Shown: one piece after another, positions 1 to 64,000 of the stretch
Layout of the letters: every line of letters begins with the position of its first letter
Position numbering within the stretch: the first letter of the stretch is position 1
Assembly: GCA_025617745.1 (NCBI GenBank)
Contig: CM046863.1
Coordinates: 1,860,001-1,924,000 of the forward strand
From: Heliocidaris erythrogramma
Taxonomy: Eukaryota > Echinodermata > Echinoidea > Camarodonta > Echinometridae
Direction of reading: 5' to 3'
Length of the DNA: 64,000 nucleotides
Notes under the pieces: model-generated
Databases searched by the model: none
The model's input: the letters and a program-made list of their open reading frames with translations, nothing else
Told to the model about the DNA's origin: nothing
Position numbers and translations under genes: made by a program

Positions 1-1324
1 TTGAATACATACGTTCTGTACAACGTAGATCAAGAGAAAGAGTAAAGAGATCAAGACCCAATATTAACATTCAGTATTTCGATTTCTCTTCTTTCTCCAG
101 TTTTACCCTTTAAGATTTGTCAACTTCATACGTAGTTTTCTTTTTTTTTAATGATATTATTACTAGTTGAAATGTTATATGTTTTCTATGAGATCAAAAA
201 ATGTTAGTTTCATCATTTTTGCAAAGAATACCCCATATTGTGAGAGCACTACCAATTTCAAGGTCAGATAGATGAATCAATCAGTTATGTAATCTGTGAC
301 AATATGGAAAAAATAGATTCACATTGTAAAAAAATTGTTTGAAATTATATAATTATTGAAAAGAAAACCATTGCAAGAATTGTCATATTTTATTAAGCAT
401 ATCAAAAAGCTTGGATAATTCAGTTAAATACATACCACCTGAACAACGTAGATCAAGATAAGGAGTAAAGAGATCGAAAGCACTATCAGCATTAAATATG
501 TCGATTTCTCTCCTTTCTCCAGTTTTACCGTTTAAGATTTGTCAACTTCATACGTAGTTTTCTTTTATTTTAAGGATTTTATTACTAGTTGAAATGTTAT
601 ATGTTTTTTTTATGAGATAAAAAATGTTAGTTTCATCATTTTTGTAAAGAATACCCCATATTGTGAGATCACTACCAATTTAATCATGGTCAGAGATGAA
701 TCAATCAGTTATGTAACCTGTGACAATATCAACGATATAGATTCAAATTGTAATTCCACGAATACTTCATTTTGAGAGTACTACCATTTTAATCAAGGTC
801 AGATAGATGAATCAATAAGTTATGTAATCTGTGACAATATAAAAAAAATAGATTCACATTGTAAAAAAATTATATAATTATTGAAAAGAAAACCATTGCA
901 AGAATTGTCATATTTTATTAAGCATATAAAAAGCTTGGATAATTCAGTTAAATACTTACCGCCTGAACAACGTGGATCAAGATAAGGAGTAAAGAGATCG
1001 AAAGCACTATCAGCATGAAATATGTCGATTTCTCTCCTTTCTCCAGTTTTACCCTTTAAGATTTGTCAACTTAATACGTAGTTTTCTTTTTTTTAAATGA
1101 TATTATTACTAGTTGAAATGTTATATGTTTTCTATGAGATAAAAAAAGTTAGTTTCATCATTTTTCACTACCAATTTAATCAAGGTCAGAGATGAATCAA
1201 TCAGTTATGTAACCTGTGACAATACAAAAGATACATATTAAAATTGTAAAGCTACGAATACTTCATTTTGAGAGTACTACCATTTTAATCAATGTCAGAT
1301 AGATGAATCAATCAGTTATGTAAT
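1..1324. repeat. Satellite array segment 1 (about 420-bp unit)
   Basis: AT-rich tandem repeat. Landmarks in each unit, in order, are GTGAGAGCACTACC, then CAGTTATGTAATCTGTGAC, a run near GAAATTATATAATTATTG, CAGGATTCCATTCCG, CTGTACAACGTAGATCAAG, TTTACCCTTTAAGATTTGTC, ACGTAGTTTTC and GTTGAAATGTTATATG. Spacing of the GTACAACG landmark in the last part of the window is 425, 418 and 423 bp, giving the unit length. Some units carry an extra module of about 113 bp that begins near TTCCACGAATAC and repeats the GAGAGCACTACC part. This segment is cut at 1324 by the insertion that starts at 1325; the array begins before the window. No gene is supported here. Confidence 0.93.
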
Positions 1325-2275
1325 TCATTTAACAGCAGTGCAAAGCTGTTGTTAAAAATGTATTACAGGCGGCATCATGAAAGGTTTGGCAAGTGTCATG
1401 TAACACGCGCAGCTGCGGGTCGGCGTCTAGTAGATTTCAAAGAACGAGGCCGATCTTATGTTGCCGGTTCCCACGGTCACGCTGCTGAGATTTCTCAGAG
1501 AATGAAAAGGCAGCATTACGATTTCTGATTTCGACGAGTTGAGAGTGCAGATAGATTTTGTCTTCTTTTCAACGGAATTTAAAGGGCGAGTCAATTAGAA
1601 TCAACATTGGGGCTAAAAATGTAGTACATAGGTCCAATGACACAATTCTGACATTTTTACAGAAAAAAAATTGCCCAGTAACAAGAAATTGGTCAAAAAA
1701 CTCACTAATTTGGGAACGCCCCAAAAAATTGACAGCTGATTGGCTAGAGCGATTTGACGTAGCATCGGGAAGTACCCCGCGAAGCCACTTAGGTTGACTA
1801 ATATGTTGGCAATGTAAATGAATGATAATTTATCCATTTTCATATCACTATTTATACAATTTTGACAATCTTTAAGTCCCCCAAAAGGATTTGAATAGGT
1901 TGTTTAGACATTTAAGTAGAGGTCAAATGACAAGTCTGGCATTTTTTCAAACACTTTACCCATGATAATTCCTCTTTTGGATTAGGTTTATGTTTTGGAA
2001 AAACGTAATATTTTACAGACAAGTAGACGTGTGGACAGTCGCTTTACTGCTGACCGTACCTTGCGAATCTCTGTGTGCGTGCTTATGATAACAACCAAGT
2101 ACACTGAAAGACTGGATGAAAGTCTAAATATATTACAACAATTACAGCAAAATCGTGTGCTGCAAGCTAGCTGCCTCCCGGGGGGGGGGGGGGGGCACTC
2201 ACATATATATGTCACACATGTATGTGCCGCTGTGACGTCCCCCACTTTCAACCTTCTCGGGTCGCTCCCATGATA

Positions 2276-2425
2276 TGCGATTTTCAGATTTTCACTAACC
2301 GCACCTCGATTGGCTTCCGACTCGCTCCCTAGAATATGATGAGAAAACAATGCGCTTTTCAGATTTTCACTAACCGCACCTCGATTGGCTTCCGACTCGC
2401 TCCCTAGAATATGATGAGAAAACAA
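2276..2425. repeat. 75-bp tandem duplication inside the Kolobok-like element
   Basis: Two adjacent copies, starting at 2276 and 2351, share CAGATTTTCACTAACCGC, the segment with CTCGATTGGC and the ending ATGATGAGAAAACAATGCG. They are nearly identical, which implies a fairly recent local duplication within an otherwise decayed transposon. Confidence 0.85.
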
Positions 2426-2892
2426 TGCGCACAGCCCATTGTCCGGGAACGGTCGCTCCCTAGCCTCCCAGGCCAGCGCAGCGGGGAGCTGGGCGACCTA
2501 GTGCCCCCTAACTGAACGCGGTATTACTAGTGCTAGCGGCGGCTCAGTGAGATCAATCTGCATGCGACATCGAGCCAGTGCAGTGGCGCGGCATGTACAG
2601 CGTTAAAAACAGCGCTGCGACCGCTGACTCAGTTCTTGCACCGTATGTGTACCAGAGTAGTGAGATCGCGAGCAGCTAAAATTAGCTCTGCCCATGAGCC
2701 CGTTCGCTCCTTAGACCCTCAAAAATGAGCTTCCTCAATTAACCATTTAGCTCCTTAGCCCCCTGTTTTGAGATTGGCAGCGGCACACCCACATCCAAAA
2801 ACAGGTTGAGTTCCCCCCCCCCCCCCCCCCCCCCCCGGGCTCTACGGTACGGTACGGTAGACCTACCCTCTTTTTCTCCAGTGACTCCAGCT

Positions 2893-3254
2893 TCAGAACT
2901 GCAGACCGACTCTTGTTTTTTTAGCTCCCTGTGTTTGGCTTCCAGTTCCACAGCCCTCAGTTCCCAGTCTGATGACAGGGATAGCTGTCGGCCGCAGCAT
3001 TTTATTATTGGGCGCAAATCCTAGCTGGTCATACAGCCCCTGGCCTGAGGGCCTGACTATCAAAGTCCTTCTCCCTGAAGTGGTCACTGCAAACAGTACT
3101 GTGAGCGGAAGGGCCATCCCACTGAGCTAGCTCGCGTCAGCTTGATCCTTGAAATCCAAATTTTTCGAGTTGCATCACCTTTAGGAAAGGTGTGCAGACT
3201 GACACCATCGCTGGTGCATTTGCTGCACCCAGCAACAACACATCTCCGCGGCAT
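2893..3254 (-). pseudogene. THAP zinc-finger domain remnant of a transposase
   Basis: Starting at the minus-strand ATG at 3254 the frame reads MPRRCVVAGCSKC, then VSLHTFP and RKIWISRIKLTR. This matches the first half of a THAP domain, a C2CH zinc-binding DNA-binding fold with C-x(2-4)-C near the N-terminus. A second frame continues near 3130-3050 with a tryptophan followed by GPSAHSTVCSDHF, the C-x2-H second half of the zinc site. A third frame continues with KMLRPTAIPVI, which resembles the proline-containing AVPTIF-like box after THAP domains, and a charged segment that could form a short coil. At least two frame changes separate these parts, so this is not a working gene. Its position inside a TTAA-flanked element makes a Kolobok transposase the likely source; a host THAP gene exon is the alternative. 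Confidence 0.78.
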
Positions 3255-3823
3255 TTTCTTGAGATATGCACTCCTATCATGCCTATCCAAAATTCCCTGC
3301 ACTGGATATACACAGACAAGCGTCGTCCGCTAGCTAGACGTTCCCGATTGTACGTCACAGGTCACCTGACAAGGCACGTGACTGGGCCCTATTTTTCGAG
3401 GGGCGTGACAGACTAGCTGATAAACGTGCGATTTAGGCAATTTCAACGAAGCTTAGAGAAGTACACAGATCTTTTTAATAAAAAGTATATGCGATTTCTA
3501 GCAATATTGACACAATACTTTGATATTATCATGAAATGTAATTCTAATTGACTCGCCCTTTAACTTCTGATATAATTTAACCTCTTTTCAATTGGACTAG
3601 TTCTGAAGTTGGATACTTGTTTCTAGATTTATTTGGTTTGATATAAATTATACTGTATTATTGGATTACGTCGTTTAGTACACGGCTATACTTCTTTCTT
3701 GGAATTTTCTACCGGGGCAGACAAAGGTTTCATTTGGAACGTTTCTAGCTCCTCGGAATTGGACGTGATTAGTAATCGTGCAGGTGAACATTTTTGGAAG
3801 ACGAGGCGTGCGGGTGAACTAAG

Positions 3824-4085
3824 ATGCCGAAGAGCAAGGCGAAGCGAGATCGCCCCAAGACGACAGGCGTCTCCGCCGAGCAGGCTCGGGGTCGTAGGCC
3901 GCGTCGGGCAGAGCAACTAGGGCATCGACTAGAGCTACGCCGTCGACGTCGGGGGCGGATGATCACGGAGCGGATACCGCAGGGGCTGGATCAGGGATGC
4001 GTATGCGGTCGCAAGCCTACCCTCGTCAGACGGTTGCTGAATCAGCTGGGACTTAGCACAGCGATAGCAGCTGCTTTGCGGAGCG
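3824..4085 (+). CDS. Candidate exon 1 of a two-exon SGNH-domain gene (basic N-terminus)
   Basis: The ATG at 3824 opens an 87-codon stretch rich in Arg and Lys (MPKSKAKRDRPK near the start, a run of arginines near residue 40). It ends at a good splice donor: GTGAGT begins at 4086, splitting a codon after its first base (phase 1). A matching acceptor lies at 7670-7671, and joining the two keeps the frame and makes a Gly codon across the junction. The exon itself has no domain I recognise; a basic tail before an SGNH domain would suit nucleic-acid or membrane-surface binding, but that is inference. The splice model is drawn from consensus signals only, with no transcript evidence. If unspliced, the frame runs only to 4138. 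Confidence 0.5.
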
Positions 4086-4356
4086 GTGAGTTTGATAGTG
4101 GGATGTGTCAGGCCGGCCCAATGGCCGGTAGTTTGTAGTGGGTGATTGAAGGTGCTAATGCAGAGTGTAACGAAGTGGTGCGGCGAAATGGGGTGAACAT
4201 GGGGTTTGGTTCTCCCCCAGTATTGCCAACGTGACACATAAGTTGACCAGCTCTGCCAGCCGATAGCGAGTTGCATTTCTGAATTTTTCATTGACATTGT
4301 ATTTGCATTTTCTTTTCTTCACTAGGTGCATGCAGTTGTGTACGTTGTTCCATGTC

Positions 4357-4387
<31 letters not shown>

Positions 4388-4876
4388 TAATTCACGAGGA
4401 CGAATTCGGTGGGCTGTCCTCAATTTGTATGATCATGATTGTAATCAGGAGGATCATAATAATGGGGAAATGCTAAACTGAAGACAGTCAATTAAGAATG
4501 CCATGAATGGAGATGCTTCTTGAGGACAGGACTGTACAAAAAGGTGTGAAACGGTCATTGTAAGATGTGATAATGTTTGTGCAGGATAACAATCAGGATA
4601 ATGTTGACAATGATAAGATGCTCATATAACAATGACGATAATGATGATCATGAAAACATTTAGAACTGCAATCGATCGTATCAGAACGATGTGCATGCAA
4701 TGTCGTCCGTATCTAAGTTCTATTTTGTTAGGAAGTTGACAGGTGAAATATAAAGATACTAGCAGAAGCAGCCCGTGGACATTCACGGGCGCTAGCTGTG
4801 TTTATGATTAATCACCGTACCGTAAAATATTAAGTCGGGTAAAGTTATTTTTATCAAAAAGTATTTACAACATGTG

Positions 4877-5138
4877 CATTGGCGGATAAGGGTGGGGGTA
4901 CTTCCGGCCCGTGCCCTCCCTACCCCCCCCCCCCCCCCTTTGGAAGGAAAGTATGCATTTTGACGATGTACGATCCGCCCTTTTGTCGATTGTGCCCCCC
5001 CCCCCCCTTTTTAGAATGCAAACCTTTCTTGCTTGTCAAAGAATTATGCAGGGACCCCCATCATAACCACACACTCCTGAGCGAATTTTGGAGGTCTGTT
5101 TTCCCCGCCTTATACTAAATTCTGGATCCGCCCCTGAT
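4877..5138. mobile_element. Short MITE-like element with poly-C tracts
   Basis: The element begins near CATTGGCGGAT and ends CTGGATCCGCCCCTGAT, giving an imperfect inverted end around GGCGGAT. CATGTG stands on both sides (4871-4876 and 5139-5144), a likely target duplication of 6 bp or slightly more. Two long poly-C runs lie inside. The right end shares CTGGATCCGCCCCTGA with the tandem repeats at 61080-61465, so the two belong to one repeat family. Confidence 0.6.
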
Positions 5139-6189
5139 CATGTGAATATGTCTTATTTATTCAAAGCTTGCATGAGTTCTGAAGAAAAAATTCCTTTTAA
5201 TCTTGATGAAAATTGATGATATGGATATAATAATGTTCGAGTAGAATATCCATGCATAGACCTAGAGGGAGCGATTTGATCTTGCCATGTTTCTGTGGTT
5301 TATTAATACTCAGAGTAACATCCATAATTAGCGGTACGTCCCCTGTAAAGGATGCAATAATGAGAAAAAATGAATTTGTCATTTTATTTTCAGGGGTATT
5401 ATGCCCCCCTTATATGGGTCTTGGGAGGACGGACGGATTGACTTCCCCCTACTCCCCCCCCCCCCCCTCCAGCTCCCCCATTCCATTGTCATCCCATCAC
5501 CCCCAGGGCGAGGGGAGAAGGGATTAATATCATTATACGTATTCATAATCATTATGGAAATATTTTCGAAGGAATTTTCTTCTTATCAGATTTTCTGATA
5601 AAGTGTCAAATTACCGGTAGCGAACGTCGTGAAACATACACACTAAACTGTGTGTGTGACCATGAAGCTTCAAATGATGTAACTCTATACCTGTATGGTG
5701 ACCTGTATACGTACGTGCGAACGATCTAACACGTGTGTATAATACTGTACTGTACACTGTTCAAAGCCATGCGGATATATGGCCATGCTGTTCTTCGGCA
5801 TAGCTCCCCTTCACAGGGAAAGGTATATGGGTTGGCTGGGCCTGAAGCTACAAACCCGCTTCATGGGTTGGTGGAATTATTAGGCCTACTCCCTGCGGAA
5901 ATTCAATGTTTAAAAATGAATTTATGAAATATGGACGGGACGTCAGCCCTCAAGAAGTGCCTCCCACCACCCTAAGAACCCTTCCCCACCCGTGGGTACC
6001 AAAAGGCGGGGACCGAAAGGGCCAGGGGAGGAGCCTATTTGAACCAAAAAAAGAGCCCGAAATCCTTAGTGTATTATATTATAAGATGGTAAACCATGTT
6101 ATATTCGATAAGATGGGAGAAATAATGCATACTGTTAAATTAGGAGATGATAAAATCATGAAAATAATTACGAAATAAAAAACAAAAGG

Positions 6190-6270
6190 CAATGAATGAT
6201 CATGATAATGGTGATGACAGTGATGATGATGAGGAAGATGATGATGGTGATAATGGTGATGACCATGACT
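6190..6270. repeat. Imperfect GAT-type microsatellite
   Basis: Interrupted runs of GATGAT and GATGGTGAT. Similar but weaker GAT-rich sequence occurs at about 4580-4660. Both are inside the predicted intron. Confidence 0.7.
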
Positions 6271-7671
6271 GAAATTACATTGACCTTAACCATGCCAAAT
6301 AGGTAACAGAAATGACATTGCGTTATGAAGTCAAGATACGACCATAAGTTGATTGGTAGAAAATGGCGCCTAGATGGCGGCACAATAATCTGATGACCTT
6401 GAAAAAAGATGCGGGAACTTGACCTTATTAGGACTGATGACTAACGAAAATTTTATGATAATTGACTAAGCCAATTTTGAGAAATTGTGATATCAAACAA
6501 GACTATTTGATATTGCACTATTTGTAGCCCTAAATGCAGGATACTTGGGAGGTAAACAAAATGAAAGGAAAAAAAAAATATCTTCCATAGACATAACACG
6601 CAAATAGGGCAAATTCTGACATGGCATCTTTGATTGAAAATTTCGCGATGATGACGTCATCAAAATGGAAAATGTTGGTGATTGATCTTGTAGAAAACTG
6701 TCTTAGCTATAACATATCGAAATTTGGAAGACAATCGACCACTTATTACTGAAATTATCAAATGAATACAAAAATGACGTCGTCATTTTTTCATGTTTTT
6801 ACACTTTTTACATGAGAATGCCCATTGACGCGCTCACGAATTTTGAAAGTTTGACGTGCGCGTGCGGCAGTATGGAAGGTCGATAATGGCTGTTTATGGT
6901 TGGAAATTGTCAAGAATAGTGTCAGGAAGACAAACTATGCGAAAAAAAACGCCGTTTTAACGTTCTGTACGCGCTTGGCGAGCGCATACGCGCACGAATA
7001 GGAAAGTTTGAATACTTTGAAATGCTTAAAATGTCCTGAACCGTACTCTAATTTGATTAAAAAGTGATTTGGAGCATTTCTAAATTTTGACGTGCGCGTC
7101 ATTACGCGCGCATGGATTTTGATGACATTTTATGTTGACCCTTGACCTGTTAATGTGTATCAAATATGGTTCAATTTTGATGACTCGTTATGAAGATATG
7201 ATTGATAATGTGATTTCACAAAATGGCGCCTGGAGGACGTCACGATGACCTGATGACCTTGAAAAATTTCGTGGCACTTGACCATGATAGGCCTGATGAC
7301 TTGAGAAATCACTGTCACAAGAAAGGGGTGGTAAACTAATAAAGAAAGAATAAAGAAAGAAAATTCTGACGGAATTAGGAGGACCACCTAAAAAGTGCCT
7401 TTCTGGGTAGATTACACGAGTTGATGTACCTTCAGGTGTATTCATTTTTCCCACTCCCAGATGAGGTTTACACGCCCTTGAAACATAGGGATTTTATACT
7501 TTTAGGATGACTCATTGCATGGTTATATAAACAAGTTACAGGGGAGATGTTGAGGATGATGTTCACGATAAAGCGAATAGCTAAAATATGGAAGTGTCTT
7601 AGTAAGTGTGTAACGAAAAATAAATGTGGACTCCTGTACTGCCAGAGGATTTGTTTTATTACTTGTTTCAG

Positions 7672-8021
7672 GTCGGGCGTCCGTGTGCATTGTTGGTGAC
7701 TCGATTGTATATTGGGCTGGCCAGCTGGCACGGCGGGAAGGAGAGCCAAGCTTGGGTCTGGCAGCATTGGTAAAGTGGGAAGGTCGCAGGGGGCTCCAGC
7801 TGCGCCAACTCCCCGATGTAGTCTGGTCGCTCATTCAGGAAGACAGCAACTTTCGTCCGTCAAACATTGTAATCCATGCTGGAACGAACGGTATTGGACG
7901 TCGTAAAATGCGTCTTATAGTGGCGGGAGCAATACAGCGGATCCATGAATATCTGCCTCACACGCGGAATATCTGGTCAGAGATTATAGGGGCTTCAGCG
8001 AGGAGGACCAGCCTGGGATAG
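7672..8021 (+). CDS. Candidate exon 2: SGNH/GDSL-hydrolase-like domain
   Basis: SGNH hydrolases cut ester bonds with a Ser-Asp-His type site. This exon encodes CIVGDSIVYWA (block I, with the Gly-Asp-Ser nucleophile motif), then a W-x-GRRG segment, then IVIHAGTNGIG (block III, with the conserved Gly-x-Asn) and NIWSEII. The open frame ends at 8021, before the C-terminal D-x-x-H block that would supply the catalytic Asp and His. The copy is therefore probably inactive or truncated. With exon 1 the product would be about 203 residues. The frame is also open upstream to 7626, but the acceptor at 7671 explains the start of similarity better. SGNH domains of this kind are found in multicopy ORFs of animal genomes and in some mobile elements, so a mobile origin is as likely as a host enzyme. 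Confidence 0.6.
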
Positions 8022-8799
8022 AGAAGTACGGCTGGCGATGAACAAGCGGGCACGTGCGACATGCCGCCGTGTGGGGGTGTGTCAGGGGCACATCCAAGTA
8101 TTCGGCATGATGAAGGGAGCTTGTACGGGGGCGACGGGTCCACTTGTCGGTGGCAGGATGTAGCTTATTGCTCGGGGACATTCGTCACGCATTGATGCAG
8201 CTATTGTGACTTGCAGGAAGGCCCCCACTCCTGCTCTCAATTTCCCCCGATGTTGTGCTACCTCTTTTCTTTTTATTGTACCTTGCCTCAAACTCAGAGT
8301 GTGTGAATAGTTGTTAGTAGCGTTTGTGAGCTTTTGTTTTTCCATTACATGCATGTTGTCTAGGGTACACATTGTTTAGCCCTAACTAAATTTTGTTTAA
8401 GGACATTCCGGAAAAATATATATACCTGTTACCACTTACCAAACTACAGATTATCAGCTACCAAATTAATAGTTACATTATCAGCTTCACTGCGTGAGGA
8501 GACAGGGGGTGCGCCCTCATCTAGTGGCCTTGGTCGCAACCACGTTTCCCTTTCCTAAAAAGGTGGGTTTTTCGTGGCCTCCGTAACTTCCGCTAACGCG
8601 GTCGTTGTGTCCCTAGGTGCCTCACGTAGTATAGGTGGTCTAATGAACCACATGACGGCATGTAATTTACATGCGTTTTACGTAATAATGCAATAACCAG
8701 GCAATTATAAAAGCGATTTTATGTAATTCACACACGAGTGCAAGAAGCTGGGAAGTGAAAACCTCAGTGTTAAAACTTTATTAGTTGTCTGATGTCTGT
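8022..8799 (+). other. Region downstream of the SGNH exon
   Basis: No open frame of note. Weak similarity to SGNH C-terminal sequence appears to continue in another frame for about 130 bp (a basic segment around M-N-K-R-A-R-A), after which the sequence looks non-coding. It could be a decayed C-terminus followed by a 3' untranslated region. Confidence 0.35.
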
Positions 8800-9330
8800 T
8801 TGGCGTGTAAATTCATAGTCGGTACAAATTATGTAAGGTATTGCAGTTTTACAGTGGCACATAAATTGTCAATGATTGTAAGATGTTTGTTTGGGTAAAT
8901 TCATATTTGGTGCAAGTTAATTGAAGGCATTGCAGTTTTCCAGTGACACATACGTTGTGCATGCTTAGGAGATGTTTGTTTTTAGTACATTCATTCATTT
9001 ACAGTGACACATAAATTGTGTATGTTTATGAGATGTTTGTTTACGGTAAATCCCTAGTAGGTGCGAGTTATTTGAAGGTATTGCAGTCTTACAGTGGCAC
9101 ATAAGTTATGTATGCTTATAAGAAGTTTGTTTTGGGTAAATTCATATTTGGTGCAAGTTAATTGAAGGCATTGCAGTTTTCCACTGCAGTTGTGCATGCT
9201 TAGGAGATTTTTGTTTTTAGTACATTCATTCATTTACAGTGACACATAAATTGTGTATGATTATATGTTTGTTTACGGTAAATCCCTAGTAGGTGCAAGT
9301 TATTTGACGGTATTGAAGTAATGTTTACAG
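8800..9330 (+). repeat. Tandem repeat with a period of about 235-240 bp
   Basis: The phrase TTCATATTTGGTGCAAG recurs at about 8901 and 9141, and CGGTAAATCCCTAGTAGG recurs at about 9045 and 9280. Each long unit is built of shorter related parts that share TTACAGTG-CACATAA and GATGTTTGTTT. It lies downstream of the SGNH gene and before the AATAAA at 9391, as subrepeats often do in the 3' part of mobile elements. Confidence 0.8.
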
Positions 9331-9390
9331 ATTGTCAAACCAATAGTTTCTTGATATATTGTTCTGCATGCTTATGATCTGCTCAGCTCG

Positions 9391-9396
9391 AATAAA
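9391..9396 (+). promoter_or_regulatory. Candidate polyadenylation signal AATAAA
   Basis: AATAAA followed about 20-40 bp later by TG-rich sequence (GCTGTGTTGTGTT). It is in the right place to end a transcript of the SGNH gene, about 65 bp before the right end of the 8.1-kb insertion. No poly-A tract follows. Confidence 0.35.
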
Positions 9397-9459
9397 TCAG
9401 TGTCTCACAAAATTCAACTAAATTCTGAATGCTGTGTTGTGTTATCATTAGCTAGACCT

Positions 9460-12400
9460 GTAATATGTGACAATATAAAAAATATAGATTCACATTGTAA
9501 AAAAAATTGTTTGAAATTATATAATTATTGAAAAGAAAACCACTGCAAGAATTGCCATATTTCATTAAGTATATCAAAAAGCCTGGATTCAATTCCGTTA
9601 AATACATACCACCTGAACAACGTAGATCAAGAGAAGGAGTAAGGCGATCGAAAGCACTATTAGCATTAAACATGCCGATTTCTCTTCTTTATTCAGTTTT
9701 ATCCTTTAAGATTTGCCAACTGTATACGTCCCTTTTTTATTTTACTGATTTTATTACTAGTTGAAATGTTATATGTTTTCTATGAGATAAAAAAAGTTAG
9801 TTTCATCATTTTTCAGAGAATATCCCATATTGTGAGAGCACTACCAATTTAATGAAGGTGAGATAGATGAATCAATCAGTTATGTAATCTGTGACAATAT
9901 CAAAGATAAAGATTCAAATTGTAAAAAAGCTGTTTGAAATTATATAATCATTGAAAAGAAACCATTGTAAGAATGGTCATATTTCATTCAGCATATCAAA
10001 TAGCCAGGATTCCATTCCGTTAAATACTTACGCACTGTACAACGTAGATCAAGAGAAAGAGTAAAGAGATCAAGACCCAATATTAACATTCAATATGTCG
10101 ATTTCTCTTCTTTCTCCAGTTTTACCCTTTAAGTTTTGTCAACTTCATACGCAGTTTTCTTTTATTTTAATGATGTTATTACTAGTTGAAATGTTATATG
10201 TTTTCTATGAGATAAAAAAAGTTAGTTTGATCATTTTTTCAAAGAATATCCCATATTGTGAGAGCACTACCAATTTAATCAAGGTCAGATAGATGAATCA
10301 ATCAGTTATGTAATCTGTGACAATATCAACGATATAGATTCAAATTGTAATTCCACGAATACTTCATTTTGAGAGTACTACCGTTTTAATCAAGGTCAGA
10401 TAGATGAATCAATCAGTTATGTAATCTGTGACAATATCGAAAAAATAGATTCACATTGTAAAAGAATTGCCAACTGTATACGTCCCTTTTTTATTTTACT
10501 GATTTTATTACTAGTTGAAATGTTATATGTTTTCTATGAGATAAAAAATGTTAGTTTCATCATTTTTCAAAGAATATCCCATATTGTGAGAGCACTACCA
10601 ATTTAATCAAGGTCAGATAGATGAATCAATCAGTTATGTAATCTGTGACAATATCAAAGATAAAGAGTCAAATTGTAAAAAAGCTGTTTGAAATTATATA
10701 ATCATTGAAAAGAAACCATTGTAAGAATGGTCATAATTCATTAAGCATTTCAAATAGCCAGGATTCCATTCCGTTGAATACTTACGTTCTGTACAACGTA
10801 GATCAAGAGAAAGAGTAAAGAGATCAAGACCCAATATTAACATTCAATATGTCGATTTCTCTTCTTTCTCCAGTTTTACCCTTTAAGATTTGTCAACTTC
10901 ATACGCAGTTTTCTTTTATTTTAATGATATTATTACTAGTTGAAATGTTATATGTTTTCTATGAGATGAAAAATGTTAGTTTCGTAATTTTTGCAAAGAA
11001 TACCCCATATTGTGAGAGCACTACCAATTTAATCAAGGTCAGATAGATGAATCAATCAGTTATGTAATCTGTGACAATATCAAAGATAAAGATTCAAATT
11101 GTAAAAAAGCTGTTTGAAATTATATAATCATTGAAAAGAATGGTCATATTTCATTAAGCATTTCAAATAGCCAGGATTCCATTCAGTTGAATACTTACGT
11201 TCTGTACAACGTAGATCAAGAGAAAGAGTAAAGAGATCAAGGGCAATATTAACATTCAGTATGTCAATTTCTCTTCTTTCTCGAGTTTTACCCTTTAAGA
11301 TTTGTCAACTTCATACGTAGTTTTTTTTTATTTTAAGGATTTTATTACAAGTTGAAATGTTATATGTTTTTTAATGAGATAAAAAATGTTAGTTTCGTCA
11401 TTTTTGCAAAGAATACCCCATATTTTGAGAGCACTACCAATTTAATCAAGGTCAGAGATGAATCAATCAGTTATGTAACCTGTGACAATACAAAAGATAC
11501 ATATTAAAATTGTAAAACCACGAATACTTCATTTTGAGAGTACTACCATTTTAATCAATGTCAGATAGATGAATCAATCAGTTATGTAATATGTGACAAT
11601 ATAAAAAATATAGATTCATATTGTAAAAAAAATTGTTTGAAATTATATAATTATTGAAAAGAAAACCACTGCAAGAATTGCCATATTTCATTAAGTATAT
11701 CAAAAAGCCTGGATTCAATTCCGTTAAATACATACCACGTGAACAACGTAGATCAAGAGAAGGAGTAAGGCGATCGAAAGCACTATTACCATTAAACATG
11801 CCGATTTCTCTTCTTTATTCAGTTTTATCCTTTAAGATTTGCCAACTGTATACGTCCCTTTTTTATTTTACTGATTTTATTACTAGTTGAAATGTTATAT
11901 GTTTTCTATGAGATAAAAAAAGTTAGTTTCATCATTTTTCAGAGAATATCCCATATTGTGAGAGCACTACCAATTTAATGAAGGTGAGATAGATGAATCA
12001 ATCAGTTATGTAATCTGTGACAATATCAAAGATAAAGATTTAAATTGTAAAAACGCTGTTTGAAATTATATAATCATTGAAAAGAAACCATTGTAAGAAT
12101 GGCCATATTTCATTAAGCATTTCAAATAGCCAGGATTCCATTCCGTTGAATACTTACGTTCTGTACAACATAGATCAAGAGAAAGAGTAAAGATATCAAA
12201 ACCCAATATTAACATTCAATATGTCGATTTCTCTTCTTTCTCCAGTTTTACCCTTTAAGATTTGTCAACTTCATACGCAGTTTTCTTTTATTTTAATGAT
12301 ATTATTACTAGTTTAAATGTTATATGTTTTCTATGAGATAAAAAATGTTAGTTTCGTCATTTTTGCAAAGAATACCCCATATTGTGAGAGCACTACCAAT

Positions 12401-14857
12401 TTAATCAAGGTCAGATAGATGAATCAATCAGTTATGTAATCTGTGACAATATCAACGATATAGATTCAAATTGTAATTCCACGAATACTTCATTTTGAGA
12501 GTACTACCGTTTTAATCAAGGTCAGATAGATGAATCAATCAGTTATGTAATCTGTGACAATATCGAAAAAAATAGATTCACATTGTAAAAGAATTGCCAA
12601 CTGTATACGTCCCTTTTTTATTTTACTGATTTTATTACTAGTTGAAATGTTATATGTTTTCTATGAGATAAAAAATGTTAGTTTCATCATTTTTCAAAGA
12701 ATATCCCATATTGTGAGAGCACTACCAATTTAATGAAGGTGAGATAGATGAATCAATCAGTTATGTACTCTGTGACAATATCAAAGATAAAGATTCAAAT
12801 TGTAAAAAAGCTGTTTGAAATTATATAATCATTGAAAAGAAACCATTGTAAGAATGGTCATATTTCATTAAGCATTTCAAATAGCCAGGATTCCATTCCG
12901 TTGAATACTTACGTTCTGTACAACGTAGATCAAGAGAAAGAGTAAAGAGATCAAGACCCAATATTAACATTCAATATGTCGATTTCTCTTCTTTCTCCAG
13001 TTTTACCCTTTAAGATTTGTCAACTTCATACGTAGTTTTTTTTTATTTTAAGGATTTTATTACAAGTTGAAATGTTATATGTTTTTTAATGAGATAAAAA
13101 ATGTTAGTTTCGTCATTTTTGCAAAGAATACCCCATATTTTGAGAGCACTACCAATTTAATCAAGGTCAGAGATGAATCAATCAGTTATGTAACCTGTGA
13201 CAATACAAAAGATACATATTAAAATTGTAAAACCACGAATACTTCATTTTGAGAGTACTACCATTTTAATCAATGTCAGATAGATGAATCAATCAGTTAT
13301 GTTATATGTGACAATATAAAAAATATAGATTCATATTGTAAAAAAAATTGTTTGAATTAATATAAAATTATTGAAAAGAAAACCACTGCAAGAATTGCCA
13401 TATTTCATTAAGTATATCAAAAAGCCTGGATTCAATTCAATTAAATACATACCACCTGAAAAACGTAGATCAAGAGAAGGAGTAAGGCGATCGAAAGCAC
13501 TATTAGCATTAAACATGCCGATTTCTCTTCTTTATTCAGTTTTACCCTTTAAGATTGCAAGAATGGTCATATTTCATTCAGCATATCAAATAGCCTGGAT
13601 TCAATTCAGTTAAATACATACCACCTGAACAACGTAGATCAAGAGAAGGAGTAAGGCGATCGGAAGCACCATTAGCATTAAAATATGTCGATTTCTCTTC
13701 TTTATTTAGTTTTATCCTTTAGGATTTGCTAACTGTATACGTCCCTTTTTTATTTTACTGATTTTATTACTAGTTGAAATGTTAAATGTTTTCTATGAGA
13801 TAAAAAAAGTTAGTTTCATCATTTTTCAAAGAATATCCCATATTGTGAGAGCACTACCAATTTAATCAAGGTCAGATAGATGAATCAATCAGTTATGTAA
13901 TCTGTGACAATATCAACGATATAGATTCAAATTGTAATTCCACGAATACTTCATTTTGAGAGTACTACCGTTTTAATCAAGGTCAGATAGATGAATCAAT
14001 CAGTTATGTAATCTGTAACAATATCGAAAAAAATAGATTCACATTGTAAAAAAATTGCCAACTGTATACGTCCCTTTATTATTTCACTGATTTTATTATT
14101 AGTTGAAATGTTATATGTTTTCTATGAGATAAAAAAAGTTAGTTTCATCATTTTTCAAAGAATATCCCATATTGTGAGAGCACGACCAATTTAATGAAGG
14201 TGAGATAGATGAATCAATCAGTTATGTAATCTGTGACAATATCAAAGATAAATATTCAAATTGTAAAAAAGTTGTTTTAAATTATATAATCATTGAAAAG
14301 AAACCATTGTAAGAATGGTCATATTTCATTAAGCATTTCAAATAGCCAGGATTCCATTCCGTTGAATACTTACGTTCTGTACAACGTAGATCAAGAGAAA
14401 GAGTAAAGAGATCAAGACCCAATATTAACATTCAGTATGTCGATTTCTCTTCTTTCTCCAGTTTTACCCTTTAAGATTTGTCAACTTCATACGTAGTTTT
14501 CTTTTATTTTAAGGATTTTATTACAAGTTGAAATGTTATATGTTTTTTTATGAGATAAAAAATGTTACTTTCGTCATTTTTGCAAAGAATACCCCATATT
14601 TTGAGAGCACTACCAATTTAATCAAGGTCAGAGATGAATCAGTCAGTTATGTAACCTGTGACAATACACAAGATACATATTAAAATTGTAAAACCATGAA
14701 TACTTCATTTTGAGAGTACTACCATTTTAATCAATGTCAGATAGATGAATCAATCAGTTATGTAATATGTGACAATATAAAAAATATAGATTCATATTGT
14801 AAAAAAAATTGTTTGAATTAATATAAAATTATTGAAAAGAAAACCACTGCAAGAATC
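9460..14857. repeat. Satellite array segment 2 with higher-order repeats
   Basis: Units of the 420-bp satellite and the 113-bp module alternate in blocks. A distinctive variant with ACCACTGCAAGAATTGCC starts new blocks at about 9538, 11665 and 13382 and partly at 14845, so successive blocks are about 2.1, 1.7 and 1.46 kb. Blocks are much more alike to each other than single units are, which is what unequal exchange of multi-unit blocks produces. No coding content is supported. Confidence 0.9.
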
Positions 14858-15775
14858 ACATTTCAAGAAAATTCCATCAAAATAAATATTGGCTTAATAC
14901 TTATTTTTGCATAGATGGCATAAATTATACAAGGTTATCCAAATTCAACGCTTGGAAACATTTGAATTAATGATTATTATCAATTATAAAACGGTAAAAT
15001 ACAGCCCCGATATAGGAGCTGAAGATGTGTGACGACAAACGAAGGACTAGTCCTGTCTAAGCAGACGATGTCCCATAACATCTTACACATTTTTCAGTGC
15101 CTGTTTTGTCATCTCCTGTTCACTTATTTCTCTTACTTGACTAGCGTCAGTCTTAATGTTAGTCTGTTGCCTCACTCTTAACTTGTATGGTATTATTTTG
15201 ATGAAAAATGCAGCGTTAAAAAAATAAAGGAATCAGTCAATTGTAAACAAAATAAGACGTCATTGTATTTTCAGCTGCTTGCACCGGGGCATGTTCGGCG
15301 TTTCAAGAGGGAACGAATACAATCTGTGATATTATTCGGAGGGCTTTTCATTTTGTAAATGGGGTTTATTTCATTGATCATTGACCCTTCTCCTGTGTAT
15401 TTACAATCAAACGGTTTTAGTTATCAGAATCACTTTCACTTTCCCTTTTAGAATGGTGTGAAATAAGGTCATGTTAAATATACCAAACTCTTTATAATTT
15501 GATAAATAATTGCATTGCAATTACGCTCATTCATTATAGGACGTCGTCTGCTTAAGCAGGATCGATCCCTAGTGTGACGACATCAAAACATCGCTATATT
15601 TCTGGCGAATCCTCGGATATTCCAGATGCTAAGAAGAGCTTTTATTTATGTTGTTTTTACATTCATCAGATACGCAGTTGACATAAAACTTATACGATTG
15701 CCATTTGTAAGCTTCCCAGTTTCTAGTGATACATTAATTGCCATATTTGTGATTTTCTTGCAATGTGATCTTTAG
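14858..15775. mobile_element. 0.92-kb insertion with an imperfect inverted repeat
   Basis: The satellite breaks off after CCACTGCAAGAAT and resumes at GCATTTCAAATAGCC, with unrelated sequence between. Inside, about 15025-15080 (with GTCTAAGCAGACGATGTCC) and about 15537-15588 (with GGACGTCGTCTGCTTAAGC) are imperfect inverted repeats that each also contain GTGTGACGACA, suggesting a small foldback element of about 560 bp. A few tens of bases of the satellite unit are missing at the junction, and I find no clear target duplication. No ORF of interest. Confidence 0.55.
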
Positions 15776-16431
15776 GCATTTCAAATAGCCAGGATTCCAT
15801 TCCGTTGAATAATTACGTTCTGTACAACGTAGATCAAGAGAAAAAAGTAAAGATCAAGACCCAATATTAACATTCAGTATGTCGATTTCTCTTCTTTCTC
15901 CAGTTTTACCCTTTAAGATTTGTCAACTTCATACGTAGTTTTCTTTTATTTTAATGATATTATTACTAGTTGAAATGTTATATGTTTTCTATGAGATAAA
16001 AAAATGTTAGTTTCATCATTTTTGCAAAGAATACCCCATATTGTGAGAGCACTACCAATTTAATCAAGGTCAGATAGATGAATCAATCAGTTATGTAATG
16101 TGTGAAAATATCAAAGATGAAGATTCAAATTGTAAAAAAGCTGTTTGAAATTATATAATCATTGAAAAGAAACCATTGTAAGAATTGTCATATTTCATTA
16201 AGCATTTCAAATAGCCAGGATTCCATTCCGTTGAATACTTACGTTCTGTACAACGTAGATCAAGAGAAAGAATAAAGAGATCAAGACCCAATATTAACAT
16301 ACAGTATGTCGATTTCTCTTCTCTCTCCAGTTTTACCCTTTAAGACTTGTCAACTGTATCCGTACTTTTGTTTTAGTTTAATGATTTTATTACTAGTTGA
16401 AATGTTATATGTTTTCTATGAGATAAAATTT

Positions 16432-16630
16432 ATTTTCAAATTGCATTGTAAATTGAGGTAGGAGCGTTATCTTTTTTCTCTCTCTCTCTCTCTTTCTCTC
16501 TCCCTCTCTTACTCTCTCTTTCTTATTTTGTCTTTCTCTGTTCTTATCCTTCTTCCTCACCCTCTATTAATTTTTCTCTTCCTTATTTTGTCCCCTTCTC
16601 TTTGTCTTCTGTATTTTTTTTTCATTTTTT
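16432..16630. repeat. Pyrimidine-rich module, copy 1
   Basis: Begins with TTGCATTGTAAATTGAGG and GGAGCGTTA, followed by CT-microsatellite and T/C-rich sequence up to TTTTTTTCAAAGAATATCCC. It replaces the usual satellite sequence between GAGATAAAA and CAAAGAATA. Confidence 0.85.
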
Positions 16631-17411
16631 TCAAAGAATATCCCATATTGTGAGAGCACTACCAATTTAATCAAGGTCAGATAGATGAATCAATCAGTTA
16701 TGTAATCTGTGACAATATCAAACAAATAGATTCAAATTGTAAAAAAGTTGTTTCAAATTATATATATTGAAAAGAAAACCATTGCAAGAATGGTCATATT
16801 TCATACAGCATATCAAATAGCCAGGATTCCATTCCGTTTAATACTTACCCACTGTACAACGTATATCAAAAGAAAGAGTAAAGAGATCAAGAGCAATATT
16901 AACATTCAGTATGTAAATTTTTCTTGTTCCTTGAGTTTTACCCATAAGATTTGTCAACTTTATCCGTAGTTTTGTTTTATTTTAATGATGTTATTACTAG
17001 TTTCTCAAAGAATACCCCATATTGTGAGAGCACTACCAATTTTAATCAAGGTCAGATAGATGAATCAATCAGTTATGCAATATGTGACAATATCAAAGAT
17101 ATAGATTCAAATTGTAAAGAAAGTTGTCTGATATGAGATAATGATTGAAAAGAAAATCATTGTAAGAATGGTCATATTTCATTAAGCATATCAGATAGCC
17201 AGGATTCCATTCCGTTGAATACTTACCCACTGTACAACGTATATCAAAAGAAAGAGTAAAGAGATCATGAGCAATATTAACATTCAGTATGTCAATTTCT
17301 CTTCTTCTTCAAGTTCTACCCATAAGATTTGACAACTGTATACGTACCTTTCTTATATTTTAATGATTTTATTACTAGTTAAAATGTTATATGTTTTCTA
17401 TGAGATAAAAC

Positions 17412-17640
17412 AAGTTATTTTCAAATTGCATTGTAAATTGAGGTATGAGCGTTAACTTCTCTCTCTCTCTCTCTCTTGCTCTTTCTCTCTCTCTTGCTCT
17501 TTCTATCTCCCTCTCTTACTCTCTCTTTCTTATTTTGTCTTTCTTTGTTCTTCTTATTCTTCTTCCTCATCCCCTTTTCCTCTTTCTCTTCCTTATTTCT
17601 TCCCCTTCTCTTTGTCTTCTGTTTTTTTTTCTTACTTTTT
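17412..17640. repeat. Pyrimidine-rich module, copy 2
   Basis: Same module and flanks as copy 1, with a longer CT tract and TTGCTCTTTCTCTCTC repeats. Short open frames on both strands are low-complexity (Leu/Ser or Lys/Arg runs) and are not genes. Confidence 0.85.
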
Positions 17641-18051
17641 TCAAAGAATATCCCATATTGTGAGAGCACTACCAATTTAATCAAGGTCAGATAGATGAAT
17701 CAATCAGTTATGTAACCTGTGACAATATCGACGATATAGATTCAAATTGTAAAAAAGTTGTTTCAAATTATATATATTGAAAAGAAAACCATTGCAAGAA
17801 TGGTCATATTTCATTAAGCATATCAGATAGCCAGGATTCAATTCCGTTGAATACTTACCCACTGTACAACGTATATCAAGAGAAGGAGTAAAGAGATCAA
17901 GACCAATATTAACATTCAGTATGTCGATTTCTCTTCTTTCTCCAGTTTTACCCTTTAAGATTTGTCAACTGTATACGTACCTTTTTTATATTTTAATGAT
18001 TTTATTACTAGTTAAAATGTTATATGTTTTCTATGAGATAAAACAAGTTAT

Positions 18052-18255
18052 TTTCAAATTGCATTGTAAATTGAGGTAGGAGCGTTAACTTCTCTCTCTC
18101 TCTCTTGCTCTTTCTCTCTCCCTCTCTTACTCTCTCTTTCTTATTTTGTCTTTCTTTGTTCTTCTTATTCTTCTTCCTCATCCCCTTTTCCTCTTTCTCT
18201 TCCTTATTTTTTCCCCTTCTCTTTGTCTTCTGTTTTTTTTTTTCTTAATTTTTTT
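18052..18255. repeat. Pyrimidine-rich module, copy 3
   Basis: Nearly identical to copy 2 apart from a shorter CT tract, which shows that the module was amplified together with its satellite unit. Confidence 0.85.
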
Positions 18256-19396
18256 CAAAGAATACCCCATATTGTGAGAGCACTACCAATTTAATCAAGG
18301 TCAGATAGATGAATCAATCAGTTATGTAACCTGTGACAATACCAACGATATAGATTCAAATTGTAAAAAAGTTGTTTCAAATTATATATATTGAAAAGAA
18401 AACCATTGCAAGAATGGTCATATTTCATACAGCATATCAAATTGCCAGGATTCCATTCCGTTGAATACTTACCCACTGTACAACGTAGATCAAAAGAATG
18501 AGTAAAGAGATCAACAGCAATTTTTACATTCAGTATGACAATTTCTCTTCTTCTTCAAGTTTTACCCATACGGTGTGACAACTGTATACGTACTTTTTTA
18601 ATTTTAATGATGTTATTACTAGTTGAAATGTTATATGTTTTCTATGAGATAAAAAAGCTAGTTTCATCATTTTTGCAAAGAATACCCCATATTGTGAGAG
18701 CACTACCAAGTTAATCAAGGTCAGATATATGAATCAACCAGTTATGTAATCTGTGACAATACCAAAGATACAAATTAAAATTGTAATTCCACGAATACCC
18801 CATATTTCGAGAGCACTACCAATTTAATCAAGGTCAGATAGATGAATCAATCAGTTATATAATCTGTGACAATATCAAAGATATAGATTCAGATTGTAAA
18901 AAAAAGAAATTTTGAAATTATTAAAAAGAAACCCATTGCAAGAATGGCCATATTTCATTAAGCATATAAAAAAGACTGGATTCAATTCAGTTAAATACTT
19001 ACCGCCTGAACAACGCAGATCAAGAGAGAGAGTAAAGAGATCAAGAGCAATATTAACATTCAGTATGTCGATTTCTCTTCTCTCTCCAGTTTTACCCTTT
19101 AAGATTTCTCAACTTCATACATAGTTTTCTATTATTTTACTGATTTTATTACTATTTGAAATGTTATATGTTTTCTATGAGATAAAAAATGAATTCCATT
19201 TCGTTGAATACTTACGTTCTGTACAACGTAGATCAAGAGAAAGAGTAAAGAGATCAAGACCAATATTAACATTCAGTATGTCGATTTCTCCTCTTTCTCC
19301 AGTTTTACCCTTTAAGACTTGTCAACTGTATGCGTACTTTTTTTATTTTAATGATTTTATTACTAGTTGAAATGTTATATGTTTTCTATGAGATAA

Positions 19397-19580
19397 AAGT
19401 TATTTTCAAATTGCATTGTAAATTGAGGTAGGAGCGTTAACTTTTTTTTCTCTCTCTCTTTCTCTTTCTTATTTTGTCTTTCTCTGTTCTTATCCTTCTT
19501 CCTCACCCTCTCTTCCTTTTTCTCTTCCTTATTTTTTCCCCTTCTCTTTGTCTTCTGTTTTTTTTTTCTTAATTTTTTCA
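19397..19580. repeat. Pyrimidine-rich module, copy 4
   Basis: Same module, shortest CT tract. The four copies lie about 0.6-1.3 kb apart in one sub-array only (16.4-19.6 kb). Confidence 0.85.
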
Positions 19581-21209
19581 AAAAATATCCCATATTGTGA
19601 GACCACTACCAATTTAATCAAGGTCAGATAGATGAATCAATCAGTTATGTAATCTGTGACAATATCAACGATATAGATTCAAATTGTAAAAAAGTTGTTT
19701 CAAATTATATATATTTTAAAGAAAACCATTGCAAGAATGGTCATATTTCTACAGCTTATCAAATAGCCAGGACTCCTTTCCGCTGAATACTTACCCACTG
19801 TACAACGTAGATCAAAAGAAAGAGTAAAGAGATCAAGAGCAATTTTAACATTCAGTATGTCAATTTCTCTTCTTCCTCGAATTTTACCCATAAGATTTGT
19901 CAACTTTATTCGTAGTTTTGTTTTATTTTAATGATGTTATTACTAATTGAAATGTTATATGTTTTCTATGAGATAAAAAAGTTAGTTTCATCATTTTCTC
20001 AAAGAATACCCCATATCGTGAGAGCACTACCAATTTAATCAAAGTCAGATAGATGAATCAATCAGTTATGTAACCTGTGACAATATCAACGATATAGATT
20101 CAAATTGTAAAAAAGTTGTTTCAAATTATATATATTGAAAAGAAAACCATTGCAAGAATGGTCATATTTCATTACGCATATCAAATAGCCAGGATTCCAT
20201 TCCGTTGAATACTTACCCGCTGCACAACGTATATCAAAAGAAAAAGTAAAGAGATCAAGAGATATATTAACATTCAGTATGTTAATTTCTCTTCTTCTTC
20301 GAGTTTTACCCATAAGATTTGTCAACTGTATACGTACTTTTTTTTTTAATGACTTTATTACTAGTTGACATTTTATGTGTTTTATATGAGATAAAAAGTT
20401 AGTTTCATCATTTTTGCAAAAAATACCCCATATTCTGAGAGCACTACCAATTTAATCAAGGTTAGATAGATGAATCAATCAGTTATGTAATCTGTGACAA
20501 TATCTACGATAAAGATTCACATTGTAAAAAAGCTGTTTGAAATTATATAATTATTGAAAAGAAACCATTGTAAGAATGGTCATATTTCATTCAGCATATC
20601 AAACAGCCAGGATTCCATTCCGTTGAACACTTACTAACTGTACAACGTAGATCCGTAGATCAAAAGAAAGAGTAATGAGATCAAGAGCAATATTCACTTT
20701 CAGTATGGCAATTTCTCTTCTTTCTCCAGTTTTACCCATATGATTTCTCAACGTATTTTTTTTTATTTCAATGATTTTATTACCATTTGAAATGGTATAT
20801 GTTTTCTTTGAGATAAAAAAGTTAGTTTCATAACTTTTCTCAATTTGTATTACCTCCTATGAGGTCTTTTTAACTGTTTTACGACAACCAGAAGCGATTA
20901 TATGACTTATTTTCTCGTGCAACTTGTGATTTTATCATATGGATTCTACCTCTACATTCAACATTTGTATATATAGTCCCACCAAGTGAGTTTTACGTCA
21001 CCTTTTACTTTCTTGTGATCATCATTGAACCTGTACTTGTAGATCAACATTTCATTGTGGATATTGGAATTCTTATCTTTTCTTCTCTACTGAACCTACT
21101 AAGTGCCCTAGACTTGCCATTCAAGTGGAATTATCTTTCTTGACTGTCTTTATTCATCCGTTTTCTCTGCGTTTTCTACTTCATTGTCCTGCATTGTTTC
21201 CTTGACACA

Positions 21210-21950
21210 ATGCCTAATCCGCCAGACAATGCCCCCAGGACCACCAGGGGGATGGAAAAGTCAACGGCCACCATGGTATCTGCGGTAATTAAGGACATCT
21301 TAACTGACCCCAGATTCGAAAGTGTCGTTGCCGGTCATATTGAAAGTCACCTCCAGGTAATCAAAGAAGAACTTGAAACCCAACAGGCCCGTATCATTGA
21401 TTTGGAAACGCCATCTAAAGTTAAATCTGCACAAATCGAATCTCTGCAGTCTCATCTGGAAGCTCGGACAAACACCATCAACGCCCTGACCCATCGACTT
21501 GATGGCCTGGAACAGTATTCTAGGAGAAATTCCATTCGTTTCTTCGGCCTCAAGGAATCACCAGGGGAAAACACTGATGACGTCATCCTTAAGATAGCGA
21601 AAGAGGAGCTCAAGGTTAACCTTGGTAAGGATGATCTCGACCGAAGTCATCGCGTTGGGCCTCCAAAGGAAAACGGATCTAAGGATGGCAAGCCACGAGC
21701 AATTATTGTTAAATTCGCATCATACAGGAAGCGTCGTGAAGTCATCGCAAATCGTCGTAAACTTGCAGGAAAACGAATGTCCATCCTGGAAGATCTTACT
21801 GCCAGAAATGCGATTCTACTAAGCGAAGCCCGTCTGAATGAGAAAGTGAAATCAGCATGGTCTATCGATGGTCGGATCTTCGTAATATCTAAACAAGCAA
21901 GCAGTGAGAAGAAACTTATAACATCCAAGGAGGACATCAATAAACTATGA
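21210..21950 (+). CDS. LINE A ORF1 (coiled-coil RNA-binding protein)
   Basis: Intact 246-residue frame. Residues about 45-102 have the heptad pattern of a coiled coil (ESHLQVIKEEL, then IDLET, LQSHLEARTNTINAL). YSRRNSIRFFGL at 103-114 is the start of an RRM-like domain shared by L1-type and CR1/L2-type ORF1 proteins, which form trimers and coat the LINE RNA. The C-terminal third is basic (YRKRREVIANRRKL). The frame starts at the first ATG after a pyrimidine-rich leader. It lacks CCHC knuckles. It is notable that ORF1 is uninterrupted although ORF2 has several breaks. Confidence 0.85.
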   Translation: MPNPPDNAPRTTRGMEKSTATMVSAVIKDILTDPRFESVVAGHIESHLQVIKEELETQQARIIDLETPSKVKSAQIESLQSHLEARTNTINALTHRLDGLEQYSRRNSIRFFGLKESPGENTDDVILKIAKEELKVNLGKDDLDRSHRVGPPKENGSKDGKPRAIIVKFASYRKRREVIANRRKLAGKRMSILEDLTARNAILLSEARLNEKVKSAWSIDGRIFVISKQASSEKKLITSKEDINKL

Positions 21951-22267
21951 TCACATTTATTTTGACATGTAGACTTCTGGTTGTCTCCCGATTGTTTTTA
22001 TCCTCTCCACCTGTTGAACTCTATATTTTTAAGTGCTTTTTAAAAGTTCTTTTTTTTTTAATTATTGTTTTCCCTACACTTGTGGAATATCACCGTTGAT
22101 GTATGGTCTTTTGTGTGTTTTTCTTTTCATCATGTTTTCTCTTCTGTTTCCTTATTTCGCATGTTTCTTTTTCCATTTCAATTTCCTAGCTTTTCTCTAC
22201 CTTTTCTGTACTTTCCTACGTTTCTCCTGTTATTTCTCTTATTTCCGTCTACTTATATTGCATCCTG

Positions 22268-25200
22268 ATGTCATGTGTCGATTGTAATTATGCAATTGAA
22301 ATAGATTACTTAGGATGTCACCTATGCAGGAATGAACTTTTAAAAAATAACCATGTAAATTCTTCTTCTTTGCAATCTGTCAATGAAATATGCCGTTGTT
22401 CTTTCCCAAGATGTATACATTCTATGTTTCCGTTTCAAGACCTAAATAATGATGAACTTAGTGCAATATTTCATGATCTTGAAACTCATATTGTTATTGA
22501 TAATTTATATGTTTTTTCAGACAATGAAGATGAGTTTCACTTCAGCAGGTTTCTTAATTGTAGATATTACATTGATCAAGATTTTACTACTCAATTTGAC
22601 AGCATCGACCACCATTTCAGCATTTTGCATTTTAATTCCCGTAGTCTGAACAAAAATTTTAATGCTATATCCAATTTTATATCCACTTTATGTATTGACT
22701 TTTCAATTTATGGGTTTTCTGAAACCTGGATATGTGATAGTACACCACTGTTATTTAACATGACTGGCTATTCGTTTATACATTCAGATCGTCAACAGGG
22801 AAAAGGTGGTGGTGTTGGATTATTAATCTCTGATACTTATAATTTTAAAATTCGTAATGATTTTTTACACCCTTCATGCAACTATGAATCACTTTTTACT
22901 GAAATTGACTTGTCTAGACATAAGAAAATTTTTGTAGTTGTGATATATAGGAAACCTCAATCTAATATTAATGAATTTATCCCTGTCTTTGAAAATTGTT
23001 TACAAAAAATTAACACTGAATGCAAACAGGTCTATATAATGGGTGACTTCAACATAGACCTTTTGAAGTATACCAATCGTACTGTAGGTGATTTTTTAAG
23101 TACAATACATTCTCACTTTTTTATTCCTTTGATTGACAAGCCTTCTAGGGTGACTGCTAGGTCCATGTCCCTCATTGATAACATATTGACTAATAATTTT
23201 GATTTAAATGTTTCTTCAGGTCTATTTTACAATGATATATCAGACCATTTCCCAGTTTTCCAAATTACAAAAAAACACTTTCCAATCAATGATATTCCTA
23301 AATATAATACGTGTGTTATCAATGATGCAGCCATTAATGCTTTTAAAAAGGAACTGATTCGCAATGATTGGGATATTCTTACTAATTTTACTGATACAAC
23401 ACATGCTTTTGACAAGTTTTTAGAGACTTTCACATTGCTATATAATAAAGTGTTTGAAATTAAATCTTATAAACCTGTTTAAAAAAAATCAGAAAACCAT
23501 GGATAACGTTTGACCTTTTTAAAAAGATAAGGAATAAAAATAGAATGTATAAAATATATTGTCATAAACGTACAGAAAATAGCAGAATAAAATATGTTCG
23601 GATCCGAAATAATACTAATAAATTGCTAAGACTTGCCCGTAAAGACTACTACAGAATTAAATTTCATGCGATAAAGGGAAACATAAAAAACATGGCAATT
23701 AATCAATGGAATATTGGGGAAATCCAGTAATGTATTACCAAATTTTATTGATGCTGGTGGGAATCAAATTGCTGATTCTAAAGAGATTGCTGATTATTTT
23801 AACCACTATTTTGTAAATATTGGTTTATCATTACAAACTGCCTCATCCTTTAATAATTATGAAAATTTTGCCGAATTCTTGCCGAAACAGGGTTCCAACT
23901 CTATATATTTTAGACCAATATGTGAAAATGAAATTATCGATGTCGTGAAGAAACTTAATAATACCAACAGTTGTGGCATTGACAATTTTCATCCCAAGGT
24001 TATAAAGAATGTAATACACTATTTAGTGAAACCTTTATGTTATATTTTTAACTTGTCTATTTCTACTGGTATTGTACCCTATAAATTAAAAATTGCGAAG
24101 GTTGTACCTGTTCATAAGAAAAATGATATTCATAATGTTAATAACTATAGGCCAATATCAATACTTCCCTATTTTTTAAAAATCTTAGAAAGGCTCATTT
24201 ATAATCGCATTTATGACTTCCTATGTACTAATTCTCTTTTGAATGAAAATCAGTATGGATTTTTAAAGAATGTATCAACAGAAATGGCTGTTATTGATCT
24301 TCATGATTATCTGATCGATGTATTCAATACAAGGTTGCATTCTATTGGAGTTTTCTTAGATTTAAGTAAAGCGTTTGATACTATTGATTTCTCTATATTA
24401 TTATCCAAGCTTTATCATTATGGGATCAGAGGATTACCACTGCTGTGGCTTAAAAGTTATTTACATGATAGAACTCAATGTGCATCATTTAATAATGTAT
24501 TATCTGATCCTTTATGTATTTCATGTGGAGTACCCCAGGGGTCAATCCTAGGGCCACTTTTATTTTTAATTTATATTAAATGACCTCCCATGCTGTTCTG
24601 ACAAATTGAAATTCATTCTCTTTGCTGATGACACCAATATTCTCTACACATCTGATAACATTGTTTCCCTCTATAATAACCTAAATTTTGAATTGCAAAA
24701 GGTATCCAAGTGGTTCAAATGCAATAGATTGATTATAATGCTGAAAAATCGAATTTTATATATTTTCATTCTAGATCTAGACATATCTCTGCAGATTTGC
24801 ATGATTCATTCCAGATTAAAATGGAAAATAATGTTCTCAAACGTGTCAGTTCTACCAAATTTTTAGGTATATTTATAGATGAAAACTTGTCCTGGAAAAC
24901 ACATATAGCACAAATAAATAAAACAGTTTCCAGAAATACTGGTGTCATCAGCAAACTTCGCCATACCTTACCACAATCTGTCTTACTCATGCTTTACAAT
25001 ACACTGATTTTACCATTCCTGAATTATTGCAATATTGTTTGGGGCAATACCCACCCGACTAAACTAAAATGTTTATATCTTTTACAAAAGAGGATTGTAA
25101 GAATTCTAGACCTCTGTTTAAGCAACTCAGTATTTTGGATGTATACCAGTTAAATGAATATATGTGTGCAATACTTATGTATAAGCATCTAAATACAGAG

Positions 25201-25449
25201 CTTCCTAAAATATTATCCAATATGTTTATAAGAAATAGTGCAATACATAATTATAATACTAGATCTAAGAATAAATATCATAGATGGAATGTACATTCAG
25301 AATTTGCATCTTATTCCTGCAGACATCATGTACCTGTAATTTGGAACACGCTTCCAACAAATATAACTTCAGTTTCTTTTTATAACTGCTTTAAACGTAA
25401 ACTAAAAGAGTATTTGATTGTACGTGATTTTCACTGTATGAATATATAA
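22268..25449 (+). pseudogene. LINE A ORF2 (endonuclease-reverse transcriptase), frameshifted
   Basis: The first 404 codons (22268-23482) carry an APE-like endonuclease: LHFNSRSLN, SETW, GGGVGLLIS, MGDFNIDLL and SDHFPVF. A linker follows in a second frame (about 23490-23730). The reverse transcriptase starts in a third frame (23714-24583) with VPVHKKND, NNYRPIS, LDLSKAFDTIDF and GVPQGSILGPLLF, then changes frame before the catalytic FADDTNILY (near 24619). It continues through STKFLGIFIDENLSW and ends in another frame at 25449 with YNTRSKN and a W-N-x-LP segment. About five or six frame changes are visible, including one in an A run near 23485 and one near 24575, so no functional ORF2 is made. 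The catalytic residues themselves are still recognisable. Confidence 0.88.
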
Positions 25450-25799
25450 GATTTTCTTCCATTTCCTCCTTCTCTTCCTTTTTCTCTGTTTTTCTGTGTA
25501 TCTCCTTTCCTATCCCACCATGTTGTATTCTGGGCTTGTGTTGGTGCAAGGTGCAATTCGTAAATTATTTTGTTGTTACTTGCTATTTGTTTTCCGCCAT
25601 TCAGTTTACCAAATTATGTATCATTTGGGAAGCTGTCCTGACAAAACCTTTTTGGTTTTTTATCAGCTATGCCCAATTTAGTTTCATCACCATTAATATA
25701 TTTTTACTTTGCAATTTGAAATGAAATATGATATATATTATATGGAATTGCATGTTTTTATTCAATGTCTTGTATAATGTTTTTTTTTTTTTTTTAAAG

Positions 25800-25851
25800 A
25801 TGGAATTGAATTGAATAAATATGAATTGAATTGAATTGAAAAATTGAATTG
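25800..25851 (+). repeat. (TTGAA)n 3' tail of LINE A
   Basis: Repeats of GAATT/TTGAA with small interruptions run directly into the satellite sequence AATACCCCATATTG. This is the microsatellite tail that marks the 3' end of the LINE. Confidence 0.85.
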
Positions 25852-28663
25852 AATACCCCATATTGTGCGAGCACTACACTGTAAAAAATAACTGTAGATT
25901 AACAGGGTTTTTTTTTTTTAATTGCTAATTTTCCTGCCATTTCACAAGAAAAATACCGTATTAACACAAAAACAACCAAAACTTGTAATTTTACAAGTCA
26001 AAAAACCTGTTAATCTACAGTTACAAGTCAAAAAACCTGTTAATGTACAGTTATTTTTTACAGTGTACCAATTTAATCAAGGTCAGATAGATGAATCAAT
26101 CAGTTATGTTATCTGTGACAATATCAAAGATATAGATTCAAATAGTAAAAAAAATTGTTTGAAATTAAATAATTATTAAAAAGAAACCCATTGCAAGAAT
26201 GGTCATATTTCATTAAGCATATCAAAAAGCCTGGATTCAATTCAGTTAAATACTTACCGCCTGAACAATGCAGATGAAGAGAAGGAGTAAAGACATCGAA
26301 AGCACTATTAGCATAAAGTGTGTCGATTTCTCTTCTTTCTTGAGTTTTACCCTTTAAGATTTGTCAACTTTATACCTAGTTTACTTTTATATTACTGATT
26401 TTATTACCAGTTGAAGTGTTATATTTTTTCTATGAGATAAAAAGTTAGTTTCCTCATTTTTTCAAAGAATATTCCATATTGTGATAGTACTACCAATTTA
26501 ATGAAGGTGAGATAGATGAATCAATCAGTTATGTAATCTATGACAACATCAAAGATAAAGATTCAAATTGTAAAAAACCTGTTAAAAATTATATAATCAT
26601 TGAAAAGAAACCATTGTGAGAATGGTCATATCTTATTCCGCATATCAAACAGCCAGGATTCCATTTCGTTGAATACTTACCCACTGTACAACGTATATCA
26701 AAAGAAAAAGTCAAGAGATCAAGAGCAATGTTAACATTCAGTATGTCAATTTCTCTTCTTCCTCGAGTTTTACCCATAAGGTTTGTCATTTTTATACGTA
26801 GTTTTGTTTTATTTCAATGATTTTATTACTAGTTGAAATGTTATATGTTTTCTATGGGATAAAAAAGTTACTTTCATCATTTTCTCAAAGAATACCCCAT
26901 ATTGTGAGAGCATTACCAATTTAATCAAGGTCAGATAGATGAATCAATCAGTTATGTGATCTGTGACAGTATCAACGATATAGATTCAAATTGTACTAAA
27001 AGTTATCTGACATGAAATAGTGACTGAAAAGAAAATCATTGTAAGAATGGTCATATTTCATTAAGCATATCAAATAGCCAGGATTCCATTCCGTTGAATA
27101 CTTACCCACTGCACAACGTATATCAAGAGAAGAAGTAAAGAGATCAAGACCCAATATTAACATTCAGTATGTCGATTTCTCTTCTTCTTCGAGTTTTACC
27201 CATAAGGTTTGTCATTTTTATACGTAGTTTTGTTTTATTTCAATGATTTTATTACTAGTTGAAATGTTATATGTTGTCTATGGGATAAAAAAAGTTAGTT
27301 TCATCATTTTCTCAAAGAATACCCCATATTGTGAGAGCACTACCAATTTAATCAAGGTCAGATAGATGAATCAGTCAGTTATGTAATCTATGACAATATC
27401 AAAGATATAGATTCAAATTGTAAAAAACCTGTTAAAAATTATATAATCATTGAAAAGAAACCATTGTGAGAATGGTCATATCTTATTCCGCATATCAAAC
27501 AGCCAGGATTCCATTCCGTTGAATACTTACCCACTGTACAACGTATATCAAAAGAAAAAGTAAAGAGGTCGAGAGCAATATTAACATTCAGTATGTAAAT
27601 TTCTCTTCTTCTTCGAGTTTTACCCATAAGCTTTGTCAACTGTATACGTACATTTTTTTTTTTATTTTAATGATTTTATTACTAGTTGAAATTTTATGTT
27701 TTTTATGAGATAAAAAAGTCAGTTTCATCATTTTTGCAAAGAATACCCCATGTTGTGGGAGCACTACCAATTTAATCAAGGTCAGCTATATGAATCAGTC
27801 AGTTATGTAATCTGTGACAATATCAACGATAAAGATTCAAATTGTAATAAAGTTGTTTGAAATTATATAATCATTGAAAGGAAACCATTGTGACAGTATA
27901 AAAACAATTGATTCACATTGTAAAAAAAAAATTGAAATAATATAATTATTGAAAAGAAAACCATTGCAAGAATTGTCATATTTCATTAAGCATATCAAAA
28001 AGCCTGGATTCAATTCAGTTAAATACTTGCCACCTGAACAACGTATATCAAGAGAAGAAGTAAAGAGATCAAGACCCAATATTAATATTCAGTATGTCGA
28101 TTTCTCTTCTTCTTCGAGTTTTACCCATAAGGTTTGTCATTTTTATACGTAGTTTTGTTTTATTTCAATGATTTTATTACTAGTTGAAATGTTATATGTT
28201 GTCTATGGGATAAAAAGTTAGTTTCATCATTTTCTCAAAGAATACCCCATATTGTGAGAGCACTACCAATTTAATCAAGGTCAGTTATGTAATCTGTGAC
28301 AATACCAAAGATACAGATTAAAATTGTAATTCCACGAATACCCCATATTTTGAGAGCACTACCGATTTAATCACGGTCAGATAGATGAATCAATCATTTA
28401 TGTAATCTGTGACAATATCAACGATAAAGATTAAAATTGTAATAAAGTTGTTTGAAATTATATAATCATTGAAAGGAAACCATTGTAAGATTAGTCATAT
28501 TTAATTTAGCATTTCGAATAGCCATGATTCCATTCCGTTGAATACTTACGTTCTGTACATCGTAGATCAAGAGAAAAAAGTAAAGAGATCAAGAGCAATA
28601 ATGTCAATTTCTCTTCGTCCTCGAGTTTTACCCATAAGATTTGTCAACGTTATACGTAGTTTT
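25852..28663. repeat. Satellite array segment 4
   Basis: 420-bp satellite units interrupted only by the MITE at 25877-26065. The pair at about 26560-26800 and 27410-27640 is much closer to each other than to neighbours, another block-duplication sign. The array stops at 28663 at the duplicated target ATACGTAGTTTT (28652-28663). Confidence 0.9.
25877..26065. mobile_element. 189-bp MITE with TA target duplication
   Basis: Inverted ends CACTGTAAAAAATAACTG and its reverse complement, continuing inward through a shared AACAGG motif. It sits inside a satellite unit: GAGCACTA before and TACCAATTT after, where the intact unit reads GAGCACTACCAATTT, so TA (25875-25876 and 26066-26067) was duplicated. 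It has an internal direct repeat, ACAAGTCAAAAAACCTGTTA, in two copies. TA targets and this terminal sequence suggest a non-autonomous Tc1/mariner-like element. Confidence 0.9.
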
Positions 28664-28803
28664 TAAATATCATAATTGATAGGATTGAAGTAAATTGAAT
28701 ATATCATAATAAAGAAAGTAAATGTGAGAAAATTACCAAAATTATACAAGTTATAAATGAAGTATAATTAAAATTCTATTAATAATAAGAAGTACAAGTC
28801 GAA

Positions 28804-28929
28804 GAGGTTAGCATATCCCAGGTGTTCAGGCAGTGGAATCACAGAAAGAATTTCAAAGTAATTTAAAATTCAAATGAGGCATCGAGCCCCGATCACTGTA
28901 AAAGGACCCGCTTTTCGTGCGGTATTCAT
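28804..28929. repeat. DIRS left inverted terminal repeat
   Basis: 126 bp from GAGGTTAGCATATC to CGTGCGGTATTCAT, matching the reverse complement of 43613-43738 with few differences. The outer extension 28736-28803 is unique to this end apart from its copy in the internal complementary region. Confidence 0.9.
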
Positions 28930-29059
28930 TGTTCAAAGTAGATAGCAGGATTGAAAGAAGGAAGAACAAAAATAAATGCTTGTCATCTTCTGTGCTGTAT
29001 ACTATAAAAGGGAGGGAAAACGGAAGGAAAATTATTCCCGATTGTCAAAAAGGGTGGGA

Positions 29060-29172
29060 CCTCTTCGACTTGTACTTCTTATTATTAATAGAATTCTAAT
29101 TATACTTCATTCATAACTTGTATAATTTGGTAATTCTATTACATAACACTCATACAAGTCTTCAGAGGTAAG
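29060..29172. repeat. DIRS internal complementary region
   Basis: The first half (29060-29130, CCTCTTCGACTTGTACTTC onward) is the reverse complement of the extreme left end (28736-28811). The second half (29131-29172, TAATTCTATTACATAACAC onward) equals the minus-strand sequence of the extreme right end (43731-43772). The two ends are thus joined head to tail in a short internal copy, which is the arrangement used in the DIRS model as template for completing and circularising the DNA copy. Confidence 0.88.
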
Positions 29173-29710
29173 CATCTTCAAAGCAATCACGCACAGAAGA
29201 TGGCATATATTTTACGAAAATGAAAATCACATATTGAAACACAATTCGTTTACTTCTTGGAGTTTATTTCACGTAGTCTTCAATATCTATGTGAAAACAC
29301 GATAAACTGATTTTGTTGATTACATCATGCATTTAAGAGACCGACTTTAAAAAGGTCAAACGTTGACAATTAGATGTCAAACATAGACATGAAACGTTAT
29401 AAACTGAATCTTAAAATAAATTATCAATTTTTTTCTCCTTTCAATTCCTTTCTTCCTTACTTATTCCTTTTCAAAAGCAAATACAAATAAGTAGTAAACA
29501 GAACTTATAAAGGAACGAAATCACATTCACTCTGAAAAATATTTCCTTGCGATTGTTTTCGCATAAAAAACAGGAGAAAGCATGTCTATCATCATACAAA
29601 ATAGACATCATACAAAGAAACCCTTCGTTTAAAAAATCTTTGATAAACAGCAAACTCCTTACATCCAAAGACGCTCGTTAGTATAATAAAGTCTACACAA
29701 TCATGATAAT

Positions 29711-30977
29711 CTAGCTGTTTGATGCACTGTTCAGAATCATAACACCAAATGAATTTCTAGTATCTGGGAATTTTAGATCAAATTCTGCAAATGTCCTAGC
29801 ATTAGACCAATCGGCTGTCTTCACAATCTCGTTTAGGGTAACACCTTGAGGAAAAGCTAATGATGTCGATGCACTACGGAAACTATGAGCAGAAAAAACG
29901 TTCGTATCTATGCCAGATGCGGACAGGGTGGCTTTCATCCACCTTGCCAAGGTACATGTAGTGACGGATTTATGCGACTTTCTTGAGGAGATGAAAAGCT
30001 TGTTTTCATTACTTTCTTCCCTAAGAGGTTCACTACGTTTGATGTATTCCTTGAGAGTAGATATAACACAAAGTTTAGGATTAGCGGGGTACGCTGGTAA
30101 TTTTACAACTTGCTTGTTGATAACCTTTTGGGGTGTTGAAGTCTTAAGTAGATCTTTGACATGAAAAACTGCAAAGCTCTCAGACATCTGCATTGAACTA
30201 ATATCTAGATGCATAAGAGTCTGCGTCGGCTGGGCAGAAACGAGAGCCGTTAAGGCTAGTAACTTTTGACTCAAACTAAGTAAGGACAAGTTCACATTTT
30301 CTGGGAGTGAAAAAAGATAATCTAACACATTAGATACATTCCAGGAATAATTATACTTTGGCTTAGGGGAGTCTTTATTATATACCCCTTTTAACAGACG
30401 AACAACTAGAGGATGTTTCCCAACAGGAAAACCATCGATCGCCGTTAAAATAGACGAAAGTGCAGTGGGGTGTTGAAGTCTTAAGTAGATCTTTGACATG
30501 AAAAACTGCAAAGCTCTCAGACATCTGCATTGAACTAATATCTAGATACATAAGAGTCTGCGTCGGCTGGGCAGAAACGAGAGCCGTTAAGGCTAGTAAC
30601 TTTTGACTCAAACTAAGTAAGGACAAGTTCACAGTTTCTGGGAGTGAAAAAAGATAATCTAACACATTAGATACATTCCAGGAATAATTATACTTTGGCT
30701 TAGGGGAGTCTTTATTATATACCCCTTTTAACAGACGAACAACTAGAGGATGTTTCCCAACAGGAAAACCATCGATCGCCGTTAAAATAGACGAAAGTGC
30801 AGAACGATAAGAGTTAAGGGTTGAATATGTTTTCCCTAAAGAATGTTGATGCGCAAGGAAATTAACAAAGCTATCTATAGACGGGTTGTACATATTAGTC
30901 GACCGTTCACTACACCAATTACACCATGTCTGCCATGCAGATTCATATTGTTTGTTTGTTCCTGACCACCAAGACAT
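29711..30977 (-). pseudogene. DIRS tyrosine recombinase region (fossil)
   Basis: Minus-strand coding remnant of a tyrosine recombinase, the enzyme that integrates the circular DNA copy in DIRS elements. The N-terminal part has a core-binding-type segment (W-x-x-W-C-x-W-C, then SFVNFLAHQH and LNSYRSALS). The C-terminal catalytic part has the LLALTALVSAQ segment and ends with AHSFRSASTSLAF, which holds the conserved H-x-x-R box. The region also contains an internal tandem repeat. A MITE lies directly against its 5' end. It is broken. Confidence 0.85.
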
Positions 30978-30979
30978 TA

Positions 30980-31283
30980 AGCCAGTTCGGGGTTAGCGCA
31001 TCGTACTGAGATTGTACGAATGACCCCAAATATCCACAGATATTTTAGACATGGAGGGTCCCTTTATGTGCACTTCAGAAAAATAACTCTGGGAGTGATA
31101 GAGGTGCCTCATGAATAGCTTTTGTTTCCCCCTTTAAAAAGAATACTTCCACCTGGATATCATGGAATGCACCATTAGTGCATAATTGAATAATGATTAC
31201 ATGACATTAGTGTCAGTGGGTTTTAGAATTTGGTACAGATGACCTTTATCTGCTCATGCTCAGATTGCATCCCCGAAGTGGCT
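30980..31283. mobile_element. TA-flanked MITE, copy 1 (inside the DIRS element)
   Basis: 304 bp with inverted ends AGCCAGTTCGGGG and AGCCACTTCGGGG (right end read inward), flanked by TA (30978-30979 and 31284-31285). The interior is the reverse complement of the copy at 44125-44449, with only small differences. No ORF. TA target suggests a Tc1/mariner-type helper. Confidence 0.88.
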
Positions 31284-31667
31284 TATTCAGTGAGCTCGGC
31301 AGCTTGTTTCGAAATTCCTGTTGAATTCCAGTGTTGGCGGAGATAAGCCAGCACTATGAACATGACGAACAAAGAAGCGGACAATTTATGCTGCTCCTTA
31401 TTGTACCCTTCACAATTGCACTGGTTAACACAAGAACATCCATTCATTGCTATTCTGTAAAATATGTAGAACAGGTGTCACATTTTTTTATTTTTTATTT
31501 TTTGTTTAACGCCCCATCAGCACCTTATTGGGCTATATCGAGGCAAAATACGTATATTTGATTATGAGAGTGATACTTTGTGCTTAAATATTGTGAAGTT
31601 ACATTGCAATATGAATAAAAATACACTATACCACAGTAAATAAGTAAAAAATCTACAACATGAAAGA

Positions 31668-32661
31668 CTATATGCTATAAAAGATACCAGATCTTTTCAA
31701 GAATTCTAAAATGTTTGGTATATTGACAGAAGTAAAAAGCTGCCTCATTGAGGTAGCAAGGTGATAACATTTTCTGATGTCAGCAAAATCTTTGCATTCC
31801 AACAGAATGTGCTTAATTGTTAGAGGGCAGTGGCAGCTACTACATACTGCTGCTGGTTCACTGCACAGTAAAAAAACTATGTGTAATTCGAGCGTGTCCA
31901 ATAATACATCGAGTAAGGACAACTTGGTCATGACGTGACAATGTGCATGTGGGCAGACATTCACTCAAAACTGGTTTAATTGCATAGAACTTGTTATTTA
32001 TACATTCATCCCATTCATTCTGCCAAAGATTAAGGATGTACGATTTAATAATTGGTTTCAAGTCTGAAGAAGGGATGAAAAGTTGCGTTGCTTGTTGGTT
32101 ACGAGCAGTGTGAGCAGAGGCATCTGCTTTTTCATTGCCATCAATGCCTACATGCCCAGGGGTCCAACAAAAGACAATTTCTTTTTCGTTAGAGAGCGTG
32201 AAATACTTTGTAATGATGTACTCAACGAGAGGATGGTCAACCAGCTTATTATGTATAGCTTGTAAAGCTGAAATCGAGTCGGAACATATTAGAAATTGCT
32301 TATAGTCGCAATATTCAATAGATTCTAAAGCTAGAATAATGGCTGTGAGCTCAGCTGAATATATGGAAAAAACATCTGGAAGACGAGCACTCTTGGAGTG
32401 CATCTGACTTGAAATGACCGCGCAAGCAACTCTGTTCTCATCCTTCGAGCCGTCTGTATATAAGTATCTGTATTCAGAGAAATCATTTTTAATAAAATTA
32501 AAAAGTTGTTGGTATTTAATTGGGTTAGTAGATGACTTTGGATATTGGTTTAAATCAAATACTACTGTTGGAGCCTGAAAGATCCAAGGTGGTGGGCTTA
32601 GAGATTCCTTGTGAGCTATATTAGTGATATCAATATTTGAGGCCTCAATGTGAGGTTTCAT
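31668..32661 (-). pseudogene. Nimb-type ORF2: RNase H and C-terminal cysteine region
   Basis: Separated from the reverse transcriptase by LINE B. The RNase H domain shows its four acidic residues in place: YTDGS, SAELTAI, CSDSISALQ and GNEKADASAH. A tail with HILLEC and a preceding C-x-x-C segment follows after one frame change near 31865. RNase H removes the RNA strand after reverse transcription; its presence is diagnostic for the I group. The frame extends upstream of 32661 as far as the LINE B junction. Confidence 0.88.
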
Positions 32662-32709
32662 TCTCAGACCAAGAGGACGTATTGTTTTTGGTCGTGAATT
32701 GTAGTGACG

Positions 32710-35700
32710 TATTTATTTATTTATTTATTTATTTCTGAATGGTTCATCATATTACATAGTACATTGAAATAACTCCTTGGAGCGGTCACATCCATAAGAG
32801 AGGATATTTAAAGAAACAAATAACAATGACAGAATCGTAAAATAACTATGGTCACAACACAGACATAGAATAATGGAGCACCATACAGAGGTATGGCAAT
32901 ATAAGCTTAAAGGCTTGAAACGTTGCCATACCTTCACATTCAAAACTAACGAATTACATATATTATCATTCAAAACTAAAACTAAAACAAAATAAACAGA
33001 AAAAACAAAAACAAAGAGAGAAACTCAATAACCAATGTTAACATTAAATGAACTAATTTGAAATTGTACACTATTTACAACAGATAAAGATGAAAATAAA
33101 GTTATAGATGGTATGAAGATGGAGAAAGAGGAGGGAGCCTTTATTATCCCAAATAATATATGTAATCAGTAATATAGTAAAGGCGTCGATGGATATCTAT
33201 ACACGTAATAGGACAAATTATGTAGGATGAAAATATTCTAGTCTTTCGGGTGATATGAACCTCTAGGCTTCGTTGTAGTAATACAAGAAATAATTGTACA
33301 TGTATATGTATTAATCACATCTTAGAGATAAGCATGCGCTTAATCGCATTTTTAAAGGAATGAATGGTAGGTAAATTTCGAGTGTCACTCGGTAAGGCAT
33401 TCCAGACATCTGGACCGTTATGCCTAACAGATTTATGAGCCAATAATGTGCGGGGGTTGAATAAGTGAATATTAGCCGATTGTCTTGTGGGGTAAGAGTG
33501 AATATCACTGTTTCGACTGAACATGGAAGAAAAGGAAGTGGGCAAAAGGTTGTTATTATAACGAAACATAAAGAGGGCGGTTTGAAGAAAATTGATGTCA
33601 CTAACCGTAAGGCTCTTCAACTTGATAAAGAGAGGCCTTGTATGGTCACGGTAACCAGCTCCAGCACAAATGCGGATATCTTTCTTTTGTAGCAAGAGAA
33701 TATTATCTGTAACACACTTAGATGTTGCCCAAAGAACATTGCAGTATGAGATGTATGGTAGAATCAGAGTATTGTACAGTATAACAATTACTTTGTCAGG
33801 AACTATATATTTCACTCTATATAATATTCCAATATTTCGGGAAATTGTTGTTCTTATGTTTTTCAAATGATCATTCCAGTTTAGTTGTTCATTAATGTAA
33901 ACACCGAGAAATTTGGTACAAGTTTTTTCTTTCCAACAAGACATCATCTAGTTTTACTTTAGGAGTTTGTACTCCACGAGACTTTCTACCTTTAAAGTGA
34001 ATATAATTCGTTTTTTGCACATTGAGAGACAGCATATTGCTCCTAAACCAATTGGTTAATTTGGGTAGTTCATTATTAATTGTATTTTCAAGGATACTGA
34101 TATTATTATGAGATAAGAAAACACTTGTGTCATCTGCAATTAATATGTAATTTAGAGTGGTAGACACATTGCAAATATCATTGACATATATCAAAAATAA
34201 CAAGGGGCCTAATATTGAACCTTGCGGAACACCGCATTTTAGAAATGACACAGCAGAGTTGACAGAGTTGTAGGATGTGTATTGCCTTCTGTTAGAAAGG
34301 TAGCTAGAGAACCACTCCAGAGCAATGCCTCTGACTCCATAATGTTGTAGTTTACATAGCAGAATTGAGTGGTCAAGTGTGTCAAAAGCCTTGCTCAGAT
34401 CCATGAACACACCAATAACATGCTCACGAGCGGCCAGGGCACTAGACACATGGTCATAAAATTGCAACAATGCAAGGTCAGTTGAGTGAGACCTTCTAAA
34501 TCCATACTGGTTAGGGTTAAGAAGTTTATGTTTCTCAAGATAGCTAAAAAGTCTATTATACACGATTCTCTCAAGTATTTTTGAGAAACTTGATAATATT
34601 GAGATTGGCCTATAGTTAGCGATGTTTGAGGGGCTTTTTTATGCACAGGAATAACCTTTGCCAGTTTGAATGAAGAAGGAAATACACCACTTGATAAAGA
34701 TATATTACAGATGTGTACAAGAGGTGTTAAAATCGAACCTATGATCTGCTTCAAGAATGAGGAACTAATTCCATCATGACCAAGGGATTTACTATTTTTT
34801 AAAGAACACACAACATTAAGTACTTCAAGATAATCAGTTGGCTTGAGGAAAATAGAGGATTGAGACTGCCCTGGCAGATATTGCTTAAAATTTGTTCCTG
34901 CTGTATTTATTTTCTTTGCTTGATTTGGGCCCAAGTTGGTAAAGTATTCATTGAACACATTAGCAATATCTCCTGCAGAAGTTATCTCACGATTCTCATA
35001 TACAAAATTTTGGGTGTTTTCAGTCTTATTTCTTTTACACAAAATATCTTTAACAACTTTCCATGTAGATGACATATTTCCTCTTGTCTTATCAAATTGC
35101 CTAGTGTAAAATGTACTGCGCGATGATCTTATTATCGACGTTAATTTATTTCGGTATTTTTTATATTTCTCGATATTCTCTCGAGTTGGTTTCCTCAAAC
35201 TTCTTTTGTATAGGGTATTTCTTCTTTTGATAGACTGTAGTATCCCCCTGGTAATCCAGGGATGTTTACCAAAGCTCTTATTATTTGATTGAATGAGAGG
35301 GATATTCTTATCAAAATAATCATAGAATTTACTCCAGAACAGTTCAAAAGACTTATCAACATCTTCACATACCAACACTTCGGACCATTCTTCAGCCAGG
35401 CAATCGTTGTTTAGATTGGAAATATTATCCTCTGTCAAGATTCGTCTCTCTATAATCCCCTTTTCCTTACGGCCATTAATTAGTAGATCACGAATCATGC
35501 AGAACACAGGTAGATGATCAGAAACTTCACAATAGAACAAACCAGATTGTGAATGACTTTTAACAGTTTTTACAAAAATATTATCTAACAGCGTCGAAGA
35601 TCCATTACATATTCTCGACGGTTTATCAATCATTACACTGGAGGCATTGGAATCAAGTATATTATGGAGACGGCGAGTACTAGCATTTTTCTTTAGTAAA

Positions 35701-36160
35701 TCTATGTTGAAGTCACCCATTACACATGAAGATATATTCGACGAATTAATAGCTAACATCAACAACTCAAGATCAGTAAAGAAACTGTCAACATCTGAGT
35801 TTAGTGGTCTGTATACTACACACACAATGAAATTTTTCTCTGCTGGGAGGTCAACCTCGATACATAAAAGCTCTGCACTTTGACTGGGGAAGGAAAGATC
35901 ATGCCTGATTTTGAATGATAAATTATCTGAAATATACATGAGAACGCCACCACCACGTCCATTTGGCCTATCCTTGCGGACTAGATTGTATCCTTCTAAG
36001 GTAAAAAGCGGTGGAGAAAGAGCATTTAACCATGTTTCAGATAAACCAATTATTGAGCAATTGAAATTCAATGAAGACAATAGAGCATTTATTTTTTCAT
36101 AATTTTTAGAGAGACTCCTGGCATTGCAGTGCCAATAAAGGAGGGAATAAATACGCATTC
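32710..36160 (-). mobile_element. CR1/L2-like LINE, 5'-truncated, inserted in the Nimb-type LINE (LINE B)
   Basis: A minus-strand LINE of about 3.45 kb with an (AAAT)n tail (about 32711-32733, TATT repeats on the plus strand). It begins at about the start of the endonuclease, so ORF1 is missing. Both its junctions are in Nimb ORF2, whose frame resumes on each side, and the host sequence meets around GCGT, so any target duplication is only a few bases. It is a different family from LINE A but of the same clade. The stretch 32734-33314 is its 3' untranslated region; a second, shorter copy of the same 3' part lies at 55184-55990. Confidence 0.88.
33315..36158 (-). pseudogene. LINE B ORF2 (endonuclease-reverse transcriptase)
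   Basis: 36158-34395 encodes the endonuclease (HCNARSLSKN, SETW, GRGGGVLMYIS, MGDFNIDLL, SDHLPVF) and the first part of the reverse transcriptase (KVIPVHKK). A frame change near 34610 leads to 34563-33892, with NQYGFRRSHSTDLA, MDLSKAFDTLDH, GVPQGSILGPLLF and the catalytic box in the form LIADDTS, where FADD is usual. A further frame change near 33930 leads to 33947-33315, with TKFLGVYINEQLNW and the C-terminal W-N-A-L-P segment. Only about two or three breaks are visible, so this copy is younger than LINE A, which fits its position as the innermost insertion. Confidence 0.88.
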
Positions 36161-36343
36161 GTAGGCTGGGTTAGATGGAGAAGCAGCTAATTTAACTACG
36201 TATTGCATAGAAAGCTTTATGCGACGTAAGCTGAGTGATGGTTCTTTAGTAATAGCATAGAGACTTTCAACAGGTGAAGTTCTGAAAGCACAAAGGCTAA
36301 GGCGTAATCCCTGATGATGGATTGTGTCAAGGCATTTTATATA

Positions 36344-38108
36344 TCAACGTCTTGCAGAGCCATAAATAATGCAACCATAATCCAACTTGGAACGAATAAT
36401 AGAACGGTAAAGTCTCAACAGTACCGTGGTATCACCACCCCAACTAAGTCTTGATACCACCTTAAGAAGGTTTAGTGAATTCAAACATTTAGCTTTCAGG
36501 TTCTTTATGTGAGGTATGAAGGTTAACTTTTTATCTAGAACTAGTCCTAGAAACTTTGTCTGTTCTACTACCTTAATAGGTGTATTGTCAATTGACAGAT
36601 TTGGATCAGGATGTTGAGAGCGAAGATTACAAAAATGCATACACACAGTCTTGGACTTTGAAAATTTAAAACCGTTCTTTTGGGTCCATTGATTGATGTT
36701 ATTTAAATTCATTTGCAATTGTCGTTCAATGGTAGCCATGAATTTAGACCTAAATGCTATCAAAAAATCATCAACATATAGAGAGCACATAATATTTTTA
36801 TCTAAGGAGTTTATTATGTTGTTAATTTTTATGTTAAAACATGTAGGTGACAGAACGCTGCCTTGTGGGACTCCCATTTCCTGATTATGAAGATCTGACA
36901 AGGTGGATCCCACTCGTACCTGAAATTGACGGTTTTCCAGGAAGCGCGATATGAAAGTGGGAAGTCTACCACGAAGACCAAAATCAAAAAGGTTTTTCAT
37001 GATACCGAACTTCCAGGTGGTGTCAAAGGCCTTTTCTAAATAAAAAAAATACTACGACTACATGTTGTCTGTTTAAGAAAGAATCTCTTATGTATGACTC
37101 GAGCCGAACTAGGTGATCTACAGTGCTTCTGTGGTGTCTGAAGCCACATTGATAATTTGAAATTAAATTATTTCATTCTAAGAACCAAACGAGCCGATTG
37201 TTGACCAGACGCTCCATAGTCTTACATAGACAGCTTGTCAGAGCTATCGGTCGATAATTTATAGGATCACTGTGATCTTTCCCTGGTTTGGGAATAGGAA
37301 CAACTGTTCCCCGCCTCCAAATAGGTGGAAAAGCACCAGAATCCCATGTTATGTTGATTAGTTTAAGGAGGACTTTAAGACATGAATGAGGTAGGTGTTT
37401 TAAAAATTGATAGTGTATGGAATCTGGACCAGCAGATGAGTCGCGGCTTTTCTGTATTGCTGTGTTTAATTCTTCTATGGTGAATAAAGCGTTATAATAT
37501 TCAGTGTTATTAGACTTAAATTTTAGCTGCTCTTTTTCTGCATGAGATTTATGGTGTTGGAAGGTAGGAGCATAATTCTGTGAGGATGAATTTAGAGAAA
37601 ACTGATCGGCCAGTTTATTTGCAATATCTTTATGGGAAGTAATTATTGTATTATCAACAGAGAGATGCTGAATATGTGATGAAGTATTCTTTCCCTGGAT
37701 TTTCTTCACCATATTCCACACTTTAGAGGCAGGGGTACGAGAGTTCAACTTGGAGACATAAGATCTCCAAGTGCTACGTTTCTTTTGACGAATTATACGT
37801 CGTGTTTTAGCTCGAACCTGTCGAAAATTGTCGTGATTTGAAGGGGTGGGATGAGCATCAAATAGCCGAAGGGCTCTTTTTCGTTTATTAATGGCTTCTT
37901 TGACCTCATCATCATACCAGGGTCGAGAAACTCGTTGGGGGATAGTGGAAGTTTTGGGAATTGACTCTTCCGCTATAGATACAAGGTCCTCCGTAAATGC
38001 ATCTATTGGGCATTGAAGTCCCTCATATCGTTCAATAGTAATTTTTTGGGAACATAGTAGGGAGTATGTTTGCCAGTCTGCTTTGTGAAATTTCCATTTA
38101 GTAGACAC
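36344..38108 (-). pseudogene. Nimb-type ORF2: reverse transcriptase part
   Basis: 37173-38108 encodes the linker and fingers (RPWYDDEV, then RRGTVVPIPKPGKD and NYRPIALTSC). It ends at an in-frame TGA near 37171, after which the frame stays open into a QCGFR box. A further frame change near 37050 precedes the palm part (36344-37000), which has GVPQGSVLSP and the catalytic YVDDFLIAF (YVDD box intact), then TKFLGLVLD and the thumb. One more break near 36344 precedes about 170 bp of further coding similarity up to the LINE B junction. Confidence 0.88.
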
Positions 38109-38194
38109 TGGTTGAATGGTAGGACCGTCACGTGATATGAAAAGTGGAAAATGATCACTCCCATGACAGTCTGTACTGACAAACCATGAATAGT

Positions 38195-38859
38195 CTAGAA
38201 CAAGTCAGGATCACAAATGGAGATGTCTATGGCTGAGTAAGTACCATGTCCTGGATGTAAGTAAGTGTGATTACCGTTATTTAAAATGCATAAGTCATGG
38301 GAACTAATAAATTCTTCCAATATTCGACCCTTACTGGTTCTGTGAGAGCTTCCCCACATGGGGTTATGACCATTAAAGTCGCCTAAAATCATACATGGAG
38401 AAGGGAGCTGACTGAATAAATTATCTAGCTCGCGAATGTTTAGATTATACGGTGGAGGAATATAAATACTACATATCGTTATTGTTTTATGCAGGGTAAG
38501 TCGTACAGCTACAGCTTGAAGCGGTGTATCTAGTTTTAAATGTGTATGTATAATATTATTTTTAATTAAAATCATTGACCCGCCAGCAGCTCTGTCGTTA
38601 GTGACACTGCCATATGTATTATACATGTTAAACCGTCTCAGCTCTACAGCATCGGATGATTTTAATAGGGTTTCCTGCAAGCAATACACACTGGGATTAT
38701 GTTCGAGCATCATGAGACCGAGCTCATCGTAATTAGCTCGGAAACCTCGACAGTTCCATTGGATTATTTTATGCTTACTAGAAGCCTTCGTTGTATGTGT
38801 TACCTTTTTGTGTTAGTGAGCTTTGATTGGGGTCGGACATCTGAAGCACTAAACTCCAT
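38195..38859 (-). pseudogene. Nimb-type ORF2: endonuclease part
   Basis: A likely ORF2 start is the minus-strand ATG at 38859 (MEFSASD), 18 bp after the ORF1 stop. A frame change in an A run near 38808 leads into KIIQWNCRGF, the typical start of an I-group APE endonuclease. It continues with VYCLQET (catalytic Glu), AAGGSMILI, CSIYIPPPY, MILGDFNGHNP and the D-I-S-I segment. The final S-D-H motif (HGSDHFPLF) appears just beyond 38195 in another frame. The endonuclease nicks target DNA for target-primed reverse transcription. At least two frame changes make it non-functional. Confidence 0.85.
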
Positions 38860-38876
38860 GTCTTCCCCCTCAGCTG

Positions 38877-40106
38877 CTAATACATCATACTTGTTATGTA
38901 TTTGTATGGGGTCAGTGGACCCCTTTTTTGTCTATTCGACATCGTTTGAATTTTGTCTTTTGTTGGTTTAGTTTTATCTTTTGTTGGTTTTTTGAGCGGC
39001 TCGTCAATGGAGGTACGAGGAACTGGTTTTCCCGGAGGATCTCTAGAAAGACTACGGCTGCGGGCAGATGTCAAGTCTGCCTTATTTCTAGCAGACCGCG
39101 TCTCTTTCACTTGATCCAATTTCTCCACCGACTGAGTACTTGTCTGCCTGTGGGTAATTGTCTTTGGTTGCTTCTTAATAGGTATGGGAGTGTCGCATCC
39201 AATCGGCCACGTCAAGTCTGTTTGTACAGCCATAGACACTTTTGGTACATGTATATTCTGTTTAACAGCATGTGCATAACCTGTAAATACATTTTGTGCC
39301 TGATACCTTTTCCTAGCTTCCATATAGGACAGATTACCAACGGCTTTAATTTTTTGAATGTCTTTTTCTTCGATCCATTTGGGGCACGTCTTTGCATTGG
39401 AATGATGGTTACCATTGCAATTTACGCAGGAAGGTGTGCCCTTGCAGTCTGTAATACCGTGATCCTTCTTTCCGCATCTCTCACAAGTTTCGTCCCCAGT
39501 ACAATTTGATTTGAAATGACCAAACCGCTGGCATCTAAAGCAGCGTATAGGATTGGGTATATAACGATCAACCCTAACTTGCAGAAAACCAACTTTAATG
39601 GTTGGCGGCAAAACTGGCGTGTTGAAAGTCAAAAAGAAGGTACCAGTTGATTGTTTAACACCGTCGCGTGTGATCTCCACACGGTGAATACGAGTAACAT
39701 TTTGGGTGGCTAAACCATCCAGAATCTCCTCGTCCTCACAGTGCTTTAGATCAGGGCAACGGATGACGCCTTTACTAGAGTTCAAAGACCTGTGAGGGGT
39801 TACCTGAATAGGAATCTGTAGAAATGTTGTCAATTTTAGAAACATGTTTGCCTGGCTGGCCTTATCCACTTCAACCAAGACTTCTCCTGACCGGAGTCTC
39901 TTAGTCGACTTGGTCGTGCCAGCCATGCCGTTTATTCCTTTGTCGATCGCAAATGGCGACAACTTCTTAAAAGCATCTTGGTCTTTGCCCGAAATGACCA
40001 AGAAACGCGGCCAGCAAGGTGTAGACACTGTCGACTCAAAATCTGAACCCGAGTCTATGGTATTCCTCGATCGCTTATTGTTTGGTTTAGTTTGTAAGTT
40101 ATCCAT
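38877..40106 (-). CDS. Nimb-type ORF1 (CCHC zinc-knuckle nucleic-acid-binding protein)
   Basis: Intact 409-residue frame. Residues about 30-185 hold the tandem RRM-like region usual in I-group ORF1 proteins (PRFLVISGKD, then LVEVDKASQAN and GVIRCPDL). Three zinc knuckles follow at about 188-245: CFRCQRFGHFKSNC, CERCGKKDHGITDC and CVNCNGNHHSNAKTC. The C-terminus is basic and rich in Ser/Thr/Lys. Such proteins coat the LINE RNA in the cytoplasm and carry it to the nucleus. ORF1 remains open although ORF2 is broken many times. The ATG at 40106 is preceded by a leader of about 540 bp. Confidence 0.9.
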   Translation of the reverse strand: MDNLQTKPNNKRSRNTIDSGSDFESTVSTPCWPRFLVISGKDQDAFKKLSPFAIDKGINGMAGTTKSTKRLRSGEVLVEVDKASQANMFLKLTTFLQIPIQVTPHRSLNSSKGVIRCPDLKHCEDEEILDGLATQNVTRIHRVEITRDGVKQSTGTFFLTFNTPVLPPTIKVGFLQVRVDRYIPNPIRCFRCQRFGHFKSNCTGDETCERCGKKDHGITDCKGTPSCVNCNGNHHSNAKTCPKWIEEKDIQKIKAVGNLSYMEARKRYQAQNVFTGYAHAVKQNIHVPKVSMAVQTDLTWPIGCDTPIPIKKQPKTITHRQTSTQSVEKLDQVKETRSARNKADLTSARSRSLSRDPPGKPVPRTSIDEPLKKPTKDKTKPTKDKIQTMSNRQKRGPLTPYKYITSMMY

Positions 40107-40650
40107 GAGTTATTGATTGTTATTCGTCATCAGTGCTCCCCACCCACCGTGGAGCCCAACAAGGGGACATAAAATGTATGCGGTCAGCCACCATACTTAT
40201 GTCAGAGATACACCGGTGATATACTCAGAATATACGTACACCTATATACATGTACATCTATATACATATACCCCAATTGACCTGTTAAGCAGCCGCCTTC
40301 TAGGAGCCCAAGAGTGAAGACTATTAGTAAAAATACACTGTACATTCTTATAGAAAAAGGCAAATAAAGTACATGCAATTAGTACAAATATGGGCTCCCA
40401 GGCCATGTCACTACCAGCCGATTGATTGAAACCAGGCCAATTTCAACCTCCCGTCTAGGTGAATCCAGGGCCAAAGTGATGTGTTGCTTTAGGAGGACTG
40501 CAATCACACCATCCACTCAATCACCAGGATCCCTTTCTCCACAGACACGGGTCGCAGCTCACGGCAAACAAGCCGCACTTTCAGTCGCCTTTTACGACAT
40601 GCAGTAGGATACAGTGGGCCTATTCTAATCCCCCGGACCCACAGGGGGAA
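40107..40650 (-). other. 5' leader of the Nimb-type LINE
   Basis: Non-coding leader that starts with a G-rich segment (CCCTGTGGGTCC on the minus strand) and contains a purine-rich stretch around GCATGTCGTAAAAGGCG. Internal promoters lie in such leaders in this LINE group. No ORF is credible. Confidence 0.6.
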
Positions 40651-41066
40651 ACAGGTGTCACATAATAGCAGTGAAGGGATGTCCTTTTGTTTACTAGAGC
40701 TATTGTGTTCATAGTGCAGGCGGCTAGTTGAAGTTTGGGCATGTGTTGAGGGTGGGGTATGATGAGACTGTCCTCTGGAAGCAGAATGGGGGGGGGGGGG
40801 TGCAACTAGGAGGTCGAGGAGTAATGGAAACCAGACTTGCGCTTTCCATACAGGTGCAATCAGGATTGCCAATTGTGTATTGTCCATTCTCACCTTGTTG
40901 AGAACCCTGCATAGAAGGCAAAAGGGGGGAAACATGTAAGGAAATAAATTTTCCCATGACAAAGAGAAAACATCGATAGCTATTGCCTCCGAGTCTTGTT
41001 TCCATGAAACGTATTGGGTAGCTGATTATTGAATCTTGATGCAAACAAATCTACTTCTGGCATAAG

Positions 41067-42400
41067 TTAAAATCTGTCTAATAATGATTTGAAAACAAAA
41101 GGAGAAAGGGACAATTCTTTATTAACGTCCCTACGGGATAGTGCATCAGCAGTACAATTATCGGTACCAGATATATGAGATGCAGAAAGCCAATTGTTTG
41201 ATTCAAAACACCAAAACCAAATTTGTGCGGAAATAGAATTTAAACTTGGTACACTCCCGCCTAAATTATTGACATAGGAGACGGCAGTACTATTATCTGA
41301 TTTAACATGAATGTGTTGGTTCACACATGTGCCACACAGGGAAAGCAGTGCATTCTGTACTGCGAGCAATTCTAACCCGTTGATATGCAAATCATGATGC
41401 TTTGGGGGCCAAGTGCCTTGCATGAATGAATCATCTTCATGTGAAAATGCACCCCATCCCGATTTACTCGCATCGGTAGATATTGTTATGCTAATAGGAG
41501 GAGGCTGGATAGAAGATCGAAATTCCTCCGGTGCTTTAGAAAGCCACCACTGAATTTCTGCGCGAACACATGGTTCTGTTTTCGCAAACGAAACAATTAA
41601 GCCAATAAACTTTGCGAGATCGCTAATTTTGATTTCTTGGCTACTAAGAATCGCTTTTCTAAGCGACTGAAAATTCTCTATTTTTTCAATTGGCACACTG
41701 ACCGTCATCTTCATTGAATTGACGATAAAACCGAGAAAGGTGATGGTAGTTTGGGGCATCAAACTTGATTTGGCATAATTAATGGTAAAGCCTAATGATT
41801 CTAACAAATTATGACGTGTTATCTAAACTTTCCTGTCTAGAACGAGCAAAAATTAAAAAGTCATCTAAATAAATCATTGCTCGTATGCCTCTTTCTCGAA
41901 CTGAGGCAATGACGGGTTTCATAGTTTGGGTGAATACCCGAGGAGCTGAGCTCAATCCAAAAGGAAGACATTAAAAACAGAAAAACTTTTCGTCCCATGA
42001 GAAAGAAAGGTAGCCGTGATGGCTAGGATCAATAGGGACGGAAAAATATGCGTCTTTAAGATCAATCGTAGTTAGAAAATCATTAGATTTTAAATTAAAT
42101 CTTTGACCAATTTGAAATGTTCGTATATCACGAATATATTCAAGTTTTTCAAATTGATTATCGGTCTCAGACCTCCAGATTTCTTAGAAATATTGTCGAC
42201 AAATACATGCAATTTCTCTGATAGCTTGTTTTGTGAGAAGATCGGCAATTTCTTTGTCGATTGTGACTTTTTCCTCCTGAGTAAATGAAATATTACTCGG
42301 ATGATAAAATTGGAAAGGAGCAGATAAGAAATCTATTTTGTAACCCGAAAATGGATTTTAGGATCCATGGGTCGGAAGTGATCTGAGACCAGGCATCTTT
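41067..42400 (-). pseudogene. DIRS reverse transcriptase-RNase H region (fossil)
   Basis: Minus-strand coding remnant. The RNase H part (41067-41807) shows ISTDASKSGWGAFS, a HINGLELLAVQNAL segment with the catalytic Glu, VKSDNSTAVSYVN and a C-terminal ADALSR box. This is the pattern of DIRS and Ngaro RNase H rather than of LTR-element RNase H. A YLDD-type reverse transcriptase active site is recognisable upstream at about 41860. The region is broken. Confidence 0.85.
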
Positions 42401-42413
42401 GAAAAACTTAAGT

Positions 42414-43262
42414 CTACCCGCAATAATTGGGGTACTCACTACTTTTTTGCCTGTCCATGGTTGGAAAAGCTCCGACGATACTGAGCCGCTGGAAAGCGTG
42501 GGGTGATGGCGGTGGTCGAGTCACCGTTGCTGGATCTCGAGAGCGGCTCCACCGGGACGATCGTTGTCCCTTGAAGTCACGACGATGCCGAGTGGAAAAC
42601 TCGGCTTGCTTCCTCTGGGTGTGGCGACGTGGGGCCTTCCCATGATGCGACACTTTTTGCCCCACATTGTACGCTTCAGCCACATTCTTGAGGGCACTTT
42701 GTATGTCTTTCCCAAACAACTTCTCATCCAAGGGGGTACTTCGGCTACACAAACCCTTGTATTTGGGGTTGACATAAGGCTTCATTTCCGCCCTCCGATA
42801 CATGCTTAACTCATAAGAAGCATGCCCGCTTAACGTGAGCCCGTCAAGGGAAAACTCCTTAATGCGTTCAGTGTTGACTGGCCTTTTCTCAGACGTAGCT
42901 GCGTGTAATTCTTCAAAAATTTCCCCGTAGGGAAGAAGACCCTGCACAACATTGTTTTGCAGTTTCTGGATGCGAGCATCGATAGTGCGAGCTCTACCCG
43001 AAATAGTTTGCCAAACCTCCGGCACAACACGTGGCGTACAAGCTTCAGGGGCATTGCTGGGAGTAAGATAACGCGATGAAATCTTCTCCAAACTCTCTTT
43101 CTTAGGCGGAAGAGTAACCAATTTCGTAAGCCTTTCGGCCAACTTATCGAATTTGGTAGGGGCAACATTGATGCCAGTGTCATATAAATCTGCATCTTCT
43201 TTGATGTCAAACTCATTGGGCTCCAAATCGACGTCTGGGTCGTAGTGGGAGACTGGGGTCAC
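42414..43262 (-). pseudogene. DIRS gag-like ORF (fossil)
   Basis: An open minus-strand frame of 282 residues in the gag position of a DIRS element, upstream of the reverse transcriptase. It is acidic near its start, has a central helical-looking part (RARTIDARIQKLQ) and ends in an Arg/Ser-rich tail, as expected of a nucleic-acid-binding structural protein. The assignment rests mainly on position, since this ORF is poorly conserved across the family. Confidence 0.65.
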
Positions 43263-43612
43263 TGTAGATCAAGCCTCTGATATAACATCCAGCTCGCTGG
43301 CCCCCGCAAGGAGGCTTAGGAGGTCATCGTCACCCCGAGGGGGTTGCTGCTGCACAGCGTGCCGAGCACGTCTGTCGAAACGCTCACAAGGAGCTGAACC
43401 TTCACGGTCCATATACCGAGACAACGTCTCAGTAAGCCGCTTAATGTCAGCAGCCTGAGAAGTCAGGCGTTGGTTAACATCCTACCCTACGGGGAGGAGC
43501 GGCTCTGGTCGCTCCGGCTGGGCTTCGTTGGCCATGGAGATGAGATATATACTGGAATCTCTACTTGTAGACTGGTATAGAACTAACGTCACTGCCTGCA
43601 CACAAAGAAAAG

Positions 43613-43738
43613 ATGAATACCGCACGAAAAGCGGGTCCTTTTATAGTGATCGGGGCTCGATGCCTCATTTGAATTGTAAATTACTTTGACATTCTTTGTG
43701 TGATTCCACTTCCTGAACACCTGAGATATGCTAACCTC
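43613..43738. repeat. DIRS right inverted terminal repeat
   Basis: Reverse complement of 28804-28929. Its outer extension to 43772 is copied in the internal complementary region. Confidence 0.9.
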
Positions 43739-43775
43739 TGAAGACGTGTACGAGTGTTATGAAATAGAATTACAA

Positions 43776-43847
43776 TGCCCCGAGTGGGATTCGTACCCGG
43801 GACCCTGGATTACATGACCAGTGCTCTACCAACTGAGCTATCCGGGC
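43776..43847 (-). pseudogene. tRNA-Thr(UGU)-like unit, copy A
   Basis: 72 nt, transcribed leftward. The acceptor 5' strand is GCCCGGA, the A box is TAGCTCAGTTGGTAGAG and the anticodon stem-loop is CTGGT-CATGTAA-TCCAG. Animal tRNA-Thr(UGU) has CTGGT-CTTGTAA-ACCAG here, so the unit derives from tRNA-Thr. U33 is replaced by A and the stem has a T-T pair, and the B box in this copy reads GGTACGAATCC with a change in the invariant TTC. It is therefore a tRNA-derived repeat, not a working tRNA. Confidence 0.8.
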
Positions 43848-44124
43848 TCCCGTCGAAGCAAAGTAACAATCTCACATATAGCCCCTCTCTTTCCATCGAG
43901 CGTAGGGGGTACATCCATACCAATTCCATGCGTACGCTATATAATGGCCTACCAATGAGACAGGTCTTCCCTCTAAAGTCGGGAAATCCATGCCAACGAA
44001 TTTCTATAGAGGACAATTTAAATTCGTAATTAAATATCATAATTGATAGGATTGAAGTAAATTGAATATATCATAAAGAAAGTAAATGTGAGAAAATTAC
44101 AATGCCTACCAATGCCTACCAATA

Positions 44125-44449
44125 AGCCACTTCGGGGATGCAATCTGAGCATGAGCAGATAAAGGTCATCTGTACCAAATTTAAAACCCACTGACACTAA
44201 TATTCGATAATGTGCTCATGAATGTCATGTAAACATTATTCAATTATGCACTAATGGTGCATTCCATGATATCCAGGTGGAAGTATTCTTTTTAAAGGGG
44301 GAAACAAAAGCTATTCATGAGGCACCTCTATCACTCCCAGAGTTATTTTTCTGAAGTGCACATAAAGGGACCCTCCATGTCTAAAATATCTGTGGATATT
44401 TGGGGTCATTTATACAATCTCAGTACCATGCGCTAACCCCGAACTGGCT
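44125..44449. mobile_element. TA-flanked MITE, copy 2 (inside the tRNA foldback element)
   Basis: 325 bp, opposite orientation to the copy at 30980-31283, with ends AGCCACTTCGGGG and AGCCAGTTCGGGG flanked by TA (44123-44124 and 44450-44451). The compact foldback copy at 46199-46821 lacks it at the matching place (about 46600) and so shows the empty site. Confidence 0.88.
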
Positions 44450-44541
44450 TATTAGCCATTATATAGCGTACGCATGGAATTGGTAAGGATTGGTAAGAGA
44501 AGTGCTATATGTGAGATGATTGTTACTTTGCTTCGACGGGA

Positions 44542-44613
44542 GCCCGGATAGCTCAGTTGGTAGAGCACTGGTCATGTAATCCAGGGTCCCGGGTTCGAAT
44601 CCCGCCCGGGGCA
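44542..44613 (+). pseudogene. tRNA-Thr(UGU)-like unit, copy B
   Basis: 72 nt, transcribed rightward, toward the end of the foldback element. A box TAGCTCAGTTGGTAGAG and B box GGTTCGAATCC are both intact, so RNA polymerase III transcription is plausible. The loop CATGTAA keeps anticodon TGT but has A at position 33. The acceptor stem (GCCCGGA with CCGGGGC) has two mismatches. No terminator-like T run of four or more follows within the first few bases; TTTTC comes at about 44620. Confidence 0.8.
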
Positions 44614-44653
44614 TTGTAATTTTCTCACGTTTACTTTCTTTATGATATATTCA

Positions 44654-46198
44654 ATACGTAGTTTTCTTTTATTTTAATGATGTTATTACTAGGTGAAATG
44701 TTATATGTTTTCTATGAGATAAAAAAATGTTAGTGTGATCATTTTCTCAAAGAATACCCCATAACGTGAGACCACTGCCAATTTAATCAAGGTCAGATAA
44801 ATGAATCAATCAGTTATGTAATCTGTGACAATATCAAAAAAATAGACTCACATTGTAAAAAAAATTGAAATTATATAATTATTGAAAAGAAAACCATTGC
44901 AAGAATTGTCATATTTCATTAAGCATATAAAAAGCTTGGATTCAAATCAATTAAATACTTACCGCCTGAACAACGTAGATCAAGATAAGGAGTAAAAAGA
45001 TCGACAGCACTATAAGCATAAAATATGTCGATTTCTCTTCTTTCTCCAGTTTTACCCTTTAAGATTTGTCAACTTTATACACAGTTTTCTTTTATTTTCA
45101 TGATTTTATTACTAGTTGAAATGTTATATGTTTTCAATGAGATAAAAAAGTTAGTTTCATCATTTTCTCAAAGAATACCCCATATTGTGAGAGCACTACC
45201 AATTTAATCAAGGTCAGATAAATGAATCAGTTATGTAATCTGTGACAATGTAACAAAAATAGATTCACATTGTAAAAAAGTTTTTTGAAATTATATAATC
45301 ATTGAAAGGAAACCATTGTAAGAATAGTCATATTTCATTCAGCATTTCAAATAACCAGGATTCCATTCCGTTGATTACTTACGTTCTGTACAACGTAGAT
45401 CAAGAGAAAGAGTAAAGACATCAAGAGCAATATTCACTTTCAGTATGTCAATTGTGACCCGACGCCTCAAAACCTACAATAAGTTGCCAAAATATTTTTT
45501 TTGGTTTTATACATTTTCTGAAAGTAGAGATTCTCAGCTTTCCAATTGTTAGAAATTATATAATTATTGAAAAGAATACCATTGCAAGAATTGTCATATT
45601 TCATTAAGCATATAAAAAGCTTGGATTCAATCCAATTAAATACTTACCGCCTGAACAACGTAGATCAAGATAAGGAGTAAAGAGATCGACAGCACTATTA
45701 GCATTAAATATGTCGATTTCTCTTCTTTCTCCAGTTCTTACCCTTTAAGATTTGTCAAGTTTATACATAGTTTTCTTTTATTTTAATGATTTTCTTGCTA
45801 GTTGAAATGTTATATGTTTTCTAAAGTTAGTTTCATCATTTTTTCAAAGAATATCCCATATTGTGAGAGCACTACCAATTTAATGAAGGTCAGATAGATG
45901 AATCAAATAGTTATGTAATCCTTGGCAATTTCAAAGATATAGATGCAAATTGTAAAAAAAGATGTTTGATATGAAATAATGATTGAAAAGGAAACCATTG
46001 TAAGAAAAGTCACATTTCATTCAGGATTTCAAATAGCCAGGATTCCATTCCGTCATGTCCGTAGAATACTTACGTTCTGTACAACGTAAATCAAGAGAAA
46101 GAGTAAAGAGATCAAGAGCAACATTCACATTCAGTATGTCAATTTCTCTTCTTCCTCGAGTTTTACCCATAAGATTTGTCAACTTTATACGTAGTTTT
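44654..46198. repeat. Satellite array segment 5
   Basis: Three to four 420-bp units between the two tRNA foldback copies. At 45454 the satellite switches to about 95 bp of unrelated sequence (GTGACCCGACGCCTC onward) and resumes near GAAATTATATAATTATTG at about 45552, with part of a unit missing. Confidence 0.88.
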
Positions 46199-46270
46199 TA
46201 AATATTATAATTGATAGGATTGAAGTAAATTGAATATATCATAAAGAAATTAAATGTGAGAAAATTACAA

Positions 46271-46342
46271 TGCCCCGAGCGGGTTTCGAACCCGGGACCC
46301 TGGATTACATGACCAGTGCTCTACCAACTGAGCTATCCGGGC
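46271..46342 (-). pseudogene. tRNA-Thr(UGU)-like unit, copy C
   Basis: 72 nt, leftward. A box and B box (GGTTCGAAACC) are intact; loop CATGTAA as in copy B. The acceptor stem has one G-G mismatch (GCCCGGA with TCGGGGC). It is closest to a foldable tRNA of the four copies, but A33 and the T-T pair argue against decoding. Confidence 0.78.
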
Positions 46343-46706
46343 TCCCGTCGAAGCAAACTAACAATCTCACATATAGCCCCTCTCTTTCCATCGAGCGTAG
46401 GGGTACATCCATACCAATTCCATGCGTACGCTATATAATGGCCTACTTAATGAGACAGGTCTTCCCTCTAAAGTCGGGCAAAACCATGCCAACGAATTTG
46501 AATTCGTAATTAAATATCATAATTGATAGGATTGAAGTAAATTGAATATATCATAAAGAAAGTAAATGTGAGAAAATTACAATGCCTACCAATGCCTACC
46601 AATGAGCCATTATATAGCGTACGCATGGAATTGGTATGGATGTACCCCCTACGCTCCATGGAAAGAGAGGTGCTATATGTGAGATTGTTACTTTGCTTCG
46701 ACGGGA

Positions 46707-46776
46707 GCCCGGATAGCTCAGTTGGTAGAGCACTGGTCATGTAATCCAGGGTCCCGGTTCGAATCCCGCTCGGGCA
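46707..46776 (+). pseudogene. tRNA-Thr(UGU)-like unit, copy D
   Basis: 70 nt, rightward, two bases shorter than the others in the T-arm and 3' acceptor region. A box intact, B box GGTTCGAATCC, loop CATGTAA. Confidence 0.75.
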
Positions 46777-46821
46777 TTGTAATTGTCTCACATTTACTTT
46801 CTTTATGATATGATGTATTCA

Positions 46822-47666
46822 ATACATAGTTTTCTTTTATTTTAATGATGTTATTACTAGGTGAAATGTTATGTGTTTTCTATGAGATAAAAAAAAATAG
46901 TTTCATCATTTTCTCAAAGAATACCCCATATTGTGAGAGCACTACCAATTTAATCAAGGTTAGATAAATGACTCAATCTGTAATGTAATCTGTGACAATA
47001 TCAAAAAAATATAAGATAATGCAAGATATTTCATTAAGCATATAAAAAGCTTGGATTCAATTCAATTAAATACTTACCGCCTGAACAACGTAGATCAAGA
47101 TAAGGAGTAATGAGATCGACAGCACTATTAGCATTAAATATGTCGATTTCTCTTCTTTCTCCAGTTCTAACCCTTTAAGATTTGTCAACTTTATACACAG
47201 TTTTCTTTTATTTTCATGATTTTATTACTAGTTGAAATGTTATATGTTTTCTATGAGATAAAAAAGTTAGTTTCATCATTTCTTTCAAACCATACCCCAT
47301 TATTGTGAGAGCACTACCAATTTAATCAAGGTCAGATAGATGAATCAAATAGTTATATAATCCCTGGCAATTTCAAAGATATAGATGCGAATTGTAAAAA
47401 GGTGTCTGATATGAAATAATGATTGAAAAGAAAATCATTGTAAGAATGGTCATATTTCATTCGGCGTACCAAATAGCCAGGATTCCATTCCGTAAAATAC
47501 TTACCCACTGTACAACGTAGATCAAAAGAAAGAGTAAATCGATCAAGAGTAATATTAACATTCAGTATGTCAATTTCTCTTCTTTCTCGAGTTTTACCCT
47601 TTAAGATGAGTCAGCTTTATACTAAGTTTTATTTGATTTTAATGATTTTATTAATAGTTGAAATGT
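46822..47666. repeat. Satellite array segment 6
   Basis: About two 420-bp units, ending at the duplicated GAAATGT (47660-47666). Confidence 0.88.
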
Positions 47667-49000
47667 GGCGCCAGGTAAAAATGCCAGGGGTAACAATGCC
47701 AGAGGAAAAAATGCCAGAGGTAAAAATGCCAGAGGTAAAAATGCCAGAGGTAAAAATGCCAGAGGAAAAAATGCCAGAGGTAAAAATGCCAGGGGTAAAA
47801 ATGTCAGAGGTAAAAATGCCAGAGGTAAAGATGCCAGAGATAAACACACGATGGGTGATGTCAGGAACAAAAAGTAAAGAGGCAAAATATGGCAGCTGCA
47901 TACTAGGAGAATATAGGTGAAAAATCAAGAAGTGAAATATAAAGAAGGTCAAGAAGCAGACCTGACATCTGCTTGTATTTTACACTGTAAAAACTGAAGT
48001 ACTGTATATATCACTTTGAGGGCATGCATAGGGACTGCACTCAGAGTGCTATTGGAATGCACACAGCGTGCTATTTCAGCACTTTCACGGGAGCATAAAA
48101 AAAAATGTGACCGTGGCGAGCCTCGAACCAGGTTCCGCTGATTATTTCGGCTTTACATGCCATGCAGCATAGTACAACCAGTTTTAATGTGGCTTTAACA
48201 CTTTAAAACACCAAACATAATTGTGTTGATATTTGTTATTTGCAGAACTCTCGTTTTGCTTTACTTTATAACCAGCAAATTTGGCAAGAAAGTTTTCATA
48301 AAAGTTTCATTGATATATGAACGCCAAATTTTTAATGCGACTTTTGTTCTTTGTCCATTTGTGCTAGTCCATTTCTGTCTTTGATGTACAGAGTAGGGTG
48401 ATACGAAAGATCGATCTGATCATGAGTGACGTAATTCTTTCAGGTGAATTTCTGCGGGAGATTTTATTTTTGTATTGGGTTTTATCATTAGGCTAAGACA
48501 TTTCCTTTAATGCAATTTCGTATTCACATTAATTTAGAAATTGAACTATTTCATTTAGTTCATTTCTACCCCCTTTGTTATCTTCACATGATGAAAACAA
48601 AATGAAAGGGATTGTTCATTTATTTGCACTTTACAATTAGAGAGACATGGACGGAACTTCATTTGAAAATGCTGGGGATGGTACAATGTCAACAAATTTG
48701 GGGACGTTTCGGGTCTGTGAATAGAAAAAGTCACATTTTCTACGTTATGCCTCCCGTCCTCCACAATTAATAGTTTCGAGGAGGGGAAAACATATTTTAA
48801 CATTTTATTTCCCAAAGCCTATGTACAAGAATAAAAAATCACACAATTTACTCAATCTTAGCATAAATTTCATCTCAGATTTTCTTTTCTTACAACTTTT
48901 TCCTTTTAGATTTACCACTAGCATTTTTTACCTCTGGCATTTTTTCCTCTGGCATTTTTACCACTTGCATTTTTTCCTCTAGCATTTTTACACCGAACCT
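47667..49000. mobile_element. 1.33-kb foldback element with minisatellite ends
   Basis: The satellite GTTGAAATGT is interrupted and GAAATGT is repeated on the far side (47660-47666 and 49001-49007). The left end is a 15-bp minisatellite (GTAAAAATGCCAGAG, about 12 copies to about 47850). The right end (about 48908-48990) carries the reverse complement in about five degenerate copies. Outer ends (GGCGCCAGG and, read inward, AGGTTCGGTG) match poorly. The middle (48000-48900) has no ORF of note; near 48130 a reverse-strand GGTTCGAGGCTC resembles a tRNA B box. Confidence 0.7.
47675..47850 (+). repeat. 15-bp minisatellite GTAAAAATGCCAGAG
   Basis: About 12 tandem copies with single-base variants. 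Because the unit length is a multiple of three, all frames without a stop stay open on both strands, which explains the repetitive open frames here; none is a gene. Confidence 0.92.
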
Positions 49001-50693
49001 GAAATGTTACATGTTTTCTTGGAGATAAAAAAGTTAGCTTCATTTTTTTTTTCAAAGAATACCCCATATTGTGAGAACACTACCAATTTAATCAAGGTCA
49101 GATAGATGAATCAAATAGTTATGTAATCCCTGGCAATTTCAAAGATATAGATGCGAATTGTAAAAAAGTTGTTTGATATGAAATAATGATTGAAAAGAAA
49201 ACTCATTGTAAGAATGGTCATATTTCATTCAGCGTACCAAATAGCCAGGATTCCATTCCGTTAAATACTTACTCACTATACAACGTAGATCAAAAGAAAG
49301 AGTAAAGAGATCAAGAGCAATATTAACACTCAGTATGTCAATTTCTTTCTCGAGTTTTGCCCACTTTATACGTAGTTTTCTTTTATTTTACTGATTTTAT
49401 TACATATTGAATTGTACTATGTTTTCTAGGAGGTACAAAAGTTAGTTTCATCATTTTTTCAAAGAATACCCCATATTGTGAGAGCACTACCAATTTAATC
49501 AAGGTCAGATAGATGAATCAATCAGTTATGTAATCTGTGACAATATCAAAGATACAGATTCAAATTGTAATTCCACGAATACCCCATATTTTGAGAGCAC
49601 TACCAATTTAATCAAGGTCAGATAGATTAATCAATCACTTATGTAATCTGTGACAATATCAAAGATATAGATTCAAATTGTAAAAAAAAAAATGTTTGAA
49701 ATTAAATAATTATATAAAAGAAACCATTGTAAGAATGATCATATTCCATTAAGCATATCGAATAGCCTAGATTCAATTCAGTTGAGTACGTTCTGTACAA
49801 CGTAGATCAAGAGAAGGAGTAGTGAGATCAAAAGCAATATAAACAATCAATATGTCAATTTCTCTTCTTTCTCGAGTTTTACCCTTTAAGATTTGTCGAC
49901 TTTATAAGTAGCTTTTTTTTAATGATTTTATTACTAGTTGAAATGTTGCATGTTTTCTTTGAGATAAAACAGTTAGTTTGGTCATTTTTTCAAAGAATGC
50001 CCCATATTGTGAGAGCACTACCAATTTAATCAAGGTCAGATAGATTATTCAATCAGTTATGTAATCTGTGACAATATCAAAGATATAGATTCAAATTGTA
50101 AAAAAAAAATGGTTTGAAATGAAATAATTATATAAAAGAAACCATTGTAAGAATGGTCATATTTCATTTATCATATCAAATAGCAATGCTTCAAATCAGT
50201 TGAATACTTACGGTCTGAACAACGTAGATCAATTGAAGGAGTAAAGAGATCAAGAGCAATATTAGCATTCAGTGTGTCAATGTCTCTTCTTTTTTTGACT
50301 TTTACCCTTTCAGATGGGGCACATTTGTAGAGAGTATTATTTTATTTTTTAATGATCTCATTGCAAATCGGCATGTTAAATGTTTAGAGTGAGATACAAA
50401 AGGTTCCTTAACAAATTTTCATGAATACCCCATATTTGAGAGCACTACCAATTTAATCAAGGTCAGATAAATGAATCAATCAGTTATGTAATCCGTGGCA
50501 ATATCAAAGATACAGATCCAAATTGTAATTCCACGAATACCCCATATTTTGAGAGCACTACTAATTTAATCAAGGTCAGATAGATGAATCAAACAGTTAA
50601 GTAATCCGTGGCAATTTCAAAGATATAGATGTGTATTGTAAAGAAGTTGTTTGAAATTAAATAATTATTGAAAAGAAACCATTGTAAGAATGG
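49001..50693. repeat. Satellite array segment 7
   Basis: Three to four units, rich in the 113-bp TTCCACGAATACCCC module. The array breaks after GTAAGAATGG at 50693. Confidence 0.88.
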
Positions 50694-51009
50694 TGCCACA
50701 CCGTGCAAACCACACGGCATGGCCAGCGACCACCAACAAACACACATACACACAACGTGTATTATGCAACACACACTACGCTACCGCAGCGAATGCAAGA
50801 CGTCGAAGACCACGACAGGAATTCTCAACATCATACCGGCCATAAACACACCATTGTCTACAGGGAAACAACCACTAGACTGCCGACACAAGCCCCCATT
50901 TTGTTACGGGCCGCTCCCAGCCCGTATCCTAGGTTCACTAATCTTATATTTAGACACTACAACAGCACATTACTCTGGAAAACCGGTTTAATCTATGGGC
51001 CAACGTAGA
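50694..51009. other. Unidentified CA-rich left flank of the 9.5-kb foldback element
   Basis: Base composition (C/A-rich, about half GC) differs sharply from the satellite on its left. It begins TGCCACACCGTGC. An open frame of about 100 codons exists but resembles nothing I know. Together with 60538-60835 it may be the remains of a host repeat that the foldback element entered: the right-hand piece has AATAAA near 60757 and stops where the satellite resumes. Confidence 0.4.
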
Positions 51010-54000
51010 CCCCCTCCCCCCCCCCCCTTAGGCACAATTTTTTTGTGATGTTTTCCTGGTAGCTAGGACCCTCGGCTATCAGAATCTGCCTGTTTGCCAC
51101 AGAGTTAGTGGTGGGTGTGGCCACAGGGCGGTTACCATGGCAACGCATCAAGAAAATATAGGAATTTATTAGAATACCTCATATTTCTAATTCAGAAATT
51201 TGAAAAATGGCTGGTAAGCATCTAAACACAAGTATTTTGACTTTCCTGAGTGATTGAAACCAAAATCTAGGTCATTTGAAGTCACGGCCATGTCGAAAAA
51301 CGGTCGTTACTATGGAAACGGTATCATAAAATGTGTATATTTTGGAAAAATATCTAAACTTATCAGTATAACATAGAGAGGTTTCTACACAACTTAGATT
51401 AAACTTAATAGCTAGGACCCTCAGTTATCATAATCTGCCTATTTTCCATAGAGTTCATGGTGGGGGTGGGCGTGGCCGCTAGGGCCGTTAGCATGGTAAC
51501 ACATAACGAAATACTGGAATTTAAAAAAATACCCTCTATTTGTCATTTAACAGCATAAAATATATGGTAAGGCCTCTAATATATGTATTTCAAGCTGCCC
51601 CACCGATTCCAACCACAATCTGAGCCATTTGAAGTCGCGGGCGCTATGGAAACGGTCCAACAAAATGCTTATATTTGTGGAAAATATCTATGATTTATCA
51701 ATACAAATAGAAAACAACTGTCTGCACAATATTAAATCATGTTTTTCTGTTAGCTATGACCCTCGGTTCTCATAATCTGCCTGTTTTCCATGGTAACATA
51801 ACGAAATACTGTAATTTAGAAAATAAAGTATATTAATTTTGTCATTTAGCAGTATGAAATATACATGGTAAGGACTCTAATATGTATTTCAAGCTTCCCC
51901 ACTGATTCCAACCACAATCTGAGTCATTCGAAGTCATGAGCCTGTAAAAATGGCCGTTGCTATGGAAACGGTCCAACAAAATTCTGATATTTTTGGAAAA
52001 TATCTATGATTTATCAAAATACAAAAGAAAACAACTGTCTGCACAATCTTAAATCATGTTTTTCTGTTAGTTAGGAAACTCAGCTCTCATATTCTTCCTA
52101 TTTTACATATGGTAACTATGGTAACACACTAAAGAATGGAATTTTAGAACATAACATATATCTGTAATTCAACATCACAAAAACAAATTGTAACCATCTA
52201 ACTATATGTATTTTGGGGTGCCCGTTTGATTGCAAGTAGAATCAGAGACATTGGAAGTCACCGTCATGTCAAAACATGGCAGTTGCTATAGAAACAGTAC
52301 GATAAAAATTGAATATTTCTGTAACTAATTGCCAGGATTTTTCTAGGATACAACAAATAAACAAGGCGACTCTTTTATATCAATGTTCAATGACAATTTA
52401 ATTTAGAAATAAATCTGTATACTTCAAATACAGGTAGGATCTTTGGTTACTTTCAAGTGATTTAACTTGAAGAAATAAAAGTGCACATATATATATATAT
52501 TTATAATAGAATATCAGTAAGCGTACACACACGATATTTATATCGTAGAGTAATGGGATCTTATTTAATTATTGATTTAAGTTCCAGTTTCAAGTTCAGA
52601 TGTAATCTCACTAATAGTCATTTTTGTTTATTATTCGCTATGATTTGCTGCTACTAAATGATCAAAATACCGACGTAGGTTTTTGCGTGAATCGATCCTT
52701 GCTATGTCGATCGACGAAGACAAAAGTCGGAAAGATGATGCCTGCCACGTCCTCACTTCTTCCAGTCACGTGACCTTACTTGATAGACCCAGATAGTCCT
52801 CGGCTGATCAAAACACTAAGAAGCTCGGCGTACCACTCGGGCATCATGAAGAATGGACAATCTTGTCCCTGGTACATGGAGTTATCTCCTCCCTGGTAAA
52901 CGGCTATGAATGAAATCACCAATACATCCCTCAAAATACATGCAATTATGTCCTAAATTTACAGTTATACCTTTAGGATGTATTTCCCTTTTAAAATACA
53001 GAATAAGGTTTTTTCACCACTCTTCATTAAAGGGAACTAGGGTCAGTAATATAAATTCCGTTATGCATTTAAATACTGGTTAAAGAAAATAAAGTCCCTT
53101 CTAGCACAACATACTCCAGATGTCTAATTTGTTTAACAACCTCATTACTAATGTACTATACATTACATCATTATTACACAAATATAATTTACTTTGAATA
53201 GAATTCAGAATTTGTGTATGAAACTTTAAAGCATTTGCATGAATAAACGCAACATTATCTCTATCGATCGACAATCGTGAGAACGATAGTTAAATGATTG
53301 TGCACGAACCTCTTGAGTTAAATGGGTTCACAATTAATTCCAATACACCTAAGAAGTAATTTACAATAACATTTTCTCCTTGAAAAGGGAAATGTTTTCT
53401 TTCTACCCCAAATAATATTAATGTTAATCCTAAAATTTATGGCATTTATAATAGTATGAACAATTACTTCAATGCCAAATAACGTTAAATTATAGCCATA
53501 ATCGTTTTAACATCATTACCAAGCTAACCAAATTGCAGTAAATTGTTACTTACAGTTATCTCGACAAATTTGGTTTTATGGCAAGAAAAATGAGGTTTCT
53601 GGCATGAAGGATGCTGCAGTACCGGTGTCGTCTGTAGAATTTATCTGCCGGCGCCGAATCAAAATCAAGGCTCTGGTAGCCATTCCACGACACACAATTT
53701 AGGATACTGGCTCTCACACACGCCCGACTCGAACCTCGGTCTTCCATTCAACTGCACTCAGTCAAGGTCACACGTACACATATTCACTTTCACTCGACCA
53801 CACCCTATCATGTGATTTACACAAACACGCTAAATATTTTCTAAGACGCCCTCTCTCGTATATACGACCCGACTGAAATAAATAGAAAAAAATAGTAAAA
53901 CTATATTTTCCATTTGGTTCTGACACTAATCAACACAAAACAAAGAAAAAGTGTATACACAGCCTAAAATGGTGTTTATCTGTCACCTAAATCTGAGTCA

Positions 54001-54155
54001 TTGGAAGTCACCATCATGTCAAAACATGGTTGTTGCTATAGAAATGTTATGGTGAATTAAGAAATATATATACAATGCACTTTATAAAGTAAGGGTCTCC
54101 ACAACCTGAAATGATTTTTTCCCCTGTACGTTAGCTAGGACCCTGGATATCATTA
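51010..54155 (+). repeat. Left arm: tandem units of about 335 bp
   Basis: Five to six diverged units, about 1.5 kb once the solo LTR is removed. The units are homologous to the right arm in inverted orientation, down to the TTAGGCACAATT terminus. Confidence 0.85.
52330..53925 (+). mobile_element. Solo LTR (about 1.6 kb), fossil
   Basis: Begins TGCCAGG and ends TTCTGACA, giving the TG...CA termini of an LTR, and is flanked by a perfect 5-bp duplication CTAAT (52325-52329 and 53926-53930). The inverted copy of this unit in the right arm (near 59180) runs through without it and so shows the empty site. AATAAA near 53878 suits a plus-strand LTR. There is no internal coding region, so the rest of the element was lost by recombination. 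Family within the LTR retrotransposons is not determined. Confidence 0.82.
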
Positions 54156-54320
54156 TACAAATGATGCACAGGTCTGAGTGTGTCGGTAGGAATTGTGTGC
54201 ATAAGGTAACTATGGAATGTTTAACCCACGAGGCGCAGCCGAGTGGGTTTAGACTAGTTTCCATAGTTACCGCATGCACACTATTCCTACCGACACACGA
54301 AAAAACATGTGCATCATCTG
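54153..54320. repeat. Long palindrome (hairpin of about 165 bp)
   Basis: GTGTGTCGGTAGGAAT with GTGTGCA and GGTAACTATGGA on the left is answered by TCCATAGTTACC, TGCACAC and ATTCCTACCGACACAC on the right. An inner hairpin, CCCACGAGGCGCAGCCGAGTGGG in short (CCCAC ... GTGGG), forms the tip. It sits at the inner edge of the left arm. Confidence 0.88.
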
Positions 54321-54371
54321 TTTTATAGAACGGTGGACAAATTTTTGCCAAAAATCCATTTTTTTTCAATC

Positions 54372-54480
54372 ATGCGTCCGGTAATTACCGACGCATGGCA
54401 AATTTACTGGATGCATGGCTAGCCATGCGTCGGTAATTACCGGACGCATGGCAAATTTACCGGATGCATGATAAGAGAAA
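54372..54480. repeat. Nested palindromes with CCGGTAATTACCG cores
   Basis: CATGCGTCCGGTAATTACCG and its reverse complement flank a GGCTAGCC centre, and GCAAATTTAC-CGGATGCATG repeats follow. Each core (CGGTAATTACCG) is itself a perfect palindrome, so several alternative cruciforms are possible. Confidence 0.85.
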
Positions 54481-55183
54481 AAACCTTATACAAGGCACTG
54501 CTTCATGCTTGCACTGGTAAATCATTTCCATGCATCATAAATAGATTTTAGAAATTTAATGACTTCCATAGAGAACTGAAAATCTGGCTAATTAAGGTTA
54601 AATTTCAGAATTTCATTTTATTTCAGTGTTAGAGTCTTGACCCTAAGGCTAAGCTAACTACTGTCAACTTTTTTATTTTAGAATCTGTCAACAACAAGCC
54701 CAAGTTAGATATAATCTAGTCTATTTACATTAAATCAAGTAATTTAAAGAATTAATGCAAAGACTCTGCGAACTTCTAGTCTTGCATCAACAAATTTTAA
54801 GTCTGGTCATCCCATAATCCAGGCCAGACCAGTGACAGTACTCAGTAGTCGTCGGTACGTGTCGATGCAGGCAGCAGTGGATATGCTGCGCTCTAGTGAA
54901 TCACCGTACAGTATGCACTGCAGTGTAGTGCAGCGTACGGTACTACGGTACAGTTACCCTCTCCTTTCAGTTTCACACTGCACTGATTTTCATTTAATCG
55001 CCTTTTCAGTTTGCTTGTTTTTAAACAGGTAGATCTATAATCGGATTTTATTGGGCTTACCATCAGAATCCGAAGTCAACTATCATTAACATCTGAATTT
55101 TGTCTCAAATCTTGCAATTCTCCGTCATTAAAAAGTCGTATATCGCGGCTCTCAGCTCAGACTCTCGCACTTGCTTATTATGT
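54481..55183. other. Central part of the foldback element, no gene seen
   Basis: Moderately AT-rich unique-looking sequence. A frame of 66 codons at 54832-55032 has no recognisable domain. Nothing else is supported. Confidence 0.5.
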
Positions 55184-55990
55184 ATTATTTATTTATTTAT
55201 TCCTGAATGTTTCACAATAATCAGTTTCATACATACAAACTTTGAAAATAGAAATACACAGAGGTCTGGCAATATAAGCTGGACGCTTGAACTGTTGCCC
55301 TACCTAAGATGTTACATATTTCATACATTCTTAAAAGTAAACATAGATTAATAGATTAAATACAAAAAAAAAGTGGAAATATAATACACTATTTACAGAT
55401 ACAAATACAGATAAAGAATACGATTGAAATCTCTACAGTACGTTCTACAGCAGGAAAAATGTAGCAGACATGATAAAAGGTACAGTCCATCCACACTGAA
55501 GGAGAAACAGAGAGCAAAGAGAGAGAGAAGAAAACGTAAGACAAGCAAGAGAGAGGGAGGGAGAGAGAGAGAGAGGGGGTGAGAAGATGCCCTAATTAAC
55601 AATACCACTGCGCATAATTACATATCATGGCAAATTATACATGTATACATATTATATAGAATATATACAATCATAATATGATTAAGTACACGCTATGTTC
55701 AGGGGAATTAACAACCAACTAATAGAACAAATATCTTAAATAAAATGCATTTTTAAAAGAGTAAATTGTAGGCAAATTACGTGTTTTAATCAGTAAAGAA
55801 TTCCAAACGTCTGGACCAGTATGTCTCACTGATTTATGTGCCAATATTGTGCGTGGATTAAAAAAGTCGAATAAGAGTGAATAGCATTGTTTTCCATGAA
55901 CATGGAAGAAAACGAGGCAGGTATAACATTAGTACTATAACGATACATAAATAAAGAGGTTTGAAGAAAATTAATTTCACTGAGAAGGCT
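55184..55990 (-). mobile_element. 5'-truncated LINE B-family fragment
   Basis: Minus strand. It starts (plus-strand left) with an ATTT-repeat tail, followed by a 3' untranslated region that matches 32734-33314 (shared GGCAATATAAGC and ATGGTTCA-type phrases). It then matches the C-terminal coding part of LINE B ORF2 (INFLQTSLFMYRY and SFSSMF, against INFLQTALFMFRY and SFSSMF at 33315-33947). It is truncated inside ORF2. A purine-rich GAGAGA tract lies at about 55500-55580. Confidence 0.85.
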
Positions 55991-57549
55991 CGTGGTGCAA
56001 CTGCAGCACAGCATTCTCATGACTTGCATGATTGAGGTACATGTATATTAGCCATGGACTTGATGTGTTGGGGACCATAAGACCTATAAGTTTACACATT
56101 GGTTGCCCTTACAGGTAAGCTGCAGTTCTCTTGGCTTTAGAGTGAGATATGGCCAATAGTTTGTGAGATTGTTCCTCTAATACTATCTTGGCTTAAGTAT
56201 GGTTGGATAAAGGATGGGGTATATTTTTGGCAGAGTTTAGTGGCTAAGTCCATAATGATGTGAAATTAGTAAACACCAGCGGGTTTGTCTATCTATCTTT
56301 TACAGATTTAAGGCGTTCTGCAGCCTTACTTGTACTGAGTATTCTCTTATTAAAAAACTTGGTTGACTTTCTTACAAGTCTGATATGGGGAGGCACTCTT
56401 ATCTGGCTTGAATCACAGGCTAAGAGGGTCATGGTGAGGAGATTATCCAACCCTCCCCCGGTTTGGTTTGGCAGAATAAAGTCAGAACTCAGGATGGAGA
56501 TATAGGTGTCATTTATACCTCCACCACTATGTTAGAAGGGAATACATTTTTTGCAATACTTGAGTAATGTCTCTATGGTTAGGATGAAGATGATGAGTGG
56601 ATCCTCACTTCACCCTAGAGGGAATTCAAATTTACTTAGTATAGTTTGGTATGTAATTCTAAAGTCTGTCAATGCCTTATTGTATCTGTTCTTCATGATA
56701 ACTCTGATTGATGGGTAATTCTCAACCTAATCTAAAGTAGCGGGTGTTGCTGCAAGAGGAATTCTGCTGTACCTCTATCCAAAGGACGCTCTCTAACTTT
56801 TGATTCCTAATGGCATCCATTTATAGAACTCTTTGCAGGGGGGAAGTGGATGTAGCTCTCACTCATGATTTCTCGATCATAATCTGCCTTAGCAGCGACC
56901 ATATTTGGATATGATCATTGTCTTAAATGATTAACATTTTCAATGCAATCATTCAGGCTGCTTGCAATGGAGATATCTAGCATGTCTGTTATATTGTTTT
57001 AAAATAATGTTAAACTAAAACAATGCCACTTTCTGAAATTGCAATATTTTAAAGATGCTTTTGGTGCTCACAGCCACAGTACAACACCTACCAAGCAGTC
57101 AAAGTTAATACTGTAATACGACAACACAGTAGATGAGAGTATCTCTAAGTACAGTGGTACCTTTTCAATATGAATTGGCTTATGCAATGAATTTTCAGAA
57201 GCCTTGCATATCTATTTGAACATTTGCATCTTCGTTTGTCATAGCAAGTGTCCTACCAGGCATGAACTTGAGGCCTCCAACCTGGAAAATATTCTTGATC
57301 TGGATTTGAACCAATAGGACAGTTACAAATTCATGAACTCAGGCACTTGTTTATAATTCATTATTTAGATACATAAATATCCCTTTCTTAAAAATCACTA
57401 TAAGCTTTCTCATCATTCTTTTCCTTTAGCAACAGCATATTTTTATATGACTTAGCATCCAGCTTTTGATTGCAATTAAAGGCGCAGCTTCAATTGTGTA
57501 TAATTAGATGCCTACATTGTACTTCGTTACATTACAAATACATGGTGGA
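55991..57549. other. Central part of the foldback element, unidentified
   Basis: No long ORF. On the minus strand about 56520-56270 stays open for some 80 codons (with GGGLDNLLTMTLLACDSS and VPPHIRLVRKSTKFFNK), and about 56250-56150 stays open in another frame. The composition looks coding-like, but I do not recognise the family. A decayed transposase or LINE part is possible. The rest shows no feature. Confidence 0.3.
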
Positions 57550-57700
57550 AGCACTGTGGTATATTGGTGAAGGCCTTTCACTCTCATACGAGAGCTCTTG
57601 GATTCGATCCTTGATCGGTGCTTACATCCCTGGGCAAGGTGTTTTGCCCACATTTGTTTTGCTTGACCCAGATGTATGAAATGTGTACAAGGCAATGATA
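57550..57700 (+). mobile_element. tRNA-derived SINE-like unit
   Basis: The first 73 nt fold like a tRNA: acceptor strands AGCACTG and CGGTGCT pair over 7 bp, with an A-box-like GTGGTATATTGGTGAAGG and a B box GGATTCGATCC. A tRNA-unrelated segment follows (CTGGGCAAGGTG and CCCAGATGTATGAAATG) and then an ATT-rich tail. This layout is that of a tRNA-headed SINE. Which SINE family it belongs to is not determined. Confidence 0.6.
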
Positions 57701-57719
57701 GTATTATTATATTATTCTA

Positions 57720-60537
57720 AAACTCTGATGTTTTTCCTTGGTGCCTTACCATGGTAGCTACCTTGACAATCTCACCCACAACCAACTTCGCACTGTTAAA
57801 ACATGTATTAAAAACTACAGATTAAAAACTACAGATTAAAAACTTGTTGATTAAAAATCGCTCAACGTTGGTTATAAAATGAGTGTTGGTGAAAAATTAC
57901 TTTTAATCTTGCGTGGGTTAAAAATATTGTTGATTAAATTTATTGTTTATAATCTTGTTGGTTACTTTGTAACCAATATCGATTAAAACAGTGTTCTCGG
58001 CTTTCCCGCCAAAATGATAGTGCTAACTGTCAAGACACTTTATTTTTTTGTTGGTTAAAAGTTTGATCAAAGTTGATTAAAATAGCAATCTCGTGACTGA
58101 ACAGCGCATGCGCATATGGATTTTGAACAAATTCGCTGCGCAAAAATCTATAACAGAAATTGTTTGCGATAAAAATGGAAGGCGTTGTCATTCAAGTTGC
58201 TGCATGATTGGGAACTTTCAAAGAGCGTGTCGGCGTGTTTGAAGGTGAGAAACTCTTCTTCATATTTGTGATTGTTTTCTAGCTTAATCTTGGGAAGAAA
58301 TAGATCTACAGTGTGCTCTTTCTTTCTAATTTAAACGGCTTGGGAGCAAGTTTGACCTGCTCGATCTGGACTAGACCTGGCTAAGCCAGCCCCACCAGTA
58401 GATCTACCGACTACGCCTACGGTAGCGAGTAGGCGACGCCGGCGAGATGGCGGTGTGTTCAGCTTCGCGCATGTCCTTATTTCGCGGACAGGGCAATATG
58501 ACAAAAACGGAAACAGTTTTTTGAGAAAAAGATATAGCATCAATGTAGGTGTAGGCGTAGTCTACCGGTGGGCCTGGCTTAGTCAAGTCTAGTCCAGGTC
58601 TGAGCAGGTCGAACTTCCCAAACCGCTGAACGTAGAAAGCAAGATCACTGAGTAGATCTATTTCTTTATAAGACTAACTATCGACAACAATTACAGATAT
58701 GAAAAGAGTTTCTCCGGGAGTTTCTCACCAAATAAAACTAACCAATAAATGGTTAAACATTTAACCGACAATTTGTTTAAGTTTAATCAACACCATTTTA
58801 ACCAATGTTGAGCAAAATATGACAAACTAACAAATGGTTAAACATTTAACCAACAATATATTTTAGTTTAATCAACACCGATTTAACCAACGTTGAGAAA
58901 AATAGGATAAACCAACAAATGATTAAAACTTTTAATCAACCACAGGTTAAACTATAATCAACAGGCCGTTGATTAAAGTTTTAACCTACAAATGTGTGGT
59001 TCACCTGGTAATCCTTGGTTGATTAAAATTTTAACCAACCAGATTAAACATTTTAATCAACGTTCTAACAGTGTGTGGCTACTAGGAAGCTTTCGATTAT
59101 GATAGCTGAGGGTCCTAGCTCGCAGATAAACACCATTTTAGGCTGCACGTACACTTGTTCTTTGTTTTGTGTTGAATAGTTAGAGAAAATATTCAATTTT
59201 TATCATACTCTTTCTATAGCAACAGCCATGTTTTGACATGACGGTGACTTTCAATGACTCTGATTCTACTTGCAATTAAACAGGCACCCCAAAATATAGT
59301 TAGATGGGTACATTTTGTTTTTGTGATGTTGAATTACAGATATATAGTATTTTTTAAAATTCAATTCCTTTGTGTGTTACCATGGTAACAACCCTAGTGG
59401 TCACTCCCAATACCAACTTTATGTAAAATAGGAAGAATATGAGAGCTGAAGGTCCTCGCTAACAGAAAAACATGATTTAAGATTGTGCAGACAGTTGTTT
59501 CCTATTTTGTATTGATAAATCATAGATATTTTCCACAAATATCAGCATTTTGTGGGACCGTTTCTAAAGCAACGGCCCTTTTTTTACACGCCCATGACTT
59601 CAAATGACTCGGATTGTGGTTGGAATCAGTGGCGCAGCTTGACAGTATATTGGAGGCCTTACCATATATGTTATGCCGTTATAAAATGACAAATATACCG
59701 TATTTTCTAAATTCCAGTATTCCGCTATGTGTCACCATGGTAACGGCCCTAGCGGTCACGCCCACCACCACCTTGATTTCAAACAAGCAAATTATGATAG
59801 CTGAGGGTCATAACTAATATAAACACATTATCAAAGACTGTGCAGACACCTCTTTCTTTCTATTTTGTAATGGTTATTTATAGATTTTTTCACAAATAAC
59901 AGCTTTTTGTTGGACCGTTTCCATAGCAACGGCTTTTTTGGACACGCCCATGACTTTAAATGGCTCAGATTGTGATTGCAATCTATCAGGCAGCTTGAAA
60001 TACACATAATGGGATACTTACCATATATTTTATAGCTATTGAATTACAAAGATGCAGTATTTTCTAAGAATCCAGTATTTTTGATGTGTTACCATAGTAA
60101 CGGTCCTACAGGCCACACCCACCACCAACTGTACATCAAATAGGCAGATTATGATAGCTCAGGGTCCTAGCTAATAGAAAAACATACTTTAGGCTTGTGC
60201 ATACACCTTTTTGGCTATTTCATATTTATAAGTTTAGAAAGTAAACGGCTATTTTTTTATACGCCCATGACTTTAAATGGCTCTGATTATGGTTGCAATC
60301 GATTGGGCACCTTAAAATACATATATTAGGATGCTTACCAAGTATTTTTAGATTCGTGAATTGGAATTATATGACTTTTCCTAAAATTCATATTTTTCTT
60401 GATCCGTTACCATGGTAACGGCCCTGGTGTCCACACACACCACCAACTTTATGGCAAACAAGCAGATTCTGATAGCTGAGGGTCCTAGATAACAGAAAAA
60501 CATAATTTAAAATTGTGCCTAAGGGGGGGGGGGGGGA
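57720..60537 (-). repeat. Right arm: inverted tandem units of about 345 bp
   Basis: Inverted counterpart of the left arm, about 1.5 kb once the insertion at 57791-59073 is removed. The innermost unit is split: TTACCATGGTAGC and CCACAACCAACTT lie at 57745-57790, and the rest continues from 59074. Confidence 0.83.
57791..59073. mobile_element. 1.28-kb foldback element with TTGATTAAA subrepeats
   Basis: Ends CACTGTTAAAAC and, inverted, CACTGTTAGAAC. The outer 300-350 bp on each side are filled with many copies of GTTGATTAAA / TTTAATCAAC in opposite orientation. A second inverted pair lies nearer the centre (about 58345-58425 with CTAGACCTGGCTAAGCCAG and about 58545-58625), so nearly the whole element is self-complementary. 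It interrupts the right arm of the larger foldback element. No clear target duplication and no gene. Confidence 0.78.
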
Positions 60538-60835
60538 CCTTTCCGGGACCGCGGAACTGGGGGGGGGGGGGGGCGGGCTACAGCCCCCCCCCCCCACTTT
60601 TTTCAGTAAACACGTGCAAACGTATGGTAGTGCAAAAAATGTGGTATACACGCAGCCCGCCCCCCCCCCCCTCCCCCACTCAGTCCATCCACTTTCCTAG
60701 ACGTTCCGCGGCCCCTACCTTTTCGGTTACTGGCCCATGGACTAGTTGTAAGTTAATAAAACTCCATGTTGAATCTCTTCCTGGTCTCGATCGTCACAAT
60801 CGATCTGGACCTATTGAACTCGCCCTCATCTCATC
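60538..60835. other. GC-rich right flank with a small inverted repeat
   Basis: GGACCGCGGAAC (near 60546) and GTTCCGCGGCCCC (near 60704) form an imperfect inverted pair around three long G or C runs, suggesting a small MITE of about 170 bp. The remainder (60720-60835) has AATAAA near 60757 and ends where the satellite resumes. No gene. Confidence 0.45.
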
Positions 60836-61049
60836 ATAATTTCATTAAGCATATCAAAACGCCTGGATTCAATTCAGTTAAATACTTACCGTCTGAAAAA
60901 CGTAGATCAAGAGAAGGAGTAAAGAGATAGAAGGCGCTATTAGCATTACGTCGATTTCTCTTCTTTCTCGAGTTTTACCCTTTAAGATTTGTCAGCTTTA
61001 AACGTAGTTTTGTTTTATTTTAATGATTTTATGACTAGTTGAAATGGAA
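60836..61049. repeat. Satellite array segment 8
   Basis: A partial unit from ATTTCATTAAGCATATC to GTTGAAATGGAA, ending at the duplicated target GAAATGGAA (61041-61049). Confidence 0.88.
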
Positions 61050-61704
61050 GGCTTAGTCCGAAAGGGTGGGTAGCGTCGCGTCTACAAAATCCTGGATCAA
61101 CCCCTGATTAAAAACCTGCATTTCCATGCCCCCCCCCCCTCTACAAAATCCTGCATCCACCCCTGATGACAAACCTGCATTTCCATGGAACCCCCCCCCC
61201 CCCCCCCCTTTCTACAAAATCCTGAATCCGCCCCTGATGATAACACATTTCTGTGCCCCCCCTTTTTACAACATCCTGGATCCGCCCCTGATAGACCTGC
61301 ATTTCTGTGCCCTCCCCCCCCCCCCCTTTCACAAAATCCTGGGTCCGCCCCTGATGACAAAGCATTTCTGTGCCCCCTCCGTTTTACAAAATCCTGGATC
61401 CGCCCCTGACAGACCTGCATTTCTGTGCCCCCCCCCCCCTTCCTTTACAAATCCTGGAACCGCTTATAATAATAATAATACACTGTATTTAAAAAATAAA
61501 AAAAAGTCAACGCACCCTTTCGGCAAAACCGGGGGTGCTTTGGACGAATGGTGGCGTTCCAGTGAACGCGACGCGACCCGACGCTCCCAAAGCATCCTTT
61601 CGGCAAATTTTCGGGGGGGGGGGGGGGGGTTTGGACGAATGGTTGCGTTCGCGTCAACGCGACGTGAAGCGACGCTACCCCCCCCCCCCCTTTCGGACTA
61701 AGCC
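61050..61704. mobile_element. 655-bp MITE with 9-bp target duplication, Mutator-like type
   Basis: Inverted ends GGCTTAGTCCGAAAGGG and CCCTTTCGGACTAAGCC, followed inward on both sides by GGTAGCGTCGC. Perfect 9-bp duplication GAAATGGAA (61041-61049 and 61705-61713). A duplication of 9 bp is usual for Mutator-like elements, though Merlin-type elements are not excluded. The interior is mostly a poly-C-bearing tandem repeat and a second inner copy of the subterminal sequence around 61510-61640. No gene. Confidence 0.85.
61080..61465 (+). repeat. Tandem repeat of about 55-60 bp, each unit with a poly-C run
   Basis: About seven units of the form CTACAAAATCCTGGATCCGC, then CCCTGATGACAAACCTGCAT and TTCTGTGCCCCCCC. 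The proline- or glycine-rich frames on both strands are a by-product. The core CTGGATCCGCCCCTGA is shared with the MITE at 4877-5138. Confidence 0.9.
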
Positions 61705-63937
61705 GAAATGGAATAGGTTTTCCCTGAGAAACAAAAGTTAGTTTCATCATGTTTTCAAAGAATATCCCATATTGTGAGAGCACTACCAATTTAATGAAGG
61801 TCAGATAGATGAATCAATCAGTTTGTGACAACATCAGCGATATAGATTCAAGGTGTAAAAAATTGGTTTGAAATTACACAATTATTTAAAAGAAAACCAT
61901 TGGAAGAATGGTCATATTTCATTCAGCATATAAACTAGCCAGGATTCCATTCCGTTGAATACTTACCCACTGTACAACGTAGATCAAAAGAAAGAGTAAA
62001 GAGATCAAGAGCAAAATTAACATTCAGAATTTCAATTTTCTTCTTTCTCGAGTTTTGCCCTTTAAGATGAGTTAGTTTTATACGTAGTTTTCTTTTATTT
62101 ACTGATTTATTACTTATTGATATGTATTATGTTTTCTAGGAGGTACAAAAGTTAGTTTCATCATTTTTTCAAAGAATACCCCATATTGTGACAGCACTAC
62201 CAATTTAATCAAGGTCAGATAGATGAATCAATCAGTTATGTAATCTGTGACAATATCAAAGATACAGATTCAAATTGTAATTCCACGAATACCCCATATT
62301 TTGAGAGCACTACCAATTTAATCAAGGTCAGATAGATGAATCAATCAGTTATGTAATCTGTGACAATATCAAAGATAAAGATTCAAATTGTAAAAAAGCT
62401 GTTTGAAATTATATAATCATTGAAAAGAAACCATTGTAAGAATGGTCATATTTCATTCAGCATATCAAATAGCCAGGATTCCATTCCGTTGAATACTTAC
62501 CCACTGTACAACGTAGATCAAAAGAAAGAGTAAAGAGATCAAGAGCAATATTAACATTCAGTATGTCAATTTTCTTCTTTCTCGAGTTTTGCCCTTTAGG
62601 ATGAGTGAGTTTTATACTTAGTTTTCGTTGATTTTAATGATTTTTTTTACTAATTGAAATGTTATATGTTTTCTATCAGAAAAAAAAAAAAATAGTTTCA
62701 TCATTTCAAATAATACCTCATATTGTGAGAGCACTACCAATTTAATCAAGGTCAGGTAGATGAATTAAATAGTTATGTAATCCATGACAATTTCAAAGAT
62801 ATGGATGCAAATTGTAAAAAAGTTGTTTGAAATTAAATAATTATTGAAAAGAAAATCATTGCAAGAATGGTCATATTTCATTCAGCATATAAACTAGCCG
62901 GGATTCCATTCCGTTGAATACTTACCCGCTGTACAACGTAGATCAAAAGAAAGAGTAAAGAGATCAAGAGCAATATTAACATTCAGTATTTCAATTTTAT
63001 TCTTTCTCCAGTTTTGCCCTTTAAGATGAGTGAGTTTTATACGTAGTTTCCTTTCATTTTACTGAATTATTACTTATTGATTTGTATTATGCTTTCTAGG
63101 AGGTCCAACAGTTAGTTTCATCATTTTTTTTAAAAGAATACCCCATATTGTGAGAGCACTACCAATTTAATCAAGGTCAGATAGATGAATCAATCAGTCA
63201 TGTAATCTGTAACAATATCAAAGATATAGATTCAAATTGTAAAAAGAAGTTTTCTGAAATTAAACAATGATTGAAAAGAAAATCATTGTAAGAATGGTCA
63301 TTTTTCATTAAGCATATCAGATTCAATTCAGTTATATACTTACAGGCTGTACAACGTACATTAAGAGAGAAGTAAAGAGATTAAAAGCAATATTAGCATT
63401 CAGTATGTCAATTTTTCTTCTTTCTCGAGTTTTACCGTTTAAAATTTGTGAGCTTTATACTTAGTTTTCTTTTATTTTAATGATTTTTTTACTAATTGAA
63501 ATGTTATATGTTTTCTATCTGAAAAAAAAATAGTTTCTTCATTGTTTTCAAAGAATGCCCCATATTGTGAGAGCACTACCAATTTAATCAAGGTCATGTA
63601 GATGAATTAAATAGTTATGTAATCCATGACAATTTCAAAGATATGAATGCAAATTGTAAAAAAGTTATTTGAAATTTAATGATTATTGAAAAGAAACCAT
63701 TGTGAGAATTTTCATATTTCATTAAGCATATCAAATAGTCAGGATTCCATTCCATTGAATACTTACCCACTGTACAACGCGGATCAAGAGAAAGAGTAAA
63801 AAGATCAAGAGCAATATTAACTTTCAGAATATCAATTTCTCTTCTTTCTCGAGTTTTACCCTTTAAGATTTGTCAACTTGATACGTAGTTTTCTTTTATT
63901 TTAATGATTTTATTCCTAGTTGAAATGTTATATGTTT
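61705..63937. repeat. Satellite array segment 9
   Basis: Five units in regular order; GTACAACG landmarks at 61972, 62506, 62931, 63349 and 63772. The 534-bp gap between the first two is one unit plus one 113-bp module. These are the most regular units of the window and define the period. Confidence 0.92.
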
Positions 63938-64000
63938 TAAAGATAACATTTAAAAAATTCATAGTGACGAAGCTTTTCGACCTGCAATCATCGGGTCACA
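63938..64000. other. Non-satellite sequence at the window edge
   Basis: The satellite gives way after GTTATATGTTTTAAAG. The last bases, read in reverse complement, begin TGTGACCCGATG, like the TGTGACCCGACG that starts the small non-satellite piece at 45453. Another insertion probably begins here and is cut by the window end. Confidence 0.45.

Follow-up and report, generated by a model that had tools for sequence, protein, structure and literature searches.

The stretch of Heliocidaris erythrogramma DNA analysed here (contig CM046863.1, positions 1,860,001 to 1,924,000; 64,000 nucleotides, hereafter the window) contains a nest of six levels plus side insertions, all of them ordinary kinds of element lodged in a ~425-bp satellite. 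The insertion order satellite, tRNA-Thr foldback element (FB), DIRS-like retroelement, MITE-C, I/Nimb-type LINE and LINE B is supported by the nesting itself, by empty sites and by the existence of a paralogous block in which the FB and the DIRS-like element are present without the later elements. A chance arrangement is excluded because empty sites are known for LINE B, Nimb and the nested MITE-C. We consider it highly probable (about 0.9) that the nest was built stepwise from ordinary mobile elements in the satellite, including the duplication of a block.

Structure of the nest

Each of the five elements named in the original prediction, which was made from the sequence alone, was found where it had been placed (Table 1). 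The proposed order stood on the nesting, the empty sites and the paralogous block, while the count of five levels did not, as MITE-C had been overlooked together with two MITE-B copies and a 337-bp tandem duplication. Insertion of Nimb straight into the DIRS-like element was rejected, given that MITE-C lies between them; Nimb sits within MITE-C, and the nest therefore has six levels.

Table 1 Coordinates of the nested elements and associated features in the window
Feature	Position	Strand	Evidence or remarks
~425-bp satellite, left flank of the nest	26066..28663	+	TRF period 425 at 26066-27893; satellite matches continue to 28663
FB target duplication, left copy	28652..28663	+	12 bp, ATACGTAGTTTT
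FB left fragment	28664..28736	+	96% identity to 44030-44100 and 46510-46580; same junction in paralog
DIRS-like element, 3' part	28737..31351	-	Terminal repeat, internal complementary region (about 29059-29168), tyrosine-recombinase ORF; PF00589, inverted repeats, end-joining sequence
337-bp tandem duplication within recombinase gene	30129..30802	-	Copies differ at 2 bases (99.4% identical); single in paralog
MITE-B copy in DIRS-like element	30979..31284	-	AAGCCA..TGGCTT ends; about 3 bp duplicated
MITE-C, left part	31352..31483	+	CACTATGAACA terminal repeats; CAG target duplication
Nimb-like LINE, 3' part	31484..32712	-	RNase H (PF00075, E 8.6e-13); 14-bp duplication
LINE B	about 32713..36134	-	TATT-repeat tail at left end; endonuclease and RT in different frames; PF03372, PF00078
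Nimb-like LINE, 5' part	36135..40649	-	ORF1, endonuclease, RT; PF14529, PF03372, PF00078
MITE-C, right part	40664..40716	+	
DIRS-like element, 5' part	40717..43768	-	Terminal repeat, two ORFs (RT/RNase H-like, gag-like by eye); about 95% identity to paralog
FB right part	43769..44653	+	Two oppositely oriented tRNA-Thr(TGT) genes; ARAGORN 43776-43847, 44542-44613
MITE-B copy in FB	44124..44450	+	Paralog without it
FB target duplication, right copy	44654..44665	+	12 bp, ATACGTAGTTTT
Second FB copy, without DIRS-like element	46199..46821	+	Same satellite phase; ATACGTAGTTTT left, ATACATAGTTTT right

The DIRS-like element lies inside the FB at about 28737-43768 and has inverted terminal repeats (28772-28929 versus 43613-43771, 89% inverted), an internal complementary region whose sequence joins both element ends (28722-28808 versus 29059-29144, 93% inverted) and a tyrosine-recombinase ORF matching PF00589 with an E-value of 6.2e-6 and 26.5 bits, slightly under the curated cut-off of 27.1. 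In these features, and in having a short common junction core and no target duplication, it resembles the DIRS1-like tyrosine-recombinase retrotransposons as far as the excerpted text of PMC3266345 describes them. Two further ORFs (41067-41822 and 42414-43268), which look RT/RNase H-like and gag-like by eye, matched no Pfam family at a threshold of 0.001, and the window copy is interrupted. AATTAC is present at both ends of the element and in the empty FB; we did not count it as a 6-bp target duplication because most other DIRS left ends carry it as well (8 of 11 examined, with AATTCC in the remaining three).

MITE-C has terminal inverted repeats (CACTATGAACA/TGTTCATAGTG), a 3-bp CAG on both sides and many near-identical copies, at least 39 other sequences matching its left part (131 bp) at 97-98% among the best 40 of 1235 candidates scored; with terminal inverted repeats, a short target duplication and such copies it is a MITE. 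The site of the nested MITE-C is empty in all nine DIRS loci that reach it, seven with the exact joined sequence, the other four of 13 fetched loci falling short of the site. MITE-B belongs to a second MITE family. Nine other DIRS loci extend to the MITE-B site in the DIRS-like element, and eight of these, including the paralog, are empty there.

The Nimb-like LINE (31484-40649) is flanked by a 14-bp duplication, AACAGGTGTCACAT, at 31470-31483 and 40650-40663; the predicted length was 13 bp. Its site is empty in 5/5 fetched MITE-C copies. At the right junction, 39 other matches (from the best 40 of 455 candidates) comprise 31 that end at 40647-40656 and eight that begin at 40717, and among the 40 matches listed the combined Nimb/MITE-C/DIRS junction is spanned once, in the window only. 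Endonuclease, RT, RNase H and the 14-bp duplication are alike in this element and in I-superfamily LINEs of the Nimb clade, the clade name being that of the original prediction; Nimb is placed within the I superfamily in the portion of PMC11203168 available. ORF1 shows CCHC-like knuckles by eye and has no Pfam match.

LINE B is apparently 5'-truncated and is 98.6-99.3% identical to seven other copies. Ten of 13 other Nimb loci continue across its site; of the other three, one (L052) is deleted over the site and two (L050, L054) do not align on both of its sides. A search for direct repeats of at least 6 bp common to both LINE B ends found none. With its endonuclease and RT, short tandem-repeat tail and absence of a detected duplication it resembles CR1/L2-type LINEs of the Jockey superfamily, a putative clade assignment based on the domains. 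CR1/L2 elements are not known to make target duplications.

Probable duplication of the FB and of the surrounding block

The FB spans 28664 to 44653, interrupted by the DIRS-like element, and the 12-bp length predicted for its target duplication was correct; ATACGTAGTTTT is a native satellite motif found at 16 places within the window. The second FB at 46199-46821 had been put forward as an empty-site copy that fixes the order. It does lack the DIRS-like element, but its role as an independent fixer was not supported: with an identical satellite phase and related flanks, it most likely goes back to the same FB insertion by duplication. Two separate insertions at the same favoured position within the satellite unit would likewise produce the shared phase and 12-bp motif. 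Yet of 30 FB loci fetched, at 22 distinct places (best 40 of 1384 candidates scored), 28 have no match to this satellite and the other two are on C11, and GATGTTATTACTAGGTGAAATG occurs on the right flanks of both window FBs and nowhere else in the window. FB left flanks also cluster, in one clade of three with support 0.97 (tree of 59 satellite units). The common flank variants and the left-flank tree thus disfavour independent insertion, which we regard as improbable. At the variant common to both FB flanks of the window, the paralog shows a one-base difference, and in the right-flank tree (46 units) the four FB flanks group with two other units at a node that carries no support value. The left flank of the first FB in the paralog matches for ~35 bp, after which the satellite differs, and is absent from the left-flank tree.

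A collinear chain links window positions 16189-47403 to C11:1628100-1645995, a block of the same chromosome at a distance of about 252 kb, with one further match toward 52.3 kb. The satellite/FB/DIRS junctions of this block are the same as in the window, but it lacks Nimb, LINE B and each of the three MITE copies. The satellite-FB-DIRS junction is spanned at two places, the window and the paralog, among 42 matches listed (best 40 of 297 candidates scored). Collinearity and common junctions suggest a segmental duplication; because the paralog has the FB and DIRS junctions and not the later elements, the FB and the DIRS-like element predate it, with the MITEs, Nimb and LINE B most likely following. 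Many invertebrates are highly heterozygous, and a collinear block at this distance on the same chromosome could also be the other haplotype misplaced in the scaffold, in which case Nimb, LINE B and the MITEs would be insertion polymorphisms. Divergence is high for alleles, however, with 171/4759 bases (3.6%) differing in the DIRS-like element, 32/473 (6.8%) in the right satellite flank and 93% identity at window 51500-52330, and both sides carry large insertions; we consider misplaced haplotypes unlikely. Chimeric assembly joins between repeat copies might be suspected in so repeat-rich a region, where the 99.4% identical tandem duplication is absent from the paralog, but exact target duplications with matching empty sites are made by insertion and not by misassembly, and the two 337-bp units differ at two bases. 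That part of the nest is such an artefact is hardly credible. Within the paralog, the DIRS-like element is interrupted by a 1.5-kb repeat (1639373-1640909), 903 bp of which are 95.6% similar to part of locus L067.

Proposed history of the locus

Under the stepwise reading, the FB would have entered a satellite unit once, generating the 12-bp target duplication, and satellite turnover may then have copied it with its flanks to give the copies at 28664 and 46199, a step that rests on the flank variants and the one well-supported satellite clade. The DIRS-like retroelement would have joined one of these FBs via its tyrosine recombinase at the common AATTAC, without target duplication. Duplication of the whole block to a place about 252 kb off on the same chromosome would account for the collinear second block observed there. 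The later changes would be confined to the window copy: insertion of two MITE-B and one MITE-C, of Nimb into MITE-C (14-bp duplication) and of LINE B into Nimb (no duplication found), together with tandem duplication of a 337-bp stretch within the recombinase gene. Nesting, junctions and empty sites are direct observations for FB entry, DIRS joining and the window-only insertions; we infer the enzymology, and that the second block arose by duplication rather than being an allele.

Reading order from interruption is the principle already used to order insertions of nested transposable elements. Relative to other such orderings, a second block with the earlier steps only provides an independent check, and the nest, taken together with this partly built second copy, illustrates cleanly how insertions can be ordered from structure.

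The tRNA-Thr FB family

Nesting of elements in satellite DNA is ordinary, and the FB family is the least ordinary component of the locus, which has little significance outside this genome unless whole tRNA genes turn out to be moved by this family of tRNA-Thr arrays. Each FB unit carries a tRNA-Thr(TGT) gene, read as tRNA-Ala(TGC) in some units, an inverted partial unit closes a number of loci, and repeats of 12-17 bp flank six of 18 loci. In bearing tRNA sequence on short repeats, the FB resembles the Helenus TRIMs; the available part of PMC10886601 reports tandem arrays for one family (LTR-11_DR), 4-bp target duplications for animal Helenus and the opinion that these are unlikely to encode a working tRNA. 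The FB differs from that description in its ARAGORN-accepted tRNA, its inverted end and its longer flanking repeats, 12 bp at the window FB and 12-17 bp in the six loci, as against 4 bp. A tentative and somewhat doubtful possibility is that the family spreads whole tRNA genes, its dispersed arrays of at least one unit of 324-328 bp representing a retroposed multimer that would multiply tRNA genes, allow anticodon drift and seed arrays into other DNA, satellite included. Such multimers could arise, for instance, if reverse transcriptase ran round a template that was circular or multimeric, with a snap-back at the end.

Divergence as a measure of age

Private substitutions of the window copy were counted by comparison with only those fetched copies that resemble it most, which biases the counts low (seven other LINE B; 13 and eight other Nimb; 13 and eight other DIRS loci, the paralog being among the last eight). 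The DIRS-like element has 30/1420 (2.1%), Nimb 15/2640 (0.57%) and LINE B 10/2475 (0.40%); the difference between DIRS and Nimb is significant (p 2e-5) and that between Nimb and LINE B is not (p 0.43). For the middle part of the FB, 3/338 bases are private (0.9%, 95% CI 0.2-2.6), overlapping the DIRS range of 1.4-3.0. The age order expected from divergence was thus recovered for the DIRS-like element, older than both LINEs, while Nimb and LINE B were inseparable and the FB is too short to be ranked. Ranking every element in this way failed on these two points, and with it the usable relative time scale for five families that had been anticipated. The locus shows that, for short or young elements, divergence between copies contributes little beyond the structural order. 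For MITE-C, a FastTree branch of 0.20 (131 columns, 6 rows) was dropped and the 97-98% identities were used. An apparently lower divergence of the FB than of the DIRS-like element from the paralog (8/454) was rejected, as that count omitted the right arm and took in 35 bp of satellite; across the whole FB 33/614 bases differ, above the DIRS value (p 0.03), with much of the difference in one right-arm patch.

Organisation of the nest

Self-comparison, tandem-repeat, tRNA and ORF scans of the window (C11:1860001-1924000, in an assembly of 1.064 Gb and 26 contigs), together with direct reading, confirmed the five elements originally predicted: a satellite (~425-bp unit), a tRNA-Thr foldback element (FB), a DIRS-like retroelement (DIRS) and two LINEs, Nimb and LINE B. 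The proposed insertion order is correct; of the levels, one had been overlooked, a small MITE (MITE-C) between DIRS and Nimb. The nest is real and ordinary in kind, and it has a useful, half-built second copy on the same chromosome.

Coordinates of the nested elements in the window
Feature	Start	End	Junction or context
Satellite, left of FB		28663	
FB	28664	44653	ATACGTAGTTTT on both sides
DIRS	after GAAAATTAC (28736)	before AATGCC (43769)	
MITE-B	30979	31284	in DIRS recombinase gene
Nimb	31484	40649	14-bp duplication AACAGGTGTCACAT
LINE B	about 32713	about 36134	within Nimb
MITE-B	44124	44450	in FB

The motif flanking FB is native to the satellite, occurring at 16 places in the window, and it stands at the same satellite phase left and right of the insert, which is what a 12-bp target duplication would give. 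DIRS has inverted terminal repeats, an internal complementary region reading as the joined ends, and a recombinase ORF (PF00589, E 6.2e-6, slightly below the curated cut-off), features that fit DIRS1-like elements. Such elements, according to PMC3266345, recombine with the target at a short stretch common to both and create no duplication when they integrate.

At the position of Nimb, the second block and other DIRS copies carry GATAAGCCAGGCGGCTAG or a close variant, and the window reads AAGCCAG, CACTATGAACA..., Nimb, ...TGTTCATAGTG and CAGGCGG. Excluding Nimb, the 185 extra bp are MITE-C, which has inverted repeats at its ends and is flanked by a duplicated CAG; the middle of MITE-C, judged by eye, is shorter than in three other fetched loci (L073-L075). 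For the 131-bp left part, 39 further matches were listed at 97-98% identity (best 40 of 1235 candidates scored). The Nimb insertion point is uninterrupted in all five fetched MITE-C copies; Nimb thus lies in MITE-C, and MITE-C in DIRS. The LINE B site is uninterrupted in 10 of 13 other Nimb loci, all seven that were read at this point having GTGACGTATAAAGGAGGG; no direct repeat of at least 6 bp was found at the LINE B ends.

A half-built second block

A further FB copy (window 46199-46821), used as query, led to C11:1642953, where the left flank is a DIRS end. The 20 kb fetched around this place form a collinear chain with window 16189-47403 (approximate inside the satellite), and one further match (93%) suggests that the block extends to about 52.3 kb of the window. 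Satellite, FB, DIRS and a second FB are present there with the same junctions as in the window, whereas the two MITE-B copies, MITE-C, Nimb and LINE B are all missing; outside the chain there is a MITE-B relative at C11:1626180. Among 42 matches listed, two places carry the complete satellite-FB-DIRS junction, the window and this paralog, and two more matches (the second FB of each block) cover satellite-FB alone; among 40 matches listed for the DIRS/MITE-C/Nimb junction, the window is the one place that crosses it (best 40 candidates scored in each case). FB and DIRS, shared with the same junctions, are therefore older than the probable block duplication, and the other insertions are most likely later. 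Between the blocks, 171 of 4759 bases differ in DIRS (3.6%, four stretches), 33/614 in FB and 32/473 in the right satellite flank.

MITE-B is a second MITE family, with AAGCCA...TGGCTT ends. Its site in DIRS is empty in eight of the nine DIRS loci that reach it, the ninth (L063) having ~230 bp of other sequence there; the closest other MITE-B copies are 99% identical. Within the recombinase gene, 337 bp are tandemly duplicated (30129-30802); the paralog has a single unit, from which each window unit differs at 11/334 bases; assembly stutter is possible, yet the units differ at two bases. Another LINE, with plus-strand ORFs and GAATT repeats at its right end, lies in the satellite at 20844-25850, where the paralog satellite is unbroken. 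The paralog DIRS is itself interrupted by a 1.5-kb repeat (L039, the fetched block, 6373-7909) partially similar to loci L067 and L012. At 47673-48991, 15-bp tandem repeats lie in opposite orientation ~1 kb apart; parts of this stretch match many places, often close together on opposite strands, and it is perhaps another foldback-like family.

A probable single FB insertion, and relative ages

The FB copy at 46 kb was originally predicted to be an empty site. It still shows FB without DIRS, carrying GAAAATTACAATGCC unbroken at the point of interruption, but its FB insertion appears to be the one at 28664. GATGTTATTACTAGGTGAAATG occurs in the satellite right of both window copies and nowhere else in the window, the paralog differing there by one base. 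A tree of 59 satellite units places the three alignable FB left flanks in one clade (support 0.97); a second tree, with 46 units, joins all four right flanks to two other units at a node without support value. The three local copies group (0.84) in a tree built on the middle parts of 23 FB copies. From these flank variants and trees we conclude that the two window copies most likely represent a single insertion, copied along with the satellite.

Private substitutions in the window copies amounted to 10/2475 in LINE B (0.40%, 95% CI 0.19-0.74), 15/2640 in Nimb (0.57%, 0.32-0.94; stretches 5/1650 and 10/990) and 30/1420 in DIRS (2.1%, 1.4-3.0; stretches 20/909 and 10/511). The predicted age order is thus upheld for DIRS before Nimb and LINE B (Nimb versus DIRS, p 2e-5). 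The FB middle part has 3/338 bases not seen in 20 dispersed copies (0.9%, CI 0.2-2.6; closest copy 1.2%), which alone would make FB younger than the DIRS inside it, but the ranges overlap. Between window and paralog, FB taken as a whole (5.4%) has diverged further than DIRS (p 0.03), and the FB middle part (6/346) less far, much of the difference coming from one right-arm patch. Given these overlapping ranges and p 0.43 for Nimb versus LINE B, the clock is silent on FB versus DIRS and Nimb versus LINE B.

The FB family

Thirty fetched loci (best 40 of 1384 candidates scored) represent 22 distinct places and contain at least one head-to-tail unit of 324-328 bp, an inverted partial unit closing a number of them; two of the 30, both on C11, touch this satellite. 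Of 18 loci scanned for flanking repeats, 6 have repeats of 12-17 bp (one mismatch allowed) and the other 12 have none of that length, a count that omits L010 (its left side is DIRS) and includes two loci with shared, non-independent flanks (L022, L027). Some repeats are AT-rich, and for each repeat length between 1 and 6 of 100 random placements did as well. The nearest published kind we found is Helenus, whose animal members are described in the part of PMC10886601 concerned as having 4-bp duplications, in which FB differs. Many unclustered tRNA-Thr genes are mentioned in a passage on the flat-oyster genome (PMC9679248). No title found in literature searches described such tRNA arrays, though a description may still exist in print.

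Each of 20 dispersed loci has one or more tRNA-Thr(TGT) genes as predicted by ARAGORN, and in five of them (L019, L023, L024, L029, L034) the program reads some copies as tRNA-Ala(TGC), a possible anticodon change within the repeat family. One array (L024, 1573-3296) has two Thr followed by four Ala units by the same program. In locus L026 the array lies between similar ~40-bp stretches, longer than a usual target duplication, and at C7:36.21 Mb (L030, L031, L035-L038) a long array of tRNA-Thr units flips orientation midway.
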